A program made the position numbers and the translations under genes. From Lineus longissimus (Eukaryota; Nemertea; Pilidiophora; Heteronemertea; Lineidae), in contig NC_088322.1 in the NCBI RefSeq assembly GCF_910592395.1, forward strand, positions 14,937,431 to 15,001,430: a stretch of 64,000 nucleotides of DNA. Reading direction: 5' to 3'. How positions within the stretch are numbered: position 1 is the stretch's first letter; each line of letters starts with the position of its first letter. Shown here piece after piece: positions 1 through 64,000 of the stretch. The notes below the pieces were generated by a model. It was not told where the DNA came from and made no database searches. It saw nothing but the letters and a program-made list of their open reading frames with translations.

Positions 1-2220
1 ACTGTTGGTTATTCAGACGTTAATGGCTTACAGCAGGACCGGGACTTCTCCATACAAGACCATTCAGATATCAGCGGTCATCCTGCCTCACTGACTGAAC
101 CAAAAGCTAGAAATTAGTTGTGAAATGGTCAAACCGTATTTGTCGCACATACGGAGCACTGGTAGAAAAGTTGGGGGGGGGGGGATTGCGATTGTGAATA
201 GCGACAAAATGCATCGGTGGTTTGAATTAATTATTGACAAGTTTGATGAACACAGTAACTTTTTCTGACAACGGAGATAGAGAGCGCGTTGAATGTAATT
301 GTTGACAAGATCTCCATCTGCGAACAATTTGTTACTTGTCGCAGACGACAATGTAAACAAAGTGCGGACGATAAAGGTTGATGATGACGTTTGATCGGTT
401 GCAGTATCATCAAGGGATAGGCTCATTCTATTCTCTCAATTCATTATTTACAAGTGTAGTTTGTAGTTTCTACATTGTTGCTGATATTTACCGCGCATGG
501 CGGGCTTAAGGTGGCGAGTTGGGGCAGGCACACTCCCTGAAATGGTTTTCCGAAATCTAGGAAGAAATGATACATCTCAGCTGTGTATTTTGCTTTTGAT
601 ATTTCAATAGTACTTGATACTCATTCTAAATAATGTTGGACCCTTCCAATGTCTCCTGTTGCCATCTGTTGGTGTTGGTTGAAAGCACAAATATCAGGAA
701 TATCACATCAAAACCATCATTTAATTCATGAAGACAATGTCACTTTTCAAATCTAGATACATGAGACATTTCTTTGATATAACTACAATGACCTCTTCTC
801 TGATATACTTCTAAATATCATACCATAGAAGAGGTATCATTACCAGAAAATATCAAAATGTCCAAAATGTAAACCATGGGAAATTTAAAACCTTTTTGAA
901 ATAAATCCTGACCCCCAACTCTTACTTGAACCTGACCTCGTTTATCTTGGACCATCACACTCGTTCGAATTCCCCCGAAGTGGTGCAATTCAACTCTTTA
1001 AGTACAACTTGAGTACTACTTAGAAGACTGGTGAATCCTCCCAAAGTCCTTTCTCACATGCAGAACGTGCCACCAAAAAGACATCAATAAATACATAAAA
1101 ATCAATCAATCTGTCTACAGTGTAATTTTGGAAAGAAGCCCTCAAATTCGTTGTCAGTCCTCGTTTGATTTTTAGCCGCAGCATCAGCCAATAGCTGGTC
1201 TCAAATCATCCACAACAATCAACAGAACATTGGGTTTCTGGGAATGTGCGAGACCTGAAACAAATGCCAACACAACCGAGATGAAAGTGGATACAGAATT
1301 GTGACAAAGATACTGATGATAACATCCCACATGCCAATGTCCAGAGTATTAAATTGTGCTGGCTCCTCAATTAGAAATTACTCGAAGAGAAATTTGTCCA
1401 AGAGACATCTCCAGTAATCATATGGACAGTCTCATCAGTCAGCCGGCCCTAAAGACATTTCTAATAAACATGGGGACAATCTCTTTCGAGTGGTAGTCTG
1501 TCCAATTGACCAGAACCAAGTATCTGATTTATAGTAGGAGCCTATATGTAGTCTAGGCCTGTGGTCTGCTGGTATGACCCATATTTTGGGTATTGTAAAA
1601 TTGTTATGACAAATATATTAAAAAAACTCTTACATTAGAATATCAATTAGTGTAAGAGGTATCTATCGATCAAACTCAAGATCACTTTCAGGTTGATATT
1701 TCTTGCGATGAAAACGAAAGAACATATTAGTGAAGGCACATTAGCAAAACCAAAATATTGATCTTTCAGAATTTAGTTAGGTATCAAACTTTTGTTTCTC
1801 TGCTCAACGTATTTGAAGTAGTCGTGATCGCGTAATAGACGAACGCCTGCTGACCTAATACTCGTAGCACAGTGACATGTGCATATCTTTGCTAATTTTG
1901 ACTATTTAGCTATACAGCCATGTATATGCAACATAGTTAATTGATTCTAAGATATGCATGCATGCATGCCATGGTGACCAAATTGAGAATCACCGATTGG
2001 TGATGTATGGGACATGACCTATCCTCCCATGCAGCCATTGCAGGCCCCTACATCCCCTATAGTGGTACCGGTGCTGTTTACACCAGTCAAGGAGACACAT
2101 ATTGATGAATACCATCGGTATGTGGTCTCGAGAAGCCGGTTCCAATGACCACTCGTACTCTGGAAAGATGCTGAGATTGCTCTGGGACTCGCTAGCCCCC
2201 ACGGGCCCGGCTATAGTATA
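1..2220. other. Intergenic sequence, no gene recognised
   Basis: AT-rich sequence with only short open frames on either strand, none with a recognisable domain or coherent splice structure. Small landmarks are a run of about 12 G near 173-184 and a short (GCAT)n palindromic run near 1957-1969. I see no RNA gene here. Confidence 0.5.
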
Positions 2221-2345
2221 AAACAGCGGCCCGACATGGTCGGCGTCTTCGATCAGAAGGAAAAGGAGGTCCTAATCATCGAGATAGCTGTCAGCTCCGA
2301 CAGACACGTCCCAGCACGTGCGGAGGAGAAACGATCGAAGTACTG
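2221..2345 (+). pseudogene. LINE reverse-transcriptase C-terminal fragment
   Basis: Reading from 2221 gives KQRPDMVGVFDQKEKEVLII followed by EIAVSSDRHV and then a charged stretch ending in KRSKY. This resembles the conserved 'RPDI-x-kD-x-(E/K)-x-x-x-x-IIDvaiP-D-x-x-v' block near the C-terminus of many non-LTR reverse transcriptases. That block is known from the family; the match here is by eye. Only about 42 codons are present, there is no catalytic domain, and the frame runs straight into the minisatellite at about 2361. It is therefore a dead remnant. Its edge may have been the site where the minisatellite arose or joined. Confidence 0.5.
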
Positions 2346-2360
2346 TGGCTGTGATTATCT

Positions 2361-3071
2361 CATCTCTCTCATCATGTTGTCAACACGGTGGAGCAGCCAG
2401 GACTAATTCGGCCTGGCTACCGTTTCATCTCTCTCATCATGCTGTCAACACAGTGGGGCAGCCAGGACTGATTCGGCCTGGCTGTGACTTCCTCATCTCT
2501 CTCTGTGACTGCGTCATCTCTCTCGCCATGTTGACAACTTGGCAGAGCAGCCAAGACTGATTTGCCTAGCTGTGACTGTCTCATCTCTCTCACTATATCA
2601 ACAACTAGGCAGTGCGGCGAAGACTGATGTGGCCTGGCTGTGACTCTCTCATCTCTCTCACCATGTTGGCAACACGGTGGAGCAGTCAGGTCTGATTCGG
2701 CCTGGCTGTGACTGCCTCATCTCTCTCACCGTGTTGGCAACACGGTTGAGCAGCCAGGACTGATTCGGCCTGGCTGTGACTGCCTCATCTCTCTCACCAT
2801 GTTGACAACTTGGCAGAGCAGCCAAGACTGATTTGGCCTGGCTGTGACTGTCTCATCTCTCTCATCATGTTGTCAGCACGGTGGAGCAGCCAGACTTCCT
2901 CATCTCTCTCATCATGTTGACAACTTGGCAGAGCAGCCAAGACTGATTTGGCCTGCCTGTGACTGTCTCATCTCTCTCATCATGTTGTCAGCACGGTGGA
3001 GCAGCCAGGACTGTCAAACAGTTGTGTGAGCTCACTAGAGCTTGTACTTACATAATAGTATAAAACTAAAA
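2361..3071. repeat. Minisatellite block 1 (65-68-bp unit) with unique tail
   Basis: A diverged tandem repeat, with 'CATCTCTCTC' recurring at 2361, 2426, 2493 and about 2582 and onward. Each unit has a CATCTCTCTC-ATCATGTTG segment, an ACACGGTGGAGCAGCCAGGA segment and a TTCGGCCTGGCTGTGACT segment. Variants replace ACACGGTGG with AACTTGGCAG. It ends in a non-repetitive tail at 3013-3071 that recurs after block 2. Open frames through the array only reflect the repeat. Confidence 0.85.
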
Positions 3072-3214
3072 TAAATATGATATATGTACTACATGTATAT
3101 AATACAACTATGGACATGGCAGCATCTCTGTCGCGTGCATACATCAAGGGGAAAACCTGCAATAACGTTAATAACCAATTTATCTGAGGATGGAACTTAG
3201 GATTGACGCTCTTG

Positions 3215-3806
3215 TGACTTCCTCATCTCTCTCATCATTTTGTCAACACGGTGGAGCAGCCAGGACTGATTCGGCCTGGCTGTGACTTCCTCATCTCTCT
3301 CACCATGTTGACAACTTGGCAGAGCAGCCAAGACTGATTTGGCCTGGCTGTGACTGTCTCATCTCTCTCACCATAATTATTGTCAACACGGTGGAGCAGC
3401 CAGAACTGATTCGGCCTGGCTCTGATTGTCTCATCTCTCTCGCCTTATTAACAACTAGGCAGTGCGGCGAAGATTGATGCGGCCTGGCTGTGACTGTCTC
3501 ATCACTCGCATCATGTTGTCAACACGGTGGAGCAGCCAGGACTGATTCGGCCTGGTTGTGACTTCCTCATCTCTCTCATCATGTTGTCAACACGGTGGAG
3601 CAGCCAGGACTGATTCGGCCTGGCTGTGACTTCCTCATCTCTCTCACCATGTTGACAACTTGGCAGAGCAGCCAAGACTTATTTTGCCTGGCTGTGACTG
3701 TCTCATCTCTCTCATCATGTTGTCAGCACGATGGAGGAGCCAGGACTGTCAAACAGTTGTGTGAGCTCACTAGAGCTTGCACTTACATAATAGTGTAAAA
3801 CTAAAA
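3215..3806. repeat. Minisatellite block 2 with duplicated tail
   Basis: The same 65-68-bp unit family as the block at 2361-3071. It ends in a tail at 3748-3806 that is nearly identical to 3013-3071; I see two substitutions. The 735-bp spacing of the tails shows that array plus tail was duplicated as a larger module. No coding potential is credited. Confidence 0.85.
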
Positions 3807-3838
3807 TTTATATAATATATATATATGTATATAAAACC

Positions 3839-4275
3839 GTCTTCGGATGCGCATCCGATTTGCCACGAGATCCTTTACCGTCAATTCCCTTACCGTCTTC
3901 GGATGCGCATCCGATATGCCACGAGATCCTTCACCGTCAATTCCCTTACCGTCTTCGGATCCGATATGCCACGAGATCCTTCACCGTCAATTCCCTTACC
4001 GTCTTCGGATCCGATATGCCACGAGATCCTTCACCGTCAATTCCCTTACCGTCTTCGGATGCGCATCCGATATGCCACGTGATCCTTTACCGTCAATTCC
4101 CTTACCGTCTTCGGATGCGCATCCGATATGCCACGAGATCCTTCACCGTCAATTCCCTTACCGTCTTCGGATGCGCATCCGATATGCCACGAGATCCTTC
4201 ACCGTCAATTCCTATACCGTCATTGGATGCCACGAGATTTTTTGTTACCTCACCGTCAATTCCTATACCGTCAGG
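3839..4275. repeat. 50/56-bp tandem repeat with internal palindrome
   Basis: The marker CTTCGG recurs at 3841, 3897, 3953, 4003, 4053, 4109 and 4165, giving spacings of 56, 56, 50, 50, 56 and 56 bp. The 56-bp form carries the palindrome GGATGCGCATCC. The 50-bp form has lost exactly the inner GCGCAT, leaving GGATCC. Units degrade after about 4200. Overlapping open frames here are repeat artefacts. Confidence 0.85.
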
Positions 4276-4499
4276 GATGCCACCAGCTTTGTTCGCGTTG
4301 TAAAGGTTTCGGGGATACGACTAATGCATGCGAGCACCGTCGGCGGAACCCCAAACCGCCCTCTCGATCTATCCGTAAGAACAAGCCACTCTCGTGACCG
4401 TCACAGTTACGGACTCCGGACCTCCAGACTTTAGAGACCGAGCTTTTCTTTACCTTACAATTACTGTATACTCGGCGCCTCACTTATATGTGTTGTTTT

Positions 4500-6040
4500 T
4501 TTCACATACATTGTTCTCGTGGTTTACGGAAAAGTAGGCCTAAAATGTTATAGTGTCTAAAAACAATATTCAGTTAATGGAATTACACTTTTTTCAATTA
4601 CTGCTTGCTTGATATTGCCCTAACAACTTTTTCATGAATCAATTTTGAGCATTATGTTTACAACGTAGTTATTGTAGCACGAATTATGAGTCTAAAATGC
4701 CAAATACTTGCAACTATTATGTTAATCACTGAAATCTTAGTGTACTAATTGCTCGCTACAAGCTAGGTTATTGCGCCCCTAAACCAACGTACTGACAACG
4801 CTACCTCCCCGGAACTCAAACTTTAACGTGAGTTAATTGTAATCTTACTCTCTATATACCAAAGTGATTTACCTAGGAATACAGTTGCACTTCACTGAAA
4901 ACTAATGATGTGTTGATGAGTTCAATGAATCCTTCGATTCCTTTGGTTTTCTTGGCGAACTGACGTCCGACAATCAATGACCCGTTGACGTTTGCCTGCA
5001 ATACGCCATTGCCGTAGTGTGTAAACAGATCTATTTTTGGACGAAACTCAGCCCCTCACAAACTTTGGTCCATTTCGCCAATGATGACACTGCTTCTAGA
5101 CTGTACCACAGCACTTTAAGCTGTAGCAGCGCTAAGCAAGAGTCAAGACAAATGTCCGCTGCCAGCCGCTGCTGGACCAACCCCCTCGCCCGCCCCCCAT
5201 CATGATATCAGATTCAGAGGCCTGGCTGAGCCCTGTGATTTAGCCAAATTCAATATGATTCTTTTCTACTGTGATGTTAAGGCCCTTGTGTCATGCAGCG
5301 TATTCGGTAGCACCGGTACACAACTTATGTTAAACCGCGACGTCTGCTGCAATTCAAATTGCATATGACGCTAACGGAATTGTGACGACTTGTTTCTCGG
5401 CAAAGCCGAGAAATTGGGCGTGCAACAAGTAATGTGCTATTATCATTAAGCCTGATGTGCATTCATTTTCATCGTCCCTTAACGACGCGTTACTGGAGCT
5501 TATTCCTAAACCTCGCGGCCCTGATGCCAGACGATTATCATGAAACTTATAACCGCATCCATTTCGAGAGAGAGCCGGTTTGGCGAAAGCGCAAACTTTA
5601 GACAGCCTGGTGCTGCCATCTGTTCGCAATCAGTACTACTAGAGCTCCATCGCACAGTACTGTCCTCCAGTAAACTCCCACCCTGATCGCCTTTTCTCAG
5701 TACTGGGAGACTACAGGACGAGGCCGATCCACTGCCTAGCAGGATGGGCCTCACAATACCACCATCGTTGATGTTGAATTTCTTTACCTGGTTATCGAAT
5801 CCAAAGACCTAACTCAGACCCCCTCACGTTTTCTCAAGGGTCGCTCTTTGGGGTTCTCAGTAATGACACATGTCAAAACAAATATAATGTTCTCCTCTCC
5901 ACGTGGTTGAGATTATTGTCCTATTCGACGTTGTCTCGTCCTCCGTATGTTTCCTCTTATGGTTGTTCCATCCTCTGTACCAAGATAAAGATACCCAGCT
6001 CCCTCCCCAGGGCCTGCCATTGGACATTCCAAGAGCAGGA
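4500..6040. other. Intergenic sequence, no gene recognised
   Basis: Several open frames of 60-90 codons lie on both strands, but none has a recognisable domain, consistent splice sites or a partner exon. I see no RNA gene. Confidence 0.4.
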
Positions 6041-6049
6041 GGCCCTAGG

Positions 6050-7130
6050 TTGGGCTCCTGAAGACAATGCGGACAACGTCTCTGGTAGGATGTGACAGTG
6101 TCCATATTCATGTTCAAGCTGTTTGGGTGCTGTGTCCTCCTTGAAAAAATGGGACTAATGTCTCATGTTGTTACCGAGTCCATTGTCTAGCCAGGTTGAG
6201 GGTGTTTGGGTGTACCATGCTCCTAAAGGCAATTGGGACAGTGTCTTTGGTAGGATGTTACCGCGTCAGTCGGATGCAAAATAATGGGGCCTGTCTGGTC
6301 GGATGTTCCTGCGACCCGAGTCAGGTTGAGGCTGTTTTAATGTGTTCTCCTCAAGACAATGATAAAAGTAGACTCGTTCGCAAGTCTCCTCCAATCATTT
6401 CATTTCATTTCTCATTACAGAGACTGGTACTTGACGGCATTTCACTCGTCATGAACTAGATTCGGAGGCGTCGGCTTCCGGTGTCCGGTCACATGTTTCT
6501 CATAAAGATGGGCAACCTCGAGCCAAGGAATACCATAACAGTCGGTACTGACAGTGCATCCACTGTATGCACGACTCGCTCGGGTAAATCAACGAGGCCT
6601 CTTCGACCCTCCGCTGCGCGGTGGCTAGGGTCGAGGTTACCTAGACTAATCTCTGGTTAGATGTTACCGCATCCATTGTCAGGTACGGCCGTCTGGGTGT
6701 TGTTCTTACAGGTTCTTAAGACACTAGGGACAACTTCTCCGGTAGGATATATGTGACAGTGTCCATAGTCAGATTGAGGCTGCCTGGGTGTACATGTACT
6801 CCTATAGGGACAATATCTCTCAAGTTGTACATTGCAGGATGTTACCAGTCCATGGTCAGATTGGCATAATTGGGACAGTGACTCAGATGGGATGGATGTG
6901 CTGGTACGGTGGTGTCCGTGGTCAGGTTGAAGCCGTTTGGTAGTGCTCTTCAAGACAAGGACAATTGGATGTTACCACGTTCATCGTCAGGTTGACACTC
7001 TCTGGGTACACCTTAATAGGGACATTGTCTCCAATAGGATGTGACAAAATGTCAATGGGCAGATTAAGACCAAAGTGTAGCATCGAAAAATTGTCACTGG
7101 TATTACCTGTGATATGTGACATTGTCACAT
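6050..7130. repeat. Diverged ~90-bp satellite
   Basis: Loosely repeated units are built from 'CAAGACAATG-GGACAA-GTCTCTGGTAGGATGTTACC', 'GTCCAT-GTCAGGTTGAGGCTG' and 'TTTGGGTGT' segments, for example near 6060, 6145, 6215, 6300, 6650, 6740, 6790, 6900 and 6985. Divergence is high and the period is variable (roughly 70-95 bp). The array is interrupted by the dispersed element at 6366-6645. Confidence 0.65.
6366..6645 (+). mobile_element. Dispersed ~280-bp element, copy 1
   Basis: Homologous over its length to 25468-25748, and at both ends to 33983-34052. Shared landmarks are AAGTCTCCTCCA at the left, CATTACAGAGACTGGTACTT, CTTCCGGTGTCCGGTCA and the right end GGGTCGAGGTTACC. The right half (6511-6641) is bounded by an imperfect inverted repeat: GGCAACCTCGAGCC against GGGTCGAGGTTACC. 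There is no coding capacity. It could be a MITE or a short non-autonomous element. I see no clear target-site duplication. It sits inside the ~90-bp satellite, so it probably inserted after that array formed. Confidence 0.65.
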
Positions 7131-7155
7131 GTATATCAAAGCCTGCCCAGGATAT

Positions 7156-7275
7156 TGGGTGATATGAATAAAGACTAGCAAATGCTTTTACTTCAGTTTT
7201 GTACAGAACAGCCTAGTGTAAATGTACATGGAGTTTTAGATAAAAGCATTTGCTAGTCTTTATTCATATTACCCA
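7156..7275. repeat. Near-perfect 35-bp inverted repeat with 50-bp loop
   Basis: The arms at 7156-7190 and 7241-7275 are reverse complements with one mismatch. They contain AATAAA on each strand (ATGAATAAAGACTAGC and its complement). The predicted transcript from either strand would form a long hairpin. It lies about 470 bp downstream of the PDE12 stop codon on the minus strand, so it could fall in that gene's 3' UTR or be a fold-back element. Confidence 0.8.
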
Positions 7276-7743
7276 CTGTCACATCCATTCAGGTCATACC
7301 AGAGACAAAGTCACAATGCCGCTATTGATCGAGGACAATCAGATTCAGTAAGAATGTGTAGTTCATAGTAAAAACATTATCATTCAGTTTGATTCGATTT
7401 ATGACAGTTGGAAATACATTTACATCGGCATATTTTCTAGAACAATAAATACATCTTCGTAAAATCAAATAATTTACCCCATAACTGTCAATGAAAGAAA
7501 AAATAGTGTCAGTTTAGATAAAGCCACATTTCCCCACCTGCTACACTGCTGAAACACTCAGAGAATTGTAATTTCTTCAAAGTTGCCAGCGCCACCAACG
7601 CTGGTTGTGAAGATGGTTGCAAAGTATCATTTCATTTCAAGGTTATCAGCCATATTCCAAGTTTTAAGTTGGAGACTGAACAGTCTAATAGCTGCTAGGA
7701 GCAGGCTTGCCAACGACATTGAGGAACAGATAAGTTAGTTACA

Positions 7744-10700
7744 TCACTCAGATCTTTGCTCACTTGGATCCTTCTTCCATTGCACATCACAAACAAGCGC
7801 TAAATGATCCGAGGGAAACACAACGTTCGGTAAGGCAACATACTGTGTCACCTCTTCTAAAGACGGCAGCGGTACAACCTGCGTCACGTCAAGTTTTGAT
7901 TTGTCAATGAATACATAGTCGAGACAGTCTTGGAAGCCACCGGTATAGTTCGTGAAATCTGGCGTACCACAGGCGCTCTTGAAGTCAAAGGTGTGACTGA
8001 GATCTTGTCCTCCACAATCTTCCTCTCGTGGTGAATCACCTGAAAGATGAGACATTCCAAATGAAAGAAATAATAAAGACACGGATGTTACCCTAAAAAA
8101 AGCGCCACAGTGGCCATTACACAAATCGATTCAATGTCAGAAGCCTGGGCAGTAGCTGAGGGGGAGAGGGCAGACAGGCAAATCCCCCCCTCCCCAGGAT
8201 CACCAAAAACAGGCTTTTCATGCAGATTTGGAGCGATGGAGGACAAAAGAGGTGTTCTATCTTTGATGAGATCATGAAAACTTACTTGGAAACCACTTGG
8301 GATCCTTGGCAGCTATATGCTTCTCATTGAGGAAGTGAATGAGACCATTTGAGGGAGTGGAGTTCAGGTCGCCGCAGAATACGACAGCAGGATTGTGACC
8401 CTGGAGGAAGATTGAAAACATGAATAAACATTCTGGCATAGGTCTTCAAACCACCCATACACTACAGCCTTACTGATGGACGAGAAGAGTAGGTTGTTCA
8501 AATTTCCTCGATGGTTCTCTGGAGTCTCCAACTACCTTTCATTGTTTGTTATGGTTTCATGATGTTTACCTTTTGTCTGTACTGTGCGACCACCGTCTCC
8601 AGATGATACAGACAAACTGCCCCTTGGATGAGTCTGATATGGTTAGCAGTTGGATGGAAATACAGATGCGTTGTAGCAATGCATATTGTCTTTCCTGGCT
8701 GGACTGTCGACTCCAACATCAACACCTGGAATGGCAAGATAAAGACTTGTGTTTTGTGATACAACTGCAGTTATAGGATCAAAGACACTGTCCTAGATCT
8801 GCACAGACTAATAGTCTGCGAAACGCCACCTACCTGTAAAGACGTGTTCCTCTTGAGAACTCTTTCACAAAGTGGCTCCACACTCAGAACCTTCCCCCAA
8901 AGTGTCTCATTCTCCGGTGCCATCTGCAGGGCCTCAGTCACCGATATGTTGTGTTCACCAAGCAATCTGAACTTTGACTTTCGGAAGAAGATAGCGCATC
9001 CTTCTGGTGTCTCGCCACCCTTCAGCAGGAGTAATCCATCCAGGTTTGCAGACTCCATCACCGGTTTTAGTTCGTGATTAAACACTTTACGATCGACCTC
9101 TTGGAGGCAGATTATATCAGCATTATAACCTGAACAAAACAAACAGACTAGTTTTAGTTTATCATATACAGAGTAAAACAAAACGAATAAAAAAAACCTG
9201 TACTCTTTGACAACACAGAGTTATTTTCGTTGCACTTTTGCAGGGTTGGTGAGAAATTCTGCAAGTCTTCAAGAACAGAAGTTGATGACGATTTACACCA
9301 AAATGATTTCAACTCTTGCTTGGAGATCTTGCTTGTGGTCCTTCATGTCAACATCAAGCATGTGATGAGGAGAATGCGGATAGCTAGGTGGAATTAGTTC
9401 CTTCTTCCTCTACAATTCAGTGAAGACAACTTGCTTTTCTTCATATGCTTCATAATGCCGAGGATAACCAGAGAAGCAGTACTACATGTACACGTACCTA
9501 GTGTCTCCTTGATGAGTAGTTGCCTCCTGTAGTCGATAGCCAAAGCATAAGGAGGGCAGTATGGGTACAAGTTATCGCGAGAAAAGTCTGAATCTGCATA
9601 GACGTCAGCTAAGATGTTGTAGGATATAACCCTAAAACTGAGAACAATTATACTGTATGAAACTGGCTGTAAAATCAACTCTCACAATATATAGTTCAGA
9701 GGTCATTTCCTCCAGAAATTAAGAGCTAAATCCTTTTAATCTAAATGATTAATCAAGTATGAGTAACATTACAAGTTGAGAGTTCAAGAAACTGGATTCC
9801 CTAGATAAATGTTTGTCACCATCCATACCTATCATCATCAGCAACTTTCTTTGTATAAAGATGTCGATTTTCAAAAGGACAGAAGCCTGGTCCAGCATCT
9901 ATAGTCTCCTTCGATATTATCTCGACTGATTCACCACTCCGACCATCAACAATAGGAGTCGCCTCTATCTTGAGATTAGAACCAATGTCTTCATTACTTG
10001 GAGTATAACTGGAACCCTCCCCGACTTTCGTCCAAGTGATGGGACAAGACGTCTGGCCTTCTTTGCCTTCAGAAGTTGTCGCCTGTGCGGAGGTGTCTTC
10101 CTGTGAAGTTTCATTAGATGATTGACAGCCTTTATACCAAATAAACTGGGTTGCCCATTTGTCAATAAACTCTGTTTCAAGCTTGGGGAAAACTGGGAAC
10201 CCTGACATAAGACTAGATGGAAATTCTATTGATTTTATTGTAGGAATATTCACAGTGACATCAAACTCCTTTCCAGCGATACAGAGCTTGGAACCATTCC
10301 CCCAGGCATCACCATTTAACGTCACATCATCAACCTATAAAACAAAAAAAGACATTGAGACCTGAGAGTGAGAGAGCAAGTAAAAGTGAAGTTGGCCCTG
10401 TAGGGTTAGCAAAAGTTAGCAATGCTGCAGATCATCTTCACTTATCACATTTTCACTGAAAACCAGAGTTTTGTGCCAATAAAATTAGAAGTGACACTTC
10501 ATATGTCATGTTGGATTCATTTACCTTTTCCCCGCCGCAGAACAGTTCAGCATCATAATTTTCATCTGCAACTTCCGCAGCGACCGCACTGGCATCATCA
10601 CTCTCTTTTGCCTTCTTCTTCTTGGTCTTCTTCATAAATCGTTTCTGAACATTTGCAGAAATCCTCTGCAGCGTTGCCCCAACAGTTTCATCACAACTTC

Positions 10701-10884
10701 TGTCAAAATTGAAAGTTCTCACAGGTTTTTCATTCAAACTGAAGGAAAGTGTCATTTGGATTCTTCCCTGGCCCTCAACTCGTCTGACAGCAATATAGGG
10801 CATAGCTTTTGGTTTGTTCCAAATATGTCTGACAAGAACGGAGCTAAATAAACACCTGACACTGTTCAGATTTCGGAAATTCAT
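7744..10884 (-). CDS. PDE12: 2',5'-phosphodiesterase 12 (mitochondrial deadenylase)
   Basis: Seven coding exons: 10884-10525, 10334-9829, 9631-9498, 9129-8834, 8725-8570, 8400-8286 and 8039-7744. All have GT-AG borders and compatible phases, giving 620 residues; the human protein is about 609. PDE12 is a mitochondrial-matrix exonuclease/endonuclease/phosphatase-fold enzyme that degrades 2'-5' oligoadenylate and removes poly(A) from mitochondrial RNAs. Visible family motifs are ISYNILAD near residue 295, CLQEVD near 343 (metal-binding Glu), THLYFHP near 455, CGDLNSTP near 495 and FPSDHLAL near 600 (catalytic Asp-His). The first 120 residues have a basic, mitochondrial-type start and a Lys-rich stretch. 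The start is the first ATG of the long exon. It is head to head with the EF-Ts gene. No key residue appears lost. Confidence 0.93.
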
Positions 10885-11663
10885 GAATTTATTGAAGTAA
10901 TTTGCACAAAGTCTGGAAAATTTGTGAAATCGTTCACCATTTTGTTTTTTTCACGTTTCCTATCTCCCACGCAGAAGAGTAGCAAACGTATACCAATCAA
11001 AATTGCCCTTACATCACGAATATTTTATTATCCAATCAGAATTCCTGGCTGATCGATGGTTCGGCTAAATTTGCAGAATACACATGTTCGCAAATATTTT
11101 ACCGAAATCCTGTATAAAAACACAATTTACTTCACAATCAGGAGTAAAAAAATTACGAAAGAAAAATGATCAAAGGTAGCGTTAGCAAAATAAAATCTGA
11201 AACCTTCTAATTTTCCTGTATTCATCTTTTTCACGGACTAAACGAAGTTTTTGTTTTGAGGTCAATATTTCCGATTAGATTTGATTGCCGGATGCAGTGC
11301 AATTTGATCTTTCTTCGGACGAGAATTGATCTGTCAATTAATGTTTCATCATTTCATAACCAGTTTATAAGTTGGAAGCCTCATGTCATGCCATTGCTGC
11401 ATGTCTCGCAGCTCAGTGACAGTGTCATAGTGAGTGGGGACTCTGTTGTCTATGTCGCTGTCGATGATGAGCTGACACTGTCACTGTGACAGTATGATCC
11501 AAAAGGACAATGAGTGTGGGGTTGCATAAGAAAAGACTTTGGGTGACCATTGTCTATGGCGACTCATCATGCTCCTAGACATAGAAATCTTCTTTACTAT
11601 CTGATTAGTCCCTTGTATGTAACTGCCGGAAAAAAACATTGTAATCTGTATCTTCCTTTCCAG
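10885..11663. promoter_or_regulatory. Putative bidirectional promoter of PDE12 and TSFM
   Basis: This spacer separates the PDE12 start (minus, 10884) from the first certain EF-Ts exon (plus, 11664). If the candidate EF-Ts start at 11166 is right, the shared interval is only about 280 bp. It is AT-rich and I see no convincing TATA box placed for either gene. Inference: two divergent mitochondrial genes share regulation. A tandem 'GACAGTGTCA/GACACTGTCAC' palindromic stretch near 11418-11490 is of unknown meaning. Confidence 0.45.
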
Positions 11664-13222
11664 GGTTTTTCAAGTTTCCGGCCTCAATTAGGTTGATTCA
11701 CACCTCTAGTTTGTTTCGAGCGGTAGACAAGGCATCGTTGAGTAAACTCCGCAAGAGGACTGGCATCTCATTCATCAATTGTAAAAAGGCATTAGAAAAG
11801 TTTGAGAATGATGTTGATCAGGCTGAGGGGTGGTTAAAAGAAGAAGCACAGAAACAAGGCTGGGAAAAAGCGACAAAGCTGGGCGGGCGAACGATGTCAT
11901 CAGGCCTGATTGGTGTGAGGGTGGATGGTGATCTGGCTGCAATGGTTGAGGTAATTGACACTGATTGATCTTGATTGACATGTGGAGCAGTTGGCAACTA
12001 ATCGAGACAACAGCTTATTTCAGGAAGTCGGGAAGTACTGCCTGAGAGCCAGGAGTTTTGAAGCCAGTAAAACCTGGAATGTAGTCCAATCCTTCCGTAT
12101 CCAGTCACCATGCTCATTTTATCTTTTAGATCAAAGTTTGCAATGTAATCAGACAGCTGCAGCAATTGCAAATAAGATATTTCAGAAGTATTGAATAATT
12201 CACCATTCAAATGTCTCTTCCAGATTAACTGCGAGACAGACTTCGTCGCCAGGAACAAGAAGTTCCAGAATCTTGTTTCTCAGATCAGTAACCTCGTCCT
12301 ACAGCAAGGGAAGGAGAGTGATGCTGCTAAGATCTACTGGGAGAGAGATGAATTTAATAAACTGAGCAGCAGTAATAAGACAATATCTGACATGGTTGCA
12401 ATGGAGGTTGGAAGTTTAGGTGAAAATATGGCAGCGAAGAGAGGAGTGGTGATCAGAGCAGGGGAGAACTTCAAAGTGGGTCATTATGTTCATGCAATTG
12501 GTAAGTACAATGTGTGCACATACAAGTTCTAAGATGTGTCCAAAGATAGCTTTTCCTTGGCATGGTGCAGTATCCTAAACAATTTCTATGACCTAACTGC
12601 TGTGTCCTATAATCTTTATAACTTCCTTTATTTCCAGGTGCAGGTGACAAAGAATCTGGTCAATGTAGCCTAGGAAAATATGCATCTGTCATCAGATACC
12701 GGCAGACGGCACCCGTAGATTTACCCAAGTTCTCATTGGAGGAGGCGGCTAGGCAATTATGTCAACATATTGTAGGTAGGTATTGGTGGCTATTTCTGTA
12801 ACATTGGTCAGGAGGAGTCGTGATCTTCATCAGAGGGCAGCAATCCCCAGGGTATTCAGGTCACAAACGTGTAATATCCTGTAAACATGGAAGGATACCT
12901 TGAACACAGTCTATTCTGTCCACAGTGCCTGGAAACTACAATAGTTCATAAAATGTTCACTTGTTTCATCTCCATTCCAGGTATGAATCCAACCTCTGTT
13001 GGCTCTACAGAAGATGAACCTAGCGAAAGTAAGGACAACGAGTCCAAAATGATTCACCAGGAATATCTACTGGATCCGTCACTGACTGTTAATGAAGTGT
13101 TGGAGCAGAACTGTATAAAAATTGATGACTTTGTGAGATTTGAATGTGGTGATATTCTGGAGTCTGAAAAGCCTAAGGAAGAGTTGAAGGAAACTGATGC
13201 GGAGGCAAGACAACAGGCATAA
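11664..13222 (+). CDS. TSFM: Elongation factor Ts, mitochondrial
   Basis: Four exons are certain: 11664-11950, 12224-12500, 12638-12775 and 12981-13222. All have GT-AG borders and matching phases. EF-Ts is the guanine-nucleotide exchange factor that recycles mitochondrial EF-Tu. Family signatures are the UBA-like start (LRKRTGISFINCKKALEK), then INCETDFVARNKKF, the core segments LGENMAAKRG and VGHYVHAI, and the closing block with SVGSTEDEP, YLLDPSLTV and DDFVRFECGD. Residues before this (FFKFPASIRLIHTSSLFRA) look like a mitochondrial presequence. The exon at 11664 begins with an AG acceptor and has no ATG in frame, so the start lies in an upstream exon. A candidate is ATG ATC AAA G at 11166-11175, followed by GT in the right phase, but its donor is weak. 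Polyadenylation motifs AATAAA lie near 13365-13395. Confidence 0.92.
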
Positions 13223-14469
13223 TTAAGACTTTTCCTTCAAGTATCATTTGTCAGGACACACGTCCTCTTCCAGGATACAATGAACATTGAGATCATTTCA
13301 TTCATAGTGATTTCACATCACCCTCTGCTAGCTATTGAAAATTGTGTGCTCAAATGACAAATGTAAATAAATTGTACATTTTATTGTCTAATAAACAGTT
13401 AAACTGAAACGGTTGTATTTGTGCTAATCATTTCAGGTAAATCTGAAGTAGATTTACTGCTGCCGTCTCTAATTTTACAAAAATTTGTGTGTAGAGGCAA
13501 CAGAAAATGTGTTCGCCAGTCAATATCACGGAACAGATTATCAAAAGTTTGATGGTATCGAACGTTGACAGCTTACCAAAGCTTTCAGAGTAAATCCATA
13601 CTGCTTCGGCAGTAATAGCAGCTAGTGATGATCACTGAAGCTGTCTTCGTATCACACTGCCCTAGATCTGGGGCAGTTGGTAACACCCCCGTCTCGATTT
13701 ACATGTAATGAAGGCAATGAGGTGCAACCAGGGAGAGTATTATATTCTGATGATGACTGTGGATGCATTGTGATAGCTTCAGGACAGGAATGTGCTGGCT
13801 TAACAGTACATGTATACCCAATAAAGTGCAGTTTGAAGTAGTGCAATTCTATGAAAATGTGATGAACGAACTAACAAATACCACCTATTCAACTGTAATA
13901 GATTTGACATGAACAGATGTCGCAGGAAACTAATTTACTTCAAACTTCGCATAAAAACCACTTGAACTTTGAAGAGTTAGCAAAGTGCCTTTTGTCCGTT
14001 TTGAAAGTTGAAGGGGAATGTTGCAGTTGATTAGTGTCCTCCCAATTTGTATTGTAGCTGGGTAAATTACTCGATGCCGATGATGCAGTGCTGTGTCCAT
14101 CTCTGAAAAGTGGAACTCTATGGTTGGATGGAGTAAAAACAACAGCTTGTACCTCATAAAGGTATTCAACTCAATCAACAAATCAACTGGGGACCTGAAT
14201 TCATGGAATGAGCATTGCTCCTTTAAAATCAATAATTCCCTCAAAGAACACTTCAAAGGAGTACTTTTTTGGCTCATTTCCTGTTGAATTTAATGAATAA
14301 AGGAGCAGGGTGTTCGTCTTAATCTGGTGTTGATACATGTCATGTGTGTAATATCTTGTGTACTCTTGCACCATAGAGTTATTTCAAAACAAATTTATTT
14401 GTCTTTCAGAACCGAGAATCAGAAACTGAAATTTAAGGTTAAGGATTACTCACTCCTTCAGGAGGGGAT
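13223..14469. other. EF-Ts 3' flank and spacer, no further gene recognised
   Basis: Contains the EF-Ts 3' UTR with AATAAA-type signals. Open frames near 13930-14290 on both strands have no recognisable domain and no consistent splicing. An in-frame TAA at 14440 precedes the next gene's start. Confidence 0.4.
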
Positions 14470-16007
14470 ATGAGATGTACAGAGGTACTTCGGACGGAAC
14501 TTTCCTGTTCGCCCAGTAGGTTTGGATGTGCCCATTCAAACACTCAGCTATTTGGAGTCTCACAGGTGAGGATACATTGTTTTCTTGTGACTGGAAGCAG
14601 AGTTTGGTAGTTAGAAATAGGAGGTTAGTCAACACACGCAGTTGATTGGAGTCTTTATATCAAAAGCTACAGGTTCAACTGTGTTTAGAATGTTCTCATC
14701 AGTTGGCTGTGATGTCCCACTGATAGAATGAACATTTTGGCCCTATGAATACCTGAAATAATGTTTTGATCCTTTCCCTGAAGCATGTTCAATTCATTAA
14801 CTGATATTTCGAAACTTTTGCTAGGCCTTTTCAGGACCCTAAGGCCTCCTCGTATGTAGATTCATTTGCCAGTGGGTAGGCCAGACTGGTTTTTCAGATG
14901 CCCCCAATTTTGGTCATTCACATTTCAGCAGTGGTTAATCCTGTTTATTTCCACAGCAAATACACTCTTGATTGAATAATCAAATACACTATTGATTGAA
15001 TAATCAAATACACTCTTGATTGAATAATCAAATACACTCTTGATTGAATAATAAAAGTATAATACAATATGTTCTTACTGTGAATCTGTTCCATTTTTCC
15101 AGTGGCGATGCTGCTCCGACCTCCTCTTCCTCCTCCTGCACCGCCTCCCCTGGGCGGTATTCTTCACCGTCATCCACGTGTGCCACGTCTGGCACAGCAC
15201 CTCAACCTACGGTGCCTCGGTGCCAATGTTCTACCTCTACTACTCATACTGGGGTGAGCTGCTTACCATGCTGGACACCCTCCTGGGATTAGTGGTGGCC
15301 ATCATTATACAACATGGTAAGGCTACTCACGTTGTGAGAAGACAAGTTTTGGATACCATAACACTGATAAGGTTGTCCTCAGACTTCTGTCAACCCTTTT
15401 CTTGACTGCTTGAAAGCACAAAGTAAACGAATCAAGTGCCAGTTGCTGCTTTTTACACATCATGATGTATCTCTTCAGTGCTCTCCCGTTTCTCTATTTC
15501 GATCACGTTTTTATTTCAGGGTATCTCAAAACGTGGCACCTGCTCCTCAGTGTCTACTGGATCCTCCATAACGTCTCAGCCTGGACGACTCTCATCGTCG
15601 TCCTCTCCTACTGGGCGCTCCATTACCCCGGCACACAACCCTCATTCTTCAACATCGTTGGACATGTCATGATCGGCGTCTACATCATCCTGGACACGAT
15701 GGTCTCCGCAATCCCGATGCGACTCCAGCATGGTTACCAAGGCACCATCGTTGCACTTGTATACGTTATATTCAATTATTGTTACTTCCTTTCGGGCGGT
15801 CGAAACCCTTTTCAAGATAGTCAGGCAACAACTTACCCCTATTTGGACTGGGACGTAGATCCTGGAATGGCATTTTTGAAAGGTTTAGCCGTCGTTGCCG
15901 TGGGGGTTATCCTGTGGATATTCCTGTATGGAGTCTATGTTATCAGGATGTGTATCTTTTCAAGATATCATAAAGACATTGATCCAGAGTGGACAGAAAT
16001 ACCATGA
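14470..16007 (+). CDS. Rolling stone-like multipass membrane protein
   Basis: Three coding exons, 14470-14565, 15103-15316 and 15520-16007, join in phase to give 265 residues; Drosophila rolling stone (rost) is about 275. The first exon is only 32 codons and ends LFGVSQ, joined to WRCCSD, which matches the 'SQW' junction typical of the family. The start ATG at 14470 follows an in-frame TAA at 14440. Family features are several hydrophobic segments, YLYYSYWGELLTMLDTLLG in the second exon, WILHNVSAWTTLIVVLSYW, the loop VSAIPMRLQHGYQG, YVIFNYCYFLSGGRNPF, and YPYLDWD before the last membrane span. Rolling stone proteins are implicated in myoblast fusion in Drosophila; the molecular function of most relatives is unknown. 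Rapidly changing first-half residues leave some doubt about the exact orthologue. Confidence 0.8.
14957..15052. repeat. Four 24-bp tandem repeats in intron 1 of the rolling stone-like gene
   Basis: CAAATACACTCTTGATTGAA followed by TAAT is repeated at 14957, 14981, 15005 and 15029 with one or two substitutions. It lies about 50 bp before the exon 2 acceptor at 15101-15102, between the branch-point region and upstream intron. Confidence 0.85.
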
Positions 16008-18664
16008 GGTATCAGATGTACTAAAATGTACTAAATAAGAAAATTCAAGAACGCTATCTTGTTCTGTGTTGTTTATTTAATATAACTCTTCAGTCATTTG
16101 ATGCGTTATAAATACATGTGTTATCAAGACATCTGATAAATTAGACTTGTAAAGTCTTAGTAAAGTGTAAGTAGGCCTACTGTAAACAAGGGGGCACATT
16201 ATCAAGCTGACAGATCATTCTCAAATCTCTGAAGCAGACAGTTACATTTCACAATTCAAGTGGACGTCTTGACCTGGCCAGGAATTGACAAGATATATGA
16301 GGGCACGGCAAAATCTTTACAAAACGGGAAAGTGCCTTGTGAAGTCAGAGCTGTCATAAGGTTGGCACCGAGGCAAAATGCTGCCATCAGCTTGACAGAA
16401 GGGAGTCTGAACACCTCCACTTTTTACACTTTGTAATACAGTTTACTGTTGAATTGGAATGACTTAAGACATGCCAGTGCTAGTGGCCTTGTCATTGTGA
16501 ACAGCTGGCATAGCGTCAGGCATCACTGTAATCCTGCCAGCCAGGAAAGTCACTTTGCCAAGTCTGAAATGTCAAGGCAACGAGGCCAAACAGAGGAGGT
16601 CAATGCTGGCATTGGGTCCGCTCGTTCCGATCTCCAGCAACTTATTTCAGAATTCTGTCTGCATGATGAAACTAGAATCATGTGTCAAGCTTGAGATAAT
16701 CATTGACAGTGCAAAAACATGGACAGAAGTGTCATAACTGGAACTGTACATGCAGTCACGTTCACAACATCAAGAGAGAAAACATATTTCATACATTCAT
16801 TCAAGGCAATGACACAACTTGGTTCATTTTGCTCTACAAAGTTATCACCGTCACCCACCCCAACGTTTGTACCCACATGTAGCATGAATGATATAAGCAT
16901 AGAAAAACACTGCCCTGACTGGGATTCAAACCACAGGCCTTTGGATTGCGATCCATTGAAAGGTTTTCAGGGTTCTGCACTGTGTGACATTAGAGCCAGC
17001 TTAGATTTTATGTACATTTAACCAGGTTTTGACAATTGTGTCGGCCCTGAACCACAAAGACATACATGTACTCATATGATCACACAATCTCTAGAAAATA
17101 TATTTACAACTATTGATTCTCAATTCATCTCCCTGAATAATAGTCTCTAGAAGGTGCATATGGTAGATAAATTGACCACAATATAAATAATGTGTAGTTG
17201 AAGAAATTTCTGTACAACCTTGATTATTTCATGCAGTAACCAGTTTTTAGAGGATCAAAGCCTGTTTCCACTAATATCTTTGTAGCAAATGACATAGGGA
17301 TTTATCAAAGTCTGCGACCCCATTACTATCTATTCCAAATAATTTATAGCCAAGCTAATCAGGTATGTAACAGTACATTTTGACAGAAGTCGCTAGTTAA
17401 AAGTCGAAACATCTAAACTCTAGTCTGATTAGCAGTAAGATGGTCCATTTCCATCGAGTTTCTAACAGGTTTTGACCCTTAAAACCCAGCTCCCAAAGCC
17501 CATTACCCATAAAAGACACAACATCCCAATAGTATTACAAGATTATATACAACATCATATGCAACACACAAATGAAAATAAATGAAAAAATATCTTTGGA
17601 CTTCACACTCATCTTGTATAAGAACACCAAAGCGAAGTCCAACATGTCAAAATGTAGGAGAAGACAGATAGAACAACAGTAGTCCCTCAACAGCTGTTGC
17701 TCATAAGAAGTACCCCACAGGCAGGCTACCTCATTGAATCGTGTGTGGCGGGTAAATGTAGCCCCCCTCTCCCGTGGCTTAGGAAACCCAGAGTGCAAGG
17801 ATTTCAAGTCACGATTTACATAACTCAAGTACCATGTGGCTGACTTTGACTCAACACACAACGTCAAGAGATAACAGACCTGACTATTAGAGAGCAGAGG
17901 GCAGCATCAAGGTCATTTGCATAATTCTGCCATATTTGAAGCCTTACTTAGGCCTGAATATCCCCTATTAAGTACAGAAACTGTGTCACACCCAGCATGG
18001 TTGTACATGACTTGATGAAGTACCCAAACAGAGTCACAAACCAACACTACCTGTATATACATGCCCCTTAAAACTCGATGCAGTGTTGCACCTCCGCATA
18101 GTTGTCAACATGGTAAACTACAGACAGAGTCACAACTCAGTGAAATTGTTCATGTATCAAGGTCACTGGATAGAATATACATTGAGGCGTTATCCGCAAA
18201 AATCACAACACATTGGTAAAACTCCTTGACAGAGTTCAGGCCTTTTTATGCCCGCTTCACAGGATAGAACTATTATTTACATAGTTTGATGAATATGTAT
18301 CATATGTGATATATCTATACACTTTAAAACAGTGCATTTAGGCCTGTACAAGTGATAGGGTGTTAAGCTGCTGAAGACTGAAGGTGAAGGTATTCAATTA
18401 CAGCAGTACCCATTGGCTAAGAACCATCTGTTCAGAATGTTACAATATTCTAGTTGTTAAGAATGCTCGAAATTGAAGACCAAAAGATGTTCTGCATGAA
18501 AACCTAATTCCTAATGAGCCTCAGAACAGACTAAATAGGATTCTACCTTCAGGTCTACAGCAGCTCACCACCCTCCTCTTGCATGTACATGTAGCAGATC
18601 CTATTGTGATAACAGATCATATCTGTTTCAGCCTGGTGTCAATAGGGGGCGCAATGGCCTCCAG
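16008..18664. other. Convergent 3' flanks of the rolling stone-like gene and SLC35F5
   Basis: The spacer between two converging genes is probably partly 3' UTR. A segment near 16900-16970 read on the minus strand contains GGTTTGAATCC, similar to a tRNA B box, and may be a decayed tRNA-derived SINE. No protein-coding exon is recognised. Confidence 0.4.
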
Positions 18665-21600
18665 TCAATCGTGAGGAGCTGTATTTACACTGATGAGACT
18701 TTCTGTTTGTTCCCTATCTAAGTCTCGTAACCTGAAATGAAGGAGCAATGATGTTATTATCAGAGAAGTTATGTGAACAATCAATGAATCACCTGGTCAA
18801 GTGTTTGTGTCAACGTAGTTATGTAGTATCATTACTGATGGGCTTTCATAAAAGAAGCACAGGCTGCAAATCACCTGGGGGACGATTCACACAGGTAGAG
18901 GCAAGTGTACACAAAGACTGGTGAAAGTGGGGTGACTTGTAGCCGACCAGTATGCCTGTGAAACAATCGGTGGCTGCTGTCCACTGAAATATCAACAGTA
19001 GAGAGAAACTTGAATATGCATACCTTGGTAACACAGACGCTCTTTTCCGACACACACAATGTATAAGTTTCTTGACCCCTAAAAGCACTGGGTCCCAGTT
19101 CTCGTAGTGAGAGAGGACCGTCACGGCGAAGAACGATATAAATACTGGACCGCTGCCCACGTAAAACATCCACGTGTATGAGACCTGAAAAACAGGACGA
19201 AGATATCATGGTGAGTGTGAACGACGACAGTGCGGTTACATCCTCTATCAACAATAAACAACAAAACCAAAAGCAACAGCCTCATCTCTTCAGTTGTGTA
19301 ACTGTAAGACTTAGATCTGGAAATGAGCTCTCAAAACTGACAAAGTATAGGAAACCGTGCCGTTCCCACAGTACTAAACTTAAGGAAGGATCGAACCATA
19401 ACAGGGAAATGTAAAGAGTATATGGTCTGAAGCATTTATATCACAGTGTATCAACTCGTACTTACATTTTTCATGACTGTATCAGCTATCATGGTTAATG
19501 GAATGGTCAGGCTGAGACTGAGGGTGCCCATCAGAGAAGAGGTGAGAAAACAGCCCCTGTAAAGTCAAAATAGGATAACTGCATGTAGCCCTAGTAACCC
19601 GTCAGATTGTGGAAGTGAACTATCACTGTCTAGGATACTAGTACACCTACCTGAGGAAGGTGCTGCTTACTGTGTTGCATGCACAGTACAAAATAAATTG
19701 TGTCACTTCAGAGAGGTGGGGGTGGGGTAGTATAGTTAAAATCCATTAAGCATAGAGCAGACACATTTTGATGATAATTTTGAGCATCAACCGTGCTGCT
19801 CTTTTTGGTAATCAGAGATTCTACCATGGGCCATCAAAAGTTCTACGTATCGCAGATACAGCTTCAACAACTTACCAGAGCCACAATATTTCTGAGAGGA
19901 CCGTCCCAATGACACCGTTGGCAACCAGATAGACCCAGTCCATTTTGGTCGGCCACTCGAACACCTCGGCCTTTGAATAATGGAGGATGAAGAATCCAGG
20001 CCAAAGGATGATCATGCAGAAGAAACCAACAAAACCTGCAGTGGAAGAAGAGCAAATTTATATCCAAGCAGTTCAAAGGAATAGTTTTAGTTATGGTAAG
20101 AGGTTGAATTCGAACAAATTGGTTAACCAACTGATATATGGTATGCGTCTTTAAAAAAGTAGGATGAAGATCTTTCTCCACTCCTCCTCCTGACGCTTCG
20201 TCTTTTTGAGTTCATGTCACTCTGGAACTTACCAAAGAACATGGGTAGATTCAGTTTATCCTCATTGTCCACCTTCCTCTTGAGAGTGACGAGGTATATT
20301 GCGTAGAGGAGGGCTCCGCATAGCGCCCAAAGAGCACCGAGGGGGATCTCCGACTCAATATTCAGGTCAGAGAGACTGACTAGTACCACACCACCAATGC
20401 TGCAAAGGGAAAGAGGTCGATTGCAGTGGAACCTTTCTACAGCAGTCCAAATCTGCCACTGACACCACAGAGGATCATTATACCATCCATTATTAGAAGC
20501 AAGACTTACCTAAATAAAACGCAGACAAACTTCGACAAGGTGAACTTGTCCATGGACGAGCTTGGGAACATAGCAGCAAGAACAAGTGTGAATAGACCCG
20601 AGGTCGAGGAGAGAACATTCACCACGCCAGCCTCGGTGTCCTTTAATGCCTCTTGATATGCAAGGTTACCAAAGAAAAACTGAAAAGTAAACAAGGTCAC
20701 AATATAAAACAGTTTGGACAGACCCTGCTCAATGTAGTGAAAGTTGCTATTCATCTTCTTCTTCATCAAACATAAAGAACTTTCTCAAACAAGTTGGGAT
20801 ATTTTTCAAGCCAGACATGTAGTCAGTTTAGTCAGATCATTCATGCCATATCGTCAGGCACCAATTGGGATACTAGTGACTCTGACTTTGGCTGGAGGAG
20901 CCACCACCAGGCCATGCCGTGTCACCTTGTCTCTCAGCTGCGGCACTGTTTCGAACCCACATCATAAAAGTTCTAAGTATATAAGCTTCCCAAACAATTC
21001 ACAAAACAAAAACCTATCACTCACCAACACACAAAATATAAAGGCAATCTTTGCTATCTGTTTGACTGTCATTTTACTCAGGAAGCGTAGCCGATATTCC
21101 TCAGCTCGCACAAACGCCGAGTAGGAGAGCCGCGCCATGATGGCATCTTCTGCCTGGTTCTCTGGAAAGTGGGAGTATGACATGGTTATGGTGGCGATTC
21201 AGAAGTGTTTTGATATATCAAGAATAAGTCCACATTCATATGTGGCAGTTGGATGGAGTTTTGGGGTCGTCACGTGCAATGGAGTCTGCAGAAATCATTT
21301 GAGCCCACATCAAGAAATTGTAAAAGCCACCATCCGGGCTGATAGTACTTGAATAACTGCTTACCTGATAGTTGCCTGACCTCAGAGAGCTGATTGAAGC
21401 GCACCGATCGTGACCGGTTCTTCTCCTTGGTCTTTGCTGTCGCACAATCCTTTCCTGGAACAAGGAAAAGAGTGACTGCAAATTAATGGGGCAGCTATGC
21501 CCTGCTTCTTATCACACAACATTTACAAGGGTTGACCGCTTACATTGCATTTGTTTTAAACATCACACAGGCAGGTCTCAGTACTGGTAGAAATGTAAGC

Positions 21601-24564
21601 AGGACCAGCAGACTCCAATCGGGGAAACAGTATGAAAGACATATCTATAGATCTTTTTACCTGATCCATCATCTGAGTCTGTCCCGCTAGCATTACCCTT
21701 GTCATCATACTTGACTGGTACGAATATCGGGTCACTCTGGAATGCACAAAAAGAACAGACGAATGTATAAATGTGGCTGGTGTAATGTTGATGGAGGCCT
21801 CTACAACTGTAAGCTCTCTTTCAGAGCTTGTGTAGTCTGACATCATAAGGCTCGACTGTATCTAAGCCTATGTTTCAAAGCTTTCAAATTGACATAATCA
21901 GCAATACCTCAAATGTAAACTTACAATCAACTGGTCCTCCTCTTTTTGGTCTGAGGATGTCGGGTCGACCAACTGAAAGATACCAAACATGCAGAGTATG
22001 AGCTGGACCGATGGGCAGGTACATGTAATTAGCTTGGGGGCAAAACAAGGTACGCCACAGCCACACAAGCAGTCAAGTCTAAAACAGCTCAGCCAATACT
22101 TCTGACAGCATCTGGACTATAGTTATCTTGAGCACTCTCAGCATTAGCTTGGGGGCAAAACAAGGTACGCCACAGCCACACAAGCCATTAAGTCTGAAAC
22201 AGCTCAGCCAATACTTCTGACAGCATCTGGACTATAGTTATCTTGAGCACTCTTCATTCTGTGTTAGGAGCCCTACTACATTCTGATCACATTTGACTTG
22301 AAATGATAGGTTAATGCCAATATCGTGATATAAGGAATGGCTCTCCTCTCTATTATTGAGCAAAATCTATACAGCACTCTAACACTACTTGTCACATCAG
22401 GTCGAGAGAGCAGGCAGGATGGAAGAGAAGTATTTAGTCAATACAAATAGAGTCTGGTAAGCCCACAGATGTCTGTACCAACAAAGCTATAGAACTTAGG
22501 ACAACAGCTGCACACTCAATCATGAATACATAACAGGACAGGACACATTCTACAGACCTGTGATTTCTTCTTTGGTAGTTACAGAGACAAGTTCTAACAG
22601 CCACTTTCTATACATAGTGTTTAGACTGTCTCCAGGCTGACCACCATGTTTGGTAGCCAGAGAGATTTGGCAGCCTTAGTGGCTACTATTGGCATTGATT
22701 CACCCCCTGTCTGACATTATGCCCCCCCCCCCCCAACTCTGTTATTAATCTAGATCCAAAGCAAAGCCAAAGTCACATGTTAAGCTCTGCATTGTGTGCA
22801 AAGATACATGGACAGGGCTCCTGACTGTACAGCAACCTGGTCACATGTTAAGCTCTGCATTGTGTGCTAAGATACATGGACAGGGCTCCTGACTGTACAG
22901 CAACCTGGTCACATGTTAAGCTCTGCATTGTGTGCAAAGATACATGGACAGGGCTCCTGACTGTACAGCAACCTGGTCATAACATATAGTGAAAGCAAGG
23001 GGCAGTGTCAGAATCTCCCGACACCGAGACCTCACAAGTTTGATCACATGACAGAAACACACAGAGAGGTTTACAACAAAGATGAGCATTTGAGACATTT
23101 TTGCAGATGAGAGCGGATGTGGAGACACAAACAGCAATCTCTTGTCCCCGTTTCTCTGTTTAGACTCTCCCAGTTACATGGTTTTACAATGCATGAGAAG
23201 AGTCCATTCAGGTAAGCGGGGGGGAAAGATTTAAAACAGAGTGTGAAAACAAGAACAGTCAAAATCATAAACTACCAAATCATGTATTATTATCTTAGGG
23301 GATATTTCAACTTTGAGTAAGTTTGAAGACGATCCAAAATTCCAAAATTATTAACACAAACAATAATATGCAATTGAAAATGAAGCCTGCTGCTGACTTA
23401 GCATAGAAAACTTCTTTGTCAAGCACAGCGGGGCGATTTAAACTTTAAAAGTTTCGATTTTTGGTGAACTTTGAGAAGCAGCATATCTCTTGGTTATCAC
23501 TAATAATATCATCAGTGCACACTGTTAGTTAGTGTTTAAACATATTCAAACAAAGCATTGCCTACCTGCAAAAATGTGTCTAAAGCCTCAAACCCTGTTG
23601 ACTGTGTCTAAAACATAAAGAAGGTCTTTAGGCTGTATTATGTTTACATGGGGAGCTGGTAGTCCATGAAGGACATTAGCTCACCAGCAGAACCTCCCTT
23701 CATGGGCACCTCAGCTGGACACCCTCTCTATACAACAGGGACAAAATCAAATGCCATACTAGCTGAACATGTCTAATCTATCAGACAGCGCAGAACCGAT
23801 AGTTAGCATCTTCGACCTCCCCGACACACACACACACACACCTGAGAAAAAAGTACACCTACAAACAATGCTCAGCAATGTCAGTCACGCACAGCCCCTG
23901 CAGGTTTGAGGCATTCGGTAATGTATTTTTCTTGCAACTAAGTTCCAGCATGATGAAATTCAAGTCAGTGAAACCCGACAGCATGGTCATCTCACATCCT
24001 TAAGCAAGACTCTTAACTCACCAAGCTGTTTTTCCTACACTGTTGTCTCCATGATCTGAACGCTAGGAAGCCAGCCAGGTAGAGTATGAACATCGATGTC
24101 TTCAGGTACGTGCTGAAGTATGGCTTGCTGAATTTGGCATCTTTGAAGATAAACTGAAGTGAAAGACAAAGAATTTTGATCAGCCCTGACCAAAGTCTTC
24201 CTCACCTTCCTTCAGCCAGTTCTCTAGATTATCAGCTCTTGAAATTAACTAAGGCAATTACTCCTATTATATGGCCAAGGGTGTCCTCCAAAATAGCCTT
24301 CATCTTGCCCTCTCAAAGTGTCACAGTGGTTTGGCATTGTCCGAAGTTTGCTTAGGTCTTCTGACATGTTCGTATTGTGCCTAATTGTTTTGTTTCGGCC
24401 CTGGTTCGTCTTTGTCAAAAAGGTTGATTACAACAAACAGGCCTGTTTCGACATCTTACCTCTGTGACTTCTGACGACACCACCCAGATCACATCAACCA
24501 GGAGCAAGATGAATATACCGAGAATCAACCTCTGGGTTTTAGAGAAGTTACTGTAGATAAGCAT
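18665..24564 (-). CDS. SLC35F5: Solute carrier family 35 member F5
   Basis: Thirteen exons: 24564-24460, 24153-24022, 23607-23566, 21972-21925, 21736-21661, 21454-21365, 21161-21025, 20679-20510, 20399-20233, 20035-19876, 19556-19466, 19184-19024 and 18731-18665. They total 1,446 nt and keep one frame, giving 481 residues; the human protein is about 523. SLC35F5 is a multipass drug/metabolite-transporter-superfamily protein with an unsettled substrate. Diagnostic stretches are [133 protein letters not shown] and the C-terminal ESLIS. The ATG at 24564 follows a TAG two codons upstream, so the N-terminus is shorter than in human. Two microexons (42 and 48 bp) lie in the hydrophilic loop. Confidence 0.93.
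22028..22255. repeat. 115-bp direct duplication in an SLC35F5 intron
   Basis: Two adjacent copies start at 22028 and 22143 (ATTAGCTTGGGGGCAAAACA...) and run to about 22255. They differ at only a few positions. The duplication lies in the intron between the 42-bp and 48-bp microexons and is likely recent. Confidence 0.9.
22772..22978. repeat. Three 68-bp tandem copies in an SLC35F5 intron
   Basis: GTCACATGTTAAGCTCTGCA starts at 22772, 22840 and 22908, an exact 68-bp period. The copies are nearly identical; the clearest difference is GTGTGCAAAG against GTGTGCTAAG. Same intron as the 115-bp duplication. Confidence 0.92.
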
Positions 24565-25467
24565 GATGTACTAGCACGAATGTGATGCAACATCCTTCCA
24601 GGCAAAAATCATGAGCCAACACCTGAAACATAAAGGGTTTTATAACATAATTAAATGCTAACTATTGAGTATTGCAAAATAACCTAGTTTGAGTGTAGCG
24701 GTAGGCTCATGTCAGCAGAGTGACAACAATGCAATTAAACAAACAATCACACAACATTTGATGAACAGGAGTCTGGAAGAATGCCCCCCCCCCCGGCCCC
24801 AGCTAGCTTTGCCATTGGCTTGCTGTCTCATCGGATCCATATCACGTCGCTTGGGGGGATTTAAAATTGGGGGTCTCGGGGTTTCCCCTCCATTGCAGTG
24901 GGTAAAACTAGTAGCCATCGTAGGGGGGTTCGGGGAGCTCCCCCCGGCATAAAGCCTAAGCCGAAGGCGAAGGGCCAGGGGTGCTCACGAAGTCTGTGAC
25001 TTTACGTAGTATTTTTTTTAACACAGAGAGTGGAGAGAGACATGACATGACAGGTGGCACATAACTTTGTGGGGGAGAGACAAACTGTGGCGCGCGTGTG
25101 TAGAAAATGTACATAAAAGCGAAAGATGTACACACGTACATGATATACGGGGCCGTGCACGAATGAACAGGAAATATTTTTGTATGTCAACTAACAACGC
25201 TGTTTTCTCTACTTTTCGGGCAGGAACTGACGCTATGGCCGGCAGTACGGATAGCTAATTATATCAGGATCATTACTGACTATATCAAATAATGATTGAA
25301 TAATCAATTATGGCATAGTACTGTGATATTTATGGATGTTTTCAGTATCAAAACGCAACTAACCAGCATCCGCCATGATTTTTGAGTTAGATGAAAAATG
25401 TGGCTTGCGGTATGTCATTCCAGTTGGCACCTCGATGGGTACATGTATGTGGAATATATCGCGGAAC
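24565..25467. other. SLC35F5 upstream region, no further gene recognised
   Basis: Contains a C-run near 24784-24794 and a G/C-rich stretch near 24840-24960 with runs of five or six G and C on both strands. It probably includes the SLC35F5 5' UTR and promoter. No coding exon or RNA gene is recognised. Confidence 0.4.
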
Positions 25468-25748
25468 GAAAAAAGACTCCTTCACCAGTCTCCTCCATTC
25501 ACTCATTACAGAGACTGGTACTTGACGGCAATTCACTCGTCATGAACTCGATTTGGGGGCGTAAGCTTCCGGTGTCCGGTCATATCTTTTTCTGTAGGAT
25601 GGGTAACCTCGATCCAAGTGAATAATCTGCAATACCAGAGTGCTCGGTATGACAGTGCATACACTGTATGGCTCGCCTCGGGTAAATGAACGAGGCTTCC
25701 TCGATCGAACCTCCGCTGCTTGGCGGATAGGGTCGAGGTTACCTGGAC
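25468..25748 (+). mobile_element. Dispersed ~280-bp element, copy 2
   Basis: The best-preserved copy of the family also found at 6366-6645 (same strand) and 33983-34052 (opposite strand, internally deleted). It runs from GAAAAAAGACTCCTTCACCA to GGTCGAGGTTACCTGGA. An inner inverted repeat, GGTAACCTCGATCC at 25602 against GGGTCGAGGTTACC ending 25743, brackets the right half. It is non-coding and of unclassified type. Confidence 0.7.
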
Positions 25749-26321
25749 AAACGAAAAAGGGCGGGAAAATTTGCGGGTAAGCTGTATCCAGAAACACATG
25801 TCTATCATGAAACTCGGAGGGAATTCATGCATGTGGTTCCTGTAACTGTTACTTACTTCACAACAAGTGAAGTTAGCCAAGCGATATAACTCAACATGCA
25901 GCTCATTCAAATCTGTTTGTTTAACCACTCTTTCGGTTGAGTTTTGCCGGACAGCTATAACCCGGCTGTAGAAGGGCGCCTAGCGGCGAGGGGAGGAGCG
26001 GGGAATGCCCATCGTGGGTGATTCTGATCCCATTCTGATAAACAATTTCGAATTGCGCGTTTTCCTATGTTATCACACGGTAGGCTTACATGATGTAAAT
26101 AGGGAGCGTATCTGGACCTTCCGTTGTAGTTTAGTATGACGTTTTCAGAAGTCGTTTTCATAGGCCTATCGATCTCGAATAGCATGCCGGTACAAAGTAA
26201 TAACGCCAACAACTGATTTTAATGTGGCAGTATTTACAGTTTTAATTTTTACATGACAATTCCATTGACACTCGCCAAAGCAGCAGTAAACCATGCCCCT
26301 TATGGAACGCTCCTCCTGTGT
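25749..26321. other. Spacer and 3' flank of the astacin-family gene
   Basis: No gene is recognised. It includes the downstream flank of the minus-strand gene that ends at 26322. The frame that stays open past that stop is a different frame and is not used. Confidence 0.4.
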
Positions 26322-29300
26322 TCACTCTAACACACAAACCCCGCAGGTCAAGGGACAGGTCCGTGTCATATGCGGCCGAGTTTCGCACTGTTGTCTCCCC
26401 CATTGGTAGCACAATGGGGTCTGGTTCATACAGCCGTGTGAGGTTACTGAAAAGGAATGAAAATTGGAGTGCTTTCATTCTCAAATAAACGGATAGACTC
26501 ATCTTCTTTGCATTTATGGACGATTCACCATGTTGGCTCCGTGGATGTGAGCTGAACATTGTCAAAGAATTGAGGGTCGAGATGATTTGCTTGGACCCGA
26601 TTGACATCACAGCCTTCGCATGATGATGACGATGATGATGATAATGATGAAACCAACACAAACCTTGACCTTCGTCCTCCTCAGCGCATTCCCCGCAGGA
26701 GAACCTGCAATGCGTGCTCATGTAGACAGGGCTCATGAGGCACTCCCCACGCTTCGCCCATCGTTGACACTGCCATTGCGTGTCTTCGCATGGCTGACAG
26801 AACTCGCAAGTCCTCGCGCAGCGTCGTCTCATCTTGGCTTGGTGTCGTCTGTGCGTGCACTGGCCAAGAGACTTGAAAATCCAACAGGAGCCTGGCCCGT
26901 TGTCGCGGCAACCTGAAGCAGAAAGTGGAGCGCTAAGAAAGGAAAGCGCATCAACATCGTTCTTGTGAAACAGTCAGCCGACAAGTATTATGTCCTCATA
27001 CTGATGTTTCATGCTCATGTCTGGTATGAAACCAGCATGTTCAGATTATCAATTCAAATTTCGATCATGGTCATGAACCTGTGCCACCACTATCGACCCT
27101 CTCAACGAGTTCGTTCAAGTAACTCTTGCTTACCCCGAATCGGCTCCTGTGTCGTAGTTGTGGTCGTTGTCGACGTGGTTGTTGTTGTGCTGGGTGTAGT
27201 GGTACCTGTTAATAGAAATGAAGATCAATTGCCAGTTCGCGTTCGAGAAATGCAAACGCAATCTTCAGCGGAGCTTGCTTGGCCTGGTCTGTTACGTCTC
27301 GAGTCTTGCCTTCTCCTTACTCAGTCGTCACAAGTCGATTTGATCAATGAGAGGGACGGATGGTTCCTAGATTTGGAGGAGCCTCAACAAAAGACATACC
27401 TTATAGTATAAGCCGCTGTGGACTAGTGGCTCGGACTCTTTCTTGGTGTTCAAGTGGTCCCTGGTTCGAACCCCACAGTCGGCGTGAGACTTTAAGCGGG
27501 TCTCTTCGTCGAACTTACATGTCAGTCCCCTTTTTTGAAACATTGAATGAGTAGCTCATCTGATCTACTGATGTGAAGGTTGAAGATACCGCAGTTGATA
27601 TCAGTCTATAAACTCCAGCATTAACTTTAACTTTTAGCTCACATACTTGGTTCGCACAACCCGCACGTCTGTCTGCAGTTTGCCTCCATGTAGTTCCTGT
27701 AATAGTAGATTCCGGTCGTGCAGTGTCCGATAGATGCCCAATTGTAACAGAAGAAGGACAGGTCACTACACTCTGTTGTGGTGTCTTCAGTGGGTGTGGT
27801 AGAAGTGGTGGTAGGTGCAGTGGTGCTTGTTGCTGAAAGCGAGATGTTTATTTTTAAAGGATATTAAAAGTGATCATACTGGGCGCAGTGGTTCAAAACA
27901 ATTTAACGCTGGCAATAACTTAACTTGGCGATAAGTATACAAGAAGGGGATAACACGCACGTTAGTGACTAAATTCGTTTTGAACAATCAGGCCATGAAC
28001 GACTTTCAATCTTCTATGTCCATGCGATGTTAAAGCACTAACCTAGGTTGCAGAATCTGCAACTGAACCCACAGCTCTCCTCCATGAATCTCCTGTACAC
28101 ATGCCCCTTCCTACAGTATCCCAGAATCGTCCAATCCCCACAAGAAGATGACAGATCTACACACTCGGCTTCTGTCGTGGTGGCGGGCGTGGTCTTAGCT
28201 AAGAGGTAGAGAAAAATTATTAAAAATAAAAGAAAAATTAGCAGTTAACGGCCTGCAACGTACGCATAATAGTTCGAAATGGTCTCGTTTCAGCAAAGAT
28301 GAGCCGGCTGCTAGCTGTGCAGACTGGCATAGGAATTTTGCTGATTCGCAAACGTGAAGAGCCAGTTCGTGACACTCATAAATAATCATACTTAGTTGGA
28401 CACGGAATCGGAGAAATTTCAAAGAGTCGTCGGGCGATGAATACATTTGCATACTTTGTACCTCGTCGGCTGTAGCTCATCGTAAGTGTTGCGAAACCTA
28501 CTGGTCCGCAAGGATGACATCTTGTTTGTCATGCTCTAGTTGCTTGGTTTGAAATTTAATGCCGATATCCTATTGATCATACTAACCGAGTTGGCAAAAT
28601 CCGCAGGTCAATCTGCAGTTCCTCTCCATATACTCCCTGTATCGGTTAGCCAACGTGGTGCAGTGCCCTTGACTTGCCAATGTTTGGCACGAGAAAGACC
28701 TATCAGTGCAAGGAGTGAATGATGTTGTTGTCATTTTTGTGGAGGCTGGCGCAGTGGTGGTAGTGGTTGGCGTAGTCGTGGTGGCAGTCATTGTGGGAGT
28801 GGTGCTAGTGGTCGTTGTTTGGGTTGTAGTTACTAACAAGAAGAAACGACAATGTAATGAGAACGCCGAAGAACAACTGAATCGACCAGCTCTCTTCGTT
28901 TGCAATGTGATCACCTACATTTTATCTCTTACGGATCTTGTTGCGACCATGTGAACAATTTTGATCTGTTTCTTTTAGTGAAGAAGCTAGAACCAACCAA
29001 TTTCATATCTCTCTTAACGCGAGACAGGCCAAGGATGTCTCTTCACCACATCATTTGGTTGGCTCCCGGTTGGCTGTCGTATTGAACTATCCTTGTTGTT
29101 TAGTGACTTTTAGTAAGCTAATGATTATGTAAACTAATGTTACTCACTCGGGTCACAGAGTCCACACGTGATTCTACAGTTCTTCAGCATGTATCGTCTC
29201 CACCGCCATGATTCACAGTGTCCAGTTGTCGCCCAGAATGTGCACATGACGTTCAGGTCGACACATTCGAGTGGTGCCGTTGATGGAGAAGTGATGGTTG

Positions 29301-32256
29301 GTGTGGATGTTGAAATCCTTGTAGTGCTAGTCGGCATCAAGGTGGTGGGCCTCGTGGTAGTTGGTGTTGTTGTAGTGGGTGTGGTAGTGGGCGTGGTAGT
29401 AGTAGCAGTAGTAGTAGTAGGCGTAGTGGTAGTGGTAGTGGGCATGGTGGTAGTTGGTGTCGTGGTAGTTGGCACAGTTGTAGTGGTAGTAGGCGTCGTG
29501 GTAGTGCTAGTTGGCCTCGTAATAGTTGATGTCGTGGTAGTAGGCGTTGTGGTAGTGGGCGTCGTGGTAGTTGGGACATTTGTAGTGGTGGAAGTGGCAG
29601 AAGTTGTATTGGTTGAAGTGGCTACTGTTGTTACTTCTGGTTCCGCGAATGTCACCTGTTGTGTTATTGTCGCCTCTGTCGTGGTCGTCATAGGACATCT
29701 TACCACCGGTTTCCCCGGGCAGTAACACTCACAGTCTTCACCGAGAAAAGAGTCGACGGCATTGCATTCTTTCTCGTCGCAATCTCCTAAAAATGCGAAG
29801 AATGGAATCAAAGTAGACCATTGATGAGATATTGTGGAAATGTTGTAACTCGCCGTTGTCTACTTCAGTTGCCAGAAACGGACTATCGTTTGCGTTTGCG
29901 TCATAGCTAAGTTGCGGTAGCATCGACACACGATTGTGTCGAAAGAACATTAACCTGTGCGACTCCCATGGTCGTCCAACTGCCTCGTTCCGGACTCGCT
30001 CATTGGACAGAGCATGCCAGCAATACATCTAGTTTCGGTCAAGTTTGAGAGAGCCAGTGTCCCTACCTGAGCAACGATACATCTTGTTGAAGACAGCGAC
30101 GTCCAAGAAACTGAGACCATCCGCGTTTCCGATGATGTCCTGTTCTCTTGGCTCTTTCGTCACTATGGTGGGAAGTTCATTCCCAGAGAAAGCCTGCTTT
30201 CCGAAGTGCATGATGCTTTCATAGTCGTACCGGACCTGGGTGTCCTCGACCACGTTCCACGTGTACCGCTGCAGGTTGAAGTACTGTCGTGGGTCGATGT
30301 TCTCCCGGGCAATGGTGATGTATTGGTCTCTGTCAGGCCTGGTGTGCTCGTGCAGGCGGCCCAGGGCGTGACCGAGGAGGTGGAGAAGAACTGGCCTCTG
30401 CAGGAAACGAATGTACATTGACTTTATTGACATAAGTATAAAATATAAGGTGAAGCAGTAGCGGCGCTTGAGTGAAAGAAGAGCAGTTTAGGTGGTGAAA
30501 ACCAATGTCAGTTACTCAGTGATAGTGGATGAGCAATTGATCCCCATCGGGTTTGATCTCTTCATCGAGACAGCCGGGGCGTGGCCAAGGAATTGGGGAA
30601 TGACTAATATGTGTGACATGGCACAGACAACAATCTGCATCTTAGTACCTGGAGATAGTCCCTGTATTGGAAACTACGACCTACCGTTCGACAACCCGGT
30701 GTCAATGTCACGTCTTGTTCTCCGCCCCGCATCCCCGCGTATGAAGTACATCTCGTTCCGTTACGGAAGACAAGCATGTTTCTGTTCGAGCCCCTCCAAG
30801 CTCGAGTAAATCTCAGGCAAGTAAGCGTCTCTAGTTCATCGATGGCGTCTTCTATGATTTTGATATCTTCGATAGCTGCAAAAGCGGTGAATTTGTGGAT
30901 GGAATACGAACTCAAGCTGGAATAGCTGAATGTTTCCCAACCAAATTACAAGACGGCAGTACGCATACTTGCTTACTTTACTTACATACTTATTGTAGGC
31001 GATGGGTTAGCGGGAGGCAGGGAGTAGAATAACACCAATGATAGATTTAATACACAGTCAGAACAGAAAGGCTGACTGGACGCCGGGAAAGCAGAGAGCT
31101 AAAGTGATAATTGATAAGTCGTAGCAGTTGGAGACAAAGAAGATAGCTACAACGGTTCCTGACCGATTTTACAATACTTACTAAAGTCATCTTCTACAAT
31201 CTCGTAAGCTATCAGTGCATTTGGCCAATACCGCATTGTTGACTTCAGTGGGCTGCGTCTCCTTCTGATGTTCTCGTCGAATCCATTGGTATAGTCGTCA
31301 AAGACAATGCCTTCGCTGAAACAGATGAGTTGAGAGCTGAGCGTCAACTAATTTTTAGGTTTGGGCGATTTGCAAGGCCCAGGAGAAAATATACGATATC
31401 AGACAGAGAGTCGCTCAGTTATCCTATGACATGTCCGTGGGTGAGCGACCCGGAGTCTAGGCCACGACCACAGAGGTGACAGGCCCTCGATCAGTCTTAC
31501 CACTGCGCCACTCTGGCAGCTTAGCAGTTCCTGAAGCAGTGGTACATGTAGAAGTAAATCGTTTAAAGTAGGTTTTTAAAGTAGACAACGGCAGTTTAGG
31601 TTTCAAGTCGGCGTTTGGGCCTTATGTTGCTGGACTGCTGCTGCAACGCTACTTCCATTACCATTAATATATGATGTGCCTGCTGCGAGTGGTTTTCATG
31701 AGGCAAACTAGTCTGCGTCAAAAAAGAGTTTAAAACCAGTCTTTACCTTTCTTCGATGTTTGCCCATTCATCTGATGAGAACATCATGTCCAGCTCCACT
31801 GTCACGTGATCAATTAGATTAGCGCCGGCTGCATTGGAAAGAACATTGAGAAAATTTAGATCAGTTTTTAGTTCTGTCCACCTCCGTTGGGTGTCATCAC
31901 TTGAGTTAAACATGGCTCACATAGTGACACTGATAAAAGTTGACTTAAAACTTTTGTGGGTAAAATGCAAACACTCTAAAATACACCGATATATAAAGCA
32001 CAAAGGGGGCATCAACATCAATTTTCATCCTGAATCTGGAGGACTTTGGCGACTTCTGAGGGGGCAGTAGGCCCTTGCTGCTTGCCTCCCTAAATACCCT
32101 CCTGTAATCCAAACCAAATATTTTGTACATGTATATACCACCAGATCATGATGTCATGGACCTATTAGATGGGTTCAGACCCATGGGGATGTACTTACTG
32201 AGAGGAATACCTTTGTTCTCCTGCAGGACTTGGTCGATACTGGCCTGGCATACAAC
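26322..32256 (-). CDS. Astacin-family metalloprotease homologue with seven ShKT domains, probably catalytically dead (5' end missing)
   Basis: Twelve exons join in frame: 32256-32199, 31828-31747, 31315-31182, 30875-30685, 30397-30067, 29786-29148, 28832-28587, 28198-28043, 27832-27647, 27205-27134, 26912-26670 and 26446-26322. They give about 820 residues without the signal-peptide exon, which I could not find. Order: propeptide (VELDMMFSSDEW); basic cleavage site RRRR near 31265; catalytic domain; a Cys-rich segment with CECYCPGK; a long Thr/Pro linker (29.3-29.65 kb); then seven six-cysteine ShKT domains, one each in the exons at 29.2, 28.6, 28.1, 27.7 and 26.4 kb and two at 26.7 kb. The zinc site reads HLLGHALGRLH: all three His are present, but the catalytic Glu (codon 30377-30379) is Leu. 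The Met-turn SIMHFG has Phe for Tyr at 30203-30205. The C-to-first-His spacing is canonical, which supports the splice choice. Likely secreted. Confidence 0.85.
27412..27483 (+). repeat. tRNA-like sequence (tRNA-derived SINE head or tRNA pseudogene)
   Basis: A 72-nt stretch has an A-box-like TGGACTAGTGGC, a perfect B-box-like GGTTCGAACCC and near-complementary ends (GCCGCTGT against ACAGTCGGC, one bulge). The anticodon arm is not convincing, so I do not call a functional tRNA. It lies in an intron of the astacin-family gene, antisense to it. Confidence 0.5.
31441..31520 (-). repeat. tRNA-derived SINE head (decayed)
   Basis: The minus strand reads GCCAGAGTGGCGCAGTGGTA near the start, which carries a very good tRNA A box (TGGCGCAGTGG). 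About 45 nt later CTAGACTCCGGG resembles a degraded B box and T arm. The spacing suits a tRNA-derived promoter, but the cloverleaf is incomplete. It lies in an intron of the astacin-family gene. Confidence 0.45.
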
Positions 32257-33982
32257 CTAAAAGTGGGAATAGATGTATGATACATACTGGCCCATCCTGG
32301 CACCAGTTGTTTTCAATATACAGTACATGTACTCCGCCTCTCGATATTTCAAATGTTATTGTATATGACGAAGGACAAAAAGCCTGATCTCAGGATGATA
32401 TTGGCCTGGCATAAAAACATGAACAGTGGGCATAGATGCATGATCGACACTGGCCTGGCAAACAACCTGAATGTAGGAATAGCTGTATGAACAGCCCCAA
32501 GTTCGTTCTCCAATGAGATCGTAGGATGTGTTTATGTACGGAGACTACCAAAATGAAATCATAACCATTTTTTGGGACCATTTTATGAAGTTGGTGGCGG
32601 AGGGGTGCATGTTGAAATTTTGTTACACGTTTATATCAGACGGTACGTTCTTACTTACAATTATGAAAAGGTGAGTAAAGCTCATAAACAGATACATGAT
32701 GAAGAATCGCTGTCACATTTAGAAATATGGTCCACGTTTTGTAATAGTTTTAATGCATTACTGCATACGCTTCAATTGTCAAGAGCTTTAGTAGGGATTG
32801 CATAAGAAATCCCGGAACTCGCACTGTCTTTGAGATCGTAGAACACAATCCTTATCACCAGATTACGACTTGGTTTAAAACGACAATATTGACATGTGAT
32901 TTCAAGGTTAAAGTACCGGAAGTGAAGTAGGAATCATTGAAGGTGTAGTGGTGCTCGTCCACCTAAAAATGTCTGGGCGGCCCTGAGCAATTTTGTCTTC
33001 ACTTGAAATCCTAAAGCAATTCGAACTATTTAAAAACAAAGTGAATACAAAATTCAAGGATTTCCAGAGAACTGACTCCCACACTTGAAATTGGCATTTG
33101 GTTCATATTATGAAAGACTTCTGATTGCTTTAGGATTTCAAGATCTAGCCAAAATGGTGGTATCTAGTCAACCCTTCAGTCCCCGATTACAACCTCCCTG
33201 AGCTGTGACATCAGCCCAACTTGCTCTCCTCAATAATTCGAAAATCGTTCCTTTTCCCCCCAAAAATAAAAGAAGCTAATTGTAATGAAAAATACACTTT
33301 ATGGGCGTTGCCTCAGCCAAAGTGCAAAACAACGCAATGAAGGATTTTACTAGGTCGGTTTGTGTGCCTTGAGGCGTAGTGTTTTGTGCGTGCTCACTGT
33401 CCGTCATATAACCGCCGTGGTGAAACGTATCCACACAGCTAGCCGCTATTTTCTAATCTTGTGTCGCATCGTCTATCCGGCTGAAATACGCTGCCGGTGT
33501 TACAGTTGAATGTTTCTGAGTGTTCCCTTCATGGTTTGGCAACGCTGAAATATAGATTGGCGCGTTTTTCTGAGTTTCCCCTGGAGAAGTCATGTGGTCT
33601 CCCCAGCGGTTGTTGTATAGAAACACTGACGCATGGGGCTAAACACAGCGAAATGGGTTATGCCGTCTGTGTGAGACGGTTAAGGTGAAAGGCCTTACAA
33701 TTTCACTCAATTTTTTAACATGTTATATGATCTATGCCACATTTGCATGATGCCGTGAGATTTTAAGGCACGCTTGTGTAATGATTTCATTGAATTACAA
33801 TAAAGGGCCTGGACGCACCCGATCATATATTGACCTGCGCTGAAAAAGCAACTATTTGTATATCGTTTGCATTCCGTGCTGTTTATCATGATCTAGATCG
33901 GCTTGGTCACGTGTAAACGGCCCTAATGTCTCTGTAACTTTCCACGCTATGATGGTGCATTTACGCTTGGGTTACGCAATAA
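32257..33982. other. Upstream flank of the astacin-family gene, no exon recognised
   Basis: The missing signal-peptide exon should lie in or beyond this stretch, but I could not identify it. The segment around 32397-32480 contains two partial echoes (CTGGCCTGGCA-ACAACCT-A and ATTGGCCTGGCATA) of the first recognised exon at 32199-32256. These look like local duplications of exon sequence without a clear open frame. Confidence 0.4.
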
Positions 33983-34052
33983 TCCAGGTAACCTCGACCC
34001 TCCGCTCAACTGTAATGTGTGAATGGAGGAGACTGGTAAAAGAGTCTTTTTT
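33983..34052 (-). mobile_element. Dispersed element, copy 3, with large internal deletion
   Basis: In reverse orientation, the left part (TCCAGGTAACCTCGACCCTC) matches the right end of copy 2. The adjoining part (CTGTAATGTGTGAATGGAGG, AGACTGGT and GAGTCTTTTTT) matches its left end. Roughly 200 bp of middle sequence is missing. Both outer ends are kept. Confidence 0.65.
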
Positions 34053-34758
34053 GTGCATTTTCATATTTTTTGGAGAACATCCGCTAAATTTTCCCTATTG
34101 GATTATTCTTCATCACATCACCTTCTCAGAACGTATAACGTGCTGAACTTATTCGGTGAAGGTAAATCACATTAAAAAACTATAGATTGATATCGCAGAT
34201 AAAAGCCATAGTAGAGCACTCGCGCGATTTAACACGAATGTGAATACGTTTAGGACAAATGAATGGCCGACTCACAAGCACGAGCGGTTCGTCCGCACCC
34301 ATCTATAGGCTTTTGGAGATGTCAATATATGTTTCCTTGTGGCAGAATTAGGCTATTCATATTTAGGATGATCGCGTTCGAATAGGTAAAAAAAAACCTT
34401 TTCGAACTTTCCGTCTAAGAATTTGTTTAAAGTATGTCGAAAGAAACAGTCACCTTACTTATATCACAGGCTTTCTATTCAAAATAGAATATGGATAATA
34501 TTTATCGAAACAGAAACGTGTATAGACTCTCTTAGCCATAACAGACCACCACATCGTTTTTGATTAGGGCGATGTGAAAAAATAAAACATTTCATTAATT
34601 TGATAATAACCTGCGGCCGAGGCTTTAGTCTTGTTATATATTTTGAACCAGCAACGAAGGAGGGAGCCATTGTGTGTCTTTGATGACTTGATACATGGAG
34701 ACACTGACACAGCCAGGGTAACCGAGAGACATTGTCGAGAGCCAGGAGGTAACCTGGT

Positions 34759-34992
34759 GACATTGTCATAACAACGGTAATCTGGACTGTCGCAGCCAGC
34801 AGGATAGCCTGGAGACATTGTCACAGCCAGGGTAATCTGGACTGTCGCAGCCAGCAGGATAGCCTGGAGACATTGTCACAACCAGGGTAACCTGGACTGT
34901 CGCAGCCAGCAGGATAGCCTGGAGACATTGTCACAACCACGGTAACCTGGACTGTCGCAGCCAGCAAGATAAACTGGAGACATCGACACGAC
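34759..34992. repeat. Four 54-55-bp tandem repeats
   Basis: GACATTGTCACA(A/G)CCAGGGT units start at 34759, 34813, 34868 and 34923. Each continues with CTGGACTGTCGCAGCCAGCA and GGATAGCCTGGA. Related, more degraded units extend left to about 34695. Non-coding. Confidence 0.85.
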
Positions 34993-34999
34993 CATGTTG

Positions 35000-35700
35000 A
35001 GTGTGATCGACATCATCAATGTGGTCCACCATCAGTATTGGGCAGTGATCATGTTGGCTGACATTCAAGTCTAACTGGGTGTCCACACCCAAATCTCAAC
35101 ACTTAAGTAGGCCAATTGGCCCAGGACAAAGAGGGGCTATTCATTTAGAAATGTGATCGCCTTGGGAAGTTTTGATCTTCTTTCAGATTTTGTTGATATT
35201 TGATGATTTTTTTTTCAAAACACTGAACGGGTGACCCGGGAAAACGTGCAGCTATCAAAAGTTCGATATCCAACAGATTATTATACCAGATCGACGGAAT
35301 TTTCGTGGTCAATGCCATTACCTGTCTGTCTCAGAAATTACAGTTTCATTGCTCTTAATTTTTTTTCAAAGTGAAGGAAGCAAAGGACTATAAAAACATC
35401 GGAAATCGGGTTACAACGTAATTCCACGAAATCTCCAAGACACGTCTCAGTGGAAGTGGTGATACCGCTTACCATGATAAAGCAAAACTGTATTGGATTA
35501 ATTCATGGCGCAGACAAGGAAGTGGGTCGGAAATCGGAGTAAATACACAATCGCGAGAGACAAATATTTTTTTCCCCGTTTACTCTGTTTTACTGCACAC
35601 TGCTGTCACTCTTACTGATGCCCACCATCCCCCCTCTGATCATGTAAGTTGACAACTGGGCATATGTCTTCTCAGACGGAATCATGCAGTTTTGTCGGCT
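35000..35700. other. Intergenic sequence, no gene recognised
   Basis: No open frame with a recognisable domain, no RNA gene and no tandem structure. Confidence 0.4.
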
Positions 35701-35771
35701 AATAATAATAATATTGAGTTCTTATAGAGCGCTTTTCCATATTTGCCTGATCAAAGCGCTTTTGGGATATC
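35701..35771 (-). mobile_element. LINE-type 3' end with (AAT)n tail
   Basis: The sequence is (AAT)n, then GAGTTCTTATAGAGCGCTTTTC and AAAGCGCTTTTG. It has the same architecture and consensus as the 3' end of the LINE fragment at 37236-37953, where (AAT)n precedes CTTATATAGCGC and CAAAGCGCTT. It is in the same orientation and has no coding part, so it is a very short, 5'-truncated insertion. Confidence 0.6.
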
Positions 35772-37235
35772 ATATTATTTATTACTCCGGTCTCCACAGA
35801 AATCAATCAGGGGTTTCAAGGAGCAACCAGAAGGCGCATACTTGAACTCGTCAAATCTGAAGACATTCAGTAGAAAATAACGTTTTGTCATTTATTTCCA
35901 AATTTCCCCCATTCGTCAGCATCAAGTCAACAGGCACGGAGGAGAAGTATGTGGATGATTGTGGTAATGCATCGATGAATACTCATGGACTTCGGCAGAG
36001 TGTCACAAAAATCGGAATATTTAAGGACGTGTCGGATACCTTAAAACTAAAGTATGCTGTACAGCCGTTGTTGATTATCTGGAGTTGTCATGTAAGAAAA
36101 GCTCTTTGCTTGTCAAGTTGGGTTGAAATATCAATGGTTAGCTCACAGCATGTTAGGAATATTCAAAACACAATGACATTTCTCAATATCACGGTCTTTC
36201 TCCAAATTAGGTTTACATATCCAAAGATGAGATTATAAAATGCACTTGAGTCACACTGAAGCAGAGCGTTTTAGCTCCTCCTTGCAAAAAAAGTGGGGAG
36301 ATCATCTTGATACCATTTTTGATTTGAGCTACTTTTTAAGGTCGCAGAGGTCAAACGGTATCAATGGGCAGTTAACGAGTCAAAGCTGTGGCAAGTAAAT
36401 TAACCACCAAGGCCAAGTGTTTGAAACTTTGTATGCATAACCAACCACAGTTGACACCCAACAGCGAATTTCGGTTCAATGTAATTTTGGACTCGGTCAC
36501 TAGGGGACCAAAACAAAAAACAAGAAAAGTGCCGTATTATATAGTGGTGACATAATGACCGTATCACGTGAATTTTACGATAAGGTTTTACTCCTCAAAT
36601 ATCGGGCAGATTGTCAGCATACATTTTCATCTCAGATATATCTCAATAAGGATATTGCGCGCTGCCTGGTTTCGTGTGTTGGCCAATTTGTGAAGTGCAC
36701 ATTGGTGAAATATATTCACGATGTCATGCAGGGCCGCACAATAGAACATCAGCCATTGATTTTCTCACGGTGCTTTTCTACAACGGCGAGGTGGGCCTTT
36801 AATGCCGACAAGCCGCCAGAAAAAAAATCAAATAGAAGTGTACATATCAACAGCGAGGAATGAATCATACATGTTGGGTCAGATAGGTGAATATAATTGA
36901 ATCGAGTTCGTTGCGTGATATTCAAAGTTGTTTCTTCTTATACCGTGAGAATACCCTCGATTCACTCTTCTAACACTGTTTTGGAATATGCAAGCCAATC
37001 CCCCATATATATAATGCCTTGTGAGTCTAGAGCACAGAAATTAGTCTAACGCTTATTCCGCCAATCCCAAAAAACATCACGATTCATGCTACATCAAAAT
37101 GAATGATTTTTGTTCCTATATAGTCAGGTTTGAGGGGTCAAGGCACACACCAAAACGATCAGGAGAACTTGAAATAATGGGCTCAGCAAAAAAGAAGAAA
37201 AAAAACCGGTCAAAAACGCCTGTATATTCCCTTTA
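35772..37235. other. Intergenic sequence, no gene recognised
   Basis: Open frames at 35885-36238 (117 codons) and 36555-36863 (102 codons) on the plus strand resemble no family I know. They have neither splice partners nor coding-like composition, and I treat them as chance frames. Confidence 0.35.
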
Positions 37236-37953
37236 TGGTAATAATAATAATAATAATACGAGTCTTATATAGCGCAGTATCCAACCATTAACTGGCCGCT
37301 CAAAGCGCTTGATAGGCCTCTTTAAAAAGCAAATGTTTAAGTTGTCCCTTGAAAGATAACAGAGAGCTGCAGTTCCTAACAGTTGAAGGAAGTTTGTTCC
37401 ACAGCTGAGGGGCTCCAATTGAAAATGCTCTACCACCGACTGACATGACATTGGCCTTTGGGATAGACAGAAGAACGGGCGATGAAGAGCGCAGAGTTCG
37501 AGAAACGGTATGAACGGAGAGAAGTTCTGAAAGGTATCGGGGAGCAAGTTGGTGAAGACACTTGTAAGTAAGAAGGAGAACCTTGTACTTGATGCGCTGT
37601 TGCACAGGAAGCCAATGTAGAGACCTGAGTACTGGGGAAATGGAAGATCGTTTCTTGGTCTTGGTAATTAGGCGAGCGGCAGAATTTTGTACCTTCTGTA
37701 GGGGTATAATTGTTGAATTGGGACAACCAAGGAAAAGGGAATTACAGAAATCCAGGCGAGATATTACAAGAGCCTGGACATATAACCTGGTGGTATTTGG
37801 AGTTAGATATTTTCTGATTTTCCCGATGTTACGAATGTGAAAATTGGTGGCCCGTACACATGTGTTAATGTGTTCTTTGAAATTGAAATCACGGTCCAAG
37901 ATCACACCCAAATCTCTTGCAGAAACAGAACAATATGCATTAATTTGCATCAA
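37236..37953 (-). pseudogene. 5'-truncated jockey/CR1-like LINE, reverse-transcriptase C-terminus
   Basis: A 217-codon frame (37953-37300) matches the C-terminal part of non-LTR retrotransposon reverse transcriptases. It contains DLGVILDRDFNFKEHINTCV, LVISRLDFCNSLFLGCP, LQKVQNSAARLI, LHWLPVQQRIKYKVLLLTYK, then APRYLSELL, GGRAFSIGAPQLWNKLPSTV and a terminal FKGQLKHLLFKEAYQAL. The catalytic palm with the FADD-type motif is absent. Downstream on the minus strand is a short 3' region with AAGCGCTTTGAGCGGCCAG and GCGCTATATAAG, ending in (TTA/ATT)n. This is the normal outcome of incomplete target-primed reverse transcription. The frame itself has no stop, so the insertion is fairly young. The clade within the jockey/CR1/L2 group is not resolved. 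Confidence 0.85.
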
Positions 37954-38850
37954 TGATACGGATGGCGGGGAGATTAATAGTGCTTAATAAAGTATTCACG
38001 GTATACGTCATCCGTGACTCCATTTTGATACTTTTGCCGAACCAATCAATTTAAGGTACTTTCGGAATTCTTAATATGTTCCTTGAACCCTCAAACCTCG
38101 GTATGGACACCATGATCCCGACTCAATCATGAATACCAGAAGAGGTACTGAAATTGTCGGTGCGGTGGCCATCTTTGAAGCCAATTCGGATATTGCTGGC
38201 CAATCAATTCATTTTGACAATCTTTAAGCTGTTTATTTTCCTCCTAAATTGACTCCACTAAGGAGGGAGGGTGTGAGATCAAGAGGCAACCTCGACTAAA
38301 GGCTTTGATAGAATGAGACAAAATGTCGTTGTAAATCAAACAATTGAAAGCGAAATACAGTGGAACTACCCTTTGCGGGTACCTCTCAATTATGGAAATT
38401 CTCTCTATTAAGGACACTAGTTCTGGTACCGAATCGGTTGTTTTTATTCAATTTGACCTCTATAGTCAGGACATCTGTCTATTAAGGACAGCATTTGTTA
38501 GAGAGTTTCTACTGTAATGGGTAATCTAAATAGATTCAATACATTCACAAACTTCTTTCATTCGAAGCATCGAAGGCAGCTAATTCGGCACATCAAAATA
38601 TCCTGAGAATCTTTTGTGATTTAGATCGTTCGTGTCAAGCCTTTGCGATCGTGTTCCTGCGAAAGCTTTGTCACTGTGCTTATCGTTATGGGACAGGCGA
38701 CGTTATCACCGCTGTCATTGGTCAATCAGGAAGAGCAGTGGCCGCTATTTTCTCCCGCGTTGAAAACAATGAAGAACAATGGCGGGTGTGGTGTGAAATT
38801 CGATATTTCCTAAATCAACAAAAATAGTTTTCGTAGTACTAAGTGTTGGA
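37954..38850. other. Intergenic sequence, no gene recognised
   Basis: No recognisable exon, RNA gene or tandem array. Confidence 0.4.
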
Positions 38851-39250
38851 GGACGTTTTTGAACTTTCGTTTAATGAGGATAAAGTTTAGCAGAAAGAAG
38901 GAATTTCACAACGATTCGTTAGTGTGTGAATGACGTTTTTGAACTTTCGTTCAATGAGGATAAAGTTTAGCGCAAAGAAGGAATTTCACAACAGTTTGTT
39001 AGTGTGTGAAGGACGTTTTGGAACTTTCGTTCAATGAGGATAAAGTTTAGCGGAAAGAAGGAATTTCACAACAATTCGTTAGTGTGTGAAGGACGTTTTT
39101 GAACTTTCGTTTAATGAGGATAAAGTTTAGCGGAAAGAAGGAATTTCACAACGATTCGTTAGTGTGTGAAGGACGTTTTGGAACTTTCGTTTAATGAGGA
39201 TAAAGTTTAGCGGAAAGAAGGAATTTCACAATAATTTGTTAGTGTGTGGC
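38851..39250. repeat. Five 80-bp tandem repeats upstream of the mucin-like gene
   Basis: GGACGTTTT(T/G)GAACTTTCGT begins units at 38851, 38931, 39011, 39091 and 39171, an exact 80-bp period. Each continues with AATGAGGATAAAGTTTAG, GAAGGAATTTCACAA and GTTAGTGTGTGAA. Units differ by a few substitutions. The array ends about 870 bp before the signal-peptide exon at 40120. Confidence 0.92.
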
Positions 39251-40119
39251 TATTATCATTTCGAAATCCGAGGATTTTGAAACAGGGCAATAACGTTTTG
39301 ATGTGACCTGGCTTAAACTGTTCTGCCAGCAAGACGTTTCACAGTTTCAATTATGCTTTAAAATTCTTGTTATCAATTTTAGTTCATTTACTCCTGCGAT
39401 TTGTCAGCGTAATTAAATTGTTAATTTAAGAACCCACCGTGAACAACCTTTTCTGGTATGAGGGGACATTGATTTTTAAAGAGTGGTCACCAAAAGGTCA
39501 GTGTATTTCCTGCATCTCACAGTACATCGGCATAGTTCCCTGACTTCGCATTTGGGTCGTTTCGCAATAACCATTATGACCATCTCGCTCCTGTCTAGTA
39601 TCCCCCTTGTATGAACATTCATGAACCTCCCTATCAATGATATGAACTGCCAACACATTTGGGGCCATACTATTACTCTCTGGCTTCTTCCGACTTGGTG
39701 ACCTGTTGTTTTTCTCATTTCGAGGGGAACTTCCACTGGACTTTTGACAAAAGAGATAAATCAACATCTAAAGCCACGCAAAATAACTTTTTTTTGTTGG
39801 GCGAAACTATGTAAGGGGTTTATGATCATACGATACGCGTTTGGGTAAGCACTGGATATCGCGCCTTTAGCGCATGTCCCGACAGGCCCGATGAGAGTTA
39901 AGCATCCTGCCAAATTTCGTTGTGGTTGTCGGGCCGATATCGTGAAAACATCTGGCAAATAGACGACTTGTCGCAGTGATTCCGCGCGACAGGACTGCGT
40001 CCGGAGTCTCAGTTTGGGCTGATATGATATAATGGATTACCGCAGTAACGATGTTCTGGAAACTGGTATATTCAATCTCATTTCAATTTTCATTTTCTAG
40101 AGCTGGCTGATCAGCAACA

Positions 40120-43100
40120 ATGGTTCGGATCGGCGTATTCCTGGTGGCGATTACCGTAATGGCCAACGGTAAGTGCCATTAAAGCTAATTCCAGTCCTAT
40201 TTTCGCACCTCAGAATGTCAAGTGCTATCGGCCGAAATTTCACAGTTTTGATGAAAAGCTTTAAATAGTTCAATGCCAGATTGATTATCGAAATCATATT
40301 GCAGAACGAAATATTTTTCGGTGCTGCCATCTGTCGCTTAAAAAGTAAACTGATTTCCAATGCACTCATATATCTTCGGCTTTACCTCTTACCTTTAGCA
40401 AACATTCTTAACCAGTCAACTACAAAAAGAAAGAAAGCACACTTACTAAAAGTAAGAAATTAATGAAGCATGGTTAATGACTTTCACCCCGAAACTAATT
40501 TGAAATGTGATAGTTTGTAGATTTTAACTTCAACTATGATGCTTTAACATTCATAAACACATTCTTCATCAACAGTAACGCTAACTTCTACCTCAATCGC
40601 GACGTCTTCAACTCCTTTGAGAAGCTCGTTATCTTCTTTATCTGTTTCACCGTCTTCAACAACAATTGTCACATCGCCGGCACAGACAATTACCTTGCAA
40701 GATGCACGAACTTTTACTTCGACGTTGTCGTTTACAAAACAATCAGATGTCTTATCAACAGTTACGCCCACTACAACATTCCCGGTGACATTTTCAACAC
40801 GATTGAGTAACTCATTATCTCTGTCACTGACTTCATCGACAAAGGCGACATCGTCGGCACAAACGAGTACATTTTCGTCAGTGATTCCAACTTTACCTCC
40901 AACTGTGTCGTCCACAACACCGTCAGGTTCCTCATCAACAGTTACGCTAACTTCCGCTCCAACTCTGGCGTATTCAGCACCATTGAGTACCTCGTCAGCT
41001 GCTTCAATAACTCTGTCCTCAACGCCATCGAGAAGTCCGTCGACTGCAACACCAACTTTATCTCCAACTTTCACGACTTCAACACAATCAAGTTACTCAT
41101 TGTATGTATCACCGACATTAACATTTATGTCAAGTTTCGTACCAGCATCGACTTCAAACTTGACGTCTTCAGCATCATCAAGTGGCTCGTTATCTGTATC
41201 GCCGACATTAGCAACAACCGTGACATCGTCGGTAAAAACCAGTGCCGCATCGACAGTTACACCAACTTCAACTTCTACTGTGACTTCGTCAATACCATCA
41301 GGTACTTCGTCCTCTGCAACACTCAGTTTAGCTTCTACATTAACGGCATCAGCACCACCAAGAAGCCTAACAACAGTCTTACCGACTTTAACACATACTT
41401 CGAGGTCTTTAACACCGTCAAGTACCTCGTCAACTGCTACACTAACTTTGACTGCATCTGTGACATCTTTACAAAAATTAAGTAGCTTGTTATCTCTATC
41501 ACCGTCTTCAACAAGAACCGTGACATTGACAGCTTTATCATCAACAGTAACCCAAACGTCTTCAACATCAGTGATTTCCTCGTCAACTGCTGCGCCCTCC
41601 TCAACAATGCAGTCCTCGACAAGCACTGGAGTATCAACCGCGCCCTCCTCAACGATGCAGTCCTTGACAAGCATTGGAGTATCAACCACTCCCTCCTCAA
41701 CAATGCAGACGTCGACAAGCATTGGAGTATCAACGACTCCCTCCTCATCGATGCAGTCCTCGACAAGGATTGTAGTATCAACCACTTCCTCCTCATCGAT
41801 GCAGTCCTCGATAAGCACGGGAGTATCAACCGCGCCCTCCTCAGCGATGCAGTCCTCGACAAGCACTGGAGTATCAACCACGCACTCCTCAACGATGCAG
41901 TCCTCGTCAAGCACTGCAGTATCAACCACTCCCTCCTCAACAATGCAGTCCTCTACAAGCACTGGAGTATCAATCGCGCCCTCCTCAACGATGCAGTCCT
42001 CGACAGGCACTGGAGTATCAACCGCGCCCTCCTCAACGATGGAGTCCTCGACAAGCACTGGAGTATCAACCGCGCCCTCCTCAACGATGCAGTCCTCGAC
42101 AAGCACGGGAGTATCAACCGCGCCCTCCTCAACGATGCAGTCCTCGTCAAGCACTGGAGTATCAACCACTCCCTCCTCAGCGATGCAGTCCTCGACAAGC
42201 ACTGGAGTATCAACCGCGCCCTCCTCAACGATGCAGTCCTCGTCAAGCACTGGAGTATCAACCACTCCCTCCTCAGCGATGCAGTCCTCGACAAGCACTG
42301 GAGTATCAACCGCGCTCTCCTCAACGATGCAGTCCTCGACAAGCACTGGAGTATCAACCACTCCCTCCTCAGCGATGCAGTCCTCGACAAGCACTGGAAA
42401 ATCAACCGCGTCCTCCTCATCGATGCAGTCCTTGACAAGCATTGGAGTATCATCCACTCCCTCCTCAGTGATGCACTCCTCGACAAGCACTGGAGTATCA
42501 ACCGTGCCCTCCTCAACGATGCAGTCCTCGTCAAGCACTGGAGTATCAACCACTCCCTCCTCAGCGATGCAGTCCTCGACAAGCACTGGAGTATCAACCG
42601 CGCCCTCCTCGATGATGCAGTCCTCGACAAGCACTGGAGTATCAACCGCGCCCTCCTCAACGATGCAGACCTCGACAACCACTGGAGTATCAACCGCGCC
42701 CTCTTCAATGATGCAGTCCTCGGCAAGCACTGGAGTATCAACCGCGCCCTCCTCAACGATGCAGTCCTCGTCAAGCACTGGAGTATCAACCACTCCCTCC
42801 TCAGCGATGCAGTCCTCGACAAGCACTGGAGTATCAACCGCGCTCTCCTCAACGATGCAGTCGTCGACAAGCACTGGAGTATCAACCACTCCCTCCTCAG
42901 CGATGCAGTCCTCGACAAGCACTGGAGTATCAACCGCGTCCTCCTCATCGATGCAGTCCTTGACAAGCATTGGAGTATCATCCACTCCCTCCTCAGTGAT
43001 GCACTCCTCGACAAGCACTGGAGTATCAACCGTGCCCTCCTCAACGATGCAGTCCTCGTCAAGCACTGGAGTATCAACCACTCCCTCCTTAGCGATGCAG

Positions 43101-46100
43101 TCCTCGACAAGCACTGGAGTATCAACCGCACCCTCCTCGATGATGCAGTCCTCGACAAGCACTGGAGTATCAACCGCGCCCTCCTCAACGATGCAGACCT
43201 CGACAAGCACTGGAGTATCAACCGCGCCCTCTTCAATGATGCAGTCCTCGACAAGCACTGGAGTATCAACCGCGCCCTCCTCAACGATGCAGTCCTCGAC
43301 AAGCACTGGAGTATCAACCGCGCCCTCCTCAACGATGCAGTCCTCGACAAGCGCTGGAGTATCAACCGCGCCCTCCTCAACGATGAAGGCCTCGACAAGC
43401 ACGGGAGTATCAACCGCGCCCTCCTCAACGATGCAGTCCTCGACAAGCACTGGAGTATCAACCGCGCCCTCCTCAACGATGCAGTCCTCGACAAGCACTG
43501 GAGTATCAACTGCGCCCTCCTCAACGATGCAGTCCTCTACAAGCACTGGAGTATCAATCGCGCCCTCCTCAATGATGCAGTCCTTGACAAGCACTGGAGT
43601 ATCAACCGCGCCCTCCTCAACGATGCAGACCTCGACAAGCACTGGAGTATCAACCGCGCCCTCCTCAACGATGCAGTCCTCGACAAGCACTGGAGTATCA
43701 ACCGTGCCCTCCTCAATGATGCAGTCCTCGACAAGCACTGGAGCATCAGCCGCGCCCTCCTCAACGATGCAGTCCTCGACAAGCACTGGAGTATCAGCCG
43801 CGCCCTCCTCAACGATGAAGACCTCGACAAGCACTGGAGTATCAACCGCGCCCTCCTCAACGATGCAGTCCTCTACAAGCACTGGAGTATCAATCGCGCC
43901 CTCCTCAACGATGCAGTCCTCGACAAGCACTGGAGTATCAACCGCGCCCTCCTCAACGATGCAGTCCTCGACAAGCACTGGAGTATCAACCGCGCCCTCC
44001 TCAACGATGCAGTCCTCGACAAGCAATGGGGTATCAACGACTCCCTCCTCATCGATGCAGTCCTCGACAAGGATTGTAGTATCAACCACTTCCTCCTCAT
44101 CGATGCAGTCCTCGATAAGCACGGGAGTATCAACCGCGCCCTCCTCAGCGATGCAGTCCTCGACAAGCACTGGAGTATCAACCGCGCACTCCTCAACGAT
44201 GCAGTCCTCGTCAAGCACTGGAGTATCAACCACTCCCTCCTCAACAATGCAGTCCTCTACAAGCACTGGAGTATCAATCGCGCCCTCCTCAACGATGCAG
44301 TCCTCGACAGGCACTGGAGTATCAACCGCGCCCTCCTCAACGATGGAGTCCTCGACAAGCACTGGAGTATCAACCGCGCCCTCCTCAACGATGGAGTCCT
44401 CGACAAGCACTGGAGTATCAACCGCGCCCTCCTCAACGATGCAGTCCTCGACAAGCACTGGAGTATCAACCGCGCCCTCCTCAACGATGCAGTCCTCGTC
44501 AAGCACTGGAGTATCAACCACTCCCTCCTCAGCGATGCAGTCCTCGACAAGCACTGGAGTATCAACCGCGCCCTCCTCAACGATGCAGTCCTCGTCAAGC
44601 ACTGGAGTATCAACCACTCCCTCCTCAGCGATGCAGTCCTCGACAAGCACTGGAGTATCAACCGCGCTCTCCTCAACGATGCAGTCCTCGACAAGCACTG
44701 GAGTATCAACCACTCCCTCCTCAGCGATGCAGTCCTCGACAAGCACTGGAGTATCAACCGCGTCCTCCTCATTGATGCAGTCCTTGACAAGCATTGGAGT
44801 ATCATCCACTCCCTCCTCAGTGATGCACTCCTCGACAAGCACTGGAGTATCAACCGTGCCCTCCTCAACGATGCAGTCCTCGTCAAGCACTGGAGTATCA
44901 ACCACTCCCTCCTCAGCGATGCAGTCCTCGACAAGCACTGGAGTATCAACCGCGCCCTCCTCGATGATGCAGTCCTCGACAAGCACTGGAGTATCAACCG
45001 CGCCCTCCTCAACGATGCAGACCTCGACAACCACTGGAGTATCAACCGCGCCCTCTTCAATGATACAGTCCTCGACAAGCACTGGAGTATCAACCGCGCC
45101 CTCCTCAACGATGCAGTCCTCGACAAGCACTGGAGTATCAACCGCGCCCTCTTCAACGATGCAGTCCTCGACAAGCGCTGGAGTATCAACCGCGCCCTCC
45201 TCAACGATGAAGGCCTCGACAAGCACGGGAGTATCAACCGCGCCCTCCTCAACGATGCAGTCCTCGACAAGCACTGGAGTATCAACCGCGCCCTCCTCAA
45301 CGATGCAGTCCTCGACAAGCACTGGAGTATCAACCGCGCCCTCCTCAACGATGCAGTCCTCTACAAGCACTGGAGTATCAATCGCGCCCTCCTCAATGAT
45401 GCAGTCCTTGACAAGCACTGGAGTATCAACCGCGCCCTCCTCAACGATGCAGACCTCGACAAGCACTGGAGTATCAACGGCGCCCTCCTCAACGATGCAG
45501 TCCTCGACAAGCACTGGAGTATCAACCGCGCCCTCCTCAACGATGCAGTCCTCGACAAGCACTGGAGTATCAACCACTCCCTCCTCAACGATGCAGTCCT
45601 CGACAAGCACTGGAGTATCAATCGCGCCCTCCTCAACGATGGAGTCCTCGACAAGCACTGGAGTATCAACCGTGCCCTCCTCAATGATGCAGTCCTCGAC
45701 AAGCACTGGTGCATCAGCCGCGCCCTCCTCAACGATGCAGTCCTCGACAAGCACTGGAGTATCAGCCGCGCCCTCCTCAACGATGCAGACCTCGACAAGC
45801 ACTGGAGTATCAACCGCGCCCTCCTCAACGATGCAGTCCTCTACAAGCACTGGAGTATTAATCGCGCCCTCCTCAACGATGCAGTCCTCGACAAGCACTG
45901 GAGTATCAACCGCGCCCTCCTCAACGATGCAGTCCTCGACAAGCACTGGAGTATCAACCGCGCCCTCCTCAACGATGCAGTCCTCGACAAGCAATGGGGT
46001 ATCAACGACTCCCTCCTCATCGATGCAGTCCTCGACAAGGATTGTAGTATCAACCACTTCCTCCTCATCGATGCAGTCTTCGATAAGCACGGGAGTATCA

Positions 46101-49100
46101 ACCGCGCCCTCCTCAGCGATGCAGTCCTCGACAAGCACTGGAGTATCAACCGCGCACTCCTCAACGATGCAGTCCTCGTCAAGCACTGGAGTATCAACCA
46201 CTCCCTCCTCAACAATGCAGTCCTCTACAAGCACTGGAGTATCAATCGCGCCCTCCTCAACGATGCAGTCCTCGACAAGCAATGGAGTATCAACCGCGTC
46301 CTCCTCAACGATGGAGTCCTCGACAAGCACTGGAGTATCAACCGCGCCCTCCTCAACGATGGAGTCCTCGACAAGCACTGGAGTATCAACCGCGCCCTCC
46401 TCAATGATGCAGTCCTCGACAAGCACGGGAGTATCAACCGCGCCCTCCTCAACGATGCAGTCCTCGACAAGCACTGGAGAATCAACCGCGCCCTCCTCAA
46501 CGATGCAGTCCTCGACAAGCACTGGATTATCAACCGCGCCCTCCTCAACGATGCAGTCCTCTACAAGCACTGGAGTATTAATCGCGCCCTCCTCAACGAT
46601 GCAGTCCTCGACAAACACTGGAGTATCAACCACGCCCTCCTCAACGATGCAGTCCGCGACAAGCACTGGAGTATCAACCGCACACTCCTCAACGATGCAG
46701 TCCTCGACAAGCATTGGAGTTTCAACCACCCCCTCCTCAACAATGCAGACCTCGACAAGCATTGGGGTATCAACGACTCCCTCCTCATCGATGCAGTCCT
46801 CGACAAGGATTGGAGTATCAACCACTTCCTCCTCATCGATGCAGTCCTTGACAAGCATTGGAGTATCATCCACTCCCTCCTCAACGATGCAGTCCTCGAC
46901 AAGCACTGGAGTATCAACCGTGCCCTCCTTAACGATGCAGTCCTCGTCAAGCACTGGAGTATCAACCACTCCCTCCTCAGCGATGCAGTCCTCGACAAGC
47001 ACTGGAGTATCAACCGCGCCCTCCTCAACAATGCAGTCCTCGACAAGCACTGGAGTATCAACCGCGCCCTCCTCAATGATGCAGTCCTCTACAAGCACTG
47101 GAGTATCAATCGCGCCATCCTCAACGATGCAGTCCTCGACAAGCACTGGAGTATCAACCGCGCCCTCCTCAACGATGCAGTCCTCGACAAACACTGGAGT
47201 ATCAACCACGCCCTCCTCAACGATGCAGTCCGCGACAAGCACTGGAGTATCAACCGCGCACTCCTCAACGATGCAGTCCTCGACAAGCATTGGAGTTTCA
47301 ACCACTCCATCCTCAACAATGCAGACCTCGACAAGCATTGGGGTATCAACGACTCCCTCCTCATCGATGCAGTCCTCGACAAGGATTGGAGTATTAACCA
47401 CTTCCTCCTCATCGATGCAGTCCTCGACAAGCACTGGAGTATCAACCGCACCCTCCTCAACAATGCAGTCCTCGACAAGCACTGGAGTATCAACCGTGCC
47501 CTCCTCAACGATGCAGTCCTCTACAAGCACTGGAGTATCAATCGCGCCCTCCTCAACGATGCAGTCCTCGACAAGCACTGGAGTATCAATCGCGCCCTCC
47601 TCAACGATGCAGACCTCGACAAGCACTGGAGTATCAACCGCGCTCTCCTCAACGATGCAGTCCTCAACAAGCAATGGAGTATCAACCACGCCCTCCTCAA
47701 CGATGCAGTCTGCGACAAGCACTGGAGTATCAACCGCGCACTCCTCAACCATGCAGTCCTCGATAAGCATTGGAGTTTCAACCACTCCATCCTCAACAAT
47801 GCAGACCTCGACAAGCACTGGAGTATCAACCGTGCCCTCCTCAACGATGCAGTCCTCTACAAGCACTGGAGTATCAATCGCGCCCTCCTCAACGATGCAG
47901 TCCTCGACAAGCACTGGAGTATCAATCGCGCCCTCCTCAACGATGCAGACCTCGACAAGCACTGGAGTATCAACCGTGCCCTCCTCAACGATGCAGTCCT
48001 CTACAAGCACTGGAGTATCAATCGCGCCCTCCTCAACGATGCAGTCCTCGACAAGCACTGGAGTATCAATCGCGCCCTCCTCAACGATGCAGACCTCGAC
48101 AAGCACTGGAGTATCAACCGCGCTCTCCTCAACGATGCAGTCCTCAACAAGCACTGGAGTATCAACCGCGCCCTCCTCAACGATGCAGTCCTCGACAAGC
48201 ACTGGAGTATCAACCGCGCCCTCCTCAACGATGCAGTCCTCGACGAGCACTGGAGTATCAACCGCGCCCTCTTCAACGATGCAGGCCTCGACGAGCACGG
48301 GAGTATCAACCGCGCCCTCCTCAACGATGGAGTCCTCGACAAGCACTGGAGTATCAACCGCGCCCTCCTCAACGATGCAGTCTTCGACAAGCACTGAAGT
48401 ATCAACCGCGCCCTCCTCAATGATGCAGTCCTCAACAAGCACTGGAGTATCAACCGCGCCCTCCTCAACGATGCAGTCCTCGACGAGCACTGGAGTATCA
48501 ACCGCGCCCTCTTCAACGATGCAGGCCTCGACGAGCACGGGAGTATCAACCGCGCCCTCTTCAACGATGCAGTCCTCGACAAGCACTGTAGTATCAACCA
48601 CGCCCTCCTCAGCGATGCAGTCCTTGACAAGCACTGAAGTATCAACCGCGCCCTCCTCAACGATGCAGTCCTCAACAAGCACTGTAGTATCAACCACGCC
48701 CTCCTCAGCGATGCAGTCCTCGACGAGCACTGGAGTATCAACCGCGCCCTCTTCAACGATGCAGGCCTCGACAAGCACTGTAGTATCAACCACGCCCTCC
48801 TCAGCGATGCAGTCCTCGACGAGCACTGGAGTATCAACCGCGCCCTCTTCAACGATGCAGGCCTCGACGAGCACGGGAGTATCAACCGCGCCCTCTTCAA
48901 CGATGCAGTCCTCGACAAGCACTGTAGTATCAACCACGCCCTCCTCAGCGATGCAGTCCTCGACAAGCACTGGAGTATCAATCGCGCCCTCCTCAACGAT
49001 GCAGTCCTCGTCAAGCACTGGAGTATCAACCACTCCCTCCTCAGCGATGCAGTCCTCGACAAGCTTTGGTGTATCAACCGCGCCCTCCTCAACAATGCAG

Positions 49101-52100
49101 TCCTCGGCAAGCACTGGAGTATCAACCACGCTCTCCTCAACGATGCAGTCCTTGCCAAGCATTGGAATATCAACCACTCCCTCCTCAACAATGCAAACGT
49201 TGACAAGCATTGGAGTATCAACCACTCCCTCCTCAATGATGCAGAGCTTGACAAGCATTGGGGCATCAACCAGTCCCTCCTCAGCGATGCAGTCCTCGAC
49301 AAGCACTGGAGTATCAACCGCGCCCTCCACAACGATGCAGTCCTCGACAAGCACTGGAGTATCAACCGCGCCCTCCTCAACGATGCAGTCCTCGACAAGC
49401 ACTGGAGTATCAACCGCGCCCTCCTCAACGATGCAGTCCTCGACAAGCACTGGAGTATCAACCGCGCCCTCCTCAACGATGCAGTCCTCGACAAGCACTG
49501 AAGTATCAACAGCGCCCTCCTCAACGATGCAGTCCTCGTCAAGCACTGGAGTATCAACCGCGCCCTCCTCAACGATGCAGTCCTCGACAAGCACTGGAGT
49601 ATCAACCGCGCCCTCCTCAACGATGCAGACCTCGACAAGCACTGGAGTATCAACCTCGCCCTCCTCAACGATGCAGTCCTCGACAAGCACTGGAGTATCA
49701 AACGCGCCCTCCTCAACGATGCAGTCCTCGACAAGCACTGTAGTATCAACCACGCCCTCCTCAGCGATGCAGTCCTCGACAAGCACTGGAGTATCAATCG
49801 CGCCCTCCTCAACGATGCAGTCCTCGTCAAGCACTGGAGTATCAACCATTCCCTCCTCAGCGATGCAGTCCTCGACAAGCTTTGGTGTATCAACCGCGCC
49901 CTCCTCAACAATGCAGTCCTCGGCAAGCACTGGAGTATCAACCACGCTCTCCTCAACGATGCAGTCCTTGCCAAGCATTGGAATATCAACCACTCCCTCC
50001 TCAACAATGCAAACGTTGACAAGCATTGGAGTATCAACCACTCCCTCCTCAATGATGCAGAGCTTGACAAGCATTGGGGCATCAACCAGTCCCTCCTCAG
50101 CGATGCAGTCCTCGACAAGCACTGGAGTATCAACCGCGCCCTCCACAACGATGCAGTCCTCGACAAGCACTGGAGTATCAACCGCGCCCTCCTCAACGAT
50201 GCAGACCTCGACAAGCACTGGAGTATCAACCGCGCCCTCCTCAACGATGCAGTCCTCGACTAGCACTGGAGTATCAACCGCGCCCTCCTCATCGATGCAG
50301 TCCTCGACAAGCACTGAAGTATCAACAGCGCCCTCCTCAACGATGCAGTCCTCGTCAAGCACTGGAGTATCAACCGCGCCCTCCTCAACGATGCAGTCCT
50401 CGACAAGCACTGGAGTATCAACCGCGCCCTCCTCAACGATGCAGACCTCGACAAGCACTGGAGTATCAACCTCGCCCTCCTCAACGATGCAGTCCTCGAA
50501 AAGCACTGGAGTATCAAACGCGCCCTCCTCAACGATGCAGTCCTCGACAAGCACTGGAGTATCAACTGCGCCCTCCTCAATGATGCAGTCCTCGACAAGC
50601 ACTGGAGTATCAACCGCGCCCTCCTCAGCGATGCAGTCCTCGACAAGCACTGGAGTATCAACCGCGCCCTCCTCAACGATGCAGTCCTCGACAAGCACTG
50701 GAGTATCAACCGCGCCCTCCTCAATGATGCAGTCCTCGACAACCACTGGAGTATCAACCGTGACCTCCTCATCGATGCAGTCCTCGACAAGGATTGGAGT
50801 ATCAACCACTTCCTCCTCATCGATGCAGTCCTTGACAAGCATTGGAGTACAATCCACTGCCTCCTCAGCGATGCAGTCCTCGACAAGCACTGGAGTATCA
50901 ACCGCGCCCTCCTCAACAATGCAGTCCTCGACAAGCACTGGAGTATCAACCGTGCCCTCCTCAACGATGCAGTCCTCTACAAGCACTGGAGTATCAATCG
51001 CGCCCTCCTCAACGATGCAGTCCTCGACAAGCACTGGAGTATCAACCACGCCCTCCTTAACGATGCAGTCCTCGACAAGCACTGGAGTATCAACCGCACC
51101 CTCCTCAATGATGCAGTCCTCGACAAGCACTGGAGTATCAACCTCGCCTTCCTCAACGATGCAGTCCTCGACGAGCACTGGAGTATCAACCGCGCCCTCT
51201 TCAACGATGCAGGCCTTGACGAGCACGGGAGTATCAACCGCACCCTCCTCAACGATGCAGTCCTCGACAAGCACTGGAGTATCAAACGCGCCCTCCTCAA
51301 CAATGCAGTCCTCGACAAGCACTGATGTATCAGCCGCGCCCTCCTCAACGATGCAGTCCTCTACAAGCACTGGAGTATCAATCGCGCCCTCCTCAACGAT
51401 GCAGTCCTCGACAGGCACTGGAGTATCAACCGCGCCCTCCTCAACAATGCAGTCCTCGACAAACACTGGAGTATCAACCACGCCCTCCTCAATGATGCAG
51501 TCCTCGACAAGCACTGGAGTATCAACCACGCCCTCCTCAACGATGCAGTCCTTCACAAGCATTGGAGTATCAACCACTCGCTCCTCAACAATGCAGTCCT
51601 TGACAAGCATTGGAGTATCAACCACTCCCTCCTCAGCAATGCAGACATCGACAAGCATTGGAGTATCAACCACTCCCTCCTCAACGATGCAGACCTTGAC
51701 AAGCATTGGGGCATCAACCAGTCCCTCCTCAGCGATGCAGTCCTTGACAAGTACCGGAGTATCAACCGCGCCCTCCACAACGATGCAGTCCTCGACAAGC
51801 ACTGGAGTATCAACCGCGCCCTCCTCAACGATGCAGTCCTCGACAAGCACTGGAGTATCAACCGCGCCCTCCTCAACGATGCAGTCCTCGACAAGCACTG
51901 GAGTATCAACCGCGCCCTCCTCAACGATGCAGTCCTCGACAAGCACTGGACTATCAACAGCGCCCTCCTCAACGATGCAGTCCTCGACAAGCACTGGAGT
52001 ATCAACCGCGCCCTCCTCAACGATGCAGTCCTCGACAAGCACTGGAGTATCAACCGCGCCCTCCTCAACGATGCAGTCCTCGACAAGCACTGGAGTATCA

Positions 52101-55100
52101 ACCGCGCCCTCCTCAACGATGCAGTCCTCGACAAGCACTGGAGTATCAACCACGCCCTCCTCAACGATGCAGTCCTCGACAAGCACTGGAGTATCAACTG
52201 CGCCCTCCTCAACGATGCAGTCCTTTACAAGCACTGGAGTATCAACCTCGCCCTCCTCACCGATGCAGTCCTCTACAAGCACTGGAGTATCAACCGCGCC
52301 CTCCTCAACGATGCAGTCCTCTACAAGCACTGGAGTATCAACCACTCCCTCCTCACCGATGAAGTCCTCTACAAGCACTGGAGAATCAACCACTCCCTCT
52401 TCACCGATGCAGTCCTCGACAAGCATTGGAGTATCAACCGTGCCCTCCTCAACGATGCAGTCCTCGACGAGCACTGGAGTATCAACCGCGCCCTCCTCAA
52501 CGATGCAGTCCTCGACAAGCACTGGAGTATCAACCGTGCCCTCCTCAACGATGCAGTCCTCGACGAGCACTGGAGTATCAACCGCGCCCTCTTCAACGAT
52601 GCAGGCCTCGACGAGCACGGGAGTATCAACCGTGCCCTCCTCAAAGATGCAGTCCTCGACAAGCACTGGAGTATCAACCAATCCCTCCTCAACAATGCAG
52701 TCCTTGACAAGCATTGGAGTATCAACCACTCCCTCCTCAGCAATGCAGACGTCGACAAGCATTGGAGTATCAACCACTCCCTCCTCAACGATGCAGACCT
52801 TGACAAGCATTGGGGCATCAACCAGTCCCTCCTCAGCGATGCAGTCCTCGACAAGCACCGGAGTATCAACCGCGCCCTCCACAACGATGCAGTCCTCGAC
52901 AAGCACTGGAGTATCAACCGCGCCCTCCTCAACAAAGCAGTCCTCGACAAGCACTGGAGTATCAACCGCACCCTCCTCAACGATGCAGTCCTCGACAAGC
53001 ACTGGAGTATCAACCGCGCCCTCCTCAACGATGCAGTCCTCGACAAGCACTGGACTATCAACAGCGCCCTCCTCAACGATGCAGTCCTCGACAAGCACTG
53101 GAGTATCAATCGCGCCCTCCTCAACGATGCAGTCCTCGACAAGCACTGGAGTATCAACCACGCCCTCCTTAACGATGCAGTCCTCGACAAGCACTGGAGT
53201 ATCAACCGCACCCTCCTCAACGATGCAGTCCTCGACAAGCACTGGAGTATCAACCGCGCCCTCCTCAACGATGCAGTCCTCGACGAGCACTGGAGTATCA
53301 ACCGCGCCCTCTTCAACGATGCAGGCCTTGACGAGCACGGGAGTATCAACCGCACCCTCCTCAACGATGCAGTCCTCGACGAGCACTGGAGTATCAACCG
53401 CGCCCTCCTCAACAATGCAGTCCTCGACAAGCACTGAAGTATCAGCCGCGCCCTCCTCAACGATGCAGTCCTTTACAAGCACTGGAGTATCAATCGCGCC
53501 CTCCTCAACGATGCAGTCCTCGACAGGCACTGGAGTATCAACCGCGCCCTCCTCAACAATGCAGTCCTCGACAAACACTGGAGTATCAACCACGCCCTCC
53601 TCAATGATGCAGTCCTCGACAAGCACTGGAGTATCAACCACGCCCTCCTCAACGATGCAGTCCTTCACAAGCATTGGAGTATCAACCACTCCCTCCTCAA
53701 CAATGCAGTCCTTGACAAGCATTGGAGTATCAACCACTCCCTCCTCAGCAATGCAGACATCGACAAGCATTGGAGTATCAACCACTCCCTCCTCAACGAT
53801 GCAGACCTTGACAAGCATTGGGGCATCAACCAGTCCCTCCTCAGCGATGCAGTCCTCGACAAGTACCGGAGTATCAACCGCGCCCTCCACAATGATGCAG
53901 TCCTCGACAAGCACTGGAGTATCAACCGCGCCCTCATCAACGATGCAGTCCTCGACAAGCACTGGAGTATCAACCGCGCCCTCCTCAACGATGCAGTCCT
54001 CGACAAGCACTGGACTATCAACAGCGCCCTCCTCAACGATGCAGTCCTCGACAAGCACTGGTGTATCAACCACGCCCTCATCAACGATGCAGTCCTCGAC
54101 AAGCACTGTAGTATCAACCACGCCCTCCTCAGCGATGCAGTCCTCGACGAGCACTGGAGTATCAACCGCGCCCTCTTCAACGATGCAGGCCTCGACGAGC
54201 ACGGGAGTATCAACCGCGCCCTCTTCAACGATGCAGTCCTCGACAAGCACTGTAGTATCAACCACGCCCTCCTCAGCGATGCAGTCCTCGACAAGCACTG
54301 GAGTATCAATCGCGCCCTCCTCAACGATGCAGTCCTCGTCAAGCACTGGAGTATCAACCACTCCCTCCTCAGCGATGCAGTCCTCGACAAGCTTTGGTGT
54401 ATCAACCGCGCCCTCCTCAACAATGCAGTCCTCGGCAAGCACTGGAGTATCAACCACGCTCTCCTCAACGATGCAGTCCTTGCCAAGCATTGGAATATCA
54501 ACCACTCCCTCCTCAACAATGCAAACGTTGACAAGCATTGGAGTATCAACCACTCCCTCCTCAATGATGCAGAGCTTGACAAGCATTGGGGCATCAACCA
54601 GTCCCTCCTCAGCGATGCAGTCCTCGACAAGCACTGGAGTATCAACCGCGCCCTCCTCAACGATGCAGTCCTCGACAAGCACTGGAGTATCAACCGCGCC
54701 CTCCTCAACGATGCAGTCCTCGACAAGCACTGGAGTATCAACCGCGCCCTCCTCAACGATGCAGTCCTCGACAAGCACTGGAGTATCAACCGCGCCCTCC
54801 TCAACGATGCAGTCCTCGACAAGCACTGAAGTATCAACAGCGCCCTCCTCAACGATGCAGTCCTCGTCAAGCACTGGAGTATCAACCGCGCCCTCCTCAA
54901 CGATGCAGTCCTCGACAAGCACTGGAGTATCAACCGCGCCCTCCACAACGATGCAGACCTCGACAAGCACTGGAGTATCAACCTCGCCCTCCTCAACGAT
55001 GCAGTCCTCGACAAGCACTGGAGTATCAAACGCGCCCTCCTCAACGATGCAGTCCTCGACAAGCACTGTAGTATCAACCACGCCCTCCTCAGCGATGCAG

Positions 55101-58100
55101 TCCTCGACAAGCACTGGAGTATCAATCGCGCCCTCCTCAACGATGCAGTCCTCGTCAAGCACTGGAGTATCAACCACTCCCTCCTCAGCGATGCAGTCCT
55201 CGACAAGCTTTGGTGTATCAACCGCGCCCTCCTCAACAATGCAGTCCTCGGCAAGCACTGGAGTATCAACCACGCTCTCCTCAACGATGCAGTCCTTGCC
55301 AAGCATTGGAATATCAACCACTCCCTCCTCAACAATGCAAACGTTGACAAGCATTGGAGTATCAACCACTCCCTCCTCAATGATGCAGAGCTTGACAAGC
55401 ATTGGGGCATCAACCAGTCCCTCCTCAGCGATGCAGTCCTCGACAAGCACTGGAGTATCAACCGCGCCCTCCACAACGATGCAGTCCTCGACAAGCACTG
55501 GAGTATCAACCGCGCCCTCCTCAACGATGCAGACCTCGACAAGCACTGGAGTATCAACCGCGCCCTCCTCAACGATGCAGTCCTCGACTAGCACTGGAGT
55601 ATCAACCGCGCCCTCCTCATCGATGCAGTCCTCGACAAGCACTGAAGTATCAACAGCGCCCTCCTCAACGATGCAGTCCTCGTCAAGCACTGGAGTATCA
55701 ACCGCGCCCTCCTCAACGATGCAGTCCTCGACAAGCACTGGAGTATCAACCGCGCCCTCCTCAACGATGCAGACCTCGACAAGCACTGGAGTATCAACCT
55801 CGCCCTCCTCAACGATGCAGTCCTCGAAAAGCACTGGAGTATTAAACGCGCCCTCCTCAACGATGCAGTCCTCGACAAGCACTGGAGTATCAACTGCGCC
55901 CTCCTCAATGATGCAGTCCTCGACAAGCACTGGAGTATCAACCGCGCCCTCCTCAGCGATGCAGTCCTCGACAAGCACTGGAGTATCAACCGCGCCCTCC
56001 TCAACGATGCAGTCCTCGACAAGCACTGGAGTATCAACCGCGCCCTCCTCAATGATGCAGTCCTCGACAACCACTGGAGTATCAACCGTGACCTCCTCAT
56101 CGATGCAGTCCTCGACAAGGATTGGAGTATCAACCACTTCCTCCTCATCGATGCAGTCCTTGACAAGCATTGGAGTACAATCCACTGCCTCCTCAGCGAT
56201 GCAGTCCTCGACAAGCACTGGAGTATCAACCGCGCCCTCCTCAACAATGCAGTCCTCGACAAGCACTGGAGTATCAACCGTGCCCTCCTCAACGATGCAG
56301 TCCTCTACAAGCACTGGAGTATCAATCGCGCCCTCCTCAACGATGCAGTCCTCGACAAGCACTGGAGTATCAACCACGCCCTCCTTAACGATGCAGTCCT
56401 CGACAAGCACTGGAGTATCAACCGCACCCTCCTCAATGATGCAGTCCTCGACAAGCACTGGAGTATCAACCTCGCCTTCCTCAACGATGCAGTCCTCGAC
56501 GAGCACTGGAGTATCAACCGCGCCCTCTTCAACGATGCAGGCCTTGACGAGCACGGGAGTATCAACCGCACCCTCCTCAACGATGCAGTCCTCGACAAGC
56601 ACTGGAGTATCAAACGCGCCCTCCTCAACAATGCAGTCCTCGACAAGCACTGATGTATCAGCCGCGCCCTCCTCAACGATGCAGTCCTCTACAAGCACTG
56701 GAGTATCAATCGCGCCCTCCTCAACGATGCAGTCCTCGACAGGCACTGGAGTATCAACCGCGCCCTCCTCAACAATGCAGTCCTCGACAAACACTGGAGT
56801 ATCAACCACGCCCTCCTCAATGATGCAGTCCTCGACAAGCACTGGAGTATCAACCACGCCCTCCTCAACGATGCAGTCCTTCACAAGCATTGGAGTATCA
56901 ACCACTCGCTCCTCAACAATGCAGTCCTTGACAAGCATTGGAGTATCAACCACTCCCTCCTCAGCAATGCAGACATCGACAAGCATTGGAGTATCAACCA
57001 CTCCCTCCTCAACGATGCAGACCTTGACAAGCATTGGGGCATCAACCAGTCCCTCCTCAGCGATGCAGTCCTTGACAAGTACCGGAGTATCAACCGCGCC
57101 CTCCACAACGATGCAGTCCTCGACAAGCACTGGAGTATCAACCGCGCCCTCCTCAACGATGCAGTCCTCGACAAGCACTGGAGTATCAACCGCGCCCTCC
57201 TCAACGATGCAGTCCTCGACAAGCACTGGAGTATCAACCGCGCCCTCCTCAACGATGCAGTCCTCGACAAGCACTGGACTATCAACAGCGCCCTCCTCAA
57301 CGATGCAGTCCTCGACAAGCACTGGAGTATCAACCGCGCCCTCCTCAACGATGCAGTCCTCGACAAGCACTGGAGTATCAACCGCGCCCTCCTCAACGAT
57401 GCAGTCCTCGACAAGCACTGGAGTATCAACCGCGCCCTCCTCAACGATGCAGTCCTCGACAAGCACTGGAGTATCAACCACGCCCTCCTCAACGATGCAG
57501 TCCTCGACAAGCACTGGAGTATCAACCGCGCCCTCCTCAACGATGCAGTCCTTTACAAGCACTGGAGTATCAACCTCGCCCTCCTCACCGATGCAGTCCT
57601 CTACAAGCACTGGAGTATCAACCGCGCCCTCCTCAACGATGCAGTCCTCTACAAGCACTGGAGTATCAACCACTCCCTCCTCACCGATGAAGTCCTCTAC
57701 AAGCACTGGAGAATCAACCACTCCCTCTTCACCGATGCAGTCCTCGACAAGCATTGGAGTATCAACCGTGCCCTCCTCAACGATGCAGTCCTCGACGAGC
57801 ACTGGAGTATCAACCGCGCCCTCCTCAACGATGCAGTCCTCGACAAGCACTGGAGTATCAACCGTGCCCTCCTCAACGATGCAGTCCTCGACGAGCACTG
57901 GAGTATCAACCGCGCCCTCTTCAACGATGCAGGCCTCGACGAGCACGGGAGTATCAACCGTGCCCTCCTCAAAGATGCAGTCCTCGACAAGCACTGGAGT
58001 ATCAACCAATCCCTCCTCAACAATGCAGTCCTTGACAAGCATTGGAGTATCAACCACTCCCTCCTCAGCAATGCAGACGTCGACAAGCATTGGAGTATCA

Positions 58101-61100
58101 ACCACTCCCTCCTCAACGATGCAGACCTTGACAAGCATTGGGGCATCAACCAGTCCCTCCTCAGCGATGCAGTCCTCGACAAGCACCGGAGTATCAACCG
58201 CGCCCTCCACAACGATGCAGTCCTCGACAAGCACTGGAGTATCAACCGCGCCCTCCTCAACAAAGCAGTCCTCGACAAGCACTGGAGTATCAACCGCACC
58301 CTCCTCAACGATGCAGTCCTCGACAAGCACTGGAGTATCAAGCGCGCCCTCCTCAACGATGCAGTCCTCGACAAGCACTGGACTATCAACAGCGCCCTCC
58401 TCAACGATGCAGTCCTCGACAAGCACTGGAGTATCAATCGCGCCCTCCTCAACGATGCAGTCCTCGACAAGCACTGGAGTATCAACCACGCCCTCCTTAA
58501 CGATGCAGTCCTCGACAAGCACTGGAGTATCAACCGCACCCTCCTCAACGATGCAGTCCTCGACAAGCACTGGAGTATCAACCGCGCCCTCCTCAACGAT
58601 GCAGTCCTCGACGAGCACTGGAGTATCAACCGCGCCCTCTTCAACGATGCAGGCCTTGACGAGCACGGGAGTATCAACCGCACCCTCCTCAACGATGCAG
58701 TCCTCGACGAGCACTGGAGTATCAACCGCGCCCTCCTCAACAATGCAGTCCTCGACAAGCACTGAAGTATCAGCCGCGCCCTCCTCAACGATGCAGTCCT
58801 TTACAAGCACTGGAGTATCAATCGCGCCCTCCTCAACGATGCAGTCCTCGACAGGCACTGGAGTATCAACCGCGCCCTCCTCAACAATGCAGTCCTCGAC
58901 AAACACTGGAGTATCAACCACGCCCTCCTCAATGATGCAGTCCTCGACAAGCACTGGAGTATCAACCACGCCCTCCTCAACGATGCAGTCCTTCACAAGC
59001 ATTGGAGTATCAACCACTCCCTCCTCAACAATGCAGTCCTTGACAAGCATTGGAGTATCAACCACTCCCTCCTCAGCAATGCAGACATCGACAAGCATTG
59101 GAGTATCAACCACTCCCTCCTCAACGATGCAGACCTTGACAAGCATTGGGGCATCAACCAGTCCCTCCTCAGCGATGCAGTCCTCGACAAGTACCGGAGT
59201 ATCAACCGCGCCCTCCACAACGATGCAGTCCTCGACAAGCACTGGAGTATCAACCGCGCCCTCATCAACGATGCAGTCCTCGACAAGCACTGGAGTATCA
59301 ACCGCGCCCTCCTCAACGATGCAGTCCTCGACAAGCACTGGACTATCAACAGCGCCCTCCTCAACGATGCAGTCCTCGACAAGCACTGGTGTATCAACCA
59401 CGCCCTCATCAACGATGCAGTCCTCGACAAGCACTGGAGTATCAACCGCGCCCTCCTCAACGATGCAGTCCTCGACAAGCACTGGAGTATCAACCGCACT
59501 CTCCTCAACGATGCAGACCTCGACAAGCACTGGAGTATCAATCGCGCCCTCCTCAACGATGCAGTCCTCGACAAGCACTGGAGTATCAACCACGCCCTCC
59601 TCAACGATGCAGTCCTCGACAAGCACTGGAGTATCAACCGCGCCCTCCTCAACGATGCAGTCCTTTACAAGCACTGGAGTATCAACCTCGCCCTCCTCAC
59701 CGATGCAGTCCTCTACAAGCACTGGAGTATCAACCGCGCCCTCCTCAACGATGCAGTCCTCTACAAGCACTGGAGTATCAACCACTCCCTCCTCACCGAT
59801 GAAGTCCTCTACAAGCACTGGAGAATCAACCACTCCCTCCTCACCGATGCAGTCCTCGACAAGCATTGGGGTATCGACCACTCCCTCCTCAACGATGCAG
59901 TCCTCTACAAGCACTGGAGTATCAACCTCGCCCTCCTCACCGATGCAGTCCTCTACAAGCACTGGAGTATCAATCGCGCCCTCCTCAACGATGCAGTCCT
60001 CGACAAGCACTGGAGTATCAACCGTGCCCTCCTCAACGATGCAGTCCTCGACGAGCACTGGAGTATCAACCGCGCCCTCCTCAACGATGCAGTCCTCGAC
60101 AAGCACTGGAGTATCAACCGTGCCCTCCTCAACGATGCAGTCCTCGACGAGCACTGGAGTATCAACCGCGCCCTCTTCAACGATGCAGGCCTCGACGAGC
60201 ACGGGAGTATCAACCGTGCCCTCCTCAAAGATGCAGTCCTCGACAAGCACTGGAGTATCAACCAATCCCTCCTCAACAATGCAGTCCTTGACAAGCATTG
60301 GAGTATCAACCACTCCTTCCTCAGCAATGCAGACGTCGACAAGCATTGGAGTATCAACCACTCCCTCCTCAACGATGCAGACCTTGACAAGCATTGGGGC
60401 ATCAACCAGTCCCTCAGCGATGCAGTCCTCGACAAGCACCGGAGTATCAACCGCGCCCTCCACAACGATGCAGTCCTCGACAAGCACTGGAGTATCAACC
60501 ACGCCCTCCTCAACGAAGCAGTCTTCGACAAGCACTGGAGTATCAACCGCACCCTCCTCAACGATGCAGTCCTCGACAAGCACTGGAGTATCAACCGCGC
60601 CCTCCTCAACGATGCAGTCCTCGAAAAGCACTGGACTATCAACAGCGCCCTCCTCAACGATGCAGTCCTCGACAAGCACTGGAGTATCAACCGCGCCCTC
60701 ATCAACGATGCAGTCCTCGACAAGCACTGGAGTATCAACCGCGCCCTCCTCAACGATGCAGTCCTCGACAAGCACTGGAGTATCAACCGCGCTCTCCTCA
60801 ACGATGCAGACCTCGACAAGCACTGGAGTATCAATCGCGCCCTCCTCAACAATGCCGTCCTCGACAAGCACTGGAGTATCAACCACGCCCTCCTCAACGA
60901 TGCAGTCCTCTACAAGCACTGGAGTATCAACCGCGCCCTCCTCAACGATGCAGTCCTCTACAAGCACTGGAGTATCAACCACTCCCTCCTCACCGATGCA
61001 GTCCTCAAAAAGCATTGGGGTATCGACCACTCCCTCCTCAACGATGCAGTCCTCTACAAGCACTGTAGTATCAACCTCGCCCTCCTCACCGATGCAGTCC

Positions 61101-64000
61101 TCGACAAGCACTGGAGTATCAACCGCGCCCTCCTCAACGATGCAGTCCTCGACAAGCACTGGAGTATCAACCGTGCCCTCCTCAACGATGCAGTTCTCGA
61201 CGAGCACTGGAGTATCAACCGCGCCTTCCTCAACGATGCAGTCCTCGACAATCACTGGAGTATCAACCGCGCCCTCCTCAACGATGCAGACCTCGACAAG
61301 CACTGGAGTATCAACTGCGCCCTCCTCAACAATGCAGTCCTCGACAAGCACTGGAGTATCAACCGCACCCTCCTCAACGATGCAGTCCTCGACAAGCACT
61401 GGAGTATCAACCGCGCCCTCCTCAACGATGCAGACCTCGACAAGCACTGGAGTATCAACCGCGCCCTCCTCAACAATGCAGTCCTCGACAAGCACTGGAG
61501 TATCAACCGCACCCTCCTCAACGATGCAGTCCTCTACAAGCACTGGAGTATCAACCTCGCCCTCCTCACCGATGCAGTCCTCTACAAGCACTGGAGTATC
61601 AACCGCGCCCTCCTCAACGATGCAGTCATCTACAAGCACTGGAGTATCAACCACTCCCTCCTCACCGATGAAGTCCTCTACAAGCACTGGAGAATCAACC
61701 ACTCCCTCCTCACCGATGCAGTCCTCGACAAGCATTGGGGTATCGACCACTCCCTCCTCAACGATGCAGTCCTCTACAAGCACTGGAGTATCAACCTTGC
61801 CCTCCTCACCGATGCAGTCCTCTACAAGCACTGGAGTATCAACCGCGCCCTCCTCAACGATGCAGTCCTCGACAAGCACTGGAGTATCAACCGCGCCCTC
61901 CTCAACGATGCAGTCCTCGACAAGCATTGGAGTATCCACCACTCCCTCCTCAACGATGCAGTCCACGACAAGCATTAAAGTATCGACCACCCCCTCCTCA
62001 ACGATGCAGTCCTCTACAAGCATTGGAGTATCAACAACTCCCTCCTCATCGATGCAGTCCTCTACAAGCATTGGAGTATCAACCACTCCCTCCTCAGCGA
62101 TGCAGTCTTCGACAAGCATTGGAGTATCAACCACTCCCTCCTCATCGATGCAGACCTCGACAAGCATTGGAGTATCAACCACTCCCTCCTCGACAATGCA
62201 GTCCACGACAAGCACTGGAGTATCAACCAGTCCCTCCTCATCAATTGAGACCTCGACAAGCATTGGAGTATCCACCACTCCCTCCTCATCGATGCAGTCC
62301 TCGACAAGCATTGGGGTATCAACCACTCCCTTCTCATCGATGCAGTCCTCGACAAGCATTGGGGTATCAACCACTCCCTCCTCAACGATACAGTCCTCGA
62401 CAAACATTGGAGTATCAACCACTCCCTCCTCATCGATGCAGTCCTCGACAAGCACTGGAGTATCAACCACACCCTCCTCATCGATGCAGCCCTCGACAAG
62501 CATTGGGGTATCGACCACTCCCTCCTCATCGATGCAGTCCTCGACAAGCATTGGGGTATCAACCACTCCCTCCTCATCGATGCAGTCCTCGACAAGCACT
62601 GGAGTATCTACCACACCCTCCTCATCGATGCAGCCCTCGACAAGCATTGGGGTATCAACCACTCCCTCCTCATCGATGCAGTCCTCGACAAGCATTGGGG
62701 TATCAACCACTCCCTCCTCATCGATGCAGTCCTCGACAAGCATTGGGGTATCGACCACTCCCTCCTCATCAATGCAGTCCTCGACAAGCATTGGGGTATC
62801 AACCACACCCTCCTCATCGATGCAGCCCTCGACAAGCATTGGGGTATCAACCACTCCCTCCTCATCGATGCAGTCCTCGACAAGCATTGGGGTATCAACC
62901 ACTCCCTCCTCATCGATGCAGTCCTCGACAAGCATTGGAGTATCAACCACTCCCTCCTCATCGATGCAGTCCTCGACAAGCACTGGAGTATCAACCACAC
63001 CCTCCTCATCGATGCAGTCCTCGACAAGCATTGGAGTATCAATCACTCCCTCCTCATCGATGCAGTCCTCGACAAGCATTGGAGTATCAATCACTCCCTC
63101 CTCATCGATGCAGTCCTCGACAAGCATTGGGGTATCAACCACACTCTCCTCATCGATGCAGCCCTCGACAAGCACTGGAGTATCAACCACACCCTCCTCA
63201 TCGATGCAGCCCTCGACAAGCATTGGGGTATCGACCACTCCCTCCTCATCGATGCAGTCCTCGACAAGCATTGGGGTATCAACCACTCCCTCCTCATCGA
63301 TGCAGTCCTCGACAAGCACTGGAGTATCAACCACACCCTCCTCATCGATGCAGTCCTCGACAAGCATTGGAGTATCAATCACTCCCTCCTCATCGATGCA
63401 GTCCTCGACAAGCATTGGGGTATCAACCACACTCTCCTCATCGATGCAGCCCTCGACAAGCAGTGGAGTATCAACCACACCCTCCTCATCGATGCAGCCC
63501 TCGACAAGCATTGGGGTATCGACCACTCCCTCCTCATCGATGCAGTCCTCGACAAGCATTGGGGTATCAACCACTCCCTCCTCATCGATGCAGTCCTCGA
63601 CAAGCACTGGAGTATCAACCACACCCTCCTCATCGATGCAGTCCTCGACAAGCATTGGAGTATCAATCACTCCCTCTTCATCGATGCAGTCCTCGACAAG
63701 CATTGGAGTATCAATCACTCCCTCCTCATCGATGCAGTCCTCGACAAGCATTGGGGTATCAACCACGCCCTCCTCAACGATGCAGTCCTTGACAAGCATT
63801 GGAGTATCAACCACTCCCTCCTCAACAATGCAGACGTCGACAAGCATTGGAGTATCAACCACTCCCTCCTCAACGATGCAGACCTTGACAAGCATTGTGG
63901 CATCAACCAGTCCCTCCTCAGCGATGCAGTCCTCGACAAGCACTGGAGTATCAACCGCGCCTTCCACAACGATGCAATCCTCGACAAGCACTGGAGTATC
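40120..64000 (+). CDS. Giant secreted mucin-like Ser/Thr-rich repeat protein (3' end beyond window)
   Basis: Exon 1 (40120-40168) encodes MVRIGVFLVAITVMAN, a typical signal peptide, and ends in phase 1 at G|GTAAGT. The acceptor at 40574-40575 (TTCTTCATCAACAG) opens exon 2 at 40576 in the matching phase, giving NVTLTSTSIATSSTPLRSS. An in-frame TAA at 40554-40556 lies just before it, inside the intron. From 40576 I found no stop to the window edge: about 7,808 codons in one exon. Residues 17 to about 350 are non-repetitive Ser/Thr/Pro-rich sequence. From about 41583 the protein is 16-residue repeats, consensus STAPSSTMQSSTSTGV, with 10 of 16 positions Ser or Thr, one Pro and no Cys. This is the composition of an O-glycosylated mucin PTS domain. 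No family assignment is possible without the C-terminus. The antisense frame is rejected below. A matrix, mucus or coat protein is plausible but inferred. Confidence 0.85.
40169..40575 (+). other. Intron 1 of the mucin-like gene
   Basis: A 407-bp intron between the signal-peptide exon and the giant repeat exon, with donor GTAAGT and acceptor CATCAACAG preceded by a short pyrimidine-rich stretch. Both borders are phase 1, so the join recreates a Val codon (G+TA). Confidence 0.75.
41583..64000. repeat. Coding tandem array of 48-bp units, about 466 copies in window
   Basis: The consensus plus-strand unit is TCAACCGCGCCCTCCTCAAC followed by GATGCAGTCCTCGACAAGCA and CTGGAGTA. Unit starts at 41634 and 63999 differ by 22,365 bp, which is 466 x 48 minus 3. 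The only length change I find is loss of 3 nt near 60413. Variation is by substitution. The main classes are ACCGCGCCC (T-A-P) or ACCACTCCC (T-T-P), then ACG, GCG or TCG before ATG (T/A/S). A distinct class with TCATCGATGCAG(T/C)CC and AGCATTGGGGTA dominates 62.1-63.8 kb. The array continues past the window. Confidence 0.95.
48771..59426. repeat. 5,328-bp (111-unit) tandem duplication within the 48-bp array
   Basis: Copy A is about 48771-54098 and copy B about 54099-59426. Marker variants recur at exactly +5,328: CTCGACTAGCACTGG at 50255 and 55583, the AAGCATTGGAGTACAATCCA variant at 50836 and 56164, and GCACTGATGTATCAGCC at 51320 and 56648. The copies differ at scattered single bases, for example CTCCACAAC against CTCCTCAAC at 49325 and 54653. 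Homology stops at both outer borders near 48771 and 59426. Confidence 0.85.

What the first reader, a model, noticed from the sequence alone, without database searches (positions are those of the whole stretch)
40120..64000. Giant mucin-like gene with a single exon of at least 23.4 kb
A signal-peptide exon (MVRIGVFLVAITVMAN) joins in matching phase 1 to an exon open from 40576 to the window edge. It encodes more than 7,800 residues of Ser/Thr-rich protein, over 90% of it a 16-residue repeat with 62% Ser/Thr and no Cys. A conventional ORF search limited to ORFs closed within the window would miss it and report the antisense frame instead. That the gene exists follows from frame, splice phase, composition and signal peptide. 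Its role (mucus, coat, adhesive or skeletal matrix) is unknown.
Basis: partly seen in the sequence, partly recalled or inferred. Interest (0 to 1): 0.9.

Follow-up and report, generated by a model that had tools for sequence, protein, structure and literature searches.

The report
Giant mucin gene, probably ribbon worm
The window holds the start of a very large mucin gene, most likely from the bootlace worm or a close relative, whose sugar-carrying stalk appears to be coded by one exon of at least 23 kb; it is a big new example of a well-known kind of surface protein.

Summary
A 49-nt signal-peptide exon (40120-40168) joins in phase 1 to an exon open from 40576 to the window edge: 7,824 codons, no stop. 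An array of 466 units of 48 bp makes up 95.7% of the exon-2 protein; Ser+Thr is 59.9% of the array (62.5% in the consensus), with no Cys. The only length change among the units is a 3-bp in-frame deletion. Substitutions that would create a plus-frame stop are almost absent (1 seen, 28 expected). The antisense frame is also open, but its stop avoidance is weaker and two of its four stop-creating changes are shared with the plus frame.

A protein search found one match: 'mucin-17-like' of Lineus longissimus (Nemertea), 544 residues. It starts inside the same 16-residue repeat, best like the window's last 2.3 kb. It then gives what the window lacks: a low-Ser/Thr region with a GSAIV motif, eight Cys, a transmembrane stretch and a 97-residue tail. 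Best reading: a giant membrane-tethered mucin of a ribbon worm, truncated in public annotation. Neither the physical link to that C-terminus nor the species is proven, and a SEA domain was not confirmed. Giant repeat exons are normal for mucins, so novelty is modest.

The parts
40120..40168 (+). Exon 1, coding part: signal peptide MVRIGVFLVAITVMAN, donor G|GTAAGT, ends in phase 1
   Evidence: sequence, phase. Scan of both strands of the window for ATG + hydrophobic stretch + strong donor: 1 hit on plus (this one), 5 on minus; of the 6 it is the only one in phase 1. No SignalP available
40169..40575 (+). Intron 1 (407 bp, GT-AG)
   Evidence: junction inferred from sequence, no transcript data; 40576 is the first of 9 possible in-frame acceptors
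40576..64000 (+). Exon 2, open to the window edge (at least 23,425 bp)
40576..41591 (+). 5' part of exon 2: Ser/Thr-rich (55.0%), a degenerate older repeat of about 20 residues / 60 bp
   Evidence: Composition; lags of 20 and 40 aa (z 4.1 each; also 44 aa, z 3.8) and of 60, 120, 180 bp (45-47% identity)
41592..64000 (+). Main array, 466 units of 48 bp and a 44-nt tail, consensus APSSTMQSSTSTGVST, running off the edge
48792..59495 (+). Recent tandem duplication inside the array, spacing 5,328 bp (111 units); the copies differ at 11 of 5,376 bases, no stop made
60408..60452 (+). Unit with the single in-frame 3-bp deletion (SPSAMQ...)
61700..63750 (+). 3' subfamily of units (Thr at 1, Ile at 12: TPSS[ST]MQSSTSIGVST), closest to the repeats of L. 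longissimus P0002
   Evidence: segment 61700-64000: T1 in 89%, I12 in 74% of units; the last units revert to the main type
41093..64000 (-). Antisense frame, open but judged a by-product of repeat composition

Best explanation
This is the 5' end of a giant membrane-tethered mucin gene of a ribbon worm, most likely Lineus longissimus. Exon 1 gives the signal peptide. One exon of at least 23.4 kb gives the extracellular stalk: about 7,800 residues, 59.7% Ser/Thr, so about 4,660 possible O-glycan sites, which would hold the chain extended. Beyond the window the array should end in a juxtamembrane region, a Cys-rich region, one transmembrane helix and a cytoplasmic tail, as in P0002. Shown: frame, array, composition, stop avoidance and the same repeat in P0002. 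Inferred: splicing, glycosylation, physical link to P0002, species, and a surface-coat (glycocalyx) role, possibly with self-cleavage at GSAIV and shedding.
For: Frame, signal exon and phase. Stop avoidance in the plus frame: 1 against 28.1 expected, 0 of 2,000 permutations as low; by type 1 of 7 against 4.9 expected, p 0.0025. The one indel is in frame. The sole database match among 7,986 scored candidates is 'mucin-17-like [Lineus longissimus]', E 5.2e-47, 77% identity over 30% of the query. P0002 starts at the Met of a repeat unit and shows no signal peptide, so it is probably a truncated model. Six of its 12 units occur letter for letter in the window, and its first 9 units fit the window's 3' end best: mean distance 2.39 residues per unit there, 3.32-3.61 in the five segments before. 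P0002 has a transmembrane stretch (mean hydropathy 3.06 from 428), 8 Cys between 364 and 415, GSAIV at 292, 5 N-glycan motifs and a 97-residue tail. Its contig, 16,292,257 bp, fits chromosome 15 of L. longissimus, 16.29 Mb (PMC8593623, Table 2; part 1 of 2 of the text seen).
Against: P0002 is not shown to lie on the same DNA; it could be a paralogue or the gene of a sister species. A rolling-stone-like exon of the window found nothing among 61 candidates in the database that holds an L. longissimus protein, though the query was one exon with flanking intron and the length filter could hide a longer protein. Pfam gave no SEA or EGF match for P0002 or its pieces up to E 10; it gave only weak matches well below cut-off (NicO 0.026 and Stevor 3.3 on the TM region, DUF1622 0.032, TILa 1.6). 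PDB gave no match for the SEA-like piece and only a sodium channel beta-2 at E 1.6-1.7 for whole P0002. The single-sequence model is unusable there (pLDDT under 50). Unit variation shows no synonymous excess (225 against 208 expected, p 0.38), so residue-level selection is not seen. Pfam found no family in the first 657 residues of exon 2.
Confidence: 0.75

Rival explanations
1. A giant secreted mucin or structural/adhesive Ser/Thr-rich protein with no membrane anchor; P0002 is a paralogue that shares the repeat.
For: The window itself holds no transmembrane stretch (maximum 19-residue hydropathy 1.0) and no C-terminus. Ribbon worms make mucus; MUC2, MUC5A and MUC5B are named in the proboscis expression section of a paper on another nemertean (PMC9132205, passages).
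Against: No Cys in 7,807 residues, although interrupting Cys domains are common in gel-forming mucins (recalled). The only relative found has a transmembrane stretch and the same unit.
Confidence: 0.17
2. The coding strand is the minus strand: an acidic repeat protein VDTPVLVEDCIVEEGA with one Cys per unit.
For: Minus frame open for 22.9 kb; stop-creating changes 1 against 16 expected, p 0.02 by count and 0.07 by type.
Against: That frame has only 4 stop-creating changes, two of them shared with the plus frame. It ends in a stop inside the Ser/Thr-rich 5' part (41093), while the plus frame runs through it to a phase-matched signal exon. An independently annotated protein uses the plus frame.
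Confidence: 0.03
3. Non-coding satellite that happens to be open in two frames.
For: Unit substitutions fall almost evenly on the three codon positions (228, 199, 233 in 187 distinct units).
Against: Stop avoidance, only one indel and that in frame, a signal exon in phase, and a named protein with the same repeat.
Confidence: 0.02

Closest known systems
P0002, 'mucin-17-like' of Lineus longissimus (name as given by the source, 544 aa)
   Same: Same 16-residue unit; units TPSSTMQSSTSIGVST and TPSSSMQSSTSIGVST occur letter for letter in the window
   Different: Holds only about 12 units and no signal peptide; carries the TM stretch and tail that the window lacks; DNA link not shown
Human MUC4
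   Same: Tethered mucin; N-terminal signal, then 16-residue repeats, 145-395 copies (PMC6780288, passages); longest allele 27,843 bp (PMC13345508, passages)
   Different: MUC4 has NIDO, AMOP and VWD domains; Pfam found none of these in P0002
Human MUC17 / MUC3A / MUC12 group
   Same: Repeat exon, then juxtamembrane domains, TM and tail (domain order recalled); longest predicted MUC12 23,080 aa
   Different: Repeat lengths differ (recalled); SEA and EGF not confirmed by profile in P0002
Human MUC1 / MUC16
   Same: Tethered; MUC1 has repeats, SEA, TM and tail; the largest MUC16 exon is estimated at over 21 kb (PMC5338267, one passage)
   Different: MUC16 has 16 SEA modules, and its largest exon is said not to encode the tandem-repeat region; here at most one SEA-like region, and the giant exon is the array

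Membership tests
Mucin (PTS-domain glycoprotein) | Signal peptide | tested here: met
   MVRIGVFLVAITVMAN in a phase-matched exon; by hydropathy and inspection, no SignalP; splicing not tested
Mucin (PTS-domain glycoprotein) | Long tandem-repeat domain rich in Ser/Thr with Pro | tested here: met
   466 units, S+T 59.9%, Pro 6.1%
Mucin (PTS-domain glycoprotein) | Repeat domain in one large exon | tested here: met
   Open 23.4 kb to the edge; transcript not available
Mucin (PTS-domain glycoprotein) | Dense O-glycosylation | not testable with these tools
   No prediction tool or peptide data
Membrane-tethered mucin (MUC17/MUC3/MUC12-like) | Transmembrane helix and cytoplasmic tail | tested here: inconclusive
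   Present in P0002 (421-447, tail 448-544), not in the window; link inferred
Membrane-tethered mucin (MUC17/MUC3/MUC12-like) | SEA domain with G-S cleavage motif | tested here: inconclusive
   GSAIV at 292 of P0002 (that this resembles the SEA cleavage motif is recalled); no SEA match in Pfam up to E 10, no PDB match for the piece; model unusable
Membrane-tethered mucin (MUC17/MUC3/MUC12-like) | EGF-like domains | tested here: inconclusive
   8 Cys at 364-415 of P0002, no Pfam EGF match up to E 10
Gel-forming mucin (MUC2/5AC/5B-like) | VWD / Cys-knot / Cys-rich modules | tested here: inconclusive
   No Cys in the 7,807 residues held; the C-terminus is outside the window

The most novel reading that the evidence does not exclude
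The exon goes on well beyond 23.4 kb and ends in the P0002 C-terminus, so a ribbon worm carries a tethered mucin among the longest proteins of any animal. Self-cleavage at GSAIV would shed stalks of about two micrometres into the worm's slime, a tethered mucin doing the work of a gel mucin without cysteine cross-links.
Probability: 0.15. Interest if true: 0.6.

Novelty: new member of a known kind. Interest (0 to 1): 0.35.

Why it matters
If the reading is right, it is a giant tethered-mucin gene in Nemertea, a phylum that defends itself with toxic epidermal secretions (PMC9132205, abstract as listed), and the protein found in the public database is only the last part of such a gene. In the held library no paper has all three of the words nemerte-, mucin and tandem repeat (0 papers). 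Its 16-residue, several-hundred-copy array parallels MUC4, a useful case for convergent growth of mucin arrays.

Tried and rejected
Whole-genome look-up of the repeat (genome search, own genome) did not complete: each time the same request. Exact repeat pattern in viral contigs and genome contigs: 0 matches each. A protein search with residues 300-800 of the 7,807-aa protein found nothing among 656 scored candidates, probably because only proteins of similar length are candidates; a 657-aa query then found P0002. The rolling-stone exon used to learn the species found nothing among 61 candidates. Rfam: 0 matches; tRNA: 0. PDB search with the 657-aa piece gave one weak match (cytochrome bc1 subunit, E 0.17), taken as chance. 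The bacterial-type promoter scan at 39800-40200 found 0 and is irrelevant here. Structure model of P0002: mean pLDDT 41.3, not used for a fold search. A codon-position test and a synonymous-excess test gave no strand signal. Paper searches that gave nothing used here: mucin with tandem repeat and amphioxus, an early wrong guess at the organism, 'mucin-like' with 'giant exon' (0 papers), transmembrane mucin with SEA domain and invertebrate, mucin evolution with SEA domain. Antisense coding and non-coding satellite were considered and rejected for the reasons given under rivals.

Full report
What is there. The plus strand carries a 49-nt coding exon at 40120-40168 (MVRIGVFLVAITVMAN), a GT-AG intron, and an exon that starts at 40576 and stays open to base 64000. 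Joined, they read 7,824 codons without a stop. A scan of both strands of the window for an ATG, a hydrophobic stretch and a strong donor within 110 nt gave one plus-strand hit, this one, and five on the minus strand; of the six only this one is in phase 1. The acceptor itself is not proven: nine AG sites between 40200 and 41100 would keep phase and frame, and 40576 is the first.

The array. From 41592 the exon is a head-to-tail array of 48-bp units: 465 full units, one with a 3-bp deletion, and a 44-nt tail. The consensus is APSSTMQSSTSTGVST. Ser+Thr is 59.9%, Pro 6.1%, Cys 0. There are 187 distinct units among the 465 full ones. Larger blocks have been copied: bases 48792-54167 and 54120-59495 differ at 11 of 5,376 positions, nine of them changing the residue, none making a stop. 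Upstream, 40576-41591 is a worn repeat of about 20 residues with 55.0% Ser+Thr. So two generations of repeat lie side by side. Worn array edges are also described for about half of the human mucins studied in PMC13345508 (preprint, passages).

Is it coding, and on which strand? Among 660 base differences from the consensus in the distinct units, those that would make a plus-frame stop number 1, against 28.1 expected from the substitution spectrum (0 of 2,000 permutations as low). That one cannot be a real stop, since the frame holds none in the array; its codon must carry a second change. By type it is 1 of 7 against 4.9 expected, p 0.0025. The antisense frame, also open, gives 1 against 16 expected, p 0.02 by count and 0.07 by type. 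It has only four such changes, two of them shared with the plus frame. The other four frames hold 14, 57, 107 and 945 stops in the array. Against selection on the residues themselves: synonymous changes are not in excess (225 against 208, p 0.38), and changes are spread almost evenly over codon positions. A chain that must stay open but may drift in sequence fits a mucin stalk (inference).

In the 5' part the plus frame has no stop, and 0 of 20,000 base shuffles were open. Two other frames have only 1 and 2 stops there, so composition helps too.

The relative. One protein matched among 7,986 scored candidates: 'mucin-17-like' of Lineus longissimus, 544 aa, E 5.2e-47, 77% identity over 30% of the query. 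It begins at the Met of a repeat unit, shows no signal peptide, and so looks like the truncated end of a longer gene (inference). Of its 12 units, 6 occur letter for letter in the window (two unit types). Its first 9 units are closest to the window's units at 61.7-64 kb: mean 2.39 differences per unit, against 3.32-3.61 in the five segments before. After about 196 residues of repeat and a Thr/Pro stretch come a low-Ser/Thr region of about 137 residues with GSAIV, eight Cys, a transmembrane stretch and a 97-residue tail. This order resembles MUC17-type tethered mucins (recalled). A SEA or EGF domain could not be confirmed: Pfam gave neither up to E 10, only weak matches below cut-off; PDB gave nothing for the SEA-like piece; and the single-sequence model was too poor.

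Species. The contig of P0002 is 16,292,257 bp, which fits chromosome 15 of the L. longissimus assembly, 16.29 Mb, GC 42.0%; chromosome 17, at 16.30 Mb, is the next nearest (PMC8593623). The first 40 kb of the window have a G+C of 0.39-0.50 per 2-kb block, which does not exclude it. The window's own genome could not be searched. One test speaks weakly against L. longissimus: a rolling-stone-like exon found no match in the same database. I therefore say ribbon worm, probably L. longissimus.

How it works. The likely course is: secretion by the signal peptide; O-glycans on some of about 4,660 Ser/Thr positions (59.7% of 7,807 residues) stiffening the chain to roughly two micrometres (length per residue recalled); anchoring by the C-terminal helix; possibly cleavage at GSAIV and shedding into mucus. 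Only the sequence features are shown; the rest is inferred.

What is new. Giant repeat exons are a standard trait of mucins. PMC13345508 states that canonical mucins share a large exon of tandem repeats, that MUC12 reaches a predicted 23,080 residues and MUC4 27,843 bp. The largest MUC16 exon is estimated at over 21 kb, though that source says it does not encode the tandem-repeat region (PMC5338267). MUC4 also uses 16-residue units, 145-395 copies (PMC6780288). This gene is a new member of a known kind. Library searches for Lineus longissimus with mucin (3 papers) and nemerte- with mucin and tandem repeat (0 papers) turned up no description of it. I saw passages of two of those three papers; the third I saw only in the listing, so a mention there is not excluded.

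Noticed in passing
window 26245-30487, minus strand: Astacin metalloprotease exon (PF01400, E 1e-34) and exons with ShK domains (PF01549), one with a long Thr-rich stretch. M12A (astacin-type) proteinase transcripts are named in a ribbon worm secretion study, PMC7460313 (passage).
   Followed up: partly
window 8774-10334, minus; 12176-12529, plus; 15414-16004, plus: Exons of a PDE12-like phosphodiesterase, an elongation factor Ts and a rolling-stone-like membrane protein, marking an animal genome (the Exo_endo_phos match at 8774-9220 is just below its cut-off).
   Followed up: partly
window 2360-3748, 3836-4230, 38842-39248: Tandem arrays of 68-bp, 56-bp and 80-bp units; the last lies about 0.9 kb upstream of the mucin signal exon.
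   Followed up: no
window 37303-37983, minus: ORF that looks like the end of a retroelement reverse transcriptase (by eye); no Pfam match.
   Followed up: no
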